64,000 nt of DNA from Gandjariella thermophila (GTDB taxonomy: Bacteria > Actinomycetota > Actinomycetes > Mycobacteriales > Pseudonocardiaceae), in the NCBI RefSeq assembly GCF_005405885.1, contig NZ_BJFL01000028.1, positions 1 to 64,000 on the forward strand, written 5' to 3'. The notes under the pieces are model-generated. The model saw nothing but the letters and a program-made list of their open reading frames with translations, did not search any database and was not told the DNA's origin. Each line of letters opens with the position of its first letter. The first letter of the stretch is position 1. A program made the position numbers and the translations under genes. Shown here piece by piece: positions 1 to 64,000 of this stretch.

Positions 1-126
1 TGGGATGCCGGGCGGCCAATCCCCCTGGGCCATCGCTGGCGGAGGCATGGAAGCCATACCCGGCACCCCTGGGTCGTCGGAACCCTACGACCGGCCCCGA
101 GCGACACAGGAAGAAGGTAAGGAGAC

Positions 127-1125
127 ATGGACTTCGGTGTCGTCCTGCAGACCGACCCGCCCGCCCGGCAGGTGGTGACGCTGATGCGCGCCGCCGAGGA
201 GTGCGGCTTCGGCCACGGGTGGACCTTCGACTCCTGCGTCCTCTGGCAGGAGCCGTTCGTGATCTACTCGCAGATCCTCGCCCAGACCTCGTCGCTGACG
301 GTGGGGCCGATGGTGACCAACCCGAGCACCCGCGACTGGTCGGTCACCGCGTCGCTGTTCGCCACGCTGAACGACATGTTCGGCAACCGCACCGTGTGCG
401 GCATCGGGCGCGGCGACTCGGCGCGCCGGGTGATCGGCCAGAAGCCCGCATCGCTGGCCACCCTCGGCCAGGCCATGCACGTGATCAAGGAGCTGGCCGA
501 GGGGCGCGAGGTCGAGCACCACGGCGCGCCGGTGCGGATCCCGTGGGTGCGCGACGGGAAGCTGGAGATGTGGATGGCCGCATACGGGCCGAGGGCGCTG
601 CGCATGGTCGGCGAACAGGCCGACGGGTTCATCCTGCAGACCGCCGACCCGGACATCGCCCGGTGGACGATCGGCTCGGTGCGCGAGGCGGCCGCCGCGG
701 CCGGCCGCGACCCGGGGTCGATCACCATGTGCGTGGCCGCGCCCGCCTACGTCGGGGACAACCTGCCGCACCAGCGGGACCAGCTCCGATGGTTCGGCGG
801 CATGGTCGGCAACCACGTGGCCGACCTGGTCGCCCGGTACGGCAAGGACGGCCCGGTGCCGCACGCGCTCACCGACTACATCTCCGGCCGCAGGGGCTAC
901 GACTACTCCCACCACGGCCGCGCCGGCAACCCGTCCACCGACTTCGTGCCGGACGCCATCGTGGACCGGTTCTGCCTGGTCGGCCCGGTGTCCGCGCACG
1001 TGGAGCGGCTGGCGGAGCTGCGCGAGATCGGCGTCGACCAGTTTGCCGTGTACCTGATGCATGACCAGCGGGAGAAGACGCTGGACGCCTACGGCGAGGA
1101 GATCATCGGCCGGTTCACCGGCTGA
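127..1125 (+). CDS. LLM-class (F420/FMN) flavin-dependent oxidoreductase
   Basis: The 332-residue protein has the (beta/alpha)8 luciferase-like fold signature: an N-terminal MDFGVVLQTDPPARQV strand-helix unit, the GIGRGDSARR phosphate-binding loop near residue 98 and the AYGPRALRMVGEQADG segment typical of F420-dependent members. Such enzymes use reduced F420 or FMN to oxidise or reduce small organic substrates in the cytoplasm; the substrate cannot be read from the sequence. AAGGAGAC lies directly before the ATG, which fixes the start. It stands alone on the plus strand, tail-to-tail with a catabolic operon through a decayed SDR fragment. Family confidence is high. The choice of F420 rather than FMN is inferred from overall resemblance. 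Confidence 0.85.
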   Translation: MDFGVVLQTDPPARQVVTLMRAAEECGFGHGWTFDSCVLWQEPFVIYSQILAQTSSLTVGPMVTNPSTRDWSVTASLFATLNDMFGNRTVCGIGRGDSARRVIGQKPASLATLGQAMHVIKELAEGREVEHHGAPVRIPWVRDGKLEMWMAAYGPRALRMVGEQADGFILQTADPDIARWTIGSVREAAAAAGRDPGSITMCVAAPAYVGDNLPHQRDQLRWFGGMVGNHVADLVARYGKDGPVPHALTDYISGRRGYDYSHHGRAGNPSTDFVPDAIVDRFCLVGPVSAHVERLAELREIGVDQFAVYLMHDQREKTLDAYGEEIIGRFTG

Positions 1126-1360
1126 GCGGTGCTTGACCTGGAGCGCGCTCCAGCTCCTACCCGGCCGTGCTGCTCACCGAGGCGCTGCTGCCGCGCTGGC
1201 ACGTCCCGGCGGCCGGATCGTCACCATCTGCTCGGTGGGCCGGCCGGGGACCCCCGCCGAGGTGGCCGCCGCCGTGGCGTATCTCGCCGCAGTCGACGCC
1301 GGGTGGACCACCGGGCAGATCGTCCAGGTCAACGGTGGCACCTTGCTCGGCCACGGCTGA
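1126..1360 (+). pseudogene. Decayed C-terminal fragment of an SDR-family reductase
   Basis: Just after the flavin oxidoreductase, one frame (about 1150-1200) reads SYPAVLLTEALLPRW, like the alpha-5 region of a short-chain dehydrogenase. Another frame (about 1210-1360) reads GGRIVTICSVGRPGTPAEV and then WTTGQIVQVNGGTLLGHG before a stop, like the SDR beta-5 strand fused straight to the SDR C-terminus. The catalytic Tyr-x-x-x-Lys segment that should lie between them is missing and the two parts are out of frame. There is no Rossmann start and no ribosome binding site. This is best read as a pseudogene with an internal deletion and a frameshift. Confidence 0.7.
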
Positions 1361-1373
1361 CCGGCCGGGGTGG

Positions 1374-2147
1374 TCAGAGCACGCCGACCAGGCCGCCGTC
1401 GCACCGCAGCGCGGTGCCGGTGACGTAGGACGCCTGGCTGCCGCACAGGAACGCGGCGACCGCGCCGAACTCCTCCGGGCGGCCGTAGCGGCGGGCCGGG
1501 ATGCCCGCCTGCGCGTCGGCGGCGACCACGTCGACCGAGCGCCGCTCCCGCTCGGCGGTGGCCGCGTCCAGCGCGGCCAGCCGGTCGGTGGCGATCCGCC
1601 CGGGCAGCAGCATGTTCACGGTGACGCCGTCCGCGGCGACCTCGGCGGACAGCGTCTTGAGGTAGCCCGCCAGGGCCGCGCGGCCGGTGTTGGAGAGTGC
1701 CAGGTTTGGAATCGGGGCCTGCACACCGCTGGAGCCGACGGCCAGGATCCGCCCCCAACCGCGCCGCCGCATGCCCGGCAGCACGGCCGCGACCAGCCGC
1801 TGCTGCACCAGCACCAGGGTGCGCACCGCCCCCGCGATGTCCCCGGCGGTGGCGCTGGCCGCGGTGCCCGGTCGCGGGCCGGGACCGTTCAGCACCAGGA
1901 TGTCCACCTCGCCGAACGCGTCGGTGGCCGCGGCGAGCAACGCGTCCGGGCCGTCCGGCGCGGCCAGGTCGACCTCCACGCCGAGCGCGCTGGGCAGCTC
2001 GGCGGCGATCGCCTTGGCGCGGTCCCCGCGCCGGCCGGACACCACGACGTTCGCGCCCTCGGCGCCCAGCGCGCGGGCCACCGCCTCCCCCAGCCCGCTG
2101 GTCGACGCGCACACAACGGCGGTCCGGCCGCCGATTCCCAGATCCAT
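1374..2147 (-). CDS. SDR-family oxidoreductase with non-canonical active site
   Basis: 257-residue short-chain dehydrogenase/reductase fold. Near the N-terminus is TAVVCASTSGLGEAVARALG, a TGxxxGxG-type nucleotide-binding loop in which the usual Thr-Gly is altered. LNGPGP replaces the usual NNAG, and YVTGTALRCDGG is a normal C-terminus. The catalytic tetrad is unusual: after the Ser-Ser of AVGSSGVQAP, the expected Tyr-x-x-x-Lys reads Ser-Asn-Thr-Gly-Arg. It starts two bases after the stop of the DapA-like gene and is the last gene of the reverse operon. It may be a divergent reductase or have lost classical chemistry. Family confidence is high, function unknown. Confidence 0.8.
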   Translation of the reverse strand: MDLGIGGRTAVVCASTSGLGEAVARALGAEGANVVVSGRRGDRAKAIAAELPSALGVEVDLAAPDGPDALLAAATDAFGEVDILVLNGPGPRPGTAASATAGDIAGAVRTLVLVQQRLVAAVLPGMRRRGWGRILAVGSSGVQAPIPNLALSNTGRAALAGYLKTLSAEVAADGVTVNMLLPGRIATDRLAALDAATAERERRSVDVVAADAQAGIPARRYGRPEEFGAVAAFLCGSQASYVTGTALRCDGGLVGVL

Positions 2148-2149
2148 GA

Positions 2150-3031
2150 CTACAGCACCTCCAGATGACGCCCGAGCTGGTCGGCCAGCGCGGCCGGCAT
2201 GGCCGGCGCGGGCGGCCGCACCCCCGAGTCCATCAGAAGGCCACGCCTGCGGAGGCTCTCTTTCCGAATCGCCAGGCCGATTCCGGCCTGCGCCTCGAAG
2301 TTGACCAGCGGCAGGTACGGCAGGTACGCCGCGCGCGCCGCCGGGTACCCGCCGCTCCGCCAGGCGTCCACACAGGCCACCAGGCCCTCCGGGAAGGAGA
2401 ACCCGGTCATCGCGCCGGCCGCGCCGGCGGCCAGTTCGTCCAGCAGGCCCAGGCCGCCGAGCCCGCCGAACACCGGGACGCCGGTGCCCGCGGTGAGCGC
2501 GGCCACCGCGGCCGGGGTGGGCGGCGCCTCCGCCTTCACCGCGACCACCGCGGGCACCTCGCGCACCGCGGCGGCCAGGCCGGCCGCGCCGATCGTCACC
2601 CCGGTGACGACTGGGTAATCCTGCACCACGATGCCGGCACCGGTGGCGTGGTGCACCGCGCGCAGGTAGCCGGCGAGCTGCTTCGGGTCGGCGGTGTTGA
2701 CCTGGATCATCAACCCGGCCAGCCGGTCGCCGGCGATCTTCGTGGCCAGCTCCGCCTCCTCCACCGCCGGGGCGAGCGCGGTGGCGGTCACGCCGACCAC
2801 GACCGGCAGCGACACCGCGTCGACCACGACCTCCAGCACCGCGGCGCGCTCCGCGGTGGACAGCCGGGCGGCCTCGCCGAACACGCCGAGCACGGTCAGC
2901 CCGGTGACGCCGACGCTCTCGTAGTGCGCCACCAGCCTGCCCAGACTCGCCTCGTCGACGTCCAGAGTGGACCCGGCGAACGGTGTGGCGACGACGCCCC
3001 ACACCCCGCGGGCGAGTGGACTCGTTGGCAT
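2150..3031 (-). CDS. Dihydrodipicolinate synthase-family (DapA-like) lyase/aldolase
   Basis: 293 residues, the normal length for the class I aldolase DapA/NanA superfamily. The Schiff-base lysine is visible in VVAVKAEAPPT and the conserved tyrosine in VVQDYPVVTG. The usual GTTGE motif reads GVFGEAARLS, so the threonine dyad of true DapA is lost; this argues for a catabolic pyruvate-releasing or dehydratase role rather than lysine synthesis. The ATG at 3031 is preceded by GGAGGAA. It lies between an enoyl-CoA hydratase and an SDR in a tightly packed operon, consistent with breakdown of an unidentified carboxylic acid. Confidence 0.82.
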   Translation of the reverse strand: MPTSPLARGVWGVVATPFAGSTLDVDEASLGRLVAHYESVGVTGLTVLGVFGEAARLSTAERAAVLEVVVDAVSLPVVVGVTATALAPAVEEAELATKIAGDRLAGLMIQVNTADPKQLAGYLRAVHHATGAGIVVQDYPVVTGVTIGAAGLAAAVREVPAVVAVKAEAPPTPAAVAALTAGTGVPVFGGLGGLGLLDELAAGAAGAMTGFSFPEGLVACVDAWRSGGYPAARAAYLPYLPLVNFEAQAGIGLAIRKESLRRRGLLMDSGVRPPAPAMPAALADQLGRHLEVL

Positions 3032-3048
3032 ACCGAGGGTTCCTCCGT

Positions 3049-3843
3049 TCACCGTCCCAGCCATACCGGTGGCCGCTTCTCCCGGAACGCCCGCACCCCC
3101 TCCGCACTGTCCGCACTGGACAGTGCGGCGAGCACCGCGGGCAGCCGAACGGACTGTGCCTCGCGGGCGGGCAGGTGCGCCGTGCGCTGCACCATCTGCT
3201 TGATCGCCCGCACCGAGGTCGGCGCGCAGGCGAGGATGTCGTCCACCCAGCGGCGCACCGCGGCGTCCAGGTCCTCCGCTGGCACCACCTCGTTGACCAG
3301 GCCCATCCGGTGCAGTTCCGCGGCCGGTGCGCGGCGGCCGGTGAGCAGCAGGCCCATCGCCTGGGTGTGCGGGACGCGGCGGACCAGCCGGGCGATGCCG
3401 CCGTCCAGCGGCAGCCGTCCCACCCGCGGCTCGGTCAGCCCGAACTGGGCGTGCTCCGCCGCGACCACGATGTCGCAGCCGAGCACCAGCTCCATGCCGC
3501 CGCCCAGCGCGTAGCCGTTCACCCGGGCGATCACCGGCACGTCGAGGGTGTCCCGCAGGGACAGACCGCCGAAGCCGTTCGGGTCCGCATCCGCCCAGTA
3601 CTCCAGGCCGGTCTTCTCGGTGGCGACGGCGGACATGTCGGCGCCGACACAGAACGCGCGGTCGCCGGCGCCGGTGAGCACCACGACCCGGACGTCCGGG
3701 GTGGCCTCGATGTCCCGCCAGATCGCCGCCAGCCGGTGGTGGGTGGCCCGGTCGACGGCGTTGAGCACCGTCGGCCGGTCGATGGTCACCCGGGCGACGT
3801 GCTTGTCCCGTTCGAACCGCACGCCGTCGACGGTCCCGCTCAT
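3049..3843 (-). CDS. Enoyl-CoA hydratase/isomerase family protein
   Basis: 264-residue crotonase-fold protein. It shows the oxyanion-hole segment DRAFCVGADMSAV, the helix GGGMELVLGCDIV with the first catalytic Glu, and EPRVGRLPLDGG with the second acidic position, followed by a C-terminal FREKRPPVW tail of the usual kind. It should hydrate or isomerise an acyl-CoA in the cytoplasm. Its ATG overlaps the stop of the CoA-transferase gene (ATGA), so the two are probably translationally coupled: the transferase would make the CoA ester this enzyme acts on. The substrate is unknown. Confidence 0.88.
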   Translation of the reverse strand: MSGTVDGVRFERDKHVARVTIDRPTVLNAVDRATHHRLAAIWRDIEATPDVRVVVLTGAGDRAFCVGADMSAVATEKTGLEYWADADPNGFGGLSLRDTLDVPVIARVNGYALGGGMELVLGCDIVVAAEHAQFGLTEPRVGRLPLDGGIARLVRRVPHTQAMGLLLTGRRAPAAELHRMGLVNEVVPAEDLDAAVRRWVDDILACAPTSVRAIKQMVQRTAHLPAREAQSVRLPAVLAALSSADSAEGVRAFREKRPPVWLGR

Positions 3844-5027
3844 CGCAGCACCCCCTGGTCACGCAGCGCGGCCACCCGGTCGGCGGGGTAGCCGTGCTCG
3901 GCGAGGATCTCCGCGCCGTGCTCGCCGAGCCGGGGCGGCACCCGGCGCACCCGCGCCGGGGTGGCGGACAGGTGGACCGGCGCGTTGAGCGCCCGGAACC
4001 GCCCGGCCGCGGGGTGGTCCATCTCCACCACCATGCCGTTCACCGCAGTCTGCTCGTCGGCCAGCGCCTCGACCAGGGTGCGCACCGGCGCGCACAGCAG
4101 GTCCTGGTCCTCCAGCCGCTTGATCCAGTACTCGGTGGTGTTGGTGGCGAACCGGTCCCGGAAGATCCGCCGCAGCTCGGCGCGGTGCTCGGCCTGCGCC
4201 TCCTGGGTGGCGAACTCCGGGCGCGCGGACAGGTCCTCACCGAGTTCCAGGGCGACGCAGATGTCCCGCAGCGGGTTCTCCTTGAACGCGCCGACCAGGC
4301 ACACCGCGCCGTCGGTGGTGGCGAACACCCCGGTCAGCGGCATCGCCGCCCAGTTCACCTCGCGGCCGCGGTTGAGCTGGGTGCACGCCTCCTGCATCTG
4401 CATGTGCAGCATGGAGTCGTACATGGCGACCTCGACCTTCTGGCCCTCGCCGGTGCGCTCCCGGGCCAGCAGCGCCAGCAGGATGCCCTGCACCAGGTGC
4501 ATGCCGGTGGTGTAGTCGCACAGCGTGGTCGGGTAGATGTTGAGCGGGATGTCGTCGGAGGCCCGCCGCCACATCACCCCGGTGTAGGCCTGGGCGAGCA
4601 CGTCCTGCCCGCCCTTGTGCCGGTACGGTCCGTCGGTGCCGAACCCGGTGCCGGACGCCCAGATGATCCGCGGGTTGATCGCGCGCAGGTCGTCGTAGCC
4701 GAGGCCGAGCCGCTCCATCACGCCGGGCCGGAAGTTGCTCACCACCACGTCCACCTCGCGGGCCAGGTCGCGGATCACCTGCCTGCCGTCTCCGGCGCGG
4801 GTGTCGATGCTGATGCTGCGCTTGTTCCGGTTGATGCTGAGGAACACCGGATTGTCCAGCCCGGCCGGGTCGGTGATCGAGGTCCGGGACAGGTCCCCGG
4901 TGCCCGGCCGCTCCACCTTGATCACGTCGGCGCCGTAGTCGCCGAGCATCTGGGTGGCGGCGGGACCGAGATACACCTGGGTGAAGTCGAGGACGGTGAC
5001 GCCCTCCAGGGGCAGTGGCGAACTCAT
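3840..5027 (-). CDS. CaiB/BaiF class III CoA-transferase
   Basis: 395 residues, the normal size for family III CoA-transferases. The N-terminus LEGVTVLDFTQVYLGPAATQ and GADVIKVERPGTGD are hallmarks. The catalytic aspartate lies in KGGQDVLAQAYTGVM. These enzymes move CoA between carboxylic acids through a ping-pong mechanism. The gene overlaps the preceding FAD oxidoreductase gene by ATGA and the following hydratase gene by ATGA, placing it in the middle of one transcript. The start at 5027 has GGAGGTGCC upstream. The acid being activated is not identifiable. Confidence 0.9.
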   Translation of the reverse strand: MSSPLPLEGVTVLDFTQVYLGPAATQMLGDYGADVIKVERPGTGDLSRTSITDPAGLDNPVFLSINRNKRSISIDTRAGDGRQVIRDLAREVDVVVSNFRPGVMERLGLGYDDLRAINPRIIWASGTGFGTDGPYRHKGGQDVLAQAYTGVMWRRASDDIPLNIYPTTLCDYTTGMHLVQGILLALLARERTGEGQKVEVAMYDSMLHMQMQEACTQLNRGREVNWAAMPLTGVFATTDGAVCLVGAFKENPLRDICVALELGEDLSARPEFATQEAQAEHRAELRRIFRDRFATNTTEYWIKRLEDQDLLCAPVRTLVEALADEQTAVNGMVVEMDHPAAGRFRALNAPVHLSATPARVRRVPPRLGEHGAEILAEHGYPADRVAALRDQGVLR

Positions 5028-6391
5028 GCCGGCACCTCCTCGGCCACGGTCGCGTCGGCCGAGGGTACGTCGCCCGGGTCGGCGCCCTGCTCGCGCATGC
5101 CGCGCCGGATGTCCGAAACGGACACCTCGCGCGGGGTGACCCCGGTGTCCGCGGCGATCGCCGCGGCGATCCCGGCGGCCTGGCCCATGGCCATGCACGG
5201 CGGGATCTCCCGGGACATCCGCTGCGCGTCCGGGGTGGCCGAGTAGTGCCGGCCGGCGACCAGCAGGCCGTCCACCCCGCGCGGCAGCAGCGCCCGGTAC
5301 GGCGTGTAGTAGTCCCGGCCCCGGCACACCGTGTCCGCGAAGTGCCGCCGGGTCACCAGGTCGTCCTTGGTGACCACGTACTCGCCGCGCAGCAGCCGGG
5401 TCTGCCGCACGCCGATCTGTTCGGCCACGTCCACCACGTAGCAGTCGGCGAACCCGGGCAGTTCCCGGCGGACGTACTCGACCACCTCGGCGATCCGCGC
5501 GCGGGCCTCGAACTCCGCCTCGGTCAACGACTCCGGGTCGGCGCCGTCGAACCCGGTGAGGTGCGGGCAGTTGCACCACACCACCCCGGGCACCGGGGTC
5601 TTCAGCCACCACAGTTCCCAGGCGCCACCGAGCATCCGCTTCACCCTGCGGTTGATCGCCCGCGCCTCCCTCGGGTGCCGCTGCTCGAACCGCTCCGCGG
5701 TCGCGGTGTCCACCCCGCCGAGCCGGAACACCAGGGTGACCAGGTAGCGGTCGTGGACGTAATCCGCGCCGCTGCGGGAGGCGACGTCGATGTCGCCGGT
5801 GGTGTCGACGACGACGTCGCCGAGCACCGCCTGCGGGCCGGCCTTGGTCTCGCACACCGCGCCCCGGATCACCCCGTCCTGGACGACCGGCCGGGAGAAC
5901 CAGTTGTGCAGCCGCAGGTGCACGCCGCTCTCCCGGACCAGGTCGTTGGACACCCGCTTCCAGCCGTCCGGGTCGAAGGCGACCGCGTAGCAGATCGGCT
6001 TCGGGTTGGTGCGGGTGTGGAAGTCGAACGTGCCGTACCGCCCCCACCGCGCCCACATCTCCGGCGACGCGTACCGGTCACTCTCCGGCGGGTAGACCGC
6101 GAGCCCGAGCTTGTCCAGCCGCTCGACGTACTCGGAGACGACGCCGCGCACGGTGATCTCGTCGCCGTTGCACATGTCGTCGAGCACCAGAACCATCCCG
6201 CCGGAGGCCAGGCCGCCGAGCGCGGCGTAGCGCTCCAGAAGGGTCACCGAGGCGCCCCGGCGGGCGGCGGCGACCGCGGCACTCACCCCGGCCGGGCCGC
6301 CACCCACCACGACCACGTCGGAGCGGCGGACCACCGGCGCGGTCACCGCCTCCAGCGGAATCTCGTCGTACGGGCCGTGGCGTTCTGGCAT
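5024..6391 (-). CDS. FAD-dependent oxidoreductase (FAD_oxidored family)
   Basis: 455 residues. An N-terminal Rossmann dinucleotide motif VVVVGGGPAGVSAAVAAARR (about residues 25-44) is followed by a GGLASGGMV loop. The middle contains a VDTTGDIDVASRSG flavin-contact motif and the C-terminus GLLVAGRHYSATPDAQR followed by GQAAGIAAAIA. This pattern is that of the PF12831 FAD oxidoreductases, whose substrates are diverse and often unknown. AGGAGG lies upstream of the ATG at 6391. Its stop overlaps the CoA-transferase start. It probably performs the first oxidation of the compound imported by the upstream MFS permease; that role is inferred from context only. Confidence 0.83.
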   Translation of the reverse strand: MPERHGPYDEIPLEAVTAPVVRRSDVVVVGGGPAGVSAAVAAARRGASVTLLERYAALGGLASGGMVLVLDDMCNGDEITVRGVVSEYVERLDKLGLAVYPPESDRYASPEMWARWGRYGTFDFHTRTNPKPICYAVAFDPDGWKRVSNDLVRESGVHLRLHNWFSRPVVQDGVIRGAVCETKAGPQAVLGDVVVDTTGDIDVASRSGADYVHDRYLVTLVFRLGGVDTATAERFEQRHPREARAINRRVKRMLGGAWELWWLKTPVPGVVWCNCPHLTGFDGADPESLTEAEFEARARIAEVVEYVRRELPGFADCYVVDVAEQIGVRQTRLLRGEYVVTKDDLVTRRHFADTVCRGRDYYTPYRALLPRGVDGLLVAGRHYSATPDAQRMSREIPPCMAMGQAAGIAAAIAADTGVTPREVSVSDIRRGMREQGADPGDVPSADATVAEEVPA

Positions 6392-6405
6392 GGTGGAAAA
6401 CCTCC

Positions 6406-7710
6406 TCACTCGGCGACGAAGACGCCGCTGCGACGGCGGGCAACCAGGTAGAGCACGACACTGACCGCGCAGAGCGCGGCCGCGTACGCGGCGAACAGCC
6501 AGGCCCGGTGCTGCTGTTGCAGCCACACCAGCAGGTAGGACGCGGTGCCGCCGAACAGCGCGACCGCGACGCCGTAGCCGATGCCGCATCCGGCGGCCCG
6601 GCAGGCCTTCGGCATCAGCGAGGTGCTGACCGCGTTGTAGAGCGTCATGTTGGCCACCAGCACCACGCCGCCGACCAGCAGCACGGCGGCGAACAGCCCG
6701 ATGCCGCGGGCCGTGTAGGCGAGCATCAGGAACATCGTGGGGATCGCGAGCATCCGGGTGACCAGGAAGACCCGGGACAGTTTCCGGCGGTCGGCCAGCG
6801 CCCCGACGATCGGCGAGCCGATGACCAGGACGAGCCCGAGCAGGGTGGTCAGCCCGAACACCGCGGTGGAGTTCTCGTGGAAGGCGCCGCGGGCGAGGCT
6901 GGGCAGCCCGACGTTCCAGGCGTAGTTGAACGCCTGCGCCGCGCCGACCACGAACAGGATCGCCAGCAGGCCGATCCAGTGCCGGCCGACCTGCCGCCAC
7001 ACCCCCGCCGTGGACGCGGCGGGCGCCTCGTCCGGAGTGGACACGTCGTGCAGCGTCTCCGGCAGCGAGCGGCGCAGGTAGATCACCACGACGCCGAGCA
7101 GCGCGCCGACCGCGAACGGCACCCGCCAGCCCCAACTGGCCATCGCGGCGTTGCCGAGCACGCCGCTGGCCACGAAGCTGACCAGGGAGGCACCGAGGAT
7201 GCCGATGTTGACGAAGAGGCTGATCACGCCGGCGTAGCGGCCCTCCCGGCCCTTCGGCGCCAACTCCATCGCGTACGCGGTGGACAGCGGCGCCTCGACG
7301 CCGGTGGACAGGCCCTGAGCCAGCCGGCAGGCCACGAACATCACCCCGGCCCACAGGCCGATCTGCTGGTAGCCGGGGAGGATCGCGATGACGAGCGTGG
7401 CCACCGCCATGATAGCCACGGAGAGCAGCATGACGGCGCGGCGGCCGATCCGGTCGGCGACCGTGCCGAGGACCACGCCGCCCAGCGGCCGAACGGCGAA
7501 GCCGACGGCGAACACGGCGAGCGCGTTCAATGTGGACGCCAGCGAGTCGTGGCCGGGAAAGAACTTCGGGCCGAGGAGCGCGGCCAGCAGGCCGGCGATC
7601 TGCCAGTCGTACCATTCGAGGGTATTGCCGAGGCCGAGCCCGAGCAGGGCACGGCGGTTGCCGGTCCGCGACGGTCCCGTGGTCACCGGGGGTTGTGCTG
7701 TCGAGGTCAT
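6406..7710 (-). CDS. MFS permease, metabolite:H+ symporter (MHS) type
   Basis: 434 residues with about 12 hydrophobic segments. It has the MHS-family start GNTLEWYDWQIAG, the loop 2-3 motif GTVADRIGRRAVM, and MELAPKGREGRYAG after segment 4. Members import organic acids, betaines or shikimate-like compounds with protons. The ATG at 7710 has GAGGTGGG before it, and a perfect 16-bp palindrome lies 15 bases further upstream. It is the first structural gene of the reverse catabolic operon, directly after the XRE-cupin regulator gene, and so probably imports the operon's substrate. Confidence 0.85.
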   Translation of the reverse strand: MTSTAQPPVTTGPSRTGNRRALLGLGLGNTLEWYDWQIAGLLAALLGPKFFPGHDSLASTLNALAVFAVGFAVRPLGGVVLGTVADRIGRRAVMLLSVAIMAVATLVIAILPGYQQIGLWAGVMFVACRLAQGLSTGVEAPLSTAYAMELAPKGREGRYAGVISLFVNIGILGASLVSFVASGVLGNAAMASWGWRVPFAVGALLGVVVIYLRRSLPETLHDVSTPDEAPAASTAGVWRQVGRHWIGLLAILFVVGAAQAFNYAWNVGLPSLARGAFHENSTAVFGLTTLLGLVLVIGSPIVGALADRRKLSRVFLVTRMLAIPTMFLMLAYTARGIGLFAAVLLVGGVVLVANMTLYNAVSTSLMPKACRAAGCGIGYGVAVALFGGTASYLLVWLQQQHRAWLFAAYAAALCAVSVVLYLVARRRSGVFVAE

Positions 7711-7725
7711 GGCCCACCTCTGGGT

Positions 7726-7741
7726 GGCGTGCGCGCACGCC
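7726..7741. promoter_or_regulatory. Perfect 16-bp palindrome upstream of the MHS permease
   Basis: GGCGTGCG is followed immediately by its reverse complement CGCACGCC, 15 bases before the permease ATG and overlapping its likely untranslated leader. The position suits an operator for the adjacent XRE-cupin regulator or an mRNA hairpin near the ribosome binding site. GC-rich palindromes also occur by chance in such DNA, so the call is tentative. Confidence 0.35.
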
Positions 7742-7881
7742 GGGTGCGCGAAGGTGGCCGCGGGTCGGCGGAATGCGACGATCGCCTTCTCGCGGCGGAA
7801 AAAGGGGATGACGGCGGCGTCAGTCCGAAAGGAAGCCGAAACGGCGCCGGCGCGACATGGCACCGACCGGAACGCGGGTGC

Positions 7882-8478
7882 TCACCAGGACGGCGGCGTG
7901 ATCACCCATACCGCGGTGCACGTCTCCGGACCCGGATTGGTGTACCAGTGCGGAATGGTCGACGCGTATCGGATGGAATCTCCGGGTTCCAGCCGGTAAC
8001 GGACGCCGTCCAGGTACACGTCGGTGACGCCGGAAAGGACGAGGCCGAACTCCTCGCCGTTGTGCCGGTACGGCGTCGCGCTGGTGTCGTGGCCGGGCGG
8101 AGTCTCCACCCACGTCACCTCGAGCGCGCCGTTGAGGTCCGGCGTCAGCAGTTCGTAGCGGCCGTTGGTCTCGATCCCATGGTGATCGAGCCGCCGGCGT
8201 TCCCCCTTCCGAACCACCGGGGAGGTCCGCTCCTCCACGTGGAACAGCCGCCCGACCGGGATGTCCAGCCCGTGTGCGAGCTGCACGAGCGAGGTGAAGG
8301 CCGGGTTCGCCTTGCCCCGCTCGATCTGGCTGATGATGCCCGTGGAGAGCCCCGACAACTCACTCAGCCGCTCCAGGGTCAGCCCCCGCTCCTTGCGCAG
8401 GGAGCGGATCTTGGCGCCGACCGCGGTGAGCAGCTGGCCGGCCTCGGCGGTGGGTTCCACCTCTGCCGGGCGAGTCAT
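7882..8478 (-). CDS. XRE-family transcriptional regulator with C-terminal cupin domain
   Basis: About 198 residues from the ATG at 8478. The N-terminal helix-turn-helix is clear (LRKERGLTLERLSELSG, then STGIISQIERGKANP). The C-terminal half is a small cupin barrel (HNGEEFGLVLSGVTDVYLDG, RLEPGDSIRYASTIPHWYTN) that probably senses a small effector. In-frame ATGs also exist at 8490 and 8508. The start at 8478 is preferred because a candidate promoter ends about seven bases before it, implying a leaderless message. It lies 171 bases upstream of, and in the same direction as, the catabolic operon, and probably controls it. Confidence 0.87.
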   Translation of the reverse strand: MTRPAEVEPTAEAGQLLTAVGAKIRSLRKERGLTLERLSELSGLSTGIISQIERGKANPAFTSLVQLAHGLDIPVGRLFHVEERTSPVVRKGERRRLDHHGIETNGRYELLTPDLNGALEVTWVETPPGHDTSATPYRHNGEEFGLVLSGVTDVYLDGVRYRLEPGDSIRYASTIPHWYTNPGPETCTAVWVITPPSW

Positions 8479-8485
8479 GCGCTTC

Positions 8486-8513
8486 ACCATAATGAAGTTC
8501 TTCAGCATGTCAA
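8486..8513 (-). promoter_or_regulatory. Candidate promoter of the XRE-cupin gene
   Basis: Read on the minus strand, TTGACA (8513-8508) is a perfect -35 hexamer, followed after 16 bases by TATGGT (8491-8486) as a -10-like element. Transcription would then begin at about 8478-8480, on or next to the ATG at 8478, giving a leaderless mRNA. The alternative upstream ATGs would lie inside the promoter and so would not be transcribed. Confidence 0.5.
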
Positions 8514-8517
8514 TGCT
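8504..8517. promoter_or_regulatory. Inverted repeat over the -35 element (probable autoregulatory operator)
   Basis: AGCAT-GTCA-ATGCT is a perfect five-base inverted repeat with a four-base centre and covers the TTGACA hexamer of the XRE-cupin gene. XRE regulators commonly bind short AT-richer palindromes at their own promoter, and this stretch is AT-rich relative to its surroundings. Binding by the adjacent regulator is an inference. Confidence 0.45.
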
Positions 8518-8634
8518 TCGGTGCGCGTCACCTGCCGTTCACCGGTGCCAGACCGTCCCGCGCCGAACGGGGGCGCCGGCCGGGACGTCCGCGCGCCGTG
8601 CGGGGCGGCCGGTCCTGCCGCCGCCGAGGCGGCG

Positions 8635-9099
8635 CTAGCCTTCCACCCAGCCGTGCTGCAGGGCGAGCTTCGCCAGCCGCTGGCGCACCTTGAGGATCTG
8701 GCCGCCGGTCAGCGAGGGATCGGCGTCGAGCAGCGCCTCGGTGACCGCCTGCCGGAACTCGGCGCCGGTGAGCACGTCGCAGAACCCGCCGGCGTCCTCG
8801 CCGGTGTCCGCACCCGCCGCCGCACTGCCGGTCGCGACTCCGGAGGCCGCCGACGGGCGGGCGGGAACCACGGCGGGCGGTGTGTCCACGACCCGCACCG
8901 ACGACGCCTTGAGACCGCGGTCGCCCTCCTCGATGTGGAACCTGACGATGGCGCCGGCCCGGACGAGGTGCTTTTCGTCCAGCAGATCATTGACATGCAG
9001 AAAAACGTCTTCGCCACCCGATTCGGGCGCAATGAAACCATAACCCCGAATGGGGTCGAAACGAAGGACCTTACCCGTCACCTCGGCCACAACAGCCAC
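8635..9099 (-). CDS. Cold-shock domain protein with C-terminal extension
   Basis: 154 residues from a GTG at 9099. Residues 1-70 form a cold-shock OB fold: VTGKVLRFDPIRGYGFIAP is a degenerate RNP-1 and EDVFLHVNDLL is RNP-2, so it should bind single-stranded RNA or DNA. A Pro/Ala/Gly-rich linker (about residues 72-100) leads to a helical tail (TGAEFRQAVTEALLDADPSL). It is longer than the roughly 67-residue classic CspA proteins; the extended form is common in actinomycetes. It appears monocistronic. No strong ribosome binding site precedes the GTG. Confidence 0.85.
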   Translation of the reverse strand: MAVVAEVTGKVLRFDPIRGYGFIAPESGGEDVFLHVNDLLDEKHLVRAGAIVRFHIEEGDRGLKASSVRVVDTPPAVVPARPSAASGVATGSAAAGADTGEDAGGFCDVLTGAEFRQAVTEALLDADPSLTGGQILKVRQRLAKLALQHGWVEG

Positions 9100-9152
9100 C
9101 GTCAGCGCCCCGAGAAAATTGTCGAATTGATCGCCGTCGGATCAGGCTACAC

Positions 9153-9193
9153 CCGCGCGCGGCGGCCCTCAAGGAGTGGGCCGCCGCGCGCGG
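9153..9193 (-). terminator. Strong hairpin terminator after the aminotransferase gene
   Basis: A perfect 16-bp stem (CCGCGCGCGGCGGCCC at 9153-9168 pairing with 9178-9193) and a nine-base loop lie 51 bases beyond the aminotransferase stop on the minus strand. There is no T-run, as usual for high-GC actinomycete terminators. Confidence 0.7.
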
Positions 9194-9243
9194 CCGGGCG
9201 CTTCCCGGCGTGTCCGGGTCCGTTCTCCCGGCCTTACCGCCGG

Positions 9244-10524
9244 CTACCGACCGTTACCCGCGAGCAACCTCTCCACCTCGGCGAGCTGCACACACAGCGC
9301 GAGACCAGTGATCGCCTCGGTCAGCTCCTCGGTCGGCGGGTAGGTCGGCGCGATGCGGATATTGCGGTCCCTTGGGTCGTTGCCGCCGGGGAACGTCGCG
9401 CCGGCCGGGGTCACCGCGATACCCGCCTGCTTGGCCAGCTCGACGGTCCGCCTGGCGCAGCCGTCCAGCACGTCCAGGCTGATGAAGTAGCCGCCCTGCG
9501 GCAGCGTCCAGGACGCCACCGCGCCGTCCAGGTGCTTGCGCAGCAGCTCGTCGACCAGCTCGAACTTGGGCCGGATGATCTCGCGGTGCCGGCGCATGTG
9601 CGCGCGCAGGCCCTCGGCGTCCCGCAGCAGCGCGACGTGCCGCAGGTGGTTGATCTTGTCCGGGCCGATGGTGCGCTTGCTGGCGGAGGCCAGGAAGGCG
9701 GCGACGTTCGCCGGGGACGAGCCGAAGAACGCCACCCCGCTGCCCGCGAAGGTGATCTTCGAGGTGGACGCGAACACCAGCGGCCGGTTCGGGTGGCCGG
9801 CGCGCTCCGCCTCGGCCAGCACGTCGGCGACGGTGTGCTCGGTGCCGGTCAGGTGGTGCACCGCGTAGGCGTTGTCCCAGAACAACCGGAAGTCCGGGGC
9901 GGCGGTGGGCATGGCGGCCAGCCGCCGGACCGTCTCCGCCGAGTAGCAGGCCCCGGTGGGGTTGCTGTACAGCGGCACGCACCACATGCCCTTGATCCGC
10001 GGGTCGTCGGCGACGAGCCGCTCCACCACGTCCATGTCCGGGCCGTCCCCGGTCATCGGCACCGGAACCGCCTGGATGCCGTACCGGTCCAGCAGCGCGA
10101 AGTGCCGGTCGTAGCCGGGCACCGGGCAGACGAAGGCGACCTCGGAGTCCACCCAGCGGCCGCCGTCCGGAGTGCCGTTCAGCAGGGCGAACACCAGGTT
10201 GTCGTGCATCAGCGCGAGGCTGGAGTTGCCCATGGCGACGAGTTGGTCGGCGGGCACCCCGACGAACGGCGCGAAGATCTCCCGCAGCTCGCGCAGTCCC
10301 TGCAGGCCGCCGCCGTAGTTGCGGCAGTCCGTCCCGTCGGGTGCGGTGTGCCGGCCGGTGCCGGGCAGGTCGAGCAGGTCCTCGGACAGGTCCAACTGCT
10401 CGGCCGACGGCTTGCCCCGGGTCAGGTCCAGCTTCAGGCCCCGCGCCCGCAGGTCGTCATGCGCGGCGCGGAGCGCATCCCGGCGCGCGGCAAGCTCGTC
10501 CGGTGCGAGTGCGGTGAGATCCAT
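9244..10524 (-). CDS. Class I/II PLP-dependent aminotransferase (aspartate aminotransferase-like subgroup)
   Basis: 426 residues. The PLP-binding lysine is in FASTSKITFAGSGVAFFGS. CVPLYSNPTGACYS carries the substrate-carboxylate Asn, FWDNAYAVHHL the conserved Asp-x-x-Tyr, and the C-terminal NIRIAPTYPP the Arg. The N-terminal LDLTRGKPSAEQLDLSEDLL and the GNSSLALMHD segment point to the actinobacterial aspartate aminotransferase subgroup (PF12897) rather than classic AspC. It should transfer amino groups between aspartate or a similar amino acid and 2-oxoglutarate. AAGGAAGG precedes the ATG. It is monocistronic, with a strong terminator behind it. Confidence 0.87.
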   Translation of the reverse strand: MDLTALAPDELAARRDALRAAHDDLRARGLKLDLTRGKPSAEQLDLSEDLLDLPGTGRHTAPDGTDCRNYGGGLQGLRELREIFAPFVGVPADQLVAMGNSSLALMHDNLVFALLNGTPDGGRWVDSEVAFVCPVPGYDRHFALLDRYGIQAVPVPMTGDGPDMDVVERLVADDPRIKGMWCVPLYSNPTGACYSAETVRRLAAMPTAAPDFRLFWDNAYAVHHLTGTEHTVADVLAEAERAGHPNRPLVFASTSKITFAGSGVAFFGSSPANVAAFLASASKRTIGPDKINHLRHVALLRDAEGLRAHMRRHREIIRPKFELVDELLRKHLDGAVASWTLPQGGYFISLDVLDGCARRTVELAKQAGIAVTPAGATFPGGNDPRDRNIRIAPTYPPTEELTEAITGLALCVQLAEVERLLAGNGR

Positions 10525-10895
10525 CTGAGCCTTCCTTCGAGTCCGAACACGGTGGTGGGGACGCCCCCGATCCTGCTCTACCGCGCGCCGCACCGTGCAG
10601 CCACCCCGGGCGGCGCCGGGTCCCGGAGTGGTCCAGGGTCGGTTCGGGTGGCCGTTCGGCTGGAACGGATACGCAGCGTAGTGGCTTCCGTGCCAGGGTG
10701 CCCGGTCCGGACCTGACGCGCCAGCCCGAACAGCCGTCACCGTCGGTCGGCCATGTGTCCTGCACCGAGGAAGCGCGACGACCACGGCCCGACAGCCGGC
10801 AGACATTTTTCTGTCGAATTCCCGTCGACGCGTGGCGCGCATACCGGGTCATGCGGCAGGAAAAGCCGCCGCTCCGGCACCAGGGAAATATCGCT
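10525..10895. other. Intergenic region between aminotransferase and P450 genes
   Basis: This 371-base stretch must hold the aminotransferase promoter (read leftwards) and the 3' end signal of the P450/conservon transcript. A weak hairpin (GCGGC, seven-base loop, GCCGC) lies at about 10854-10870 just beyond the P450 stop. No protein-like reading frame was recognised; both-strand frames through it lack a credible start and family resemblance. Confidence 0.5.
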
Positions 10896-12146
10896 TCATC
10901 CGGCCGGCGTGAACCGCACGGGCAGCGAGAACAGACCGCGCATCCACACCGAAGGGCGCCACCTCAACTCGTCGGCGCCGACCGCGAGGGCCGCGTCGGG
11001 CAGCCGGTCGAGCAGTACCCCGATCGCGGACCGGGCGATCACCTCGGCCAGTTCCGGGGCCGGGTGCGGGCAGGAGTGCTCGCCGTGCCCGAACGACATG
11101 TGCGCGTGGTTGCCACTGGTCCCCGGGGAGGAGTCCGGGCGAACGCTTGGGTCGGCGTTGGCCGCGGCCAGGCCGAGCACCAGCAGGTCGCCCGCGCGGA
11201 TGTGGCGGCCGCCGAGTCGGGTGTCGCGCACGGCCCAGCGGCCGATGAAGTTCTGCGTCGGCGTGTCCTCCCAGAGGACCTCGTTGAGTGCCTCACTGAC
11301 GCTGCGCCGCCCGCCGGCCAGGGTGATCGCGAACCGGTCGTCGGTGAGCATCAGCCGCAGCGTGTTCCCGATCCAGTTGGCCACCGGCTGCTGGGCCGAG
11401 GCCAGCACCATGAGGAGGTCGAGGGCGACCTCCTCGTCGGACAGTCCGGCGGCATGCGCCAGCATCCGCGACGGGACGTCCGGTCCTGGTTGCTGGCGCT
11501 TGCCGGCGACCAGTTGCCGCATGCGCGCCACCGTCCGCTGGTGCGCGGCCACGGCCTCCTCGCCCTCGTCCAGGGACACGGCGATGTCGTGGATCAGCGC
11601 GGGCAGGTCGGCATCCGGCATGCCGAACAGCCGGACCACCACCCGCACCGGGATCCGGTGCGCGTACTCGGTGATCAGGTCCGCCGCACCGCGGCCGGCG
11701 AACCCGTCGATCAGCTCGTCGCAGGTCCGCTCGCAGATCGCGGTCAGCTCGAACTGGTCGACGGCCGCCAGCGCGTCGCTGATCGCCCCGGCGCGCCTGC
11801 GGTGCTCCTCGCCCTCGGTGAACAGCACGGTGGGCCGGTAGCCGACGTACGGCATGAGCGGCCAGTCGTCCGGGATCTCCGACCACGCGTTCCAGCGCCG
11901 CGAGTCCCGCGCGAACTGCTGCGGATTGCTGGCGACGTGGTACACCTCGCGGTAGCCCAGCACCAGCCAGGCCGGCACCCCGCCCTCCAGCACGACCGGC
12001 GCGACCGGACCGTACCGCTGGCGCAGTTCCCGGTAGAGGTCCCCGGGACGCTGGCTGAACCGCGGCCCGTACAGCGGCACCGCCTCCTGCCCGGCTGGCG
12101 GCAAGGAGGAGGCTGCGCCGTCGCGGGTTTGGTCGAGGTTCGTCAT
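10896..12146 (-). CDS. cvnE: Conservon-associated cytochrome P450 lacking the EXXR motif (CYP157-like)
   Basis: 416 residues with P450 layout and the heme-ligand loop FGHGEHSCPHP, giving Cys359. The K-helix EXXR motif, otherwise nearly invariant, reads Glu-Val-Leu-Trp (E289 to W292). The I-helix reads LASAQQPVANWIG, without the usual acid-threonine pair for oxygen activation. CYP157 proteins of streptomycete conservons are known to lack EXXR in the same way, so this is probably a CYP157-like member. It is the last gene of a four-gene conservon and starts 62 bases after the cvnC stop. Whether it is catalytic or a heme-based sensor is open. Confidence 0.85.
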   Translation of the reverse strand: MTNLDQTRDGAASSLPPAGQEAVPLYGPRFSQRPGDLYRELRQRYGPVAPVVLEGGVPAWLVLGYREVYHVASNPQQFARDSRRWNAWSEIPDDWPLMPYVGYRPTVLFTEGEEHRRRAGAISDALAAVDQFELTAICERTCDELIDGFAGRGAADLITEYAHRIPVRVVVRLFGMPDADLPALIHDIAVSLDEGEEAVAAHQRTVARMRQLVAGKRQQPGPDVPSRMLAHAAGLSDEEVALDLLMVLASAQQPVANWIGNTLRLMLTDDRFAITLAGGRRSVSEALNEVLWEDTPTQNFIGRWAVRDTRLGGRHIRAGDLLVLGLAAANADPSVRPDSSPGTSGNHAHMSFGHGEHSCPHPAPELAEVIARSAIGVLLDRLPDAALAVGADELRWRPSVWMRGLFSLPVRFTPAG

Positions 12147-12208
12147 GGGCTGCTCCGATGGGGCGGGGCGCTCGTCATCGCAGGTCGGTCTGGTTCCAGA
12201 ACAGGCCG

Positions 12209-12565
12209 TCAGAGGTTTTCCAGTCCACTGAGGACCCTCCGCAGGACCGCGGGATCGGGCAGCCCGTCGCGGCCCGGAGCCGAACGCGGATGGCGCGCGG
12301 TGACCATGCCCATGTCGAGCAGGTCACGCAACAGGATCTTGGTCGCGATCACCGGCAGCCGCAGCGCCGAGGCGATCTCCACGACCGCCGTGGGCGCCTC
12401 GCACATCCGTAAGATCCGGACGTACTCGGATCGCAGGCCCGGCGTGGGATCGCTTTCCCGCACGATCAGCGTGACCAGATCCAGGCCGGCGTCGTCGGCG
12501 CGGCTGCGCCCCCGGGTGACGGTGTAGAGCCGGTCCGGGTCCTCCCGGTCGACGGGACGGCTCAT
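12209..12565 (-). CDS. cvnC: DUF742 winged-helix protein (conservon component C)
   Basis: 118 residues matching the DUF742 family: an N-terminal LYTVTRGRSR segment, a central LVTLIVRES, and a C-terminal winged-helix-like part (IASALRLPVIATKILLRDLLDMGMV). CvnC proteins form membrane-associated complexes with CvnA, B and D, resembling a eukaryotic G-protein switch. Its ATG overlaps the Roadblock gene stop (ATGA). The small GTPase gene cvnD normally follows directly; here the P450 gene follows instead. Confidence 0.9.
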   Translation of the reverse strand: MSRPVDREDPDRLYTVTRGRSRADDAGLDLVTLIVRESDPTPGLRSEYVRILRMCEAPTAVVEIASALRLPVIATKILLRDLLDMGMVTARHPRSAPGRDGLPDPAVLRRVLSGLENL

Positions 12566-12981
12566 GCGGATGCCTGGGTGCGCTCGGGGTCGCGCGGCGG
12601 GGCGCTGAGCAGCTGCCCGATCCGCTCGACCATCTCGTTCATGTTGTGCCCGACGAGGCCGGCGTCCGCGTCCTCACTGGCGACGACGGCGAGGTGGGCA
12701 CCCTCCCCGGCCTCGATGATGCACAGCAGCCCACCGCCGAACTCGGTGAGCGACTGGCGCACGCCGCCGCTGCCGTCGCCAAACAGCGCGGACGCCCCGT
12801 GGGCGAGGCTCTGCACGCCCGAGGCGATGGCGGCGAGCTGGCAGGCCAGCGTCTCGTCCAGGGTGGTGGTCCAGCAGATCGGCAGCCCGTCGCCGGCCAG
12901 CACCAGCGCGTGCCGGGTCTGCGGCGTCTGCGCCACCAGGTTCTCCAGCAGCCAGGTCAGGTCACGGTCAGCGGTGCTCAT
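12562..12981 (-). CDS. cvnB: Roadblock/LC7 domain protein (conservon component B)
   Basis: 139 residues with the Roadblock/LC7 fold: DLTWLLENLVAQTPQTRHAL, then LACQLAAIASGVQSLAHGAS, then GGLLCIIEAGEGAHLAVVAS. In conservons and in MglA/MglB-type systems such proteins act as GTPase-activating or scaffold partners of a small GTPase. It overlaps both cvnA and cvnC by ATGA, so the three should be made in fixed ratio. No cognate GTPase is encoded in this locus. Confidence 0.92.
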   Translation of the reverse strand: MSTADRDLTWLLENLVAQTPQTRHALVLAGDGLPICWTTTLDETLACQLAAIASGVQSLAHGASALFGDGSGGVRQSLTEFGGGLLCIIEAGEGAHLAVVASEDADAGLVGHNMNEMVERIGQLLSAPPRDPERTQASA

Positions 12982-14528
12982 CGGCCCTCCTCGGTCTGGG
13001 GCGCGTCCTCGCTCTCGGTGCGCCGCACGCGGCCGGCCGCGCGGAACGCCCCGAACCGGGCGCCCGGGTCGACCCGGGGCCGGGCGGGGCGGTCCCGGAC
13101 GCCGGTGTCGCCGCCCGGCGCCGCGAATGACTTTCCCTTGGGGCGCTTGGGCAAACCGCCCGCCGTGGTCTCGGTGACGGTCTCGGTGGCCTGCTCGCCG
13201 GATGCCGCGGCCGGCGCGGGCGCGGTACGCCCGGCGTCCGACCCCGACTCCCGCCTGGCCTCGGTGAGCAACGGCCGCGGGATGATCACTTCGACGCGGG
13301 TGCCGCCGCGCGAGGACCGGCGGAACGAGACCGTCAGGTCGTGCTTGCGGGCGAGCCGGCCCACCACCGCGAGGCCAAGCCGGGTCCCCGGCAGCTCCGT
13401 CAGGTCCAGCGGTTCGGCGGAGACGGCCTCCTCGGCGCGGTGCCGCGCCGCCTCGTTCATCCCGATCCCGCCGTCCTCGATGATCACCTCCAGGCCAGCC
13501 ATCACCTCCTCCACGTAGACGTGCACCCGCTCCGCCGGCGGCGAGAAACTGGTGGCGTTGTCCATCAGCTCGGCGAGGACGTGCATCACGCCCTCGGCGG
13601 CGTAGCCGACCACCGCGACGTCGGTGGTGCAGTGCAGTTCCACCCGCTGGTAGGCGCTGATCCGGCCCATCGCGCCGCGCAGGATGCTCTCCATGACGAT
13701 CGGCTTGGTCCAGCGCCGGCCGGAGCGGGCGCCGGAGAGCAGGGCGATGCTGTCCGCGAGCCGCCCGGCCTGCGCGTTGATGTGATCCAGGGTCAGCAGG
13801 TCACCGAACACGTCCGGGTCATCGCCGTGCCGATGCTGCATGTCCCGGAGTTCGGCGGCCATGCTGGTGGTCAGCGCCTGCACCCGGCCCGCCGCGTTGG
13901 CGCATGAGGCCATCGCCGCGGCGCGCCGCCGCTGGCCGTCGGCGACCTGCCGCACCATCAACTCCAGGATGCGCTGGTGGGCGTCGTTGGCGGGGATGGG
14001 AACCGCGGCGAGCGCGGTGTCCGCCGAGGACCCGCCGCGCAGCTTCTCCACCGCCGCCGGCAGCGTCTCCTCGGCCATTCTGGTGGCCTCCGCCTCCATC
14101 ACGCCGACCCCGCCGCGGTAGGCGGCCACGATCTCGTGCGCCAGGATGTGCGCGGCGCGCTGGTGGGCGCCGCCGGCGGGGTCGGGCGCCGCGGCGAGCG
14201 CGGTCTCCGCGGACTCTCCCTCGCGCAACCGCCGCACCACCGCGGGGAACACCTCGTCGACCAGCCGTGCGGCCTCCGCGTCCAGTGCGGCGACCCGGGC
14301 CCGCAGCCGGCGCCGGCCCTGTGCCTGGTACGCCGCGACCGCGACGGCCGCGCTCAGCAGTACCGCGGCGGCCACCCCGTACCAGGCCATGCCCTGAGCG
14401 GGTGCGGCGAAGGCGACCCACAGCCAGGCCCCTCCGGTGACCAGCACCGCGGCCAGCAGCACGAGCAGCGCCGGTGTCCACGACGAGCGCACTGCCTGAT
14501 GATCAGATACGGACGCGTCTGCCGACAT
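12978..14528 (-). CDS. cvnA: Conservon sensor histidine kinase-like protein
   Basis: 516 residues. Two N-terminal membrane segments (about 18-42 and 47-68) with little between them mean almost no extracellular sensor. Residues about 81-138 and 142-200 are an internal duplication (each has a DEVFPAVVRRLREGES or EETLPAAVEKLRGGSS unit, then an AHQR). A dimerisation-like helix and an HATPase domain follow (ELMDNATSFSPP, EDGGIGM, GTRLGLAVVGRLARKHD). The tail from about 430 is Pro/Ala-rich. CvnA is the presumed membrane anchor and signal input of the conservon. The ATG at 14528 has GGACTCC-type weak pairing only. Confidence 0.88.
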   Translation of the reverse strand: MSADASVSDHQAVRSSWTPALLVLLAAVLVTGGAWLWVAFAAPAQGMAWYGVAAAVLLSAAVAVAAYQAQGRRRLRARVAALDAEAARLVDEVFPAVVRRLREGESAETALAAAPDPAGGAHQRAAHILAHEIVAAYRGGVGVMEAEATRMAEETLPAAVEKLRGGSSADTALAAVPIPANDAHQRILELMVRQVADGQRRRAAAMASCANAAGRVQALTTSMAAELRDMQHRHGDDPDVFGDLLTLDHINAQAGRLADSIALLSGARSGRRWTKPIVMESILRGAMGRISAYQRVELHCTTDVAVVGYAAEGVMHVLAELMDNATSFSPPAERVHVYVEEVMAGLEVIIEDGGIGMNEAARHRAEEAVSAEPLDLTELPGTRLGLAVVGRLARKHDLTVSFRRSSRGGTRVEVIIPRPLLTEARRESGSDAGRTAPAPAAASGEQATETVTETTAGGLPKRPKGKSFAAPGGDTGVRDRPARPRVDPGARFGAFRAAGRVRRTESEDAPQTEEGR

Positions 14529-14902
14529 GGAGTCCTCAGGGGGCGGTTGGCGCGGCGGGCGGGTGTGCGGCGCAGCGCTCGACGCCGTCGGCAGGAAGCA
14601 CGCGGAACGTACCGGGGGTACCGGTTCCGGCTTCGCGGCCGGCACCCCGATGCGCCCGGGGCCGCCGCGACACGCTCGGCCGGAATGTCCGTCGCCGTGG
14701 GCACGGTCCTCGCTTCGCCTCCGACATCCGTCGCGGCGCCGCCGTCGCGCGGCGGATTCGAATCCTCTACAGGTTCGGCATCCTAAGCGATAAGATCGTC
14801 GCCGTCTCGGCCGGCACCGCGAAGCCGTCCCCGGCACCGCCCGTGCTGGGCGAACGCCGTGCTACGGCCGTCGCACCGTCGCATGTGGACAGTGTACGGG
14901 AG
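14529..14902. other. Leader and promoter region of the conservon
   Basis: 374 bases without a credible gene. An imperfect inverted repeat (GGAAC-GTACC-GGG-GGTAC-CG-GTTCC, 14604-14628) lies 76-100 bases upstream of cvnA. A TAGGAT hexamer on the minus strand at about 14777-14782 could be a -10 element, which would give a long leader; no convincing -35 was found. The right end must also hold the terminator of the transporter operon, but no clear hairpin was seen. Confidence 0.4.
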
Positions 14903-15217
14903 CTACCGGAACAGCTTGGTTGCGGTGCGGATCAGCTGGTACACGCCGTAGAGGAACGGTGCGGCCACCCACAGCCAGGCCACCACCAGCAGGGCCACGC
15001 GGGACGTGGACACGCCATCACCGGACGCCGCGCCGGCACCCGCTTCCTCGGCAACGCCGGATTCGCCGGCCGCGCCGGGCTCCTGCGCCGCAGCGGCTTC
15101 CTCGGCGGCTTCCTTGGTGCCCGCCGCGGCGTCGGCCTCGGCCGCGCCGGTCGTGGTCGCCATGCCGTCCTCCGGCGCGATGGTGTCGCCGGTGTCGTCC
15201 CGCGGGGTGTCGGCCAT
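14903..15217 (-). CDS. Small single-TM partner protein of the MFS transporter
   Basis: 104 residues. The first 70 are Ala/Glu/Gly/Asp-rich, acidic and probably disordered. They are followed by one membrane helix (ALLVVAWLWVAAPFLYGVY) and a short basic tail (RTATKLFR). Its ATG overlaps the stop of the MFS gene (TGATG), so the two are coupled. Short single-helix proteins in this position next to oxalate/formate-type carriers are annotated as transporter small subunits in other actinomycetes. The acidic N-terminus would face the cytoplasm. Confidence 0.72.
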   Translation of the reverse strand: MADTPRDDTGDTIAPEDGMATTTGAAEADAAAGTKEAAEEAAAAQEPGAAGESGVAEEAGAGAASGDGVSTSRVALLVVAWLWVAAPFLYGVYQLIRTATKLFR

Positions 15218-16623
15218 CAGTTCACCGCGCTCTCGATCGGCACCTCGGCGCTCGGGTCCTTCGGCTCCGCCGCGCCCGCCCCGCCGGCGGAGTCCGCGGC
15301 CGCCGTCGGCTCGTGGAACCGCGGGTGCACCGGACGGATCAGCTCGTTGGCGACGAAGCCGACGACCAGCAGGCTGATCATGATGTAGAAGGACAGCGAG
15401 TACAGACTCGGGCCGGCGTGCCCCGCCCTCTTCTGGGCGTCCGCGATGGCGTCCACGATGGCGGGCCCGAGCACACCGGCCACCGACCACGCGGTGAGCA
15501 ACCGCCCGTGGATGGCGCCCACCTGGAAGGTGCCGAACAGGTCCTTGAGGTACGCGGGCAAGGTCGCGAAACCGCCGCCGTAGAAGGACAGGATCAGCAT
15601 CGCGGCGACCACGAACAGCGCGGTGCTGCTGTTCCCGGCCAGCAGGATGGCGGCGTAGAGGATCGCGCCGAATCCGAGGTAGAAACGGTAGACGTTCTTC
15701 CGGCCGGCGAGGTCGGACACCGACGACCACACGAACCGTCCGGACATGTTGGCCAGGGAGAGCAACGCGACGAACCCGGCGGCGGCGGTCGCGGTGACCG
15801 GCGTCGGGGTGCCGCGGAAGAAGTCCTGGATCATCGGCGACGCCTTCTCCAGGATGCCGATGCCCGCGGTGACGTTCATGCACAGCACGACCCACAGCAG
15901 CCAGAACTGCGGCGTCTTCACGGCGTTTCCGGCGGACACGTCCGCGATGGTGACCAGCTTCCGCACCGCCGCCCGCGACGGCGTCCAACCGGCCGGCCGC
16001 CAGCCCGGCGGCGGCACCCGGACCAGCAGCACGCCGAGGCTCATGAACACCGCGTACACCACACCGTGGATGACGAACGCGGTGGCGATTCCGTTCGTGG
16101 TGCTGCCGAACGCGGTGAGCATCTGCGAGGACCACGGCGAGGCGATCAGCGCGCCGCCGCCGAACCCCATGATGGCGATGCCGCTGGCCATACCGGGCCG
16201 GTCCGGGAACCACTTCATGAGCGTGGACACCGGCGCGATGTAGCCGATCCCGAGCCCGATTCCGCCGATCAGCCCGTAGCCCACCACGGCGAGCCAGTAC
16301 TGCCTGGTGGCCACGCCGAGCGCGGCGACGAGAAAGCCGGAGGAGAAGGTCACCAGCGAGACGAACATCGCCCAACGCGGTCCCTTGCGCTCCACCAGCG
16401 TCCCGCCGAACGCCGCGGACAGCCCGAGCACCAGGATGCCGAGCTGGAACGGCAGCGCGCTGGCCGTTCCGGAAATGCCGAGCGCCTTCTCCAGCGGCGT
16501 CTTGAACACGCTCCACGCATAGGCCTGGCCGATGGAGAGATGAATGGCGAGAGCCGCCGGGGGCACCAGCCAACGGCTCCATCCTGGCTTCGCGATCGTC
16601 CGGGAGCGCTCGAGGAGCCCCAC
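15217..16623 (-). CDS. OFA-family MFS transporter (oxalate/formate antiporter-like)
   Basis: 468 residues with 12 predicted membrane segments. The start LAIHLSIGQAYAWSVFKTPL is diagnostic of the oxalate:formate antiporter family, with GGIGLGIGYIAPVSTLMKWF in segments 4-5 and KNVYRFYLGFGAILYAAILL in the second half. The family exchanges or imports small mono- and dicarboxylates. It heads a two-gene operon with the small membrane protein and diverges from an acetate-type symporter, so the locus looks devoted to short-chain carboxylate traffic. The ATG at 16623 has a GGAGG-type site (tACCTCC on the plus strand) about eight bases upstream. Confidence 0.87.
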   Translation of the reverse strand: MGLLERSRTIAKPGWSRWLVPPAALAIHLSIGQAYAWSVFKTPLEKALGISGTASALPFQLGILVLGLSAAFGGTLVERKGPRWAMFVSLVTFSSGFLVAALGVATRQYWLAVVGYGLIGGIGLGIGYIAPVSTLMKWFPDRPGMASGIAIMGFGGGALIASPWSSQMLTAFGSTTNGIATAFVIHGVVYAVFMSLGVLLVRVPPPGWRPAGWTPSRAAVRKLVTIADVSAGNAVKTPQFWLLWVVLCMNVTAGIGILEKASPMIQDFFRGTPTPVTATAAAGFVALLSLANMSGRFVWSSVSDLAGRKNVYRFYLGFGAILYAAILLAGNSSTALFVVAAMLILSFYGGGFATLPAYLKDLFGTFQVGAIHGRLLTAWSVAGVLGPAIVDAIADAQKRAGHAGPSLYSLSFYIMISLLVVGFVANELIRPVHPRFHEPTAAADSAGGAGAAEPKDPSAEVPIESAVN

Positions 16624-16670
16624 TCTGGCGTACCTCCGGTCTCTGCACGCGGTCCGCAGAACGTGCGGGT

Positions 16671-16687
16671 CACGCCTGACTGGCGTG
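16671..16687. promoter_or_regulatory. Inverted repeat upstream of the OFA transporter
   Basis: CACGCC-TGACT-GGCGTG is a perfect six-base inverted repeat with a five-base spacer, 48 bases upstream of the MFS start. Its position and spacing suit an operator, but no dedicated regulator gene lies next to it. Confidence 0.35.
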
Positions 16688-17074
16688 GACTGACGTGCTC
16701 ATTCAGGGAGCCGAACAACGAAAACGGCGGAGAGCATAGCGGCGGGGGAAGGCGAGGACAACGATCGGCCACCCTCCGCACGTTGAGCCGACCAGCCGAT
16801 ACCTCGGAAAACCATTCTTCCACCTGCGAAGTCACCGTTGGTCAACCCGTCCTACAGGTTGGGAGTGAGCCTCGGGTTCCGATCGGTTCGGGCGCCGACC
16901 AACCCCGCCAAACTGGGCATACCGGCGAAACGGGCGTCGTCTGCCTGGTGGTCGCGCCGCCAGCATCCGGAGGGAACCGGGTCACCGGCTCATGGCGGCC
17001 GCATCACCGGACGAGCCCCGCCATGCCCCGCGACCCCCTGACCAGGCGACAAGTTGACAGATTCACATACGGCA

Positions 17075-17102
17075 TTGACGGCCCGCCTGACACCGCTATT
17101 CT
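17075..17102 (+). promoter_or_regulatory. Candidate promoter of the symporter transcript
   Basis: TTGACG at 17075-17080 and TATTCT at 17097-17102, separated by 16 bases, match the housekeeping promoter pattern. A transcript starting near 17109 would have a leader of about 50 bases before the GTG of the small ORF at 17160. Confidence 0.5.
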
Positions 17103-17159
17103 GCCGCCCACCGAAAGCGCTCTCGCGTCACCATCGAGAGACAATTACTGGGAGGGATA

Positions 17160-17297
17160 GTGACCAGGGCTGTGCCGTGCCCGTCGTGGTTCTCGGCCGC
17201 GGGCACGACGAACCGGCGGGTTCGGTCATCGGCGACGAACAACGAAACCTATTCGTACCGCAAATTGTGGAGCGCGGCGGCCGGGGCGGCGGTATGA
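17160..17297 (+). CDS. 45-residue leader ORF overlapping the symporter start
   Basis: A GTG at 17160, four bases after GGAGG, opens a frame of 45 codons ending in TGA at 17295-17297. The stop overlaps the symporter ATG (17294) as ATGA, so ribosomes ending here could start the symporter. The product is basic, Ser/Arg/Ala-rich, has no membrane segment and resembles nothing I recognise. ActP-type symporters are usually preceded by a DUF485 two-helix protein, and this peptide is not one. It may be a regulatory leader peptide or a real small protein. Confidence 0.5.
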   Translation: MTRAVPCPSWFSAAGTTNRRVRSSATNNETYSYRKLWSAAAGAAV

Positions 17298-18919
17298 CGG
17301 GGAACCTCGCGGCGACCGCCGCCGGCAATCCCACGATCAACCTCAGCGTCTTCGGCGTGTTCGTGGTCATCACGCTGTACGTGGTGTACCGGGCGAGCGG
17401 CGGCAACAACACCACGGCCAACTACTACGCGGCCGGCGGCCGGTTCACCGGTGCGCAGAACGGCATCGCGCTGTCCGGTGACTTCCTCTCCGCGGCGTCC
17501 TTTCTCGGCATTTCCGGGGCGATCGCGGTGCACGGTTACGACGGGTTCCTCTACTCGGTGGGCTGGCTGGTCGCCTGGCTCGTCGACCTGCTGCTGATCG
17601 CTGAGCTGCTGCGCAACACCGGCCGTTTCACCATGGGCGACGTCATGAGCTACCGGATGCGGCAACGTCCGGTGCGCGCCGCCGCGGCAATCTCCACCCT
17701 GGTCATCTCGTTCTTCTACATGCTCGCCCAGATGGCCGGCGCGGGCGGTCTCATCGCGCTGCTGCTCAACGTGCACGACGCGAGCGGTCAGGCCGTGGTC
17801 ATCCTGATCGTCGGGCTGGTGATGATCTTCTACGTGCTGGTCGGCGGCATGAAGGGCACCACCTGGGTCCAGATCATCAAGGCCAGCATGCTGCTGCTGT
17901 CCGTGACGCTGATCAGCATCTTCCTGATGGGCAAGTTCGGCTACAGCCTGTCCGCGCTGATGCAGCAGGCCACCGAGCGCAGCCCGCTGGGCGGCGGCCT
18001 GCTCGGGCCGGGCGGCTGGTACGGCGGCGGCCTCACCAGCCAACTCGACTTCGTGTCCCTGGCGCTCGCGCTGGTGCTGGGCATCTCCAGCCTGCCGCAC
18101 GTGCTGATGCGCTTCTACACCGTGCCGAACGCCAAGGAAGCCAGGCGCTCCGTGGTCTGGGCCACCTGGTGCATGTTCATCTTCTACCTGTCCACCCTGG
18201 TGATCGGTTACGGCGCGACCGCGCTGGTCGGCGCCGACACCATCAGGCACGCGCCCGGCGGGGAGAACTCGGCGGCGCCGCTGCTCGCCTTCCGGATCGG
18301 CGGAGCGGTGCTGCTCGGCGTGGTGTCCGCGGTCGCCTTCGCGACCATCCTCGCGGTGGTCGCCGGCCTGACGCTCGCCGCGTCCGCCTCGTTCTCGCAC
18401 GACGTCTACGCGAACGTGATCAAGCGGGGTAACGCCGACACCTCCGCCGAGGTCCGGGTCGCCCGGATCACCGCGCTCGTGGTGGGCATGCTCGCGATCG
18501 CCGGCGGCATCATGGCCAACGGGCAGAACGTCGCCTTCCTCGTCTCGCTGGCGTTGTGTCTCGCGGCGTCCTCGAACCTCTCCACGATCCTGTACTCGCT
18601 GTTCTGGGGGAGGTTCAACACCCGGGGCACGCTGTGGAGCATCTACGGCGGCCTGGGTTCCTGCCTGGTGCTCATCGCTTCGTCCCCGGTGCTGTCCGGC
18701 GCCCCCACGTCGATCGTCAAGGGCGTCGACTTCCACTGGTTCCCGCTCACCAACCCGGGGCTGGTGTCCATCCCGTTCTCCTTCGTCTGCGGCTATCTCG
18801 GCACCGTCACCGCGCGGAACACCGCCGACCACGCGGCCAAGCAGTCCGAGATGGAGGTGCGGGCGCTCACCGGCATCGGCGCAGAGGGGGCGGCGGCCCG
18901 CGCGGCCGTGCCCCGGTAG
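17294..18919 (+). CDS. Sodium/solute symporter of the acetate permease (ActP/MctC) type
   Basis: 541 residues from the ATG at 17294, with about 13 membrane segments. Diagnostic features are NYYAAGGRFTGAQNGIALSGDF (segment 1 to 2), FLGISGAIAVHGYDGFLY, and the sodium-site helix LALVLGISSLPHVLMRFY, followed by AFATILAVVAGLTLAASAS. The family takes up acetate, pyruvate or propionate with sodium or protons. The reading frame is open further upstream, but only this start has a coupled upstream stop and begins close to the first helix. It is expressed with the 45-codon ORF from the candidate promoter at 17075. Confidence 0.88.
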   Translation: MTGNLAATAAGNPTINLSVFGVFVVITLYVVYRASGGNNTTANYYAAGGRFTGAQNGIALSGDFLSAASFLGISGAIAVHGYDGFLYSVGWLVAWLVDLLLIAELLRNTGRFTMGDVMSYRMRQRPVRAAAAISTLVISFFYMLAQMAGAGGLIALLLNVHDASGQAVVILIVGLVMIFYVLVGGMKGTTWVQIIKASMLLLSVTLISIFLMGKFGYSLSALMQQATERSPLGGGLLGPGGWYGGGLTSQLDFVSLALALVLGISSLPHVLMRFYTVPNAKEARRSVVWATWCMFIFYLSTLVIGYGATALVGADTIRHAPGGENSAAPLLAFRIGGAVLLGVVSAVAFATILAVVAGLTLAASASFSHDVYANVIKRGNADTSAEVRVARITALVVGMLAIAGGIMANGQNVAFLVSLALCLAASSNLSTILYSLFWGRFNTRGTLWSIYGGLGSCLVLIASSPVLSGAPTSIVKGVDFHWFPLTNPGLVSIPFSFVCGYLGTVTARNTADHAAKQSEMEVRALTGIGAEGAAARAAVPR

Positions 18920-18962
18920 TCCGGCCCCCGCCCGCGCGGCCCGGTCGGGCGTGCGGGCCGGA
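18920..18962. terminator. Convergent terminator hairpin
   Basis: TCCGGCCC at 18920 pairs with GGGCCGGA ending at 18962, and CGCCCG/CGGGCG pair inside it. This gives a long GC-rich hairpin in the 48 bases between the converging symporter and glycosyltransferase genes, usable from both sides. Confidence 0.6.
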
Positions 18963-18967
18963 TCGGG

Positions 18968-20155
18968 TCACCGGGACGCCGGATAGCTGCGGCCCTTCCA
19001 CACCGCGCCGCGCCCGCGCCAGTGCGCCACCGCGGAGTCCACGGTCATCAGCAGGTACAGCAGCGCGGTACCGGGCAGCAGGAACGCCGCGGCCACCGGC
19101 TGCCGGTAGTAGCGCAGCATCGGGCCGTAGGTGGCGGCCATCAGCAGCCAGGACGCCGCCCCGGCGAGCAGAGTGACCGGATCGGCGGTGACCGCGCCGG
19201 CGACCGTGGAGGCCGGCGGGACGAGGAACACCACCGCGAGCCCGAGCACCGTGGCCGCCAGCACCAGCGGCGAGTAGCGCAGTTGCGGGTAGGCGCTGCG
19301 GGCGACCATCCGCCACAGGGTGCCCAGCGTCGGGTACGGCCGCACGCTGCGCACCTCCTCGGCCAGCCCCAACCAGATGCGTCCGCCGCTGCGCTTGACC
19401 GCCCTGCCGAGCGCGACGTCGTCGATCACCGCGCCGCGGATCGCGTCCACCCCGCCGGCGCGGGCCAGGGCCGCACGGCGGACCAAGCAGCACCCGCCGG
19501 CCGCGGCGGCGGTGCGCGCCCCCGGCCGGTTGACCCAGCGGAACGGGTAGAGCATGGCGAAGAAGTACACGAACGCCGGCACCACCAGCCGCTCCCACGC
19601 CGTCCGGGTACGGAGCACCGCCATCCGCGACACCAGGTCGCAGCCGGTGGCGACGGCACCGGCCACCAGATTCGCCAGCGAGTCCAGGCCGTGCGCGATG
19701 TCCGCGTCGGTGAGCAGCAGGAACTCCACCTCACCCGCCTCGGCCACACCGTGCCGCACCGCCCACAGCTTGCCGGTCCAGCCGTCCGGGGCCTCGCCCG
19801 GCGCGATCACCGTCAGCGGCAGACCCGGATGCTCCCCGCCGCGCTCCCGGCGGTGCCCGTCCGCCAGCCGCTCGGCCAGCGCGGCGGTGCCGTCGGTGCT
19901 GCCGTCGTCCACCAGGATCACCCGCGCCGGGCCGGGATAGCGCTGGGCGAGCAGGGTGGGCAGCGTCTCCGGCAGCACCGCGGCCTCGTCCCGCGCGGGC
20001 ACCACGACGGCCACCGGGGGCCAGCGGTCCGGCTGCCGTCGCGCCGGCAACCGGAGATCGGTGCGCCAGAAACCGCCCCGGCCCACGGTCAGCCACACCC
20101 AGACCAGCAGGGCCAGCACGGCGAGCCCGCGTACCACGTCCATCCCGACGTCCAC
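18968..20155 (-). CDS. HpnB-like family 2 glycosyltransferase, membrane-bound
   Basis: About 395 residues. An N-terminal membrane helix (LAVLALLVWVWLTV) precedes a GT-A domain with VAVVVPARDEAAVLPETLPT, ILVDDGSTDGT, the LLLTDADIAHG metal-binding motif and VIDDVALGRAVKRSGGRIWL. Three or four membrane segments follow (about 270-370). This is the architecture of the hopanoid-associated HpnB family, although no squalene-hopene cyclase is nearby. Two starts are possible: the GTG at 20155, or the ATG at 20143, four codons later. Neither has a strong ribosome binding site. The acceptor is unknown. Confidence 0.8.
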   Translation of the reverse strand: MDVGMDVVRGLAVLALLVWVWLTVGRGGFWRTDLRLPARRQPDRWPPVAVVVPARDEAAVLPETLPTLLAQRYPGPARVILVDDGSTDGTAALAERLADGHRRERGGEHPGLPLTVIAPGEAPDGWTGKLWAVRHGVAEAGEVEFLLLTDADIAHGLDSLANLVAGAVATGCDLVSRMAVLRTRTAWERLVVPAFVYFFAMLYPFRWVNRPGARTAAAAGGCCLVRRAALARAGGVDAIRGAVIDDVALGRAVKRSGGRIWLGLAEEVRSVRPYPTLGTLWRMVARSAYPQLRYSPLVLAATVLGLAVVFLVPPASTVAGAVTADPVTLLAGAASWLLMAATYGPMLRYYRQPVAAAFLLPGTALLYLLMTVDSAVAHWRGRGAVWKGRSYPASR

Positions 20156-20354
20156 GCCGCGCAGCCTGCCAGAGCCGGCCGGTGGACGGCGGCATTCCGC
20201 CAGCGGGGCGTGCCCATGCCGCACGCGTCGGGCGGTCCCCCGTGGCGCAGGCGACCGACCGGGTCCGGCTGCTCGCCGCGCACCACGCCAGCGTGGCCAG
20301 CTCCGACTGGCGCAGGCTGACCACGGTGCTGCCGATGGTGCTGCCGCGGGGCCG

Positions 20355-21218
20355 TTAACCCGAGTAGTCGTAGAAACCGCGACCGGACTTCCGGCCCAGC
20401 AGGCCGGCGTCCACCATGCGCAGCAGCAGCGGGGGCGCCGAGTACAGCGGCTCCTTGAACTCCTCGTACATCGAGTCGGCCACCGCCTTGGTGGTGTCCA
20501 ACCCGATCAGGTCGGCCAGCCGCAGCGGCCCCATCGGGTGGTTGCAGCCCAGCACCATGCCGTTGTCGATGTCCTCGGCGGAGGCGAACCCGGACTCCAG
20601 CATGCGGATCGCGGACAGCAGGTAGGGAATCAGCAGCGCGTTCACCACGAACCCGGCGCGGTCCTGGGAGCGGACCACCGTCTTGCCCAGCACGCCGGTG
20701 ACGAACGCCTCGGACCGCGCCTGGGTGTCCGCCCCGGACAGCAGCGAAGGGATCAGCTCGACCAGCTTGAGCACCGGCACCGGGTTGAAGAAGTGCAGGC
20801 CGATCACCTGCTGCGGCCGGCGGGTGGCCATGGCCAGCTTCATGATCGGGATGGAGGACGTGTTCGAGGCCAGGATCGCGTCCTCCCGGCCGACCACCTT
20901 GTCCAGGGTGGTGAACACGTCCAGCTTGGTCTGCTCGTGCTCGATCACCGCCTCCACCACCAGGTCCCGGTCGGCGAACTCGCCGAGGTCGGTGGTGAAG
21001 GACATCCGGCCCAGCGCCGCGTCCCGGTCCGCCTCGGACAGCTTCCCGGACCGCACCGCGCGGTCCAGCGACCTCGCGATCCGCTGCCGGCCGGCGTCCA
21101 ACGCGTCCCCGTTGATCTCGTTGACCAGCACGTCGAGCCCGGCCCGGGCACAGACCTCGGCGATGCCGGAACCCATCAGCCCCGCGCCGACCACACCCAC
21201 CCGGCGAATGTCACTCAC
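20355..21218 (-). CDS. 3-hydroxybutyryl-CoA dehydrogenase
   Basis: 287 residues, the standard length for the single-domain FadB2/Hbd enzymes. It has the NAD motif VGVVGAGLMGSGIAEVCARAG at the N-terminus. ASNTSSIPI and GLHFFNPVPVLKLVE carry the catalytic Ser/His region, and the C-terminus has NGMVLGCNHPMGPLRLADLIGLD. It interconverts acetoacetyl-CoA and 3-hydroxybutyryl-CoA in fatty-acid or PHB-type metabolism. It is transcribed alone, divergent from the cyclase-psuG pair. Confidence 0.93.
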   Translation of the reverse strand: MSDIRRVGVVGAGLMGSGIAEVCARAGLDVLVNEINGDALDAGRQRIARSLDRAVRSGKLSEADRDAALGRMSFTTDLGEFADRDLVVEAVIEHEQTKLDVFTTLDKVVGREDAILASNTSSIPIMKLAMATRRPQQVIGLHFFNPVPVLKLVELIPSLLSGADTQARSEAFVTGVLGKTVVRSQDRAGFVVNALLIPYLLSAIRMLESGFASAEDIDNGMVLGCNHPMGPLRLADLIGLDTTKAVADSMYEEFKEPLYSAPPLLLRMVDAGLLGRKSGRGFYDYSG

Positions 21219-21339
21219 CCGACTCCACTCCCCTGCCTGCCCATGCGGCGATGTGCCGCGCCGTCGTGAGTATCCGTGCTCGGCGCGCCGGCGTCATGCA
21301 CCCACGCGGTGATCGCTCGGGACGGCCGCCGGTCGTAGC

Positions 21340-22356
21340 ATGCGGGCCGTGTCCGACGACGGGCTGCCCAGCTACGCCGATCTGCTGGCGCGCACCGACG
21401 GCGTGCCACCCGGGTCGGCGTGGGGCCTGTGGGGGCCGGACGACCAGCTCGGCACGCTCAACCACCTGACCCCGCAGCGGACCGTGCAGGCCGCGCACGC
21501 GGTACGCACCGGCGACCGGTTCAACCTCGACCTGCCGGAACCCGCGTTCGCCCCGGCACTGACGCCGACCAGGAAACCGTTGCGACACCACATGTTCGGG
21601 GTCAGCCCGTTTCACCGCGACGAGTGGCTGGACGGCTTCTACACCCAGGTCGGCAGCCAGATCGACGGGCTGCGCCACTTCGGCCACCCCGACTGGGGCT
21701 TCTACAACGGTGCCGACCCGGACCGGCTCGTCACCGGTGACCCGCTGCTCGGCATCAGCGCCTTCGCCGAGCATGGCATCGTCGGCCGGGGTGTGCTCGT
21801 CGACGTCGGCCGGTACCTGGCGGCCCGCGGCGAGGCGATCGACCACACCACCAACCACGCCATCGGCATCGACGTGGTGGACGCGGCCGCGGCGGAGCAC
21901 GGCGTGACGCCGCGGCCCGGTGACATCGTGATGATCCGCACCGGCTGGGTCGCCCACCACCTCGGCCTGGACCGCGCGGAACGGGCCAGGGCGGTGAACC
22001 CGCTGCGCTGCCCCGGGCTGCGGCAGAGCCACGACACCGTGGCGTGGCTGTGGGACCACCGTGTCGCCCTGGTCGCCACCGACACGTTCGCCGTCGAGGC
22101 GTGGCCGGCGGTGGGTGACTCGCCGTTCGTCACCGAAGCCGAGCGGACCGGGCGGCTGGCCCGCGACCGGCACACCGGGCTGATGCACCGGGTCCTCATT
22201 CCGCTGCTCGGCATGCCGCTCGGCGAGCTGTGGCGGCTGGACGAGTTGGCCGAAGCGTGCGCCTCGGACGGCCGCTACGAGTGCCTGCTGGTGGCCAAGC
22301 CGCTGAACATCGTCGGCGGGGTCGGCTCCCCGGCCAACGCCACCGCGATCCGCTGA
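21340..22356 (+). CDS. Cyclase family protein (kynurenine formamidase-like hydrolase)
   Basis: 338 residues of the metal-dependent cyclase/KynB superfamily. QVGSQIDGLRHFGH is a variant of the HxGTHxDxPxH motif in which only part of the histidine set is kept, and a second histidine cluster occurs in DHTTNHAIGIDV. PRPGDIVMIRTGW and VALVATDTFAVE are typical strands. It probably hydrolyses an amide or ester or opens a ring; the substrate is not predictable. A GTG nine bases downstream could also serve as start. It lies 23 bases before psuG in an apparent two-gene operon. Confidence 0.78.
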   Translation: MRAVSDDGLPSYADLLARTDGVPPGSAWGLWGPDDQLGTLNHLTPQRTVQAAHAVRTGDRFNLDLPEPAFAPALTPTRKPLRHHMFGVSPFHRDEWLDGFYTQVGSQIDGLRHFGHPDWGFYNGADPDRLVTGDPLLGISAFAEHGIVGRGVLVDVGRYLAARGEAIDHTTNHAIGIDVVDAAAAEHGVTPRPGDIVMIRTGWVAHHLGLDRAERARAVNPLRCPGLRQSHDTVAWLWDHRVALVATDTFAVEAWPAVGDSPFVTEAERTGRLARDRHTGLMHRVLIPLLGMPLGELWRLDELAEACASDGRYECLLVAKPLNIVGGVGSPANATAIR

Positions 22357-22379
22357 CGGCTGGGAAGGAGAGTGCCGAG

Positions 22380-23285
22380 ATGGCGCGGCAACCGGTGGTG
22401 TCCGAGGAGGTGGCCGCCGCGCTGCGGGACGGTCGGCCGGTGGTGGCGCTGGAGTCCACGATCTTCTCCACCCTCGGCCTGCCGGCCCCGCACAACCGGA
22501 CCGCGCTGGAGCGCTGCAAGCAGGCGATCGTCGCGGGCGGCGGCGTCCCGGCGGTCACCGCCGTGCTGGACGGCGCCTGGCGGGTGGGCCTGCGCCCGGC
22601 GGAGGAGGAACGGGTGCTGCTCGGCACCCGCAAGATGGCCGAGCGGGACCTGGCCGTGGCCGCGGCGCAGGGCTGGGAGGTCGGGGTCACCACCGTCTCG
22701 GCGACCCTCGCGCTCGCCGACCTGGCCGGCGTCCGGGTGTTCGCCACCGGCGGTATCGGCGGGGTGCACCGCGGCGCGGAGGCCAGCGGCGACATCTCCG
22801 CGGACCTCGACGCGCTGGCCAACCGCCCGGTGGTGACGGTGTCCGCGGGCGCCAAGGCGTTCCTCGACCTGCCGCGCACCCTGGAGTACCTGGAGACCGC
22901 CGGGGTGCCGGTGCTGGGTTGGCGGCACGACTGGTTCCCCGCGTTCTACGCCCGGTCCAGCGGCCTGCCCGTACCGCACCGGGTGGAGTCGGCCAAGGAG
23001 GTGGCCGCCGTGCTGGCCAACCGGGCGCGGGAGCGCACCGGGGTGCTGGTGGCCGCGCCGATTCCGGTCGAGGACGAGATCGCCGCCGAGCCGATCGACG
23101 CGGCGATCGACACGGCGCTGCGGGCCTGCGCCGAGCGTGGCATCACCGGCGGTGCGGTGACCCCGTTCGTGCTGGCCCGGATCGAGGAGGCCACCGGCGG
23201 CCGGAGCGTCCCGGCGAACGTCGCGCTGGCCGAACACAACGCCGCCATCGCCGCGGACATCGCCGCCGCCCTCGCGGCCATCTGA
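22380..23285 (+). CDS. psuG: Pseudouridine-5'-phosphate glycosidase
   Basis: 301 residues. The N-terminal VVALESTIFSTLGLPAPHN, the TVSATLALADLAGVRVFATGG stretch, GGVHRGAEASGDISADL and TVSAGAKAFLDLPRTLEYLET are the conserved blocks of PsuG. The enzyme splits pseudouridine 5'-phosphate into uracil and ribose 5-phosphate. GGAAGGAGA precedes the ATG. The partner pseudouridine kinase (PfkB family, psuK) is usually next door, but here the neighbours are the cyclase upstream and a convergent fadB downstream, so phosphorylation would depend on a distant gene. Confidence 0.93.
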   Translation: MARQPVVSEEVAAALRDGRPVVALESTIFSTLGLPAPHNRTALERCKQAIVAGGGVPAVTAVLDGAWRVGLRPAEEERVLLGTRKMAERDLAVAAAQGWEVGVTTVSATLALADLAGVRVFATGGIGGVHRGAEASGDISADLDALANRPVVTVSAGAKAFLDLPRTLEYLETAGVPVLGWRHDWFPAFYARSSGLPVPHRVESAKEVAAVLANRARERTGVLVAAPIPVEDEIAAEPIDAAIDTALRACAERGITGGAVTPFVLARIEEATGGRSVPANVALAEHNAAIAADIAAALAAI

Positions 23286-23315
23286 TCGGCTGACGGCGGG
23301 ATCCAAGGAGGGACA

Positions 23316-23351
23316 GCCACGGGGCGGGCGAGGGGCGCTTCGCCCCGTGGC
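23316..23351. terminator. Convergent terminator between psuG and fadB
   Basis: GCCACGGGGCG at 23316-23326 pairs perfectly with CGCCCCGTGGC at 23341-23351. A nested alternative (GGGGCG-CTT-CGCCCC) shares the right arm. The hairpin sits midway between the two converging stops and can serve both. Confidence 0.7.
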
Positions 23352-23449
23352 GGTCGGGCTGGCCGGCAGGGTGGGGAGAAGAGTGGAGGCCCGGTGTCAG
23401 CCGTGCTGGCACCGGGCGCCGTGTCGCTGCTACCGGCCCGAGAACCGGG

Positions 23450-25618
23450 TTACTCGTACCTTCCGCCGCGCTCGGCCAGGGTGACGAGGGACTCCGGCGG
23501 GGTGAAGTGGTCGCCGTAGCGCTGGGCGAGTTCCCGGGCGCGGGCGACGAACCCGGCCGGTCCGCCGGGGTAGCCGTTGATGTACTGCAGCACGCCGCCG
23601 GTCCAGGCGGGGAAGCCGATGCCGAAGATGGAGCCGATGTTGGCGTCCGGCACCGAGGTGATCACGCCCTCGTCCAGGCAGCGCACGGTCTCCACCGCCT
23701 CGGCGAAGAGCATCCGCTCCTGCATGTCCTCGAACGGGATCTCGTGCCCGTCCTTGCGGAAGTGCTCCGCGAGCCCCGGCCACAGGCCGGCCCGCCTGCC
23801 CTCGACGTACTCGTAGAAACCGGCCCCGGAGGAACGCCCCTTGCGGTCGAACTCGTCGATCATCCGGTCGATCACCGCGTCCGCGCCGTGCTCGGGGAAC
23901 TCGCGCCCCTCGGCCTCCGCCGCCGCCTTACTCTCCAACCGGATCTTGCGCGGCAGGGTCAGGGTCAGCTCGTCCATCAGTTGCAGCGGCGGCGCGGGAT
24001 AGCCAGCCTGGTTACCGGCCTGCTCGATGGAGGCGGGGGCGAGGCCCTCGCCCACCATGGCCACCGCCTCGTTGAGGAACGTGCCGATGACCCGGCTGGT
24101 GAAGAACCCGCGGCTGTCGTTGACCACGATCGGCGTCTTGCGGATCTGCAGCACGAAATCGAAGACCTTGGCCAGGGTGGCGTCCGAGGTCTGCTTCCCC
24201 CGGATGATCTCGACCAGCGGCATCTTGTCCGCCGGGGAGAAGAAGTGGATGCCGATGAAGTCCTCGCGGCGCTTCACTCCCTCGGCGAGCCGGGTGATCG
24301 GCAGGGTGGAGGTGTTCGACCCCAGCACCGCGTCGCGGTTGACGACGTCCTCGATCTCGGCGAACACCTTGTGCTTCAGCTCGGTGCTCTCGAACACGGC
24401 CTCGATGACGAAGTCCACGCCGGCGAAGTCCGCCACCCGGTCGGTCGGGTGGATCCGCGCGAGCAGCTCGTCCGAGCGCTGCTGGGTGGTCTTCCCGCGG
24501 GCGAGGGCCTTCTCCTCCCGTTTGACCGCGTAACCCTTGCCCTGGGTCGCTGCCTCCACCGAGACGTCCTTGAGCACCACGTCGATGCCGGACTTGGCGC
24601 ACACGTACGCGATGGCCGCGCCCATCATCCCGGCGCCCAGGATGCCGACCTTGCGCGCGCCGTACTTCTCGTAGCCGTCCGGGCGGCTACCGCCGGCGTT
24701 GATGTGCTGCAGGTCGAAGAAGAACGCCTGCATCATGTTCTTCGCGACCTGCCCGGTGACCAGCTCCACCAGGTAGCGCGACTCGATCACCAGCGCGGTC
24801 TCCAGGTCCACCTGGGCGCCCTCGACCGCGGCCGCCAGGATCGCCCGCGGCGCGGGGAAGTTGGCTCCCTTGAGCTGCTTGCGCAGGTTCGCCGGGAACG
24901 CGGGCAGGTTCGCCGCCAGCGACGGGGTGGCCGGGGTGCCGCCGGGAATCCGGTAGCCCTTGGCGTCCCACGGCTGCACGCACGCCTCGGGGTTGGCCTT
25001 GATCCACTCCTTGGCCCGGGGCACCAGCTCGTCCACGCTGCCGACCAGTTCGTGTACCAGGCCCAGTTCCAGCGCTCGGGCCGGCTTGTGCCGCTGGCCC
25101 TGCAGCAGCACGTTCAGCAAGGCGTCCTGGATGCCCAGCAGCCGCACCGTCCGGGTGACGCCGCCGCCTCCGGGCAGCAGGCCGAGGGTGACCTCGGGCA
25201 GGCCGATCTGTACTCCCCTGGCGTCGGCGGCGATCCGGTGGTGGCAGGCCAGCGCGATCTCCAGGCCGCCGCCGAGAGCGGCGCCGTTGATGGCCGCGAC
25301 CACCGGCCTGCCCAGGGTTTCCAGCCGGCGCAGCAGTGCCTTGATCCGGGAGACGAACGCGAAGATCTCCGGGGCGTCCTCGCGCCTGGCCCTGATCATG
25401 TCCTTGAGGTCGCCGCCGGCGAAGAACGTCTTCTTCGCCGAGGTGACCACCACGCCGGTGATCCCCTCCTGCTCCGCCTCCAGCCGGTCGACGACCGCGC
25501 CCAGGGACTCGACGAAGGGCACGTTCATCGTGTTGGCCGACTGGTTCGGGTCGTCCATCGTCAGCACGACCACGCCGTCCGCGTCCTGCTCCCAGCGGAT
25601 GGTGCTCTGCTCGGTCAT
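23450..25618 (-). CDS. fadB: Multifunctional fatty-acid oxidation protein (enoyl-CoA hydratase / 3-hydroxyacyl-CoA dehydrogenase)
   Basis: 722 residues. An N-terminal crotonase domain (about 1-200) has NGAALGGGLEIALACHHRIA and PEVTLGLLPGGGGVTRTVRL. The middle NAD domain has KVGILGAGMMGAAIAYVCAK, then the catalytic region GSNTSTLPITRL and GIHFFSPADKMPLVE. The C-terminal dehydrogenase domain ends with AGFYEYVEG. It carries the hydration and oxidation steps of beta-oxidation. It starts 32 bases after the thiolase stop and so forms the classical fadAB pair. Confidence 0.94.
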   Translation of the reverse strand: MTEQSTIRWEQDADGVVVLTMDDPNQSANTMNVPFVESLGAVVDRLEAEQEGITGVVVTSAKKTFFAGGDLKDMIRARREDAPEIFAFVSRIKALLRRLETLGRPVVAAINGAALGGGLEIALACHHRIAADARGVQIGLPEVTLGLLPGGGGVTRTVRLLGIQDALLNVLLQGQRHKPARALELGLVHELVGSVDELVPRAKEWIKANPEACVQPWDAKGYRIPGGTPATPSLAANLPAFPANLRKQLKGANFPAPRAILAAAVEGAQVDLETALVIESRYLVELVTGQVAKNMMQAFFFDLQHINAGGSRPDGYEKYGARKVGILGAGMMGAAIAYVCAKSGIDVVLKDVSVEAATQGKGYAVKREEKALARGKTTQQRSDELLARIHPTDRVADFAGVDFVIEAVFESTELKHKVFAEIEDVVNRDAVLGSNTSTLPITRLAEGVKRREDFIGIHFFSPADKMPLVEIIRGKQTSDATLAKVFDFVLQIRKTPIVVNDSRGFFTSRVIGTFLNEAVAMVGEGLAPASIEQAGNQAGYPAPPLQLMDELTLTLPRKIRLESKAAAEAEGREFPEHGADAVIDRMIDEFDRKGRSSGAGFYEYVEGRRAGLWPGLAEHFRKDGHEIPFEDMQERMLFAEAVETVRCLDEGVITSVPDANIGSIFGIGFPAWTGGVLQYINGYPGGPAGFVARARELAQRYGDHFTPPESLVTLAERGGRYE

Positions 25619-25649
25619 GTCTCGTTGTCCCCTTGCCAGGTCAGGATCG

Positions 25650-26864
25650 TCAGACGCGCTCGATGAGGGTGGCCACGCCCATGCCACCGCCGATGCACAG
25701 GGTCACCACGGCGCGCCGGCCGCCGGTGCGCTCCAGCTCGTCCAGCACCGTGCCGGTGATCATCGCGCCGGTCGCGCCGAGCGGATGCCCCATGGCGATG
25801 GCCCCGCCGTTGACGTTCAGCTTCTCGTCCGGGATGTCGAGGTCCTTCTGGTACTTCAGCACTACCGAGGCGAACGCCTCGTTGATCTCGAACAGGTCGA
25901 TGTCGGCCACGCCCAGGCCGACGTGGGCAAGCAGCTTGCGGGTGGCCGGGGTCGGCCCGGTCAGCATGATCGTCGGGTCCGCGCCGGAGGTGGCGGTGGC
26001 CACCACCCGGGCCCGGGGTGCGATCTCCAGGTCGCGGCCGACCTGCTCGGAGCCGATGAGCACCAGCGCGGCGCCGTCCACGATGCCCGAGGAGTTGCCA
26101 GCGGTGTGCACGTGGTTGATCTTCTCCACCCAGTGGTACTTCTGCAGTGCCACCGCGTCGAACCCGCCGGCGTCGCCGATTCCGGCGAACGACGGCTTCA
26201 GCGCGCCCAGACCGTCCAGCGTGGTGCCCCGGCGGACGTGCTCGTCGTGGTCCAGCACGGTCAACCCGTTCTGGTCCACCACCGGGATCACCGAGTTGGC
26301 GAAGTAGCCGTTGTCCCACGCCTTGGCCGCCCGCTCCTGCGACCGCAGCGCGTAGGCGTCCACGTCGTCCCGGGAGAACCCTTCGATGGTGGCGATCAGG
26401 TCGGCGCCGATGCCCTGCGGCACGAACATGGTGTCGTAGTTGGTCGCCGGGTCCATCGCCCACGCGCCGCCATCCGAGCCCATCGGCACCCGCGACATGG
26501 ACTCCACGCCGCCGGCGAGGACCAGCTCGTCCCAGCCGGAACGCACCTTCTGCGCGGCGGTGTTCACCGCCTCCAGGCCGGAGGCGCAGAACCGGTTGAG
26601 CTGCACCCCGCCCACCGTGTCCGGCAGGCCGGCGGCGACCACCGCGGTGCGGGCGATGTCGGCACCCTGGTCACCGATCGGCGTGACCACGCCGAGGATG
26701 ACGTCGGAGAGCCGGTCCACGTCCAGCGTCGGGTTGCGCTTCCGCAGCGCGTCGATGAGCCCGACCACCAGGGAGATCGGTTTGGTTCCGTGCAGCGACC
26801 CGGTCTGCTTGCCCCGGCCGCGAGGCGTCCGGATCGCGTCGTAGATGAAAGCTTCGGTGCTCAC
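25650..26864 (-). CDS. fadA: Acetyl-CoA acyltransferase (thiolase)
   Basis: 404 residues. The nucleophilic cysteine lies in [12 protein letters not shown] (about residue 90), the catalytic His in [17 protein letters not shown], and the C-terminal Cys in TLCIGGGMG. It performs the thiolytic step of beta-oxidation. It heads the fadA-fadB operon and diverges from a TetR regulator across a 147-base region containing an inverted repeat. Confidence 0.94.
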
Positions 26865-26974
26865 GGTCGGCTGGTCCTTCCGCTACGGGGAGCTGGGCGG
26901 CGACCCGGTCGGACATCGCTCAGGGCATCCGCCAGGCGTGCTGCGCAGGCATGCTCACCCTCCAGAATCGCACT

Positions 26975-26993
26975 TATTGGCGCCTTGTCAATA
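26975..26993. promoter_or_regulatory. Inverted repeat in the fadAB-tetR divergent promoter
   Basis: TATTG-N9-CAATA, with one further matching pair inside, spans 19 bp and is the most AT-rich spot between the two genes. It contains TTGACA on the minus strand, the right orientation for a fadA -35 element, and lies 18 bases upstream of the tetR GTG. This is the expected location of a TetR-family operator controlling both directions. Confidence 0.55.
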
Positions 26994-27011
26994 GGTTCGG
27001 CCCGGCCTACC

Positions 27012-27674
27012 GTGAGCCCGGTGAGCGTGCAGCCCGCGGCGCGACGCCGGCGCCTGGAGCCCGACCAGCGCAAGGCGCAGATCCTGGCGGTGGCCCGGCG
27101 GATGTTCGGCGCCGGCACCTACGCCTCGGTGTCCACCACGGACATCGCCAACGAGGCCGGCGTGGCCCGCGGGCTGATCAACCACTACTTCGGCGGCAAG
27201 CGGGGGCTGTACCTGGAGGTCGTCCGGCAGATGATGGTGGTCCCCGCGCCGGCGACCGAGAACCTGCCGATGACCACCGTCGAGGAACGGCTCGCCATCG
27301 GGGTGGACCGGCTGCTGGACGTGGTGGAGCGGAACCGGCAGATGTGGCTCACCGCGATCGGGCCCGAGGCGATCGGCCGGGACGCCGACGTCGAGCGGAT
27401 CCTCGCCGAGGGTGACGAGATCGCCGCCGACCGCGTGCTGGAGGCGGCGATGATGACCGACATCGTCGAGGGCCGGGAACAACTCCGGGCGATGATCCGC
27501 TCCTACGGCAGCATGGTGCGCGCCGCGACCCGGGAGTGGCTGGTGCGCGGCACGCTCTCCCGGCAGGACCTCCGGGTCATGCTCACCGGCTCGATCCTGC
27601 ACCTGCTCGAGGTCACCTTCCCCGCGGCACTCCGGGCCCGGCGCGCGGCCTCGACCGACGGCGAACCATCGTGA
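27012..27674 (+). CDS. TetR/AcrR-family transcriptional regulator
   Basis: About 220 residues from the GTG at 27012 (further GTGs lie at 27021 and 27027). The N-terminal helix-turn-helix is clear: QILAVARRMFGAGTYASVST, then DIANEAGVARGLINHYFGGK and RGLYLEVVRQMM. The rest is an all-helical ligand domain without a recognisable signature. Divergence from fadAB with a palindrome between suggests an acyl-CoA-responsive repressor of beta-oxidation, as in many actinobacterial FadR/KstR-type systems. The ligand is not known. Confidence 0.88.
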   Translation: MSPVSVQPAARRRRLEPDQRKAQILAVARRMFGAGTYASVSTTDIANEAGVARGLINHYFGGKRGLYLEVVRQMMVVPAPATENLPMTTVEERLAIGVDRLLDVVERNRQMWLTAIGPEAIGRDADVERILAEGDEIAADRVLEAAMMTDIVEGREQLRAMIRSYGSMVRAATREWLVRGTLSRQDLRVMLTGSILHLLEVTFPAALRARRAASTDGEPS

Positions 27675-27826
27675 CAACGACCGTATTCAGAATTGTGGTA
27701 ACGGACGTGTCCTGATTCGCCGTGCCCGCCCGGAGGGTTGTCGTCCGACGCTGCGGTCGAGCGTCATCGGAAGCGGGCCGGCCGGCGCGGGCCTCGTGCC
27801 GTTCCCGGAGTCTCCGGAACAGGCTG

Positions 27827-28249
27827 TCAGCGCAGCGCGGTCCGCCTCGGCCGCCGGGCAGGCCTGGGCGCGTCGGTCCAGGCCACCGCCAGCGCGCCGC
27901 CGGCCAGGCCGAGCAGCGTGCCCACCAGGAACCCGCCGAGGTTGGCGGTGACCAGGGCGACCAGCGCGGCCAGCGTGGCCGCGACCCCGGCCAGCGCGCG
28001 GTACCGTGGCCTGGCCCACACCGCCGCGGCGCACACCAGCAGCAGGCCGCCGAGCACCAGCGCGGACACCCCGCCCATCGTGTTGACGGCGAACACCAGG
28101 TCACCGAAGCGCAGCGAGGCGTACGGCGGCACCAGAATCGCCACGCCCGAGGCCAGCAGCAGCACCCCGGCGGTGAACGGCCGGCCGCGCCGCCAGTCCC
28201 GCCACGCCCGCCAACTCGGCCGTCCCAGCCGCATCCGCACCGACACCAT
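27827..28249 (-). CDS. DUF6114 membrane protein
   Basis: 140 residues with about four membrane segments (AGVLLLASGVAILVPP, VSALVLGGLLLVCAAAVW, LAGVAATLAALVALVTANL, FLVGTLLGLAGGALAVAW), a basic N-terminus and a basic C-terminus. The pattern and its position 21 bases after a DUF6230 gene match the DUF6114/DUF6230 pair widespread in actinomycetes. Function is unknown. Confidence 0.75.
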   Translation of the reverse strand: MVSVRMRLGRPSWRAWRDWRRGRPFTAGVLLLASGVAILVPPYASLRFGDLVFAVNTMGGVSALVLGGLLLVCAAAVWARPRYRALAGVAATLAALVALVTANLGGFLVGTLLGLAGGALAVAWTDAPRPARRPRRTALR

Positions 28250-28270
28250 GACCGCTCCCCCGTGATGTTG

Positions 28271-28876
28271 CTAGAAACACTCGTGACGGCCGGGCAGCAC
28301 GGTGGTCACCATGCCGCTGAGGTGCAGCCGGCCCGCCGTGCTCGCCCACTGGACCTCGCGCAGGTTCCGCACCACCACGGCCGCCGCCTGCGTGCCGCTG
28401 GTACCCGGCACTCCCCTCGCCCCGGGCGGCCCCGCCGTCACGATGCTCGCGTCGATGTTGACCTCGATGTGTTCGTAGGTCACGTCGCCGGCGATGAACG
28501 CCAGGTCCGCCACCGAGTTCTCGGACTCCACCGCGGGCGCGGTGACGCGCAGTGTCACGTCGCCGATCAGCGGGACGTGCGGGGTGACGATGGACTGGCA
28601 GAAGCCGTTCAGGAACAGCTTGCGGAACCCGTTCACCACGACCGGGTGCGGTGTGCCGTTCAGCTCACGGTCCACCACGCCGTACGCGACGAACCCGAAC
28701 CCGCGCAGCAGGTCGGCGCTGACCTTCACCGGGGTGCTCGCGACCGCGAAAGACACCGCGAGCGCACCCCGGGCCATACCGAGCACCAGCGCACTGGCAC
28801 CGGCCAGCCCGACCACGAAAATGGCGAGGAAATGTCGCCAACGAATGCGTCCACGCCGCCCGTGCACCTCGGCCAC
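28271..28876 (-). CDS. DUF6230 family membrane-anchored/exported protein
   Basis: 201 residues from a GTG at 28876, with GGAGGGGG upstream. One N-terminal membrane segment (FLAIFVVGLAGASALVLGMARGALA) acts as signal or anchor and leaves a beta-rich domain outside (PVKVSADLLRGFGFVAYGVV, TLRVTAPAVESENSVADLAF, NIDASIVTAGPPGARGV). The frame is open to 29080, but the extra N-terminal part is Arg/Gly-rich and lacks a ribosome binding site. It is paired with the DUF6114 gene behind it. Function is unknown; a cell-surface location is likely. Confidence 0.72.
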   Translation of the reverse strand: MAEVHGRRGRIRWRHFLAIFVVGLAGASALVLGMARGALAVSFAVASTPVKVSADLLRGFGFVAYGVVDRELNGTPHPVVVNGFRKLFLNGFCQSIVTPHVPLIGDVTLRVTAPAVESENSVADLAFIAGDVTYEHIEVNIDASIVTAGPPGARGVPGTSGTQAAAVVVRNLREVQWASTAGRLHLSGMVTTVLPGRHECF

Positions 28877-29003
28877 GGCCGTCCCCCTCCCCCACGGTTC
28901 GGCCCCAGTGTGGGCACCGGGCGCGCCGAACCGCGTGGTCAACGGGGAAACCAGCCCGGAACGGCCGACACCCGACCGGGTCAGCCGAGGCCGGCCGCCG
29001 GGC

Positions 29004-31217
29004 TCACTGGCCGCTGCCGTACGGGCGGGTGAGGATTTCCAGGTTGTGGCCGTTCGGGTCTGGGTACCGGGCGGGCACACCGCTGGGCACCGCCGCGCCG
29101 ACCACGACCGCGGGCTCGGGATGGCCGAGCACGCGGCGGTAGACGGTCTCGAAGCGGTCCAGGGTGTGGTCGATGGCGTGCTCGGCGATGATCCGCCTGC
29201 TGGCCGCGCCCATGCGGGTCAGCGCGCCCGGCTCGGTGAGCAGGCGGCGCAGCCGGTCGGCGAGCGCGGCCACGTCGCCGGGCGGGTACAGCCAGCCGTT
29301 CTGGCCGGGTCGCACCAGGTGCGGGAGGGCCATCGCGTCCGCGGCGATCACCGGCTTGCCCGCGGCCATCGCCTCCATGGTGGCCAGGCTCTGCAACTCG
29401 GCGATGCCGGGCATGCAGAACGCGTCGCAGCCGGCGTAGGCGGCGATGAGTTCGTCGTCGTCCACGAAGCCGCGGAAGCGCACCCAGTCGCGCAGGCCCA
29501 GCCCGTCGGCCATGGCCTGCCACGCGGTGCGGCACGAGCCGTCCCCGACGATGTCCAGCCGGGGGCGCACGTCCTCGGCGAGCAGGGCGGTGGCCCGCAG
29601 CAGTTCGTCGACCCGCTTCTCCTCGTCCAGCCGGCCGACGAACAGCACCGTGCGGCCGTCCCGCTCGGCCGGCGGGGTCGACTGGGGCGCGCGGAACTGG
29701 TCGAGGTCGATCCCGCAGGAGATGGCCACCGCGTCGGCGGCCAGGCCGTTGTCTCGCAGCAGCCGCACCGCCCTCGGCGTCGGCGCGGTGACCGCCTGCG
29801 CGTCCCGGTAGACCCGGCCCAGGTCACGCCAGGCCCACCGGGCCGCCGCGGAGCGCAGCAGCGGGGGGACCTTCGCGTGGCCGAACAGGTTCTCCGGCAT
29901 GAAATGGTTGGTCGCCACCACGGGAATCCCGCGGCGGCCGGCGGTGCGGATGAGCGCCCTGCCGACCAGGAAGTGGGCCTGCGCGTGCACCACGTCCGGG
30001 TCGAGGTCGGCCAGTAGCGCGCCGGCCGCGCGGAAAGCCCGCCACGGCATGCAGATCCGGAACTCCGGGTGGAACGGGGTGCGGTGCGAGACCACCCGGT
30101 GCACGGTCACCTCGCCGGCGCCGGAACCGATGATCTCGCTGCCCGGCCCGGCCTCGGTCGCCGGGCACAGCACGTGCACCTCGTGGCCGCGCCGGGCCAG
30201 GCCACGGGCCAACCGCTCGGCGAAGCGCGCGGCGCCGTTGATGTCGGGCGGAAAGGTGTCCGCGCCGATCACGATGCGCAGCGGGCCGGTCTCGGCGAAC
30301 GGGTGCGGGGACACGGATCGCTCCTTCGCGAGTTGGTGCGTGGCGTGCCGGGGATGGGCGCGGGCAAGCCCGCCGGCATGGTGGACACGGGCGAGCACGG
30401 CGACTCCGGCGAGGGCGAGTGCGGCGGCGCCGAGTTGGCCGGCCACCGCCCACGGCCCGGCGGCGCCATGCTCGCGCAGCAGGACGACACCGATGCCGAC
30501 GCCCAGGACCGGGTCGACAACGGTCAGGCAGGCCACCACCAGGTGCGGTGGCCCGCTGGCGTAGGCGTGCTGCACGAAGACGCCGCCGACCAGTAGCGCG
30601 GCGGCGATCCCGGCCGCGGGCAGCACCGGAACCCCGCCCAGCCCGGCCGTCTCGGCCTGCCGCGCGGTGGTGTGCACCAGCACCGACACCAGCCCGTAGC
30701 CGACGCCGGCCCCGGCGGCGTAGGCGAGGCAGCGCCGCCGGCCGCGGGCCAGCTTGCCGACCGTGCCCAGCACGGCGATGAGGCACAGCACCAGCAGGGC
30801 GGCCCGGGTCTCCGCGGCGGGCGGCACGGCGGCGGTGCCACCGGGCACGGCGAGCGCGACGAACACCCCCACTCCGGCGATGCAGGCCAGCACCGCGAGC
30901 GTGGTGGTCGTACCCGGCCGGGCACCGGTCGACCGGGCGGCGAGCACCGCGGTCACCGCGATGGCCAGCACCCCGATCGGCTGCACCACCACGATGCTGG
31001 CCAGCCCCAGTGCGGTGGCGTGCAGTGCGGCGCCGACGCCGATCAGCACCAGGCCGGCCAGCCACCGGGGGGCGCGGGCCAGCCGCAGCAGCCCGCCGAG
31101 CCGCACCCCGCCGGGGGTCTCGGTGCGCACGGCCGCGTGCTGCAGCCATGCGGCGACGCCGTAGCAGATCGCACCGAGGGTGGCCAGAACGATCGCCAGC
31201 GCCGTCACGCCGACCAC
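29004..31217 (-). CDS. Chimeric ORF: 9-10 TM permease-like domain + GT4 glycosyltransferase + VOC-type tail
   Basis: One uninterrupted frame of 737 codons. Residues about 1-285 are a DMT/EamA-like integral membrane domain (VVVQPIGVLAIAVTAVLAAR, LVVACLTVVDPVLGVGIGVV). Residues about 302-700 are a GT-B family 4 glycosyltransferase (IGADTFPPDINGAARFAERL, VLFVGRLDEEKRVDELLRA, CMPGIAELQSLATMEAMAAG). The last 22 residues (RYPDPNGHNLEILTRPYGSG) resemble the C-terminal strand of a glyoxalase/VOC protein. A GTG at 30314 behind GAAGGAG could start the glycosyltransferase alone (436 residues). The permease part has no stop of its own, so a fusion is what the sequence shows. It probably modifies a lipid acceptor such as a phosphoinositide. 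Confidence 0.75.
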   Translation of the reverse strand: MVGVTALAIVLATLGAICYGVAAWLQHAAVRTETPGGVRLGGLLRLARAPRWLAGLVLIGVGAALHATALGLASIVVVQPIGVLAIAVTAVLAARSTGARPGTTTTLAVLACIAGVGVFVALAVPGGTAAVPPAAETRAALLVLCLIAVLGTVGKLARGRRRCLAYAAGAGVGYGLVSVLVHTTARQAETAGLGGVPVLPAAGIAAALLVGGVFVQHAYASGPPHLVVACLTVVDPVLGVGIGVVLLREHGAAGPWAVAGQLGAAALALAGVAVLARVHHAGGLARAHPRHATHQLAKERSVSPHPFAETGPLRIVIGADTFPPDINGAARFAERLARGLARRGHEVHVLCPATEAGPGSEIIGSGAGEVTVHRVVSHRTPFHPEFRICMPWRAFRAAGALLADLDPDVVHAQAHFLVGRALIRTAGRRGIPVVATNHFMPENLFGHAKVPPLLRSAAARWAWRDLGRVYRDAQAVTAPTPRAVRLLRDNGLAADAVAISCGIDLDQFRAPQSTPPAERDGRTVLFVGRLDEEKRVDELLRATALLAEDVRPRLDIVGDGSCRTAWQAMADGLGLRDWVRFRGFVDDDELIAAYAGCDAFCMPGIAELQSLATMEAMAAGKPVIAADAMALPHLVRPGQNGWLYPPGDVAALADRLRRLLTEPGALTRMGAASRRIIAEHAIDHTLDRFETVYRRVLGHPEPAVVVGAAVPSGVPARYPDPNGHNLEILTRPYGSGQ

Positions 31218-31265
31218 GATGGCCCGGCCGGGTGAGGAGAATCTGCACGCCGGGTTAGAGAAGGG

Positions 31266-32678
31266 TTAGACGCCCGGTGTCCGCCCGTTCAGGGTGAAGC
31301 CGATGGCCGCGCCGCCACCGGAGCGGTTCTCCGCGAACACCGTGCCGCCGTGCGAGAGGGCGACCTCGCGGACGATGGCCAGGCCCAGCCCGGAGCCGGG
31401 CAGGCTGCGGGCGGCGGTGGCTCGGTAGAACCGGTCGAACAGGCGCGCCGCGTCCTCGGCCGCGATCCCCGGTCCGCGGTCACGCACCACCACCCGGTCG
31501 GCGGACACGGCGAGTTCGATCGGCGCGGTGCCGCCCGGGTCGAACTTCGCGGCGTTCTCCACCAGGTTCGACATGGCCCGCTCCAGCGCGGCCGCGCGGC
31601 CGTGCACCACGGCGTCGGCGTCGGCGTCCACGAGGATCTCCCGACCGGTGCGGCGGCGCGCCCGGGACGCGACCCGCTCGGCGAGCGCGGCGAGCGCCAC
31701 CCGCTGCGGCGCCTCCTGGTCGTGCTGCTCGGTGGCCAGCTCGACCAGCTCGTTCACCAGGTGGGTGAGCTCGCGGGTCTCGGTGCCGAGGTCGTCCAGC
31801 AGGCGCTGGCGCGCCTCCGGGGACAGTTCCTCGAACCGGCGCAGCACCGCGACGTTGGTGCGCAGGCTGGTCAGCGGGGTGCGGAGCTCGTGCCCGGCGT
31901 CCTGCACCAGGTGCCGCTGGTCGTCCTTGACCCTGGCGAGCTGGCCCAGCATCGAGTCGAAGGCGGCGGCCAGCCGGCCGACCTCGTCCCGGCCGCGCAC
32001 CGGGACGGGCGTGTCCAGTCGCCCGGTGCTGGCGACGTTCTCCGCGGTGTCGGTCAGCCGCACCAGCCGGCGGGTCACCCGTCCGGCGACCACCCAGCCG
32101 ACGAGTCCGGCCGCGACGAACACGCCCAGGCCGGCCACGATCAGCCGGCGGCCCAGGTCGGCGAGCAACTGCCGGGTCTCGGTGAGCCGCTGGGCCAGCT
32201 GTACCGCGCCACGCCCGCCGCCCAGCGCCACGGTGACCAGCCGGTACTGGTCGCCCTCGACCACCACCAGGCGGCCCTGGAGCTGGCCGGCGGCCGGCGA
32301 CGCGGCCAGCGCGCGGTCCTGGGCGGTCACCGGCAGACCGCCGGCCGGGTGCTCGCGCAACGCCACCGTGCCGTCCGGGTTGAGCACCTGGGAGGCGACC
32401 AGCGGCGTGCGGGGCAGCCGGTAGCGGACGCTTTCGTCCCCGCCGGGCAGCAGGAAGCTGGCCGGCGACAGCACGCCGGCCTGCGCCTCGCCGACCAGGT
32501 CCTTCACCGTGTCGTTGAACGACTCGTCCGCGTTGACCTGGAGGACGTTGGCGGTGGTCTGGTAGCTGAGCGCGACCACGACCGCGATCGCGGCCGCGGC
32601 GACACCGGCGAAGGCGAGCGCGAACCGGGTGCGCAGGTTCATCATCGCGCCCAGGTGGAGCAGGCGGCGCACGTTCAT
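31266..32678 (-). CDS. Sensor histidine kinase, MprB-like
   Basis: 470 residues. Membrane segment 1 (about 17-40), an extracellular domain of about 130 residues, segment 2 (LIVAGLGVFVAAGLVGWVVAG), HAMP linker (LVRLTDTAENVASTG), and the H-box VQDAGHELRTPLTSLRTN with the phosphorylated His. The HATPase domain has ALERAMSNLVENAAKF, VVVRDRGPGIA and LPGSGLGLAIVREVA. It overlaps the response-regulator stop by ATGA. The layout and the downstream envelope genes suggest an envelope-stress system like MprAB; the signal is not known. Confidence 0.92.
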   Translation of the reverse strand: MNVRRLLHLGAMMNLRTRFALAFAGVAAAAIAVVVALSYQTTANVLQVNADESFNDTVKDLVGEAQAGVLSPASFLLPGGDESVRYRLPRTPLVASQVLNPDGTVALREHPAGGLPVTAQDRALAASPAAGQLQGRLVVVEGDQYRLVTVALGGGRGAVQLAQRLTETRQLLADLGRRLIVAGLGVFVAAGLVGWVVAGRVTRRLVRLTDTAENVASTGRLDTPVPVRGRDEVGRLAAAFDSMLGQLARVKDDQRHLVQDAGHELRTPLTSLRTNVAVLRRFEELSPEARQRLLDDLGTETRELTHLVNELVELATEQHDQEAPQRVALAALAERVASRARRRTGREILVDADADAVVHGRAAALERAMSNLVENAAKFDPGGTAPIELAVSADRVVVRDRGPGIAAEDAARLFDRFYRATAARSLPGSGLGLAIVREVALSHGGTVFAENRSGGGAAIGFTLNGRTPGV

Positions 32679-33367
32679 GGCACGCGGACCGTGTAGCCGA
32701 CGCCGCGCACCGTGTGGATCAGCCGGACGGCGTCCGGCCGGTCCAGCTTGCGGCGCAGGTAGCTGATGTAGACGGCGAGGTTCTTCGAGTCGGGACCGAA
32801 GTCGTATCCCCAGATCCGGTCGTAGATGGTGGCGTGGTCGAGCACGATGCCCGCGTTGCGGACCAGCAGTTCCAGCAGGTCGAACTCGGTCTTGGACAGT
32901 TCGACCTCGATGCCGTCCCGCCACACCCGGCGGGCGTCGGCGTCGAGCACCAGGTCGGCGACGCGCAGCAGGCCGTCCCGGTCGGCGACGCCGCTCTCCG
33001 GCTCGGCGCGGCGGAGCAGGGCCCGCAGCCGCGCCAGCAACTCGTCCAGCTCGAACGGCTTGACCAGGTAGTCGTCCGCGCCGGCGTCCAGGCCGGCCAC
33101 CCGGTCCGGGGTGTCCACCCGCGCGGTGAGCATCAGGATCGGGGTGCGGTCGCCGCCGCCGCGCACCACCCGGCACACGTCCAGGCCGTCCACCCCGGGC
33201 ATCATCACGTCCAGCACGACCACGTCGACGGGGCCCCGGCGCAGCGTGGCCAGCGCCTCCACCCCGTCGCCCACGGTGGTCACCTGGTAGCCCTCCAACT
33301 CCAGGGCACGCTCCAGCGACTCGCGGATCGCCCGGTCGTCGTCGGCAAGCAGCACCCTGGGAGTCAT
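32675..33367 (-). CDS. OmpR-family response regulator, MprA-like
   Basis: 230 residues. The receiver domain has the acidic pocket LLADDD (9-11), phospho-acceptor Asp53 in VVVLDVMMPG, and the lysine in DDYLVKPFELDELLARL. The C-terminal winged helix shows VELSKTEFDLLELLVRN and NLAVYISYLRRKLDRP, then IHTVRGVGYTVR. Of two candidate ATGs, 33367 is preferred: AGGA lies eight bases before it, but directly against the alternative at 33376. It is the first gene of the two-component operon. Confidence 0.93.
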   Translation of the reverse strand: MTPRVLLADDDRAIRESLERALELEGYQVTTVGDGVEALATLRRGPVDVVVLDVMMPGVDGLDVCRVVRGGGDRTPILMLTARVDTPDRVAGLDAGADDYLVKPFELDELLARLRALLRRAEPESGVADRDGLLRVADLVLDADARRVWRDGIEVELSKTEFDLLELLVRNAGIVLDHATIYDRIWGYDFGPDSKNLAVYISYLRRKLDRPDAVRLIHTVRGVGYTVRVP

Positions 33368-33629
33368 CGCGGCCATCCTGGCAGGCCACCGTGAAAGGCA
33401 GGTAAGAAGCGCCTGGTCAGCCGCGACCGGGTGGGCCGGGTGATCGGGTGGCTCTGCCCACGCCGAGATGACGCCCGGTGCGACCGCGGGCATCATCGAC
33501 CGGTGATCGTTCTGTGCCGCGCGAGCCACGGAGGGTGCGCCAAGACCCGGTACCGGTGGCATGTTCCCGCACGCAAAGCCGACGAGAAAGGCCGTAACGC
33601 CCACGCACGGTAGACGCGAAGGGGGGAAT

Positions 33630-34823
33630 ATGGGCGACATCTTTCGGCGGCACCGCCGTGTCCTCGGCACCGCCGCACTGGCGGCACTCACCGTGCTCGC
33701 GTCCGGGTGCACCGGCGGGTCCACCTCGACCGGCGGGGCCCCGACGACCTCCGCCGCGCCCGCGGTGGACATCACCATCAACCCGGCCGGGAACGCCGCG
33801 GTGAACCCGAAGACGCCGGTGGTGGTGAAGGCCAGCAACGGAACGCTCACCAGGGTCACCGTGACCAATCACGCGAGGGGCAACCCGGTGGCCGGCACGC
33901 TGTCCCCGGACCGGACGACCTGGACGTCCACCGAACCACTCGGCTACGGCGCCAGCTACGACGTGGTGGCCGACGGCACCAACCGGGCCGGCCAGCCCCG
34001 CGAGCAGACCGGCACCGTGCGCACCGTCGCGCCCGCCGCCACCGCCTACCCGTCGCTGATCCCCGCGCCCACCACCACGCTGACCTTCGGCGTCGGCCAG
34101 ATCATCGGCGTGTCCTTCGACCACGACGTCACCGACCGGGCCGCCGCGGAGAAGGCGTTGTCCGTGACGTCGACGCCGGCCCAGCCCGGGGCCTGGCACT
34201 GGATCGACAGTCGGACGGTGCACTACCGGCCCCAGACCTACTGGCAGCCCGGCACGAAGATCACGGTGGCCGCCAACCTCTACGGGGTCGACCTCGGCGG
34301 CGGGGTGTACGGCGAGACCGACCGCACCGCCACCTACACCATCCACGACGCGTGGATCGCGCAGGCCGACGGCGCCACCGAGCAGATGCGCATCCTGCAC
34401 AACGGGCAGGTGGTGAAGACCATGCCGATCAGCCTGGGCTCCCCCGGATTCCCCACCCACGAGGGACCGCACGTCATCTCGGACAAGCAGCCGTCGATCA
34501 TCATGGACTCCTGCACCTACGGCGTGTGCGCCGGCCAGCCGGGCTACTACCGGGAGAAGGTCGACCTCGACTTGCGGATCTCCAACGACGGCGAGTTCGT
34601 GCACTCCGCGCCGTGGTCGGTCGGCCAGCAGGGCAGCAGCAACGTCTCGCACGGCTGCGTCAACCTCAGCCCGGACAACGCCCAGTGGTTCTTCAACACC
34701 TTCAACCTCGGCGACGTGGTGGAGATCACCCACTCCGGCGGCAGCCCGCTGAAGATCTGGGACACCTACGGCGACTGGGAGCTGCCGTGGCCGGAGTGGC
34801 TGCGGGGCAGTGCCGTGCGCTGA
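33630..34823 (+). CDS. Lipoprotein L,D-transpeptidase
   Basis: 397 residues. An N-terminal signal (basic RRHRR, hydrophobic LGTAALAALTVLA) ends in the lipobox LASGC, so the mature protein is lipid-anchored outside the membrane. Two Ig-like domains follow (about 45-260). The YkuD catalytic domain contains SHGCVNLS with catalytic Cys343 and the upstream His in EFVHSAPWS. It cross-links peptidoglycan 3-3 and is the usual target of carbapenems. GGGGGGAAT precedes the ATG; an earlier in-frame ATG has no such site. It diverges from the MprAB-like operon, which may control it. Confidence 0.92.
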   Translation: MGDIFRRHRRVLGTAALAALTVLASGCTGGSTSTGGAPTTSAAPAVDITINPAGNAAVNPKTPVVVKASNGTLTRVTVTNHARGNPVAGTLSPDRTTWTSTEPLGYGASYDVVADGTNRAGQPREQTGTVRTVAPAATAYPSLIPAPTTTLTFGVGQIIGVSFDHDVTDRAAAEKALSVTSTPAQPGAWHWIDSRTVHYRPQTYWQPGTKITVAANLYGVDLGGGVYGETDRTATYTIHDAWIAQADGATEQMRILHNGQVVKTMPISLGSPGFPTHEGPHVISDKQPSIIMDSCTYGVCAGQPGYYREKVDLDLRISNDGEFVHSAPWSVGQQGSSNVSHGCVNLSPDNAQWFFNTFNLGDVVEITHSGGSPLKIWDTYGDWELPWPEWLRGSAVR

Positions 34824-34839
34824 GCGCCAGGGGCGCGGT

Positions 34840-35682
34840 TCAGGGTTTGCGCGCGACGCCCGCCACGGCCAGCGCCCTGGTCGGGTCGTCCGCGTACCGC
34901 TTCTCGCCGGGCGCGGCCAGCTCCGGCCGCCACTGCGGTGTCCACACCAGGCCGGGCTCGACCAGTTCGAAGTCGCCGAAGAAGGCCCGGATCTCGGCGC
35001 GCGGGCGCAGATGCGCCTGGCTGGTGGTGGCCACGTAGCGGGCCGCGGCCTCGCGGGTCGCCGGCGGGGTGTCCTCGTCGGTGGCGTGGCTGAGCACCAG
35101 CACCGAGCCGGGCGCGAGCTGCTCCCGGTAGAACGCCAGCGTCCGCTCCGGCCGCTGCTCGGGCACCTGGAAGTGCAGCAGCGCCGTGACCAGCAGGCAG
35201 ATCGGCGCGTCCGGGTCGATGCCGACCCGCGTCACCCGCTGCCACAGCCCCGGGCCGTCCCGGAAGTCGCCGTCCAGCGCGAAGTGCCGCTCCGGGTCGG
35301 CGGTGCCGGCGAGCAGGACCCTGCTGTGCGCCCGGGCCACCGGATCGTTGTCCACGTAGACCACCCTGGCGTCCGCCGGCCCGCCCTCGTCGGCCACCTC
35401 GTGCACGTTGCCCTGCGTGGGCAGCCCCGAGCCGATGTCGACGAACTGCCGGATGCCGCACTCCCGGCGGGCGTACCGGACGGCGCGGCGCACGAAGCCC
35501 CGGTTCTCCCTGGCGAAGATCCGGGCCTCGGGTAGGTCCTTCATGATCCGCTCGGCGAACTCGCGGTCGATGGCGTAGTTGTGCCGCCCGCCGAGGTAGT
35601 AGTCGTAGATCCGGCCGACGCTTGGCCGGTCCAGGCTGGCCTCGAGGATCTCCCCGGCCTTCCGCAGCTCCTCCTCGGGCAT
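34840..35682 (-). CDS. PF04672 SAM-dependent methyltransferase
   Basis: 280 residues of the actinobacteria-specific Methyltransf_19 (former DUF574) family. It has the N-terminal PSVGRIYDYYLGGRHNYAID, the SAM-binding FVDIGSGLPTQGNVHEVA, VVYVDNDPVARAHSR and ICLLVTALLHFQVPE. Members are numerous in actinomycetes and mostly uncharacterised. It converges with the L,D-transpeptidase gene across only 16 bases. The substrate is unknown. Confidence 0.88.
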   Translation of the reverse strand: MPEEELRKAGEILEASLDRPSVGRIYDYYLGGRHNYAIDREFAERIMKDLPEARIFARENRGFVRRAVRYARRECGIRQFVDIGSGLPTQGNVHEVADEGGPADARVVYVDNDPVARAHSRVLLAGTADPERHFALDGDFRDGPGLWQRVTRVGIDPDAPICLLVTALLHFQVPEQRPERTLAFYREQLAPGSVLVLSHATDEDTPPATREAAARYVATTSQAHLRPRAEIRAFFGDFELVEPGLVWTPQWRPELAAPGEKRYADDPTRALAVAGVARKP

Positions 35683-35758
35683 GCGAGTTCTCCTGGGTCG
35701 AGCGTGATCGTGGCCCGACTGACCCTACCGGCACGTAACCCGCGCCGGAGGACCCACT

Positions 35759-36190
35759 TCAGCGGTCCCAGAAGACCAGCCGGAAGGTGCCGATCCAGAT
35801 GTGGTCGCCGTCGGTGAGGGTGGCCTCGTCGCACGGGTGGCCGTTGAGGTAGGTGCCGTTGAGCGAGCCGGCGTCCCGCAGCACCACCCGCTGGCCGGTG
35901 CGCCGCAGCTCGGTGTGCCGGCGCGAGACCGTGGAGTCGTCCAGCACGATGTCGGCGTCCCGGCCCCGGCCGACCGTGGTGGTCCCCGGGGGCAGCGCGA
36001 ACACCGCTCCGGCCTGCCGGCCGCGTTCCACGCGCAGCAGCGGCCCACGGACCGGTTCGACGGCCTCCTCGGCCCGTGGCGCGGGCTGTTTCGGCACGTC
36101 GGGCAGCGTGATGTGCCGCTTGGTCGGCTGGTATTCGGGCCGAACGTCGACCTCGACGTCGAGCAGGCCGAGCTGGATGGACACGCTCAT
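35759..36190 (-). CDS. FHA-domain protein
   Basis: 143 residues. Residues about 60-143 are a forkhead-associated domain with the phosphothreonine-binding marks GRGRDADIVLDDSTVSRRH and DAGSLNGTYLNG. The N-terminal 55 residues (VEVDVRPEYQPTKRHITLPD) have one or more threonines but not the ETTS motif of GarA/OdhI, so it is probably not the canonical TCA-cycle regulator. It should bind a phosphothreonine partner of a Ser/Thr kinase; no kinase gene is in the window. Confidence 0.85.
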   Translation of the reverse strand: MSVSIQLGLLDVEVDVRPEYQPTKRHITLPDVPKQPAPRAEEAVEPVRGPLLRVERGRQAGAVFALPPGTTTVGRGRDADIVLDDSTVSRRHTELRRTGQRVVLRDAGSLNGTYLNGHPCDEATLTDGDHIWIGTFRLVFWDR

Positions 36191-36361
36191 GGACCGCGCC
36201 TTTCGTGACGTCGCGCCCGCGGTGCGGAAGCGTCTTCGTCCCGATAACCGTTGGAGGTGGCCGAACAGTTCCCGTGGCTGGCGAACGTGTGGACGCTCAC
36301 CTCCCGTTGACCTGGCCGGCGGGTCCGGACGGGGCGGTGCGGACCGCGTAGCGTCGCGGGT

Positions 36362-37000
36362 GTGGGCAGCCGGCGGTTCGCCCGTGTGCTGGCGGTGGCG
36401 GTGCTGGCGTCGCAGGTCGCGGTGCAGGTGGCCGCGCTGACGCCACGCTGGGACGTCGGCCACTCCCTCCCGCTGCACCTGTCCGACCTGGCCGGCCTCG
36501 CCGCCGGGTACGCGCTGTGGTCCGGCCGCCGGTGGGCGTGCCACCTGGCCTACTACTGGGGCCTGACGCTGGCCCCGCAGGCGGTGGTTACCCCGGTGCT
36601 GCTGGCGCCGGCCTCGCCGCACTGGGCATGGCTGCTCGACTGGACGTGGCACCTGCTGGTCGTCGCGGCGGCCGGATACCTGGTGTGCGGGTTGCGGATG
36701 CGCCCGGGCTGGGATGGTTACCGCCTGACCGTGACGGTCACCGCCGGCTGGGCGGCCGCCGTGCTCGCGGTCAACCGGCTTGCCGGCACCAACTACGGCT
36801 ACCTCGACGGCAAGCCGAACCGGCCCACCCTGCTCGACCTGCTCGGCCCGTGGCCGGAGTACCTGCTGGCCGAGGCCGTCCTGCTGCTCGCCGCGTGGGC
36901 CCTGCTGACCTGGCCGTGGGTGCGCTCCGCGCGCCGCGCGGAAGCTGGCTCGGCCGGTCAGCCGGGACGTACGCTCGGCGCCGAACGTCGACCCCGGTGA
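36362..37000 (+). CDS. TIGR02206 (YwaF-like) integral membrane protein
   Basis: 212 residues from a GTG, with six membrane segments. LPLHLSDLAGLAAGYALWSG near residue 40, the central LLVVAAAGYLVCGLRM, and GTNYGYLDGKPNRPTLLDLL followed by GPWPEYLL are the conserved features of the YwaF family. Function is unknown. It lies 28 bases before an MFS gene and may be cotranscribed with it. Confidence 0.8.
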   Translation: MGSRRFARVLAVAVLASQVAVQVAALTPRWDVGHSLPLHLSDLAGLAAGYALWSGRRWACHLAYYWGLTLAPQAVVTPVLLAPASPHWAWLLDWTWHLLVVAAAGYLVCGLRMRPGWDGYRLTVTVTAGWAAAVLAVNRLAGTNYGYLDGKPNRPTLLDLLGPWPEYLLAEAVLLLAAWALLTWPWVRSARRAEAGSAGQPGRTLGAERRPR

Positions 37001-37028
37001 GTCGGCGGCCCGCGGAAAGGACAGCGGC

Positions 37029-38246
37029 ATGGTCACGTCAGCGGGAAGCCGGTGGGCCGTGGTACTCGGCTACGGGGCACTGTGCGGCGCCACGCAGTTA
37101 CTCTGGCTCGCGCTGGCGCCGGTGACCACCGCCGCGGCGGCGCACTACCGGGTCTCCGACGCCGCCGTCGGCTGGCTGGCCCAGGTCTTCCCGCTGGTCT
37201 ACGTGGGGCTGGCGCTGCCGGTGGGCGCGGTGCTGGACCGCTGGCCGCGCGGCGGGCTGGCGGTGGGCGCGCTGCTCACCGCGCTGGCCGGGGCGATCCG
37301 GCTGGCCGGTGACGGTTACCCCGTGGTGCTGGCCAGCGCCGTGGTGGGCGCGGTGGCGCAGCCCGTGGTGCTCAACGCGGTCAACCAGGTGGTCGGCGGC
37401 TACCTCGTGGCGCGGCACCGGCCGGCGGGCATCGCGCTGTGCTCGGCGGGCACCTTCCTCGGCATGATCGTCGCGCTCGGTCTCGGCGCCGCGCTGCCCG
37501 CGCCCGCGCAGGTGCACACCCTGGCGGCGCTCGGCGCGGCGGTGGCGCTGCTGTCGGGCGCCGGCACGGTGCTGCTGGTGGCCCGGCCGGCGCCGTTTCG
37601 GCCGGCCTCGCCGGGCGCACCGGGTACGGCCGGCGCGTCGTGGGGTTCGTCGCTCCGCGAGACGTGGGCCCAGCCGCGGATCCGGCTGCTCAGCGCGATC
37701 GTCTTCGTCGGATTCGGCGTGTTCATCGCGTTGACCACCTGGCTGCAGGTGCTGCTCGCACCCGCCGGTGTGGACGGTGGCGGCAGCGGCCTGCTGCTGC
37801 TCACCATGATCCTGGTCGGCATCGCCGGTGCGGTGGCGCTGCCCCCGCTGGTCGCGCGGAAGGGGCGGCAGTCGGGCACGCTGCAGGCCGCCGGCACGGT
37901 GACCGCCGCGGGGTGCGTGCTGCTGGCCGTCCATCCCGGACTGGCCACCGGGTTCCTCGCGCTGGCGCCGATCGGCGCCGCGCTGCTGCCCGCGCTGCCG
38001 ATCGTGCTGGAACTCACCGAGCGGGTCGACCGCCGGTTCGCCGCCACGGCCGCCGCGCTGATCTGGACGGCGGGCAACGCCGGCGGCCTGTTGATCGCGC
38101 TGGCGGCGCAGTTCCTGCTCGACCGGCCCCGGGTGGTGTTCCTGGTGCTGGCCGCCGTCATCCTGGGCGCCGTGCCACTGGCCCGGCGAATCGGCCGGGT
38201 GCCGTCGCCGGTAGCCGAGGTGCCCGGTGGCTATCACCCTGCGTGA
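37029..38246 (+). CDS. MFS transporter
   Basis: 405 residues with 12 predicted membrane segments. VFPLVYVGLALPVGAVLDRWPRG is a loop 2-3 motif variant, GYLVARHRPAGIALCSAGTF lies in the segment 4-5 region, and the second half begins IRLLSAIVFVGFGVFIALTTW. It could be an exporter or a nutrient carrier; nothing in the sequence identifies the substrate. GGAAAGGACAGC precedes the ATG. Confidence 0.83.
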   Translation: MVTSAGSRWAVVLGYGALCGATQLLWLALAPVTTAAAAHYRVSDAAVGWLAQVFPLVYVGLALPVGAVLDRWPRGGLAVGALLTALAGAIRLAGDGYPVVLASAVVGAVAQPVVLNAVNQVVGGYLVARHRPAGIALCSAGTFLGMIVALGLGAALPAPAQVHTLAALGAAVALLSGAGTVLLVARPAPFRPASPGAPGTAGASWGSSLRETWAQPRIRLLSAIVFVGFGVFIALTTWLQVLLAPAGVDGGGSGLLLLTMILVGIAGAVALPPLVARKGRQSGTLQAAGTVTAAGCVLLAVHPGLATGFLALAPIGAALLPALPIVLELTERVDRRFAATAAALIWTAGNAGGLLIALAAQFLLDRPRVVFLVLAAVILGAVPLARRIGRVPSPVAEVPGGYHPA

Positions 38247-38371
38247 ACGCCGGCACCGTCCACACTCGTACGGATGGTCGGTCCGGGTCGCTACGCCGGG
38301 GGACGCGGCGCCTCCGGTGTTCCGTGCACGTGCCATCATGCGGCAGGCCGCAGAGACGCGGGGAGGCGGAA

Positions 38372-38644
38372 TTGGCCGGCGACGAGACGCTGTGCTCGGC
38401 GCCCCGCGGTGTCTGCCCCGAGCACGGTGACACGCTGTTACCCACGTGGCGCGGAACCCGTTGCGCGGTCAGGGGATGCCGGCGGCGCTGGCGTGGCGAC
38501 CGATGGGCGAAGCCCTGCACCGAACCCATGGTGGCCGTGGTGGAGAACCCGGAGACCGGGCGGCGGTACCGGCTGTGCGCGGCGCACCTGGCGATCGAGC
38601 GCGCCGAGATTCCCGGGCTGCGGGTGATCCCCCGGGAGGAATGA
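38372..38644 (+). CDS. Small cysteine-rich protein, possible zinc-binding
   Basis: About 90 residues from a TTG at 38372 that follows GGGGAGG by five bases. Cysteines are grouped (LCSAPRGVCPEHG, then RCAVRGCRRRW, then KPCTEP and LCAAH), which suggests two metal-binding knuckles with nearby histidines. The frame is open upstream, so a GTG near 38324 is an alternative start. I do not recognise the family. It follows an MFS gene and precedes a strong convergent terminator. Confidence 0.6.
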   Translation: MAGDETLCSAPRGVCPEHGDTLLPTWRGTRCAVRGCRRRWRGDRWAKPCTEPMVAVVENPETGRRYRLCAAHLAIERAEIPGLRVIPREE

Positions 38645-38718
38645 CCGGCTGCCGCGCCGGAAACGCGGAAAGTCCCGTTGCCGTCGTGGCGCACGGAACT
38701 TCCCGCGTCGGCGGCGCG

Positions 38719-38757
38719 CCGTGCCGGGACCGCGGTGCACCGGCGGTCCCGGCACGG
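38719..38757. terminator. Convergent terminator hairpin
   Basis: A perfect 15-bp stem (CCGTGCCGGGACCGC at 38719-38733 with 38743-38757) and a nine-base loop lie between the Cys-rich gene and the converging hydrolase gene. Confidence 0.75.
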
Positions 38758-38774
38758 ACGGTGCGCCCAGATCC

Positions 38775-39467
38775 TCACAGGCGCTCGACGACCAGGTCGG
38801 CCAGTCTGTCCGGCTGGGACAGGAACGGCGAGTGCCCGCTACGCAGTTCCACCGCGTCCCCGACCCGGTCGGCCATGCGACGCTGGCCCGGAGCCGGCAT
38901 CGCCTGGTCCTCGGTGCAGATGATGTACGACGACGGGATCCGCCGCCACGCCGCCGCCCGCACCTCCTGCCCGAACGACACCGCGTTCTGCGGCAGCAGC
39001 CTGGCCTCCGCCTCGGCCGCCACCGGCGGCGGGCAGTCGCTGAAGAACAGCTTGCTGCCCCAACCCTGCTTGACGGTCAGCAACCCGTTGGACGGGTCGA
39101 TGAACGGCGGCTGGCCGTCCCCGCCGAACAGGCCGGACAGCGACTCACCGACCTCGGGCGCGAACGAGGTGAGGAAGATGAGGCGGGCCACGTTGCCGGG
39201 GCCGTCGGCCGCCTCGCTGGTCACCATGCCGCCATACGCGGAGTGGGAGAGCACCACGACCGGACCGGGCACCTTCGCGATGGTGTCGCGCAGCAGGTCG
39301 ACGTCGGAGCGCAGGTCGCCGATCGTCGCCGGATCATGGCCCTGGCTGGTGAGGTTCACCGCCTCGGTGTCGATGCCGCGCCGCGCCAGCACCTTCGCGA
39401 ACTCCGACCACACCCAGGCGCCGTGCCACGCGCCGTGCACGAGGACGACCGTGGGACTGTTCGACAC
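38775..39467 (-). CDS. Alpha/beta hydrolase (salicylate esterase/EstC-like)
   Basis: 230 residues with the alpha/beta-hydrolase fold of the plant-esterase-like type. VVLVHGAWHGAWVWSEFAKV is the oxyanion loop, VVLSHSAYGGMVTSEAA carries the nucleophile Ser, YIICTEDQAMPAPGQRRMA the late strand, and LRSGHSPFLSQP the catalytic His. It hydrolyses a small ester or related bond; the substrate is unknown. It follows the cupin gene in the same direction by 32 bases, so the two probably form an operon. Confidence 0.86.
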   Translation of the reverse strand: MSNSPTVVLVHGAWHGAWVWSEFAKVLARRGIDTEAVNLTSQGHDPATIGDLRSDVDLLRDTIAKVPGPVVVLSHSAYGGMVTSEAADGPGNVARLIFLTSFAPEVGESLSGLFGGDGQPPFIDPSNGLLTVKQGWGSKLFFSDCPPPVAAEAEARLLPQNAVSFGQEVRAAAWRRIPSSYIICTEDQAMPAPGQRRMADRVGDAVELRSGHSPFLSQPDRLADLVVERL

Positions 39468-39499
39468 AAGATCCTCCAGTTTCTCCGTGCGGACCGCTG

Positions 39500-40069
39500 T
39501 CAGCCGCCCACGGGGTGCGGCTCGGGCACGTCCTCGGCGCCGGGCAGCGTGCCGTAGTACTTCTCCACCGCCGCCTCGGCCCGGCGAACGTCCTCCGCGG
39601 TGAGCCGTGGTGCGGGCTCACCCGGCTTGGCCGGGCGGGAGATGTCGATGAAGAAGCGCTCGTGCCCGCCGGGGGTGTAGATGCGGAGCATGCGCGCCGT
39701 CCGGTCGGTGTTGTTCTTCCAGATGTGCCGCGTGCCACGCGGCACGAAGGCGTAGTCGCCCTGCCTGATGACGAAGGACCTGCCGCCGGCTCGCACCTCG
39801 AATTCGCCGTCGAGAACGTAGAACGACTCGTCCGCGTCGTCGTGCATGTGCTCCGGCGGACCGTTCCCGGCCGGAACCACGGTGTCCACGACCGCCAGCG
39901 CTCCGCCGGTGTTCTCGGCCGTGGAGAGGAACGTGTAGTGCGACATTTCCGGGCCTTCGCCGTCGACCAGGTTCTCTGGCGGTTCCTCGGGCACCCACAG
40001 CGCGATTCCATCGCCTGCGGGTACGTGCAGAACCTCGGGCTGATGACCACCGTTGTCGGAAGCCGACAT
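39500..40069 (-). CDS. Cupin domain protein
   Basis: 189 residues. A single cupin barrel has motif 1 PPEHMHDDADESFYVLDGEF (metal-binding His, His, Glu) and motif 2 GDYAFVPRGTRHIWKN (His). It may be a small dioxygenase, isomerase or binding protein. CTGGAGGCG precedes the ATG. It diverges from the exporter gene at the left edge of the biosynthetic cluster. Cluster membership is possible but not shown. Confidence 0.82.
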   Translation of the reverse strand: MSASDNGGHQPEVLHVPAGDGIALWVPEEPPENLVDGEGPEMSHYTFLSTAENTGGALAVVDTVVPAGNGPPEHMHDDADESFYVLDGEFEVRAGGRSFVIRQGDYAFVPRGTRHIWKNNTDRTARMLRIYTPGGHERFFIDISRPAKPGEPAPRLTAEDVRRAEAAVEKYYGTLPGAEDVPEPHPVGG

Positions 40070-40193
40070 GACCGCCTCCAGAAGTGGTGCGAAACGACGG
40101 GTATCACCTTCGCCGGGGCGCGGCGGCGGCCACATCACCCGTTCACGGGATCCTCCGTCGGGCCGGGCCTCCCGCGCCGGCTCCGCTGTGATC

Positions 40194-40209
40194 TCACGCG
40201 ACTACGTGA
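40194..40209. promoter_or_regulatory. TCACG-N6-CGTGA palindrome upstream of the exporter (copy 1)
   Basis: TCACG-CGACTA-CGTGA, followed by TGT, lies 93 bases upstream of the exporter ATG. A near-identical site (14 of 16 positions, plus the trailing TGT) lies at 46509 before the flavin monooxygenase gene. Two such copies in one cluster suggest a shared operator; no TetR- or MarR-type regulator gene is present within the cluster. Confidence 0.55.
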
Positions 40210-40302
40210 TGTGGCGGGCGGCCGGCGGCGGGCAGGGTGAGGTCCCGTGGTTCCCGTGGTGATGACGCGCGCCGCGCGCGGACGTGAGGTGGGGAGTTTC
40301 CG

Positions 40303-41787
40303 ATGACTGCGACCGAGGCCGGCTCCGTTGCCGGAGGGCCGGCGGCCCGGAACCCGTGGCAGGTGTTCGGCCTGCTGGCCGCCGTCCAGTTCATCGTCGT
40401 GCTGGACACCAGCGTGGTCTATATCGCGCTGCCGTCGATCCAGCGTCAGCTCGGCTTCTCCGAGGCCGGGCTGGCCTGGGTGATGGACGCCTACATGCTC
40501 GGCTTCGGCGGTTTCCTGCTGCTCGGTGGCCGCGCCGCCGACCTGCTGGGCCGGCGGCGGGTGTTGATCACCGGCATGGTTCTGTTCATCCTCGCGTCGC
40601 TGGTCTGCGGGCTCTCCTCGGCGGCCTGGCTGCTCGTCGCGGCGCGCGCCGCGCAGGGCCTCACCGCCGCGGTGATCTCCCCGGCGGCGATGGCGCTGGT
40701 GACTGAGGTGTTCGAGGAGGGACCGGACCGGTACAAGGCGCTCGGCATGTTCGGCGGTATCGGCGGGCTGGCCGGCGCGCTCGGCGTGCTGATCGGTGGC
40801 CTGCTCACCTCGATCGGCTGGCAGTGGGCCTTCCTGATCAACGTGCCGGTGATGGCGCTGGTGCTGCTGTTCGTGCTGCGGATGGTGCCGAAGGGTGGCC
40901 CGAGGTCGGGTGGCCGGGTCGACCTGTTCGGCGCGACCGTGGGCACCGGTGGCCTGTGCGCGCTGCTCTACGCCGTGGTCCGGGGCGGCAGCCAGGGCTG
41001 GGGTGCCACCGCCACCCTGGTCGCCTTCGGGGTCGCGGTGGTGTTGCTGGCCGCGTTCGTGGTCCGGCAGTTGCGGGCGGCGACGCCGCTGGTGCCGAGG
41101 GCGCTGTTCCGGCTGCGTAACGTGGTGCTGGGCAACGTGGCGAACGCGGCCACCGGCGCGCTGATGTTCGGCCTGTTCTTCGTGGTCACGCTGTACCTGC
41201 AGCACGTGCGCGGCTTCGCCCCGCTGACCGCGGCTGTCGCGATGATGCCGATCAGCGTCGCGCTGTTCGTCGGCTCGCAGGTGACGATCCGGCAGTTCGG
41301 GCGGGTCAGCCCGGTCACCGCGCTGGCCGGCGGACTGGTGCTGCAGGGTGCGGGGCTGCTCTGGTGGGCGCTGGTGCTGGGCACGGACAGCGGCATCGTC
41401 ACCGCCTTCGTGCTGCCGGGCATCGTGTTCGGGTTCGGCGTCGGCGCCGCGATCGTCGGGGCGTTCGTCAGTTGCACCACCGGTGTGCACGGAGCGGCGC
41501 AGGGCGCGGCGTCCGGCCTGGTGAGCACCACCCTGCAGATCGGGGGCGCGGTCGGCGTGGCCGGGTTGGGCACGGTCGCGAGCCGGCGGACCGCTTCGGT
41601 GCTGGCCGAGGGAACCAACCCGCTGGGCGCGTTGGCGTCCGGGCACGCCTGGGCGATGGGCGCGGCGGCGCTGCTCGCCGCGGCCGCCGTCCCCGTGGTG
41701 CTGTGGCTGCGGGCCTCCTGGCGGCCGCCCGCGATGGCGCACCACCACGGGCCGGAGGACCACCGGGCGGACCCGGTCGCACACTGA
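40303..41787 (+). CDS. DHA2-family (EmrB/QacA-like) 14-TM drug exporter
   Basis: 494 residues and about 14 membrane segments. Motif C-like and DHA2 features are present: VQFIVVLDTSVVYIALPSIQ in segment 1, LLLGGRAADLLGRRRVLITG (motif A), and LTAAVISPAAMALVTEVFEE. It exports hydrophobic or aromatic compounds with proton exchange. GGGGAG precedes the ATG. It is the leftmost gene of the aminophenol cluster, carries one of the two shared palindromes in its promoter, and probably exports the product or gives self-resistance. Confidence 0.87.
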   Translation: MTATEAGSVAGGPAARNPWQVFGLLAAVQFIVVLDTSVVYIALPSIQRQLGFSEAGLAWVMDAYMLGFGGFLLLGGRAADLLGRRRVLITGMVLFILASLVCGLSSAAWLLVAARAAQGLTAAVISPAAMALVTEVFEEGPDRYKALGMFGGIGGLAGALGVLIGGLLTSIGWQWAFLINVPVMALVLLFVLRMVPKGGPRSGGRVDLFGATVGTGGLCALLYAVVRGGSQGWGATATLVAFGVAVVLLAAFVVRQLRAATPLVPRALFRLRNVVLGNVANAATGALMFGLFFVVTLYLQHVRGFAPLTAAVAMMPISVALFVGSQVTIRQFGRVSPVTALAGGLVLQGAGLLWWALVLGTDSGIVTAFVLPGIVFGFGVGAAIVGAFVSCTTGVHGAAQGAASGLVSTTLQIGGAVGVAGLGTVASRRTASVLAEGTNPLGALASGHAWAMGAAALLAAAAVPVVLWLRASWRPPAMAHHHGPEDHRADPVAH

Positions 41788-41793
41788 CACCCT

Positions 41794-41835
41794 GTGACCG
41801 GGCTGCGATGACGAGCACGGGAACGCGCCGGGGCG
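41794..41835. repeat. 42-bp dispersed repeat, copy 1
   Basis: This 42-base element begins six bases after the exporter stop and matches 36 of 42 positions with a copy at 48839-48880, 18 bases after the nitroreductase stop. Shared blocks are GTGACCGG, CTGCGATGAC and GGAACGCGCCGGGGCG. Both copies are followed by a GTTCCGGA-containing stretch, a long hairpin and an 18-bp regulatory box. Its nature (duplicated regulatory DNA or a mobile remnant) is unknown. Confidence 0.7.
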
Positions 41836-41961
41836 AAGCCCCGCGATCGCGGGGGCGGGGCGCCCCTCCACGCATAACCGGAGTGTCACGGCTCTGTCGC
41901 GCGCCGGCGAGGCGATCGCGGCGCGCGTTCCGGAACAGACACTGACGCGCTCCGTTCACCA

Positions 41962-41997
41962 GGGCGGGGAGGCCTCCGGCCGGAGGTCTCCCCGCCC
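41962..41997. terminator. Hairpin downstream of the exporter gene
   Basis: GGGCGGGGAGGCCTCCGG at 41962-41979 pairs with 41980-41997 with one mismatch, giving a long GC stem with almost no loop. It separates the exporter transcript from the DAHP synthase promoter. Confidence 0.6.
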
Positions 41998-42050
41998 AGC
42001 CATACCGCGCGCCGCGGAATAATGACCACGTTCTCCGTGATTGCGCCAGC

Positions 42051-42096
42051 CCTACCCTGACGAGTAGTACCCCCTCCCCTCGAACGCGGGTACGTT
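42051..42096 (+). promoter_or_regulatory. 18-bp inverted-repeat box plus -10 element before DAHP synthase (site i)
   Basis: CCTACC-CTGACG-AGTAGT (42051-42068) is followed after exactly 22 bases by TACGTT (42091-42096), a good -10 hexamer. The same arrangement occurs at 51876 and, with a weaker -10, at 49053. A box centred about 33 bases upstream of the -10 element is suited to an activator. This is the weakest copy of the left arm. The DAHP synthase GTG is 150 bases downstream of the -10. Confidence 0.5.
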
Positions 42097-42246
42097 TGTC
42101 GGCGAAAGGCCGGAAAGCGGCCGGAAACCGGATCCCGGGAGCAGGACCGGGAAGCCAGGTCGGAACGCGAGGTTCGGAAAGCGCCGAGACCTGCCAGCTC
42201 GATGATCCGTGTAATGCGCGACAAATAAACTCGAGGGGAATTTGGC

Positions 42247-43470
42247 GTGGCCGGAGAAGCGACGCAGGACTTAGCCGCACGATCGCTCACCGCCCTGTCC
42301 GATTCGGAAATGCGGCGGTGGCTGTCGTTGCCGGCGGACCAGCAGCCGGACTGGGGCGACGAGTGGCTGGTCGAGAAGATCAGGGTCGACCTGGCGGACA
42401 TGCCTCCGCTGGTCAGGCAGTCCGAGGTGGACGCGCTCGGCCGGCTGCTGGCCAGGGTGGCGGCCGGCGAGTTGCACGTGATCCAGGCCGGCGACTGTGC
42501 CGAGGACCCGGCCGAGTGCGTACCGGAGTCGCTCAGCGCGAAGATCGGCATGCTCGACTCGCTCGCCGGCGTGATGAGGATCAACTCCGGCAAGCCGGTG
42601 CTGCGCGTCGGCCGCATCGCCGGGCAGTTCGCCAAGCCTCGGTCCAAGCCGACCGAGCGGCACGGATCCGTGGAGCTGCCGGCGTTCCGTGGCCTGCTGG
42701 TGAACGGGCCGGAGCCGGACCCGGTGAGCCGCCGGCCCGACCCGCTGCGGATGCTGGCCTGCTACCAGGCCGCGGCCGCGGCGATGGACTTCCTGCGCGG
42801 CCAGAGCGTCGACCCGGACCTGCCGCAGTCGCCCATGGTGTGGACCAGCCACGAGGCGCTGGTGCTCGACTACGAGCTGCCCCTGGTGCGGCGGCTGCCG
42901 GACGGCGGGATGCTGCTCACCTCCACGCACTGGCCGTGGATCGGCGAGCGGACGCGCGACCCCGGCGGCGCGCACGTCGACCTGCTCGCCTCGGTGAGCA
43001 ACCCGGTGGCCTGCAAGGTGGGCCCGCAGATCCGCACGGCGGACCTGCTCCGGCTGTGCCGGCGGCTCGACCCGGACCGGCGGCCGGGCCGGCTGACCCT
43101 GATCGCCCGGCTCGGCCCGGTCGCCGGCGAGCGGCTGCCCGGGCTGGTCGCCGCGGTCCGGGCGGAGGGCCATCCGGTGATCTGGATGTGCGATCCCATG
43201 CACGGCAACACCGTCGCCGGTCCCGACGGCCGCAAGACCCGGGTGCTCGCCGCGGTGCTGCGGGAGGTCGCCGACTTCCAGCGGGCCGTGTCGGCCGCCG
43301 GTGGGGTCGCCGGTGGCCTGCACCTCGAGTCCACGCCCATGGACGTCTGCGAGTGCGTGCCGGACGACTCGCAGATCGGTCTGGTCGGCGACGGCCGCTA
43401 CACCACCCTGTGCGACCCGCGCCTGAACCCGGAGCAGGCCTGGGCGGTCGCCGCCGCGTGGTGCCGGTGA
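42247..43470 (+). CDS. Class II (plant/PhzC-type) DAHP synthase
   Basis: 407 residues. It has class II blocks HVIQAGDCAEDP with the metal-site Cys, PVLRVGRIAGQFAKPRSKP, WTSHEALVLDYE, GERTRDPGGAHVDLLASVSN, IWMCDPMHGNT and GGLHLESTPMDVCECV. It joins phosphoenolpyruvate and erythrose 4-phosphate to start the shikimate pathway. Cluster copies such as PhzC raise chorismate supply. It is shorter than housekeeping class II enzymes with N-terminal regulatory extensions, so it may be less feedback-sensitive. The GTG at 42247 has GAGGGGAA upstream. It should feed the PhzE-like enzyme at 49174. Confidence 0.92.
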   Translation: MAGEATQDLAARSLTALSDSEMRRWLSLPADQQPDWGDEWLVEKIRVDLADMPPLVRQSEVDALGRLLARVAAGELHVIQAGDCAEDPAECVPESLSAKIGMLDSLAGVMRINSGKPVLRVGRIAGQFAKPRSKPTERHGSVELPAFRGLLVNGPEPDPVSRRPDPLRMLACYQAAAAAMDFLRGQSVDPDLPQSPMVWTSHEALVLDYELPLVRRLPDGGMLLTSTHWPWIGERTRDPGGAHVDLLASVSNPVACKVGPQIRTADLLRLCRRLDPDRRPGRLTLIARLGPVAGERLPGLVAAVRAEGHPVIWMCDPMHGNTVAGPDGRKTRVLAAVLREVADFQRAVSAAGGVAGGLHLESTPMDVCECVPDDSQIGLVGDGRYTTLCDPRLNPEQAWAVAAAWCR

Positions 43471-43505
43471 TCGGCGGGTAGCCGCGGCGCGCAGGATCCG
43501 GGCGC

Positions 43506-43523
43506 GTGTGATCCCAGTCACAC
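43506..43523. promoter_or_regulatory. CRP/GlxR-type site upstream of the LuxR regulator
   Basis: GTGTGA-TCCCAG-TCACAC is a perfect six-base inverted repeat with a six-base spacer and includes the exact TGTGA-N6-TCACA consensus bound by CRP-family regulators, including actinobacterial GlxR/Crp. It lies 157 bases upstream of the regulator start, suggesting that global carbon or cAMP control feeds into the cluster. Confidence 0.55.
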
Positions 43524-43679
43524 CCGATTGGTGGTCCCGCGTGCCGGAGCCGGCAGTAGTGTGCCGGCCCGCGAGGGTTGCGTGGCGCGGGGACTCGTGC
43601 CGTCGCGTGTCTCCGGCGTGGTAACCGGCCGGGGACGGAGTCGGTCCGAGCGTGGTGGGTGCGATCGAGGGGGGCGCGC

Positions 43680-46496
43680 GTGCCGGTGACCACTGGCCCG
43701 CTGGTCGGGCGGGACCGGGTGCTGGCCAGGGTGCGGCACGCGGTCTCCGCGCTCGGCGAGGGCACCGGCGGCTGCGTGGTCGTCGAGGGACCGGCGGGCA
43801 TCGGCAAGAGCAGGCTGCTCACCGCCGGCACCGATGCGGCGCACGCCGCCGGCATCGCCGTCGCCACGGCTCGGCCCACCGAACTGGACCGGATCATCCC
43901 GGCGGGCGCGTTGCTGTCCGCGCTGCGCTCCGCGGAACCGCCGGTGGTGGACGAGGCGACCACCGCCGCGCTGACCGAGCGGGGCAGTAACCGGTTCTGG
44001 TTGCTGAACTGGCTCGGTGAGCGGATCGAGGAGTTCGCCATGCGGCGGCCGCTGCTGGTCGCGCTGGACGACGCGCACTGGTCCGACGAGCTGACCGCGC
44101 TGGCCCTGCGGACCCTGGTGCCCGAGCTGGCCAGCGCACCGGTGCTGTGGCTGGTCGCCCGCCGGACGCCGCAGCCGAGGTCGCCCTCGCGGGAGGCGAT
44201 CGACTGGCTGCTCGCCGAGGACACGGTGGGCGCGGTCCGGCTGCGCCTCGGCGAGCTGTCCGCGGACGAGGTGGCCAAGTTCTGCGCGCTGGTGCTCGGC
44301 GCGGTCCCCGACGACACGGTGCTCGACCTGGCGCAGCGCAGCGGCGGCAACCCGTTCCTGCTCGAGCAGTTGCTCACCACCCTGCTCGGGGAGGGCCGGG
44401 TGCTGGTCGAGGACTACACCGCGACCATCGTGGAGAGCGGCCTGCCGGTCAGCTTCCTGGGCGCGGTGGAGCACCGGTTGCGGGACCTCACCCCCACCGG
44501 CCGGCGACTGCTCGACGTGGCCTCGGTGATCGGCCGGAAGTTCACCCTGCACGAGGCCGCCGGGCTGGCCGGGGTGCCCGCGGTGCAGATGCTTTCGGCG
44601 GTCGACGAGGCCGTCCGGTTAGGACTGCTCGTCGACTCCGGCTCCGAGTTCTCCTTCGGGCACGACCTGATCCGCGAGGCGGTGTACCAGTCGCTGTCCG
44701 GGCCGGTGCGCTACGCGCTGCACCGGGAGGCGGCCACCGTGCTCCGGCAGGAGGGCCGCGGCGCCGCAGAGGTCGCCGAGCACGTGGTCCGCAGCGCGCG
44801 CCGGGGTGACCAGCGCGCCGTCGCGGTGTTACGCGAGGCGGCCGAGGAGATCGCGCCGAAGGCCCCGGGCACCGCGGCCGACCTGCTGCTGCGCGCGCTG
44901 GAACTGCTGGCCGACGACGACCCCGGCCGCGAGCGGGTGCTCGCCGACGTGGTCCGGCTGCTGGTGTCGGTGGGCCGGCTGGTCCAGGCGCGGGAACTGG
45001 CCGGCGACGCGCTGCGCCGCGGGCTCGCCCCGGAGAACGAGGCCGCGATCCTGCTGGGCCTGGCCGAGGCGCTGAAGCACTCCGGCAAGGACTCCGAGGC
45101 CGTCCGGGTCACCACCCGCGCCTTGGACCGGCCGGACGTGCCGCAGGCGGCGCGCGCCCACCTGCTGGCCATCCGCGCGCACGCGCTGCTCTACGTCAAC
45201 GACGTGGCCGCCGCGGACGAGGCCGGCACGGTGGCCGCCCAGGTCGGCGCCGCCACCGGGGAGGACGCCGCGGTGGTGTTCGGCACGGTGGCCCGGACCG
45301 TGGTGGCGATGTACCGGGGCCGGCTGGAGGAGGCGATCCGCCTCGGCCGCGACGCCGTGCAGATCGCGGACCGGACCGGCGGCGCCGCCAAGCAGCGTTA
45401 CCCCTCGCTGTGGCTGGGCCGGGCACTGGTCACCGCCGACCGGTTCACGGAGGCGGACGCGATGTTCGAGATCGGCCAGCGGGAGGCCGAGCGGACCGGC
45501 ACCGCGTGGTCCCAGCCGCTGTGGCACTTCTACCGGGCGGAGCTGCGGCTGGCCGCCGGCCGGCTGGACGACGCCCAGGCCGAGGCCGAGGCGGGACTGG
45601 CGGTCACCGAGCGGCTGTCCGCGGAGGCGTTGAGCGTGCCGCTGCTCGGCATGCTCGCCGAACTGGCTCGCCGCCGGGACCAGTTGCCCACCGCCACCGC
45701 GCTGCTCGAGCGCGCCCGTGGGCGGCTGGCCGCCGGGATCGGCGCGATGCCCGAGGACATCGACTGGACCAGCGCGCTGGTCCGCGAGGCATGCGGGGAC
45801 CCCGCCGCCGCCCTGGACGTGCTGGCCGGCACGTACGAGTCCTTTCCGGACCGGTTGCTGCTGCTGGCCAGAGACCCCTGGGCCGGGCCGGAACTGGTGC
45901 GGATCGCGCTGGCCGGCGACGCCAGGGACTGGGCCAGGGCCACCGCCGAGGCGCTGGCCAGGCTGGCCGACATGAACCCGGGGGTGTCCTCGATCGCCGG
46001 TGCCGCCGCGCACGCCGAGGGCCTGCTCAACCGGGACCCGAACACGCTGCGCCGCGCGGTGCGGATCTACCGGGACAGTCCCCGGCCACTCGCCCGCGCC
46101 TCGGCGATGGAGGACGCCGGGCGGCTGGCGCGGGCGGTGGGCCGGCGCAGCGACGCGGTGGACCTGCTCAACGAGGCGCTGGAGACCTACGCCCGGTGCG
46201 GCGCGCTGCGGGACCAGGCCAGGGCGCTGCGGGAACTCCGGTCGCTGGGCGTCCGCCGGCGTGCCCTCGCGCCGTCGCGGGCCGCCAAGGTCGGCTGGGA
46301 GAGCCTCACCGAGGCGGAGCTGAAGGTGGTCCGACTGGTGTCCCAGGGCCTGACCAACCGGGCCACGGCGAACCGGCTGTTCCTGTCCCCGCACACGGTG
46401 GACACGCACCTGCGGCACGCGTTCGCCAAACTCGGCGTGTCCAGCCGGGTGGAACTCGCCCGCCGGGTCTTGGAGCGGGAGGGCGCGGCCGGCTGA
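43680..46496 (+). CDS. LAL-type LuxR-family transcriptional activator (ATPase-LuxR)
   Basis: 938 residues from a GTG behind GAGGGGGG. The N-terminal AAA module shows Walker A GPAGIGKSRLL near residue 40 and Walker B LLVALDDAHWSDE. A long TPR-like helical middle (about 380-850) follows, then a C-terminal LuxR helix-turn-helix (LTEAELKVVRLVSQGLTNRA, then LFLSPHTVDTHLRHAFAKLG). Large ATP-binding LuxR regulators are typical pathway-specific activators of actinomycete clusters. It is a candidate to bind the 18-bp boxes found before three cluster transcripts; this link is inferred. Confidence 0.92.
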   Translation: MPVTTGPLVGRDRVLARVRHAVSALGEGTGGCVVVEGPAGIGKSRLLTAGTDAAHAAGIAVATARPTELDRIIPAGALLSALRSAEPPVVDEATTAALTERGSNRFWLLNWLGERIEEFAMRRPLLVALDDAHWSDELTALALRTLVPELASAPVLWLVARRTPQPRSPSREAIDWLLAEDTVGAVRLRLGELSADEVAKFCALVLGAVPDDTVLDLAQRSGGNPFLLEQLLTTLLGEGRVLVEDYTATIVESGLPVSFLGAVEHRLRDLTPTGRRLLDVASVIGRKFTLHEAAGLAGVPAVQMLSAVDEAVRLGLLVDSGSEFSFGHDLIREAVYQSLSGPVRYALHREAATVLRQEGRGAAEVAEHVVRSARRGDQRAVAVLREAAEEIAPKAPGTAADLLLRALELLADDDPGRERVLADVVRLLVSVGRLVQARELAGDALRRGLAPENEAAILLGLAEALKHSGKDSEAVRVTTRALDRPDVPQAARAHLLAIRAHALLYVNDVAAADEAGTVAAQVGAATGEDAAVVFGTVARTVVAMYRGRLEEAIRLGRDAVQIADRTGGAAKQRYPSLWLGRALVTADRFTEADAMFEIGQREAERTGTAWSQPLWHFYRAELRLAAGRLDDAQAEAEAGLAVTERLSAEALSVPLLGMLAELARRRDQLPTATALLERARGRLAAGIGAMPEDIDWTSALVREACGDPAAALDVLAGTYESFPDRLLLLARDPWAGPELVRIALAGDARDWARATAEALARLADMNPGVSSIAGAAAHAEGLLNRDPNTLRRAVRIYRDSPRPLARASAMEDAGRLARAVGRRSDAVDLLNEALETYARCGALRDQARALRELRSLGVRRRALAPSRAAKVGWESLTEAELKVVRLVSQGLTNRATANRLFLSPHTVDTHLRHAFAKLGVSSRVELARRVLEREGAAG

Positions 46497-46508
46497 CCGG
46501 CGCTGGGA

Positions 46509-46524
46509 TCACGAGACCACGTGA
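46509..46524. promoter_or_regulatory. TCACG-N6-CGTGA palindrome upstream of the monooxygenase (copy 2)
   Basis: TCACG-AGACCA-CGTGA, followed by TGT, lies between the LuxR stop and the monooxygenase start and 36 bases upstream of the latter. It matches the copy at 40194. Because it overlaps the earlier in-frame GTG/ATG at 46521-46526, it supports the ATG at 46560 as the true start. Confidence 0.55.
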
Positions 46525-46559
46525 TGTCCCGGTCCCCTGCCGCCGGGCAGGCTCGACGC

Positions 46560-48191
46560 ATGACCGAGCGGGAAGTGTCGCCGGCCGACGCGGCGCCGGT
46601 GCTGGTGGTCGGCGCCGGCCCGGTGGGTGCGACGGTCGCGCTGGAGTTGGCCCACCACGGCGTGCGCAGCATCGTCGTGGACCGGGCGCGCGGCGCCTCG
46701 CGCCATCCCAAGATGGACTTCGTCAACGCGCGCAGCATGGAACTGCTGCGCCGGCTCGGGTTGACCGACGACATCCGGGCCCGCGGGGTGCCCGGCGACC
46801 AGGCGTTCAACTTCTTCTGGATGCGCAGCTTCGCGGAGCCACCGGTGGCCGAGTGGCGCTACCTGTCAGTGGACACGCTGCGCGAGGAGATGGCGCGGAC
46901 CAACGACGGCAGCCTGCCGCGCGAGCCGTACCAGCGGATCGTCGGCTCGATGCTGGAGCAACTCGGCCGGGACCGGTGCGCGGCCGCCGAACTGGTGGAC
47001 CTGCGCGAGGGGTGGACGTTCCAGGGCCTGCGCCAGGACGCCGAAGGCGTGACCGCGGACGTGCTGGTGGACGGGCGTACCCGAACCATCCGGGCGCGGT
47101 ACCTGGTCGGCTGCGACGGCGCGAACAGCGCGGTGCGCTCGGCGGTGGGGATCGGGGTCGACGAGTACGGTCCGCAGCGCCACCACGTGATCAGCTACTT
47201 CCGCAGCGCGGACCCGGCGCTGACCCGGTACGGCCGGTTCTTCCTGGCCAACACGACGCTCGGGCTCACCCTGGTGTCCCGGGACGGCGACGCCACCTGG
47301 ACCGCGACCTTCCCGCTGGCCGACGGCGAGCAGTCCACCGGTGACCCGCTGCCGGTGATCCGGCAGCGGCTGGGCGTCGACATCGCGGTCGACGAACTGA
47401 TCAACGTGGCGCAGTGGCGCGGCCGGTTCGGCGTCGCCCGCCGCTACCGGGCCGGCCGGGTGTTCCTCGCCGGCGACTCCGCGCACCAGTTCTTCCCCAC
47501 CGGCGGGCACGGCGCCAACACCGGCATCGCCGACGCGGTCGACATCGGCTGGAAGCTCGCGGCGGTGCTGGACGGCTGGGGCGGACCCGGGCTGCTGGAC
47601 AGTTACGAGGCGGAACGCCGGCCGGTGGCGCTGTTCAACCGGGAGATGTCGTTCAACCTGCTCGAGGTGTGGCGCCGGTTCCCGCAACTGGCCGCGGAGG
47701 GCGCCGGCCGGCCACAGCTCGCCGGGTTCCTGCGGCAGGACGGCTACCAGATCAACAACATCGGCATCCACTGCGGCTACCGGTACCGGGACTCCCCCGT
47801 CATCTGCCACGAGGACGGCGAGGAACCCGCGTGGGAGTGGGGCCGCATCGTGCCGACGACCTGGCCCGGCGGGCGGGCGCCGAGTGTGCGGCTGGCCGAC
47901 CGCACCGAACTGTACGACCTGCTCGGGCCGGGGCTCACCCTGCTGGACTTCTCCGGCTCCCAGGCCGGGAAGCCGATCGCGCAGGAGGCGCAGCGGCTCG
48001 GCGTGCCGCTCGCCCACCTGGCGGTCGACGACGAGGGCAGCCGCACCGTGTGGGAGCGCGACCTGGTGCTGGTGCGACCGGACCAGCACGTGGCCTGGCG
48101 CGGAAACGAGCCGCCCGACGACTGCGCGGGGGTCCTCGACCGCGTGTGCGGCCGGCACCCGGACCGTTCCGTGTCACCACGTCCTCGCTGA
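46560..48191 (+). CDS. FAD-dependent aromatic monooxygenase (PheA/TfdB family)
   Basis: 543 residues from the ATG at 46560. FAD motifs are VLVVGAGPVGATVALELAHH (from residue 14), the DG motif VGCDGANSAVRSAVG and the GD motif VFLAGDSAHQFFPTGGHGAN. The C-terminal 150 residues form the thioredoxin-like domain of the phenol hydroxylase/TfdB branch. It inserts oxygen into an aromatic ring using NAD(P)H. In the cluster it may hydroxylate an aminophenol intermediate. It is 26 bases upstream of the nitroreductase gene and likely cotranscribed. The substrate is unproved. Confidence 0.87.
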   Translation: MTEREVSPADAAPVLVVGAGPVGATVALELAHHGVRSIVVDRARGASRHPKMDFVNARSMELLRRLGLTDDIRARGVPGDQAFNFFWMRSFAEPPVAEWRYLSVDTLREEMARTNDGSLPREPYQRIVGSMLEQLGRDRCAAAELVDLREGWTFQGLRQDAEGVTADVLVDGRTRTIRARYLVGCDGANSAVRSAVGIGVDEYGPQRHHVISYFRSADPALTRYGRFFLANTTLGLTLVSRDGDATWTATFPLADGEQSTGDPLPVIRQRLGVDIAVDELINVAQWRGRFGVARRYRAGRVFLAGDSAHQFFPTGGHGANTGIADAVDIGWKLAAVLDGWGGPGLLDSYEAERRPVALFNREMSFNLLEVWRRFPQLAAEGAGRPQLAGFLRQDGYQINNIGIHCGYRYRDSPVICHEDGEEPAWEWGRIVPTTWPGGRAPSVRLADRTELYDLLGPGLTLLDFSGSQAGKPIAQEAQRLGVPLAHLAVDDEGSRTVWERDLVLVRPDQHVAWRGNEPPDDCAGVLDRVCGRHPDRSVSPRPR

Positions 48192-48217
48192 AGAAAAGAA
48201 ACAGGGAGAAAAGGGTA

Positions 48218-48820
48218 ATGACGACCGAACACGTCGTACTGGACAAGCACGCGCAGGACCTGCTGTTCCGGGAGGCGCGCACGGCCAACACGTTCACCGA
48301 CGAGCCGGTGAGCGACGAGCAGATCGAGGCCATCTACGACCTGGTGAAGTGGGCCCCGACCTCGTTCAACCAGCAGCCGCTGCGCGTTGTGCTGGTGCGC
48401 TCGCCCGAGGCCAGGGCCCGGCTGGTGCCGCTGATGTGGGACAACAACCAGGAGAAGACGAAGAACGCCCCGCTGGTGGCGATCCTCGCCGCCGACACCG
48501 AGTTCCACCAGCACCTGCCCACCCAGTTCCCGGTGTTCCCGCAGGCCAAGGACGTGTTCTTCAGCGATGACGCGGTGCGGGAGGAGTCAGCCAGGTTCAA
48601 CGCCGCGCTCCAGGTCGGGTACTTCATCCTCGGCATCCGCGCGATCGGCCTGGCCGCCGGTCCGATGACCGGCTTCGACTTCGACGGGGTGAACAAGGAG
48701 TTCTTCGCGGAGGGCACGCACCGCGCGCTCGCCGTGGTCAACATCGGTAAGCCGGGCCCCGGGGCCTGGTACGACCGGCTGCCCCGGCTGGCCTACGACC
48801 AGGTTTTCCGCACCGTCTGA
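48218..48820 (+). CDS. Nitroreductase family protein (RutE/malonic semialdehyde reductase-like)
   Basis: 200 residues. FMN-binding blocks include REARTANTFTDEPVSDEQI, LVKWAPTSFNQQPLRVVLV and QVGYFILGIRAIGLAAGPMT followed by GFDFDGVNKEFF, the signature of the RutE/HadB-type subgroup. It reduces quinones, nitro compounds or aldehydes with NAD(P)H. AGGGAGAAAAGGG precedes the ATG. Paired with the upstream monooxygenase, it might reduce a quinone or act on an aminoquinone intermediate; this is inferred. A 42-bp repeat and a hairpin follow. Confidence 0.88.
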   Translation: MTTEHVVLDKHAQDLLFREARTANTFTDEPVSDEQIEAIYDLVKWAPTSFNQQPLRVVLVRSPEARARLVPLMWDNNQEKTKNAPLVAILAADTEFHQHLPTQFPVFPQAKDVFFSDDAVREESARFNAALQVGYFILGIRAIGLAAGPMTGFDFDGVNKEFFAEGTHRALAVVNIGKPGPGAWYDRLPRLAYDQVFRTV

Positions 48821-48838
48821 CGGCCGGTTCTCCGAAAC

Positions 48839-48880
48839 GTGACCGGCCTGCGATGACCCGCGGCGGAACGCGCCGGGGCG
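48839..48880. repeat. 42-bp dispersed repeat, copy 2
   Basis: Second copy of the element at 41794-41835 (36 of 42 identical). It begins 18 bases after the nitroreductase stop. As with copy 1, a GTTCCGGA stretch, a long hairpin and then an 18-bp regulatory box follow within about 200 bases, so the whole intergenic arrangement appears duplicated. Confidence 0.7.
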
Positions 48881-48949
48881 TGTTCCGGACAGCCGCTGAT
48901 TCGGCCGGTTCCGACCGGGGGCGAATCACGCCGGGTGAAGCGGCGCCTC

Positions 48950-48986
48950 CATGGGCGCCCCGACCGCTTCGGTCGGGGCGCCCATG
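48950..48986 (+). terminator. Perfect 17-bp hairpin terminator
   Basis: CATGGGCGCCCCGACCG (48950-48966) pairs without mismatch with 48970-48986 around a CTT loop. It lies 130 bases beyond the nitroreductase stop and before the phzE-like promoter box, so it closes the monooxygenase-nitroreductase transcript. Confidence 0.75.
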
Positions 48987-49052
48987 CCGCATTTCCCGGA
49001 AACATGCCCTTCCCGGAAGCTCCTTTTTTGAGAAACACCCGAGCGGCCGGCG

Positions 49053-49098
49053 ACCACTCAAGTAAGTAGTTGCCCGCCGATGCCGGCGATGTGAGGCT
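49053..49098 (+). promoter_or_regulatory. 18-bp inverted-repeat box before the phzE-like gene (site iii)
   Basis: ACCACT-CAAGTA-AGTAGT at 49053-49070 matches the boxes at 42051 and 51876. At the conserved distance of 22 bases lies GAGGCT (49093-49098), which keeps the A and final T of a -10 hexamer but is otherwise weak, as often seen at activator-dependent promoters. The box ends 104 bases before the start codon, against 103 at site iv. Confidence 0.5.
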
Positions 49099-49173
49099 TG
49101 AGCCGACGTCGGCCGGGTAAGGAACCGTGGTTCCGCTTTCCGTGAATCCGGTTCCCGGAGGGGGCGAGAAATC

Positions 49174-51099
49174 ATGACCCAGCACACCGGTGCCGCGCTC
49201 GAACAGATTCTCGGGGACGACCCGCCGCCGTTCGCGGTGCTGCACCGGCCCGAGTCGACCGGGGCCGGCACGCTCGAGTTACTCGTCGGCAGGGTCGCCA
49301 CCGTCGAGCGGGTCGCCGACCTGCCGGTCGCGGCCGGTCCGACGGGCGGGGGCGCGCGGCACGACCTGCTCGCCCTGCTGCCGTACCGGCAGATCCGGGA
49401 GCGCGGCTTCGCGTGCGTGGACGACGGCACGCCGCTGCTGGCGCTGGAGGTGACCGAGCAGGCTCGCATCTTGGTGCCCGAGTTCGCCGCCGCCGTGCCG
49501 GACGCGCCGGCGCGGCTGTCCGGGGAGCGGTTCGACATCACCGACGCCGAGTACGCGGACCTGGTCCGGCGGATCGTCGCGGACGAGATCGGGCAGGGCA
49601 CCGGCGCCAACTTCGTGATCAAACGGTCGTTCCTGGCCACCGTCGAGGACTTCTCGACCCAGGTGGCGCTGGCGGTGTTCCGCCGCCTGCTGCGCCACGA
49701 GTCCGGCGCCTACTGGACCTTCCTGGTGCACACCGGGTCCAGGACGCTGATCGGCGCCTCCCCGGAGCGGCACGTCAGCGTGGCCGGCGGCGTGGCCACC
49801 ATGAACCCGATCAGCGGCACGTTCCGGTACCCGCCGTCCGGTGCCTCGCCCGCTGGCCTGCTCGGCTTCCTCGGCGACCGCAAGGAGTCCGACGAGCTGT
49901 ACATGGTGCTCGATGAGGAACTGAAGATGATGGGCCGGGTCTGCGCGGGCGGCGGCCGGGTGGTGGGGCCGCGGCTGAAGCTGATGGCCGAACTCGCCCA
50001 CACCGAGTACTTCATCGAGGGCCGCGCGGCGCTGGGCGTGCGGGAAACCCTCGCCGAGACGATGTTCGCGCCGACCGTCACCGGCAGCCCGCTGGAGAGC
50101 GCCTGCCGGGTGATCGCCCGGCACGAGCGGGGCGGCCGCGGCTACTACAGCGGCGCGCTCGCGCTGATCGGCCGGGAACCGGACGGCACCCCGCTGCTCG
50201 ATTCGGCCATCGTGATCCGGACCGCGGACGTCGACGCCGGAGGCAACCTGCGGATCGACGTCGGGGCCACCCTGGTCCGCCACTCCGACCCGCACGCCGA
50301 GGCGGCGGAGACGCGCGTCAAGGCGGCCGCCATGCTCGCCGCGTTCCGCCGCACCCCCGGAGCCGAGGGCGGCACGCCGCGCCGGGCGCCCGGTGGCGAG
50401 TGTGCGGGCCACCCGGAGATCCGCGCCGCGCTCAGCCGGCGCAACCAGGGGCTCGGCACGTTCTGGCTGTCCGACCGCCGCGCCACGCCGGCCGCCGGAC
50501 CGCTCGCCGGCCGGCGTGTGCTGGTCGTGGACTGCGAGGACACCTTCACCGCGATGCTGCGTCACCAACTCGCCGCGCTCGGGCTTTCCGCCACGGTCAT
50601 CCGGTTCGACGGCGAGGTGAACCTGGCCGGACACGACCTGGTCGTGGTCGGTCCCGGCCCGGGCGACCCGCGCGACGCCGGCCATCCCAAGATCGCGGCG
50701 ATGCGCCGGATCACCGAGCAGGTGCTGCGCGCGGGCATCCCGCTGCTGTCCATCTGCCTCGGCCACCAGGTGCTGTGCTCGGTGCTCGGCCTGGACATCG
50801 TCCGCAGGCCGGTGCCGAACCAGGGCCTGCGGCGGGAGATCGACCTGTTCGGCCGGGTCCAGCCGTGCGGGTTCTACAACACGTTCGCGGCGCGCAGCGA
50901 GACCGACCGGTGGGACACCGGCACCGGTAGCGTGGCGGTGTGTCGGGACCCGGACAGCGGCGAGATCCACGCGATGCGCGGCCCGGGTTTCCACTCGATG
51001 CAGTTCCACCCGGAGTCCGTGCTCACCGAGAACGGCGTCGACATCCTCCGGGACGCGATCACCGCCCTACTACTCCCCGCGGAGGCCCTCACCGCATGA
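49174..51099 (+). CDS. phzE: PhzE-like ADIC/anthranilate synthase (fused TrpE-type and glutamine amidotransferase)
   Basis: 641 residues, the length and domain order of PhzE. The N-terminal chorismate-utilising domain (about 1-400) has IGASPERHVSV, NPISGTFRYPPSG, HTEYFIEGRAALG and GRGYYSGALALIG. The C-terminal class I amidotransferase (about 430-640) has LLSICLGHQVLCSVLG with nucleophile Cys528 and HSMQFHPESVL. PhzE converts chorismate and glutamine to 2-amino-2-deoxyisochorismate. An isochorismatase and a DhbA-like SDR in the same cluster favour ADIC over anthranilate as product. Its stop overlaps the next ATG. Confidence 0.9.
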   Translation: MTQHTGAALEQILGDDPPPFAVLHRPESTGAGTLELLVGRVATVERVADLPVAAGPTGGGARHDLLALLPYRQIRERGFACVDDGTPLLALEVTEQARILVPEFAAAVPDAPARLSGERFDITDAEYADLVRRIVADEIGQGTGANFVIKRSFLATVEDFSTQVALAVFRRLLRHESGAYWTFLVHTGSRTLIGASPERHVSVAGGVATMNPISGTFRYPPSGASPAGLLGFLGDRKESDELYMVLDEELKMMGRVCAGGGRVVGPRLKLMAELAHTEYFIEGRAALGVRETLAETMFAPTVTGSPLESACRVIARHERGGRGYYSGALALIGREPDGTPLLDSAIVIRTADVDAGGNLRIDVGATLVRHSDPHAEAAETRVKAAAMLAAFRRTPGAEGGTPRRAPGGECAGHPEIRAALSRRNQGLGTFWLSDRRATPAAGPLAGRRVLVVDCEDTFTAMLRHQLAALGLSATVIRFDGEVNLAGHDLVVVGPGPGDPRDAGHPKIAAMRRITEQVLRAGIPLLSICLGHQVLCSVLGLDIVRRPVPNQGLRREIDLFGRVQPCGFYNTFAARSETDRWDTGTGSVAVCRDPDSGEIHAMRGPGFHSMQFHPESVLTENGVDILRDAITALLLPAEALTA

Positions 51100-51788
51100 C
51101 CGAAGAACTGCGGAACCCGGCGTCGGACACGGTGACCGTGTGGTCGGACATCGGCTGCCCGTGGGCCACGCTCGCGCTGCACACGCTGCGGGCCAGGGCG
51201 GCGGAACGCGGCCGGCGGCTCCTGGTGGACCACCGTGCCTTCCCGCTGGAGCTGTTCAACAACGCGCCGACCCCGAAGCTCATCCTGGATGCCGAGATCG
51301 TGACGATCGCCGGGGCGCGCCCCGAGGTGGGCTGGCGGCTGTGGTCCGCGCCCGAGTCCACCTACCCGGTGACCACGCTGCCGGCGATGGAGGCCGTGCA
51401 GGCGGCCAAGGATCCGGATATCGGCGGCCTGCCGGGCAGCGACGAGCTGGACGCGGCGCTGCGCGCGGCGTTCTACGCGGAGGGGCGCTGCATCAGCATC
51501 CACCCGGTGATCCTGGAGATCGCCGAGGGCTGCGCGCACGTCGACCACGCGGCGCTCGCGCGGGCGCTCGCCGCCGGCCGTGGCCGGGCCGAGGTCTACC
51601 GGCAGTGGGAGACCGCGAAGGGGCCGGCGGTGCAGGGCAGCCCGCACCTGTTCACCGCGCACGGCTACGCCGCGCACAATCCGGGTGCCACCTATCACTG
51701 GACGGGCCGATTCCCGACCGGACTGCCGCGCCTCGACGAATACGATCCCGCCTGGGCGGACACCGTCCTCGACCAGTTAACGGAGTAG
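51096..51788 (+). CDS. DsbA-family thioredoxin-fold protein
   Basis: 230 residues. VTVWSDIGCPWATLALHTLR carries the active-site region as Cys-Pro-Trp-Ala, so the second catalytic cysteine of a dithiol oxidase is absent. The C-terminal AVQGSPHLFTAHG supplies the cis-Pro region of the DsbA/FrnE family. No signal peptide, so it is cytoplasmic. Its ATG overlaps the PhzE-like stop (ATGA). Single-cysteine members can act as isomerases or glutathione/mycothiol-dependent enzymes. Its role in the cluster is unknown. Confidence 0.82.
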   Translation: MTEELRNPASDTVTVWSDIGCPWATLALHTLRARAAERGRRLLVDHRAFPLELFNNAPTPKLILDAEIVTIAGARPEVGWRLWSAPESTYPVTTLPAMEAVQAAKDPDIGGLPGSDELDAALRAAFYAEGRCISIHPVILEIAEGCAHVDHAALARALAAGRGRAEVYRQWETAKGPAVQGSPHLFTAHGYAAHNPGATYHWTGRFPTGLPRLDEYDPAWADTVLDQLTE

Positions 51789-51875
51789 CCGAGAGAATTA
51801 TCCCCACCGGCCGGTCGGGCGCCGCGAATGTTTCCGCGGTGCCCGGCCGGCCGTTGTTTTTCGCGGATTCCGGCC

Positions 51876-51921
51876 ACTACTCGAGCAGGTAGTGGGCCGC
51901 GTACGGAATTCCGGTTAGTGT
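51876..51921 (+). promoter_or_regulatory. 18-bp inverted-repeat box plus -10 element before the aspartokinase operon (site iv)
   Basis: ACTACT-CGAGCA-GGTAGT (51876-51893), extended by CC and GG on the flanks, is the best copy of the cluster box. TAGTGT (51916-51921) follows after exactly 22 bases as the -10 element. No -35 hexamer is present, as expected if an activator takes its place. It would drive the long operon from aspartokinase to isochorismatase. Confidence 0.58.
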
Positions 51922-51995
51922 CCGTGGTGACCGGCACCGCAGGGATAGCGCCGCGGCGGCCGTGTCCGCGATTCACGCCGAAAGTGGGTTTCCCG

Positions 51996-53240
51996 ATGGA
52001 TATCTTGGTGCGGAAATACGGAGGGACGTCCCTCGCGGGCGCCGACCGGTTACGGCGCGCCGCCACGTCCGTCGCCCGGGCCAGCCGGACCTGGCCCACC
52101 GTGGTGGTGGTCTCCGCGCGCGGCGACAGCACCGACCAGTTGCTGGCCATGGCCGCCGCCGCCGGCGAGCGGTCGGCGAGCCGGGAGACCGATCAGTTGC
52201 TGGCCACCGGCGAGTGCCTGTCCGCGGCGCTGTTCGCGATGACGCTGCGGTCGCTGGGCGTGCCCGCGGTGTCACTGACCGGCGGCCAGGCCGGCATCCG
52301 CGTGGTCGGCCCGCCCGGGGCCGGGCGGATCGCCGCGATCGACCCGGCCCGGATTCACCGGCACCTCGGCGAGGGCAGCGTGGTGGTGGTCGCCGGGTTC
52401 CAGGGCGTCGGCGCGGGCGGCGACGTGGTCACCCTCGGCCGCGGCGGTTCGGACACCACCGCGGTCGCGCTGGCCGCCGAACTCGGCGTCCGGCGCTGCG
52501 AGATCTACACCGACGTGGCCGGGGTCTTCGACGCCGACCCCCGCGTCGTGCCGTCCGCCCGGGTGCTCGACACGGTGCCCATGGACGTGATGGTGGAGAT
52601 GGCCTTCGCCGGCGCCAGGGTGCTGCACAGCCGCTCGGTGGAGCTGGCCGCCGCGCGCGGCATCGACCTGCTCGTGCGCTCCGCGCTGGCCGACGGCGCG
52701 GGAACCGTGATCCCAGGAGGAAGGCAGCCCGAGATGTTGGAGTCGCACGCCCTCGTCGCCATCGCGCACGACCTGGACGTCACCCGGGTGCTGGTCCGTG
52801 CCGACACCGCGCACCGGGACCTCGCCGTCGACGTGCTGTCGCTGTTCGCCCGGCACCACGCCCCCGTCGACCTGGTGGCCCGGTCCGGCCGGTACGAGGC
52901 CGAGTTCCGGATGGGTTTCACCGCCCGGCGCAGCGACATCCCGCGGCTGGTGGACGAGCTGCGCGCGCTGGTGTCCGCTGTGGACGGCACGGTGGTGCTG
53001 GACGAGAACATCGCCAAGATCTCGCTGATCGGCACCGGCCTGCTCAACCGGCCGGAGTTCACCGCGCGGCTGCTGGCCGGGCTCGACGCGGCCGGGATCA
53101 GCACCGGCTGGATCGCCACCTCGCAGCTCCGGGTGTCGGTGACCGTGCCCCAGGAGCGCGTGACGGACGCGTTGGCGTTGCTGCACAAGGAGTTCGAGCT
53201 GGGGTCCGAGCGGCTGGTCGCCGGCGCCGGCGCACGGTGA
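51996..53240 (+). CDS. lysC: Aspartate kinase (cluster copy)
   Basis: 414 residues. The amino-acid kinase domain has VRKYGGTSLAGADRLRRAA, ETDQLLATGECLSAALFA and TLGRGGSDTTAVALAAELG. Two C-terminal ACT domains follow from about residue 260 (ISLIGTGLLNRPEFTARLL). It phosphorylates aspartate on the way to aspartate 4-semialdehyde, the C4 donor for 3-amino-4-hydroxybenzoate. Placement directly before the GriI/GriH-like pair fits precursor supply. No aspartate-semialdehyde dehydrogenase is in the window, so the housekeeping enzyme must serve. Confidence 0.9.
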   Translation: MDILVRKYGGTSLAGADRLRRAATSVARASRTWPTVVVVSARGDSTDQLLAMAAAAGERSASRETDQLLATGECLSAALFAMTLRSLGVPAVSLTGGQAGIRVVGPPGAGRIAAIDPARIHRHLGEGSVVVVAGFQGVGAGGDVVTLGRGGSDTTAVALAAELGVRRCEIYTDVAGVFDADPRVVPSARVLDTVPMDVMVEMAFAGARVLHSRSVELAAARGIDLLVRSALADGAGTVIPGGRQPEMLESHALVAIAHDLDVTRVLVRADTAHRDLAVDVLSLFARHHAPVDLVARSGRYEAEFRMGFTARRSDIPRLVDELRALVSAVDGTVVLDENIAKISLIGTGLLNRPEFTARLLAGLDAAGISTGWIATSQLRVSVTVPQERVTDALALLHKEFELGSERLVAGAGAR

Positions 53241-53317
53241 CCACCCGCCGCCGTCACCGGGCACCGCGACCAGGCGCGCGCGGACCGGCGCGGTAACCAG
53301 GCAGGAGAGGGGAAGCG

Positions 53318-54136
53318 GTGATTGTCAACGGCTCTTTCGCCCGGCAGGTCCGGCTCGGCAGGTTGTTCCGGCGCGACGGCCGGCGCCTGCTGGTCGTCCC
53401 GCTGGATCATTCCGTCACCGACGGGCCGGTCACCGGCGGCCGGCGGGTCAACCAACTCATCGGCCGGCTGTCGGACAACGGCACGGACGCCGTGGTGCTG
53501 CACAAGGGGGCGCTGCGGTACGTGGACCACCGCCACTTCGCGGCCACGTCGCTGATCGTGCACCTGAGCGCCAGCACCGCGCACGCGCCGGACCCGGACG
53601 CCAAGTACCTGGTGGCCAGCGTCGAGGAGGCGCTGCGGCTGGGCGCGGACGCGGTGAGCGTGCACGTCAACCTGGGCTCGGCGGAGGAGGCCCGGCAAGT
53701 CGCCGACCTCGGCATGGTGGCCGACGCGTGCGACCGGTGGAACGTGCCGCTGCTGGCGATGATGTACCCGCGCGGGCCGAAGATCACCAACCCGCGCGAC
53801 GCGGGCCTGATCGCGCACGCCGCGACGCTGGCCGCGGACCTGGGCGCGGACGTCGTGAAGACGCCGTGCGCGGCCACGGTGGCCGAGATGGCCGACATCA
53901 CCCGCGACTGCCCGGTGCCGATCGTCGTCGCCGGCGGGCCGCGCCGGGCCAGCACCGACGACGTGCTCGGGTACGTGCGGGACGCGCTGCGCGGCGGCGC
54001 CGCCGGCGTCGCCATGGGGCGCAACGTCTTCGCGGCGGAGGACCCGGGCACGGTGACCCGGCGGCTCGCCGAGCTCATCCACCAGATCGAACCGGTGACC
54101 CACCAGCTCGACCAGCTCGAGGTCGCGGCGGTCTGA
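53318..54136 (+). CDS. griI: GriI-like class I aldolase (ADH synthase family)
   Basis: 272 residues of the MJ0400/LsrF/GriI family. Key features are LLVVPLDHSVTDGP, AVSVHVNLGSAEEARQVADL, LLAMMYPRGPKI and the Schiff-base Lys181 in GADVVKTPCAATVAE. GriI condenses aspartate 4-semialdehyde with dihydroxyacetone phosphate to a C7 amino sugar-like acid. The GTG at 53318 follows AGGAGAGGGGAAG. It sits between aspartokinase and the DHQ synthase II-like gene, the same pairing as in grixazone-type clusters. Confidence 0.9.
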   Translation: MIVNGSFARQVRLGRLFRRDGRRLLVVPLDHSVTDGPVTGGRRVNQLIGRLSDNGTDAVVLHKGALRYVDHRHFAATSLIVHLSASTAHAPDPDAKYLVASVEEALRLGADAVSVHVNLGSAEEARQVADLGMVADACDRWNVPLLAMMYPRGPKITNPRDAGLIAHAATLAADLGADVVKTPCAATVAEMADITRDCPVPIVVAGGPRRASTDDVLGYVRDALRGGAAGVAMGRNVFAAEDPGTVTRRLAELIHQIEPVTHQLDQLEVAAV

Positions 54137-54170
54137 CCCCGACCGGTTGTCGAGGAACGAGGGAGAAGCG

Positions 54171-55274
54171 ATGAAACTCTGTTGGTTGGACGTTCGGGCC
54201 GGTGGCGCCGCCGTCGGGGCGATCATCGAGGAGGCGGTGCACCAGCGCGTCGACGGCATCGTGGCCGACGACCCGGCCGCGCTGGCCGGGCTGCCGCCCA
54301 CCGTGCGGAAGATCCTCTTTCCGCAGGGCAGGCCGTTACCGGAGGACCTCGGCGGCGCGGACATCGTGATCGTGGACCAGGCCGAGCACGGCAGCACCGC
54401 GGAGCTGGCCGCGCGCTTCCCCGGCGTGGAGTTCGGCCGGTTCGTGGAGATCGTCGACGCGGCGACGCTCGAGGTGGCCAACCAGGCCGCGCGCACCGAG
54501 AAGTGGAGCGTGCTGCTGTTCCGCGACCCGACGAAGATCCCGCTGGAGATCGTGCTGGCCGCCGCCGCCCGCGCCGAGGGCAGCGTCATCACCGTGGCCG
54601 CCGACCCGGAGGAGGCCGAGATCATCTTCGGGGTGCTGGAGCACGGCTCGGACGGTGTCATGATGGCGCCGAAGGCGGTGGGCGACGCCACCCGGCTGAA
54701 GGCGGCGGCGGAGGACGCGCCGGCCCCGCTGAACCTGGTCGAGCTGGAGATCACCGGGATCAGCCACGTCGGCATGGGCGAGCGAGCCTGCGTGGACACC
54801 TGCTCGTACTTCCGGCAGGACGAGGGCATCCTGGTCGGCTCGCACTCCAAGGGCATGATCCTCTGCGTCAGCGAGACCCACCCCCTGCCCTACATGCCCA
54901 CCCGGCCGTTCCGGGTGAACGCCGGCGCGATCATGTCGTACACGCTGTCCACCCAGGGCCGCACCAACTACCTGAGCGAGCTGACCGCCGGCAGCAAGGT
55001 GCTGGCCGTCGACGTGAAGGGCAACACCCGCGCGGTCACCGTGGGCCGGGTGAAGATCGAGTCCCGGCCGCTGCTGTCGGTGGACGCAATGGCGCCGGGC
55101 GGCACCACGGTCAACCTGATCCTGCAGGACGACTGGCACGTGCGGGTGCTCGGACCGGGCGGCGCGGTGCTCAACAGCACCGAACTGAAGCCGGGCGACG
55201 TGGTGCTCGGCTACCTGCCCACCGAGGACCGGCACGTCGGCTACCCGATCGACGAGTTCTGCCGCGAGCAGTGA
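54171..55274 (+). CDS. griH: GriH-like 3-dehydroquinate synthase II
   Basis: 367 residues. The DHQ synthase II family is marked by EKWSVLLFRDPTKIPLEIVL, GSDGVMMAPKAVGD, GERACVDTCSYFRQDEGIL and GSHSKGMILCVSETHPLPYM. In 3,4-AHBA pathways the enzyme turns the GriI product into 3-amino-4-hydroxybenzoate by oxidation, cyclisation and dehydration. GAGGGAGAAGCG precedes the ATG. With the aldolase and aspartokinase it completes a three-gene precursor module. Confidence 0.9.
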   Translation: MKLCWLDVRAGGAAVGAIIEEAVHQRVDGIVADDPAALAGLPPTVRKILFPQGRPLPEDLGGADIVIVDQAEHGSTAELAARFPGVEFGRFVEIVDAATLEVANQAARTEKWSVLLFRDPTKIPLEIVLAAAARAEGSVITVAADPEEAEIIFGVLEHGSDGVMMAPKAVGDATRLKAAAEDAPAPLNLVELEITGISHVGMGERACVDTCSYFRQDEGILVGSHSKGMILCVSETHPLPYMPTRPFRVNAGAIMSYTLSTQGRTNYLSELTAGSKVLAVDVKGNTRAVTVGRVKIESRPLLSVDAMAPGGTTVNLILQDDWHVRVLGPGGAVLNSTELKPGDVVLGYLPTEDRHVGYPIDEFCREQ

Positions 55275-55281
55275 GTCCGGC

Positions 55282-56076
55282 GTGACGCAGGTCTTCGACT
55301 TCCATGTGCGGCTGGTGCCCCGCCCCGGCGCGGCGGAGCGGCTGCTGGAGGCGCTCGAGGAGTGCGAGATCGATCGTGCCGCCGTGTCCGCCGGCGGCAC
55401 GATCGACCCCCTCACCCTGTCCCGGCAGCTCGTCGAGGGCGGGCACGTGGACAGCGAACCCGACAACGACGCGGTGCTGCGGGCGTGCGCGGACTCGGCC
55501 GGCCGGCTGGTCCCGTGCTACTTCGCCAACCCGCACCGCGGCGTGGCCGAGTACCGGGAGCGAGCCGGCGAGTTCCGCAAGCTGGAGATCTCCCCCGCGG
55601 TGCACGGGATCGCGCTCACCGACCCACGGCTGGCGGACTGGATCGCCGTGGCCGAGCGGTTCCGGCACCCGGTGTACGTGGTGTGCCTCGCCCGGCCCGG
55701 CAGCGGCGTCGCGGACCTGGTGGCGCTGGCGGGGCGCTTTCCCGGTGTCACGTTCGTCCTCGGGCACAGCGGCATCGGCAACATCGACTTCTACGGGATC
55801 GAACTGGTCGCCGCGGCGCCGAACGTCCTGGTGGAGACCTCGGGTGGGTACAGCACCGTGGCCGCCGCCGCACTGCGGCGGCTGGGCCCGGACCGGGTGC
55901 TGTTCGGCTCCGAGTACCCGCTGCAACACCCCGGCGTCGAGCTGGCCAAGTTCGCCGCGCTGGGCCTCACCGACGCGCAGTGGCGGCAGGTCGCCTGGGA
56001 CAACGCCCTGCGCGTGCTGTCCGAAGGAGGGATAGCTCATGACCGAGACCGCGATCAGGCTGCCCCGGCTGGGTGA
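55282..56076 (+). CDS. Amidohydrolase-2 family protein, candidate ring-closing enzyme
   Basis: 264 residues. The TIM-barrel amidohydrolase fold is indicated by FVLGHSGIGNIDFYGIEL (His162) and RVLFGSEYPLQHPGVELAKF (Glu211 where most members have Asp). The N-terminal metal motif DxHxH reads Asp6-Phe-His8-Val-Arg10, so one metal histidine is lost. The gene overlaps the ligase gene by 38 bases. Amidohydrolase-fold enzymes next to an adenylating ligase make benzoxazoles in nataxazole-type pathways by joining or cyclising two aminophenol acids. That role is inferred from context. Confidence 0.8.
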   Translation: MTQVFDFHVRLVPRPGAAERLLEALEECEIDRAAVSAGGTIDPLTLSRQLVEGGHVDSEPDNDAVLRACADSAGRLVPCYFANPHRGVAEYRERAGEFRKLEISPAVHGIALTDPRLADWIAVAERFRHPVYVVCLARPGSGVADLVALAGRFPGVTFVLGHSGIGNIDFYGIELVAAAPNVLVETSGGYSTVAAAALRRLGPDRVLFGSEYPLQHPGVELAKFAALGLTDAQWRQVAWDNALRVLSEGGIAHDRDRDQAAPAG

Positions 56077-57352
56077 CTGGACCAGCCCGGCCGAGCTGAC
56101 CGAACTGCAGGACGCGCAACTGGCGCGGACGCTGCGCTGGGCCGCGCGCTCACCGTTCTACCGGTCCCGGTTCGGCGCCGCGGAGCCGGCCGACCGCGCC
56201 GGCTTCACCGCGCTGCCGCTGACCACCAAGCAGGACCTGCGCGACAGCTACCCGTTCGGCATGCTCGCGGTGCCCCGCGAGCGGTTGGCCACCTACCACG
56301 AGTCCAGCGGCACCGCGGGCAGCCCCACCCCGTCCTACTACACCGAAGAGGACTGGATCGACCTGGCGGAGCGGTACGCGCGCAAGTGGGTCGGCATCTC
56401 CGCCGACGACACCTTCCTGGTCCGCACCCCCTACGCGCTGATGATCACCGGCCACCTGGCGCAGGCCGCGGCCCGCTCGCACGGCGCGACCGTGGTGCCC
56501 GGCGACAACCGGTCGCTGGCCATGCCGTACTCCCGGGTGATCCGGGTGCTGCACGACCTGGGCGTCACGCTGACCTGGTCGATGCCGACCGAGACGCTGC
56601 TGTGGGCGGCCGCCGCCCGGGCCGCCGGCTACCGTCCGGGCACCGACTTCCCGGCGCTGCGCGCGTTGTTTGTCGGTGGCGAGCCGCTGTCCGCCGCGCG
56701 CCGCCGGCGGATCAGCGAGATCTGGGGCGTTCCGGTGGTCGAGGAGTACGGCTCCACCGAGACCGGCAGCCTGGCCGGCGAGTGCCCGCACGGCCGCATG
56801 CACCTGTGGGCGGACCGCGCGATCTTCGAGGTGTACCACCCGGAGACCGGGACGCTGCGCCGCGACGGCGCCGGCCAGCTCGTGGTCACCCCGCTGTTCC
56901 GCGAGGCGATGCCGCTGCTGCGGTACAACCTCGAGGACAACGTGGAGGTGTCCTATCAGGACTGCCCGTGCGGCTGGATGCTGCCGACCGTGCGGGTGCT
57001 CGGCCGGGCCGCGTTCGGCTACCCGGTGGGCGGTGCCCGGATCACCCAGAGCCGGCTGGAGGACCTGGTCTTCGAGCTGCCGGTGGAGTACGGCGTGACG
57101 TTCTGGCGGGCCAGGGCCGAGCCGGACGTGCTGCGCATCCAGATCGAGGTTGCCGAGGCGCACCGGGCGGCGGCGTGCGCCACGCTCGCCGGGTCGGTCC
57201 GCGCCGAGTACGGCGTCCAGGCCGAGGTGGACGGTGTTCCGGAGGGGACCCTGGTGCCGCACCGGGTGCTCACCGCCGTGCACGACGTGGTCAAGCCGCG
57301 CAGCCTGTTCGGCGCGGACGAGGACTGGGACAAGTCCCTTCTCTACTACTGA
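56039..57352 (+). CDS. Phenylacetate-CoA ligase-type adenylate-forming enzyme
   Basis: 437 residues, the size of PaaK-type ligases. ATP loop YHESSGTAGSPTPSYYTEED (about residue 85), acyl-pocket strand TLTWSMPTETLLWAAAA, GEPLSAARRRRISEIWG and adenine motif VVEEYGSTETGSLAGECPHG, with a C-terminal domain. It activates an aryl carboxylate as AMP ester or CoA thioester. Natural candidates here are 3-hydroxyanthranilate or 3-amino-4-hydroxybenzoate. AAGGAGGGATAGCTC precedes the ATG inside the amidohydrolase gene, so the two are coupled. Confidence 0.88.
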   Translation: MTETAIRLPRLGDWTSPAELTELQDAQLARTLRWAARSPFYRSRFGAAEPADRAGFTALPLTTKQDLRDSYPFGMLAVPRERLATYHESSGTAGSPTPSYYTEEDWIDLAERYARKWVGISADDTFLVRTPYALMITGHLAQAAARSHGATVVPGDNRSLAMPYSRVIRVLHDLGVTLTWSMPTETLLWAAAARAAGYRPGTDFPALRALFVGGEPLSAARRRRISEIWGVPVVEEYGSTETGSLAGECPHGRMHLWADRAIFEVYHPETGTLRRDGAGQLVVTPLFREAMPLLRYNLEDNVEVSYQDCPCGWMLPTVRVLGRAAFGYPVGGARITQSRLEDLVFELPVEYGVTFWRARAEPDVLRIQIEVAEAHRAAACATLAGSVRAEYGVQAEVDGVPEGTLVPHRVLTAVHDVVKPRSLFGADEDWDKSLLYY

Positions 57353-57385
57353 TTCTGGCCCACCCGGACGAACGAGGGAGTCGCC

Positions 57386-58567
57386 GTGAACGCCGACGAG
57401 CTGAGGGTTGCGGTCGTTGGGGCCGGGATCGCCGGGCTGACCGTGGCCGCCGCGCTGTCCCGCGCGGACGTGACCTGCGAGGTGTACGAGCAGACCGCGC
57501 ACCTGCGGGAGATCGGTGCCGGTATCCAGGTCTCGCCGAACGGCTCCCGGCTGCTGCACCGGCTCGGCCTCGGCCACCTGCTGGACCGGGTGGCGGTGCG
57601 GCCCAGCGCCATCGAGGTGCGCCGCTGGTGCGACGACACGGTGGTCGCCCGCACCATCCTCGGCGACGCCTGCGTCGAGCTGTACGACGCGCCCTACTAT
57701 TGCGTGCACCGCGCGGACCTGCACCACAGCCTGCTGGAGTCGTTGCCGCTCGGCATGGTCCACCTCGGCCGCCGGTGCGTCGCCGTCACCGAGTACGACG
57801 ACCGGGTGGAGCTGGAGTTCGCCGACGGCAGCCGGACCGCGGTGGACGTGCTGATCGGCGCGGACGGGATCCGCTCCACCATCCGGCGGTCCATGGTGGA
57901 CGACGCGCCGCGGTTCTCCGGGCACTGCGTCTACCGGGGACTCGTGCCGGTGGAACGGGTTGCCGGGCTGTTCGACGAGCACCGCGTGGTCATCTGGATG
58001 GGCCCGGAGCAGCACTGCGTGGCCTACCCGATCCGCGGCGGCACCGCGGTCAGCTTCGCGGCCAGCGCACCCGCCGGGGAGTGGCGCGAGGAGTCGTGGT
58101 CCCAGCGGGGCAGGCGGGAGGACGTGCTCGCCGCCTACGCCGGGTGGAGCCGGGACCTGCTCGCGCTGCTGTCCACACCGGACTCACCGAGCCGGTGGGC
58201 GCTGTACGACCGGGAACCGGTCAAGCAGTGGAGCACCGACCGGGTCGCGCTGGTCGGTGACGCCGCGCATCCAATGCTCCCGTTCGGCGCGCAGGGCGCC
58301 GCCATGGGTATGGAGGACGCGGTGGTGCTGGCCGGCTGCCTGGCCGGCGCCACGCCCGGCGGCGTGCCGGACGCGCTGGTCCGGTACGAGGAGCTGCGCC
58401 GGCCCCGGGTGGAGCGGGTGCACCAGTTCATTCGCGCCAACGAGAAGAGCCACCACGTCAGCGGCGAGGACGAGCAGCGCAGGCGGGACGAGGAGCTGCG
58501 CGGCGACTTCGGACTGCGCGCGCGGGCGTGGCTGTTCGGTTACGACGCAGGGAGCGTGGCGGCCTGA
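57386..58567 (+). CDS. FAD-dependent monooxygenase (salicylate hydroxylase/3-hydroxybenzoate 6-hydroxylase-like)
   Basis: 393 residues, single-component class A. FAD motif [20 protein letters not shown] at the N-terminus, [20 protein letters not shown], the DG motif [11 protein letters not shown] and the GD motif [20 protein letters not shown]. The salicylate-hydroxylase branch often hydroxylates with loss of a ring carboxylate. Here it could decarboxylate 3-amino-4-hydroxybenzoate to an aminohydroquinone; this is inferred. ACGAGGGAG precedes the GTG. It is distinct from the thioredoxin-tailed monooxygenase at 46560. Confidence 0.87.
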
Positions 58568-58597
58568 CGGGCCGGCCACGGGGATTGGGGGATCCGA

Positions 58598-59380
58598 ATG
58601 GACCTGGAATTATCCGGCAAGGTCGGCATCGTCACCGGTGCCGCGCAGGGCATCGGTGAGGCGGTCGCCTGGACGCTCGCCGAGCACGGCGTGCGGGTCG
58701 CGGCCGCGGACGCCAACGGCGACCTGCTGGTCAAGACGGTGGCCGCGATGACCAACGCCGGCCTGGACGTCACCGGATACGAACTGGACGTGCGGGACAG
58801 CGCGGCGGTCGAGCGGACCGTGACCGACGTGGAGCGCACGCTGGGGCCGGTGGACATCCTGGCGAACGTGGCCGGCGTGCTCCGGCTCGGTTCGGTGATC
58901 GAACTGTCCGATGAGGACTGGGCGACCGTGTTCGACGTGAACACCACCGGCGTGTTCCACGTCTCCCGGGCGGTGGCGCGGCGGATGGCCGACCGGGGCC
59001 GGGGCACCATCGTCACGGTCGCCTCGAACGCCGGTTCGGTGCCCCGCATGGGGATGGCGGCCTACGGTGCGTCCAAGGCGGCGTCGGTGTCGTTCACCAA
59101 GTCCCTCGGGCTGGAACTGGCCGCCCGTGGCGTCCGCTGCAACGTGGTGTCTCCCGGCTCCACCGAGACACCCATGCTGCGCGGCATGTGGACCGACGAC
59201 GAGAGCGCGCGGGCCACCCTGGAAGGTTCGCTGGCCGCGCACCGGATCGGCATCCCGCTGCGCAAGCTCGCCACGCCCACCGACGTGGCCAACGCGGTGG
59301 CGTTCCTGGCCTCGGACCGGGCCGGCCACGTCACCATGCACGACCTGTGCGTGGACGGCGGCGCCGCGCTCGGCGCCTGA
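58598..59380 (+). CDS. SDR dehydrogenase, DhbA/EntA-like (candidate DHHA dehydrogenase)
   Basis: 260 residues with complete SDR motifs: [30 protein letters not shown], the Ser of [10 protein letters not shown], and [20 protein letters not shown] with the Tyr and Lys. [13 protein letters not shown] resembles the EntA/DhbA branch that oxidises 2,3-dihydro-2,3-dihydroxybenzoate. With PhzE- and PhzD-like enzymes present, the expected reaction is oxidation of trans-2,3-dihydro-3-hydroxyanthranilate to 3-hydroxyanthranilate with NAD+. GGGGGAT lies before the ATG. Confidence 0.87.
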
Positions 59381-59463
59381 CCCCACGACCTCGACGGTGG
59401 CGCGCTCGGGCACCGAGCGCGCCACCCAACCTTTCCCGCCGGCACATCCTGGAGGAACCGACC

Positions 59464-60132
59464 GTGGCCATTCCGCCCATCGAACCGTATGCCATGCCGA
59501 CCGAGGCCGACCTGCCGCGCAACGTGGCCGGCTGGCGGATCGACCCCGCGCGGGCGGTTCTGCTGATCCACGACATGCAGCAGTACTTCGTGGACTTCTT
59601 CCCCGCCGGCCGGTCCCCCGTGGTGGACCTGGTCCGCAACATCCACGCCATCCGCACCACCGCGGTCGCGCACGGCGTCCCGGTGGTCTACACCGCCCAG
59701 CCGGGGGGCATGACCAGGGAGCAGCGCGGCCTGCTCCGCGACTTCTGGGGCAGCGGCATGGCCGCGCGGCCGGAACTGCGCCGGATCGTGCCGCCGCTGG
59801 AGCCGGGCCCGGACGACATCGTGCTGACCAAGTGGCGGTACAGCGCGTTCGCCAGGACCAACCTGGCCGAGGTGATCCGGCAGCGCGGGCGCGACCAGCT
59901 CGTCGTGTGCGGCATCTACGCGCACGTCGGCTGCCTGATGAGCGCGTGCGACGCGTTCACCCGGGACATCGAGACGTTTCTGGTGGCCGACGCGGTGGCC
60001 GACTTCACCGAGGCCGACCACCGGATGGCCGTGGACTACGCCGCCGCGCGGTGTGCGGTGACGTTGTGCACGAGGTCGGTGGTCACCGACCTCGCGGTCC
60101 ACGGCGCTCTCTCCACGTCTCCGGCGGGGTGA
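59464..60132 (+). CDS. phzD: PhzD-like isochorismatase
   Basis: 222 residues from a GTG behind CTGGAGGAA. The start [16 protein letters not shown] is typical of PhzD/EntB. Catalytic Asp37 lies in [15 protein letters not shown] and Lys123 in [13 protein letters not shown], one residue each from the PhzD numbering, and the [14 protein letters not shown] loop follows. It removes pyruvate from ADIC (or isochorismate) to give dihydro-hydroxyanthranilate. There is no aryl-carrier domain, which matches PhzD rather than EntB. It is the last gene of the long cluster operon. Confidence 0.92.
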
Positions 60133-60164
60133 CCGGCGGGCGCGGGTCTCGTCCGGCCGGTCGG

Positions 60165-61535
60165 TTAGGCCAGAGCCGAGTCGGTGGCCTCGGCCGGCTG
60201 GTCTGCCGGGGCGCGATGATTGCTGGCGATGGTCGCCAGCGCGACCCGGGAGCCGACCCCGAGCTTCCGGAAGATCCGGCGCAGGTGGTAGTTCACCGTG
60301 TGCGGGGAGAGCAGCACCCGGTTCGCGATCTGCCGGTTGGTCAGCCCCTCGCTGACCAGGTGCGCGATCCGCTGCTCCGTGTCGCTGAGCACCTGCCAGG
60401 CCGGTGCGGGGTGCCGGGAGGCGCGCGGACCCGCGCCGGCCGGACCGGTGGGCGGCAGCGGGCGGGTGGTGTCGGGGCAGTGCATCGCGGTACCGGGTGA
60501 GGGCACCCGGACCGCCGCGGCCTTCCGTTCCAGGACGTGGCGGGTGGCGTCCGGGATGGTGCACAGCAGGACCTGCCGGGCGCGCCGGCCCCGGCAGGCC
60601 ACGGTTTCCTCCCAGCGGGTCAGAATGCCCGCGGCGGTGGCCTCCTCGACCGCGGGAACCAGCGCGCTCACCGGTCGGCCCACCACGTGGCCCACGCACT
60701 CGAGATACGCGGTCTCGCCGAGCACTGCGGCCGCCTGGACCACGAGCCGGCACGCCGGGGAGAGCCGCCCGAACTGTTGCCGGAGCAGCGAGATCGCGCG
60801 GGCGGGCAGCCGGTCGCCGCGCACGCTGGCCGCGCAGCTCACCAGGTGCAGGCGCCGCTCGGTGCGCAGGCCCAGCACGAGTTCGGTGATGCGCGCCGGG
60901 TTCCCGCCGGTGTCGGTGACGAACTCGGCGAGGTCGTCGCTCGGTGGCGCGCCGATGAGTTCGGCGACCAGCGCGCGCGCCGCCGCGTCGGTGAGCGCAC
61001 CGAGCCGGATGGTGCTCACCTGGTCGAACACCCTGGCGCCGGACCACGCGGCGCAGGTGGCGATGGCCAGCACGAAGCGGCGGTCGGTGTGGTAGCGCAG
61101 CGAACCGGCGACGGTTTCCAGCCGGCGCAGGGCCGCCGGGTCGATGTTGTCGATGACCAGCAGCAGTGGCGGTGGCTCCGCCGTCGAGCGGGCACGCTGC
61201 CCGGACCCGGCTTCGGCCGGGGGTGCCGGGTGGGCGGTCGGCGGGCAGCAGTCCGTCGGAGGAAGTCGCCGACCGTCGAGGAAGATGGGCTCGTCGAAAC
61301 CAAAATGGTGTGCGATGCGGACGGTTTCCTCGAGCAGCCGGGTCTTTCCCGTTCCGGGCGGGCCGGTGAACTGAAGCAATGTCCGCCGACCGGCCAGCGC
61401 GTGCTCGAGCGAGGTGACGATGTCGCGCCGTTCCGCGTCTCGCCCGATCAGTCGAGGAGACGCGGCACAGCCGCATGTCTCGTCCGATCTATCAGGGTCG
61501 TCCAGATTGTCGTGTCTGATCGAGTCCGAATCCAT
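60165..61535 (-). CDS. ATPase-LuxR transcriptional regulator, short form
   Basis: 456 residues. Walker [16 protein letters not shown] near residue 60, Walker [16 protein letters not shown], a helical segment ([20 protein letters not shown]), and a C-terminal LuxR domain ([20 protein letters not shown], then [20 protein letters not shown]). It is half the size of the 43680 regulator because the TPR-like middle is almost absent. It faces the cluster operon tail-to-tail and probably belongs to its control. Nine upstream residues (an in-frame start further out) are possible but the ATG at 61535 has TTGGGGG before it. Confidence 0.85.
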
Positions 61536-62040
61536 GATCTGGCCCCCAAGAACGAACGTGCCCGCCCACCCGCCGCGGATCGTAGCCACGCGGTCCACGC
61601 TCTGCTGACCAGGCCGTGAACGCGCGGTGGTGCCGGCACGAATTTCCTTTCTCGTCCCAGCGTCGCACGCCCTGGCGGAGGCGCGCGACACAACGTGGAT
61701 ACGATGATCTCAACACCTGTGCCGTTTCGGAGCATGACGTGAGCACGTTAATCCGAATGGCGTAGCTACCGTTCCTTCTCACGTCGCTTCATCCGGCTCC
61801 GCGCCGGCCGCCGATTGACCCGGTCGGATGTGGAACGTTCACACGGAAGATCGCCGGGTTTCCGGTGGAATCCGGGCCACCGGCCGCGACCACGGGCCTG
61901 GCGGCCCGTGGTCGCTGGGCCGTTCGCCAACGACGCGCACGGAGGAACATCCAACATGGCGTGAACGAGGGATGCGGTCCGGCGCCCGCGCGCGGAAGTC
62001 TTCGGTGCCAGGGAAAGCCCAGGGCGAGGAGGCGAGGATC
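61536..62040. other. Divergent region between the short LuxR gene and the methyltransferase
   Basis: 505 bases without a convincing separate gene. It must carry both promoters; I could not identify a clear -10/-35 pair. Its main visible structure is the 13-bp hairpin at 61886-61915. The methyltransferase frame stays open upstream to 61828, but that extension is Arg/Gly-rich and unlike a methyltransferase N-terminus. Confidence 0.45.
61886..61915. terminator. Perfect 13-bp hairpin in the methyltransferase leader
   Basis: GCGACCACGGGCC (61886-61898), loop TGGC, and the exact complement at 61903-61915. It lies 125 bases upstream of the methyltransferase GTG with no rightward gene for 1.7 kb before it, so it is either a leader attenuator or a terminator for another transcript. 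Confidence 0.45.
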
Positions 62041-62859
62041 GTGACAACATCGGCGGCCGGAAACGTCACCGAGTTCACCACCGTGGACCGTGCTCCGGAT
62101 TCGTCATGGTTCATCGAGTTCATGGACATGGCGAATGCGGTGCCGGAGTACGCGAGCATCCGGCAGTCGCTCGCCGACAACCTCGGGCCGCTCGACGGCG
62201 CCAGGCTGCTCGACGTGGGCTGCGGCACCGGCGACGACGCGCGGGAACTGGCCGAGCGGGTCGGGCCGGCCGGCGCGGTGCTGGGCGTCGACCTCAGCGA
62301 CGCGATGATCGCCGAGGCCCGGCGGCGCGCCGGCGGTGCCGCCCTTCCCGCCGAGTTCCGGGTGGGCGACGTGCGCCGCCTCGGGTTCGCCGACGGCAGC
62401 TTCGACGGCGTGCGGGCGAAGCTGGTGCTCATGCACTGCGCCGACATCGAGGCGGCCGCGGCCGAGCTGGTCCGGGTGCTCCGGCCGGGCGGCCGGCTTG
62501 CCGTGTTCGACTACGACTTCGACCTCTCGGCGATCGACCATCCGGACATGGCGGCCACCCGTGAGGTGGTGCGCTGCTGCGCCGACGGCCACCCGAACAG
62601 CTGGAGCGGCCGGCAACTGGCCCGCCGGTTCCTCGATCTCGGGCTGCGGGACATCAGCGTCACACCGCACACGGTGATCATGCCGTACTCGTTCTTCCGG
62701 CGATCCGTCGGCGGCCGGCTCGCCGCGGCCTGCGCGGACGGCAGCCTGCGCATGACCGCGGCCGAACTGGACGCCTGGTGGCGGGAACTCGCCGACGCCG
62801 AGGCGCGCGGCCGGTTCTTCTCGTCGCTGACCGGTTTCGTCGTCGGCGGGACCCGCTAG
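62041..62859 (+). CDS. SAM-dependent methyltransferase (class I, UbiE-like)
   Basis: 272 residues from a GTG behind GAGGCGAGG. SAM-binding motif I is ARLLDVGCGTGDDARELAER, motif post-I VLGVDLSDAMIAEARRRAGG, then VRAKLVLMHCADI and LVRVLRPGGRLAVFDYDFDL. It resembles small-molecule C- or O-methyltransferases. It lies just right of the cluster's short LuxR gene and could tailor the cluster product; a link is not shown. It converges with the ICMT-like gene. Confidence 0.85.
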   Translation: MTTSAAGNVTEFTTVDRAPDSSWFIEFMDMANAVPEYASIRQSLADNLGPLDGARLLDVGCGTGDDARELAERVGPAGAVLGVDLSDAMIAEARRRAGGAALPAEFRVGDVRRLGFADGSFDGVRAKLVLMHCADIEAAAAELVRVLRPGGRLAVFDYDFDLSAIDHPDMAATREVVRCCADGHPNSWSGRQLARRFLDLGLRDISVTPHTVIMPYSFFRRSVGGRLAAACADGSLRMTAAELDAWWRELADAEARGRFFSSLTGFVVGGTR

Positions 62860-62876
62860 CCGCGGGTGGGCGGCGG

Positions 62877-63449
62877 CTACCGCGGCGCGGGCACCCGCAG
62901 CCGGGGCAGGAACCGGCCGGTCCGGGAGAGGTATCGCCGGTACTCCTCGCCGAACGCGGACGCGGCGAGCCGGCGCTCCTCCCGGGCCGCGGTGGCGTTG
63001 AGCACCACCGCGCCGTAGGCCGCCGCGCACAGCGTCGTCCAATGTGGAAAGGCCGCGAAGGCACCGAGGAAGGCGAGCAGGAACGCCGCGTAGAACGGGT
63101 GCCGGATGCGCGCGTAGGCGCCGTAGGTGACCAGGTGCTGCGGGGCGTCGTCGTCCTGGTGCCACAGCGCCAGCGGGACGCGGTGGGTGCCGATCGTCAT
63201 GCAGATCAAGCCGATCGACGCCGCGCTGAGCAGCGCGGAGGCCGGATCCAGCCAGCGGTGCCACGCGGACGGGGCGAGCGGTGCGAGCACCCCGGCGTAG
63301 CCGAGCAGCAGCACGACCGGGCAGACGAAGAACGGGAAGGCGGTCGCCCACCACATCGGCACCAGCCGGCCGTCCCGGAAGAAGATCCGGGGCAGCAGGC
63401 CGATCAGGGCGAAGGTGGCGAGCGACAGCAGCAGCGCGGGTTCACTCAC
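62877..63449 (-). CDS. Isoprenylcysteine/phospholipid methyltransferase-family membrane protein
   Basis: 190 residues from a GTG at 63449, with four or five membrane segments. The conserved C-terminal part reads YGAYARIRHPFYAAFLLAFL and, later, EERRLAASAFGEEYRRYLSR, as in the ICMT/PEMT superfamily of membrane methyltransferases. The substrate is unknown. The start overlaps the stop of the MMPL gene as GTGA, so the two belong to one transcript. Confidence 0.78.
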   Translation of the reverse strand: MSEPALLLSLATFALIGLLPRIFFRDGRLVPMWWATAFPFFVCPVVLLLGYAGVLAPLAPSAWHRWLDPASALLSAASIGLICMTIGTHRVPLALWHQDDDAPQHLVTYGAYARIRHPFYAAFLLAFLGAFAAFPHWTTLCAAAYGAVVLNATAAREERRLAASAFGEEYRRYLSRTGRFLPRLRVPAPR

Positions 63450-64000
63450 TGTTCGGATGTCCTTTGCGAGACGGGGACCCGGCGGGGTTCCGGCGCGGCG
63501 GCGGGCGCGCGGACCGACCGTCCGGGCAGCCACCAGTTCCAGCGGCCCATCAGCCGCATCGCCGCCGGCACCGCGACCAGCCGGATGATCGTCGCGTCCA
63601 ACGCGATCGCGAGGGCCAGCCCGAAGCCGAGTTGCTGGATCGGCAGGATGCCGGTGAACGCGAACGCGGCGAACACGGCGATCATCAGCAGCGCCGCCCC
63701 GGAGATCAGCGGCGCGGTGCGGGCCAGGCCGGTGGCCACGCTGGTCGTGTTGTCGGCGCCCGCGCGGTACTCCTCGCGGACCCGGTTGAGCAGGAAGACC
63801 TCGTAGTCGGTGCTGAGGCTGAACAGCGTCGCGATCAGCAGCACCGGCACGAAGTTCTGCAGGTAGCCCACCTGCTCGGCGCCCAGCAGGCGTGCCAGCA
63901 CGCCGTACTGGAACACCAGCACCAGCACGCCGTAGGTGGCGCCGATGGACAGCAGGTTCAGCACGATCGCCTTGACCGGCAGGAGCACCGACCGGAACGT
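63446..64000 (-). CDS. MMPL/RND-family transporter, C-terminal part (runs off the window)
   Basis: At least 180 residues of the C-terminal end, open to the window edge, so the N-terminus lies outside. Membrane segments with LFSLSTDYEVFLLNRVREEY (the conserved Asp-Tyr pair used in proton translocation), TAPLISGAALLMIAVFAAFA and LGFGLALAIALDATIIRLVA, then PAAMRLMGRWNWWLP, are typical of the second half of MmpL proteins. These export lipids or drugs across the actinobacterial envelope. It is cotranscribed with the ICMT-like gene. Confidence 0.88.
   Translation of the reverse strand, partial: TFRSVLLPVKAIVLNLLSIGATYGVLVLVFQYGVLARLLGAEQVGYLQNFVPVLLIATLFSLSTDYEVFLLNRVREEYRAGADNTTSVATGLARTAPLISGAALLMIAVFAAFAFTGILPIQQLGFGLALAIALDATIIRLVAVPAAMRLMGRWNWWLPGRSVRAPAAAPEPRRVPVSQRTSEQ

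Follow-up and report, generated by a model that had tools for sequence, protein, structure and literature searches.

LuxR-type class II activators bind the lux box and similar dyads near position -42. PAS-LuxR regulators such as PimM recognize operators of the form CTVGGGAWWTCCCBAG, and the RifZ site of the rifamycin cluster is reportedly CTACC-N8-GGATG. The genome of Gandjariella thermophila contains, within the 64,000-nucleotide stretch analysed here (the window), three 18-bp dyads of the form ACTACY-N6-RGTAGT, termed type-B boxes. They resemble LuxR class II sites in their predicted position near -43, the absence of a -35 element and the presence of a nearby gene for a regulator with a LuxR-type helix-turn-helix (HTH), but the half-site ACTACY is not a lux box, and the regulator is an NTPase-LuxR protein without an acyl-homoserine-lactone domain. 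Like PimM-type sites, they would be dyad operators of a LuxR-type activator in an antibiotic cluster; they differ in half-site, length and the sensor domain of the regulator. The similarity to RifZ consists of a LuxR-family pathway-specific activator in an actinomycete and a CTACC half-site, whereas the spacing and the second half-site differ.

The regulators BagY, FevT and GriT of 3,4-AHBA clusters are also LuxR proteins encoded beside GriI/GriH-type genes, but those clusters use a SARP as well, and no binding site for the three regulators was found in the available excerpts of their description (PMC6692506). The caboxamycin cluster likewise relies on a SARP. In literature searches for the motifs, outside the RifZ paper, the passages covered contained only primer sequences or unrelated sites, and the remaining titles pointed to other subjects; within this scope, nothing contradicted the remark of the sequence-only reading that it knew of no described motif with this sequence.

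Type-B boxes and their promoters

The type-B boxes, the putative -10 elements and the neighbouring genes, assigned by Pfam/NCBIfam for the three predicted targets, are as follows.

42051 to 42068, + strand: type-B box 1, CCTACC-CTGACG-AGTAGT, promoter of the class II DAHP synthase gene
42091 to 42096, + strand: putative -10 element TACGTT, 22 nt 3' of box 1
42247 to 43470, + strand: class II DAHP synthase, predicted target of box 1
48218 to 48820, + strand: nitroreductase-family protein, between the FAD monooxygenase and PhzE genes
49053 to 49070, + strand: type-B box 2, ACCACT-CAAGTA-AGTAGT, promoter of the PhzE-like ADIC/anthranilate synthase gene
49093 to 49098, + strand: putative -10 element GAGGCT, 22 nt 3' of box 2
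49174 to 51099, + strand: PhzE-like enzyme with chorismate-binding and GATase domains, predicted target of box 2
51096: DsbA-like protein, domain match just below the cut-off
51876 to 51893, + strand: type-B box 3, ACTACT-CGAGCA-GGTAGT, promoter of the aspartate kinase/3,4-AHBA/benzoxazole operon
51916 to 51921, + strand: putative -10 element TAGTGT, 22 nt 3' of box 3
51996 to 60132, + strand: presumed box 3 operon

The sequences, positions and 22-nt spacings that a sequence-only reading had given for the boxes and hexamers are exact, as are the distances of 104 and 103 nt from the ends of boxes 2 and 3 to the ATG codons at 49174 and 51996; box 1 ends 179 nt before the GTG codon at 42247. Type-B sites possess the dyad symmetry expected of a class II LuxR-type operator, and the expected phase to a predicted -10 element, with a position adjoining the -35 region, is seen at gaps of 22-23 nt, although GAGGCT of box 2 is a poor -10 element. 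The three boxes are the top-scoring sites of the window (22.3, 21.2 and 19.0 bits, with a matrix built from the same three boxes), compared with a best score of 15.5 bits among ten Markov windows. The composite of a box with at most two mismatches, N22 and NANNNT occurs three times in the window and in none of 60 Markov windows, which excludes a chance repeat as the source of the boxes.

A genome-wide scan had been predicted to give few matches outside the cluster, and this was borne out: the 6.1-Mb genome has 38 type-B-like positions at up to two mismatches and three at up to one mismatch, two of which are in the cluster and one outside it. None of the 34 sites inspected among the 35 outside the cluster is both non-coding and followed by a hexamer at 22 nt; most are coding by the GC3 test, and one labelled non-coding has a hexamer at 21 nt. 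The strict composite ACTACY-N6-RGTAGT-N22-TAnnnT is matched in this genome by box 3 only. A type-B-like site at C9:16590, which has CTACCCTGACGAGTAG in common with box 1, was rejected as coding sequence without a phased hexamer.

Gene content of the cluster

The presumed box 3 operon begins with genes for an aspartate kinase, a DhnA-type (BagB/FevI-like) aldolase, a DHQS-II (3,4-AHBA synthase-like) protein and an amidohydrolase, and continues with an AMP ligase (BagE/FevW-like), an FAD oxygenase, a DhbA-like SDR and a PhzD-like isochorismatase. This gene content apparently provides 3,4-AHBA and 3-HAA together with benzoxazole-type ligation and cyclisation (compare PMC9864271). A scan of genome contigs with the DHQS-II protein returned one locus. 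At the cluster edge, the product of 36362-37000 (+ strand) has a strong Pfam match to TMEM164 (E 1.7e-43), a family that takes its name from a membrane protein of eukaryotes.

A second box type and the large LAL regulator

A second type of dyad with identical geometry, ATCACG-N6-CGTGAT (generalized as ATCMCG-N6-CGKGAT, 18 bp, termed type A), is present in the same cluster and was overlooked in the first reading.

43680 to 46496, + strand: large LAL regulator with helix SPHTVDTHLRHAFAKLGV, proposed to bind type-A rather than type-B boxes
46508 to 46525, + strand: type-A box ATCACG-AGACCA-CGTGAT, shortly 3' of the LAL stop codon; CAGGCT follows after 22 nt
40193 to 40210, + strand: type-A box CTCACG-CGACTA-CGTGAT, 5' of an MFS exporter gene at 40303; CAGGGT follows after 22 nt
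40134 to 40151, - strand: type-A box ATCCCG-TGAACG-GGTGAT, 5' of a cupin gene; GAAGGT follows after 22 nt

The box at 46508 is the sole perfect ATCMCG-N6-CGKGAT copy in the genome, and those at 40134 and 40193 have one mismatch each. The FAD monooxygenase gene probably starts at ATG 46560 rather than GTG 46521; its mRNA may be leaderless, because the predicted transcription start falls on ATG 46560.

Clusters with the same or overlapping content encode orthologues of the large LAL at 37-52% identity, and the recognition helix of these orthologues, HTVDSHLR, is nearly unchanged from the HTVDTHLR of the window protein. No type-B box with one mismatch or fewer was found in these related clusters, and it was this absence that led to the second box type, a dyad that could be read off the sequence 5' of the relatives' aspartate kinase genes. 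Type-A scans of the regions around LAL orthologues gave up to four perfect copies each; the stretch scanned in genome G092 has imperfect copies only, and genome G137, in which the LAL belongs to a different cluster, has none. In type-A boxes pooled over the clusters, xAxxxT peaks at a gap of 22 nt (23 of 82 directions). The half-sites of the two box types differ at positions 2, 3 and 6: boxes 1 to 3 have ACTACY-like half-sites instead of the ATCMCG expected of a large-LAL operator.

The LuxR2 regulator

The other LuxR-type regulator of the cluster, LuxR2, is encoded on the opposite strand.

60165 to 61691, - strand: LuxR2, 508-aa ORF, NTPase part and C-terminal GerE HTH, proposed to bind type-B boxes

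LuxR2 has the N-terminal NTPase and C-terminal LuxR HTH of a LAL, with a GPPGTGKT motif and a GerE domain, although its AAA_16 match is partial and below the cut-off for that family, and it lacks the length of ~800-1000 aa and the TPR-like middle of LAL proteins. The NTPase part runs straight into the HTH, and the ~430 aa that lie between them in the 817-924-aa homologues are absent. Given this gap, LuxR2 may be impaired, constitutive or differently responsive. Two Streptomyces relatives (L138 and L139) show the reverse arrangement, an HTH and a middle part for which an N-terminal NTPase was not found. Among 150 genomes of the family and 198 of the class, no full-length LuxR2 orthologue was found, in line with the missing type-B boxes of the related clusters. 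Neither the region upstream of LuxR2/MT (61692-61827) nor that upstream of the LAL (43471-43679) yielded a convincing type-A or type-B box by eye or in scans.

The recognition helix of LuxR2 is of the class HTVNY[H/Y]LR (HTVNYHLR), and its codon pattern occurs once in the genome. The NCBIfam model BagY_FevT gives a weak HTH match to both window regulators, with scores far below the cut-off of this 367-position model. NarL is among the PDB matches to the HTH. Its base-contacting residues K188, V189 and K192 align with D-S/T in the class of the large LAL and with N-Y in that of LuxR2, and these aligned residues are consistent with different half-sites for the two regulators.

Association of recognition helices with box types

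Two Streptomyces plasmid clusters that also possess PhzE, PhzD and DAHPS genes were found by protein search with LuxR2. In both, a divergent promoter region contains a type-B box with one mismatch, and the regulator has the helix HTVNYHLR. No type-B box at up to two mismatches was found in four plasmid clusters that combine a PhzE gene with other regulators. A codon-level search of 297 genomes of the same family, with the helix as sole criterion, identified nine more genomes, eight of which have a type-B box near the regulator. Two further regions around HTVNY[H/Y]LR regulators also contain the box: that of Embleya has the perfect copy ACTACT-CGATCG-AGTAGT and a second box, and that of S. anthocyanicus has a type-B box 5' of a malic enzyme/DAHPS/PhzD/PhzE operon. 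No box is present in four control regions whose regulators have other helices. In genome G001, no good box was found near an HTVNYHLR regulator with an HTH 79% identical.

In eight related genomes (L154-L170; G166, G433, G390 and relatives), the box lies by an SDR-like gene near the gene for an HTVNYHLR LuxR protein. The surroundings of this SDR-like gene in L154-L170 are apparently housekeeping genes (rpe, riboflavin synthase and fmt, as judged by eye).

The reciprocal, motif-first search matched 17 of the 297 genomes, compared with two control matches. Among the independent matches examined, those in G446, G402 and G011 belong to PhzE/DAHPS clusters, and those in G446 and G411 adjoin an HTVN[Y/F]HLR regulator; G402 has a type-B box and the target genes, but no regulator of the HTVNYHLR class within ~15 kb. 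Thus, as expected of a class II operator, a LuxR/GerE regulator is encoded nearby and co-occurs with the box across genomes, with G001 and G402 as exceptions. In the pooled type-B boxes of the helix-defined regions, TAnnnT follows at a gap of 22 nt in 11 of 32 directions and 23 nt in four of 32; over the range of 10 to 44 nt, all other gaps together account for a single occurrence (binomial P ~1e-24, with kinship ignored and the window's own boxes included). Counted by hand as lineages, five of six with the helix have the box, as opposed to none of 12 regions without it (Fisher P 7e-4), which is the fairer number because orthology links several genomes of the family; since the eight family matches are orthologous, the independent lineages number only ~5. 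Across genomes, each box type goes with one recognition-helix class.

Which regulator acts at the type-B boxes

The proposal of one phased activator at three promoters is well supported, as the layout of box, 22-nt gap and TAnnnT recurs in unrelated genomes. The further suggestion that this activator is the large LuxR protein at 43680 was not upheld, because the type-B box tracks regulators with HTVNY[H/Y]LR helices, such as LuxR2. For the large LAL to bind the type-B boxes and activate all three transcripts is unlikely: it is encoded within the cluster, directly 3' of the DAHP synthase gene, and in related clusters the boxes that accompany its orthologue precede the aspartate kinase gene, but those boxes are ATCACG-N6-CGTGAT and not ACTACY-N6-RGTAGT. 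The helix of the LAL is nearly unchanged from that of its orthologues, type-A boxes are retained in the window, and the type-B box accompanies a different regulator class in other genomes.

Joint control, in which both regulators read both box types through overlapping specificity or as heterodimers, is rather improbable. The shared 6-N6-6 geometry and 22-nt phase, and the nature of both regulators as NTPase-LuxR proteins of one cluster, would accommodate it; the differing half-site positions and the finding of each helix class elsewhere with a single box type argue against it. Repressor operators, too, are typically dyads of this size. That the boxes belong to a repressor or to a regulator of another family (TetR, MarR), or are a chance repeat, is nonetheless extremely improbable: in several lineages TAnnnT lies at a constant 22-23 nt with no -35 element, and boxes were recovered by searching for a LuxR helix, both of which fit an activator, and the Markov windows contain no composites.

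It is quite probable, judging from these sequence comparisons, that the type-B boxes serve as operators for LuxR2, a class II LuxR-type activator, and that the large LAL acts on the type-A set. A dimer of the HTVNYHLR-class regulator would bind the 18-bp dyad and assist RNA polymerase in place of the missing -35 element; with the phased hexamers as -10 elements, the dyad centre would lie ~43 bp 5' of the transcription start. Activation at box 1 would raise DAHP synthase and bring carbon into chorismate; at box 2, PhzE would convert chorismate to ADIC; and at box 3, the aspartate kinase operon would supply the enzymes for 3,4-AHBA, ligation, the amidohydrolase and 3-HAA. The large LAL may run a parallel set (exporter, cupin and FAD monooxygenase) through type-A boxes at the same phase. 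Some cross-binding is conceivable, since in relatives the box of the other LAL precedes the aspartate kinase operon. Binding, activation, start sites and dimerisation are all predicted from sequence. In the lineage of G. thermophila, type-A boxes appear to be ancestral and to have given way to type B, since the same genes are preceded by type A in relatives.

Implications

For LuxR regulators of a class with targets that are difficult to predict, the type-B box offers an operator that can be tested, and the comparison of two regulators within one cluster links helix sequence to half-site. The motif also finds 3-HAA/DHHA-type clusters in genomes, and the right identity of the activator matters for switching on an apparently benzoxazole-type cluster with 3,4-AHBA and 3-HAA genes. 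An evenly balanced possibility is that LuxR proteins of the HTVN[Y/F][H/Y]LR subfamily, with the operator ACTACY-N6-RGTAGT at about -43, form a portable module that controls chorismate diversion (ADIC/3-hydroxyanthranilate) throughout actinobacteria; in G. thermophila this module would have displaced the boxes of an older LAL at three promoters, and the cluster would thereby have come to use two operator codes with the same geometry.
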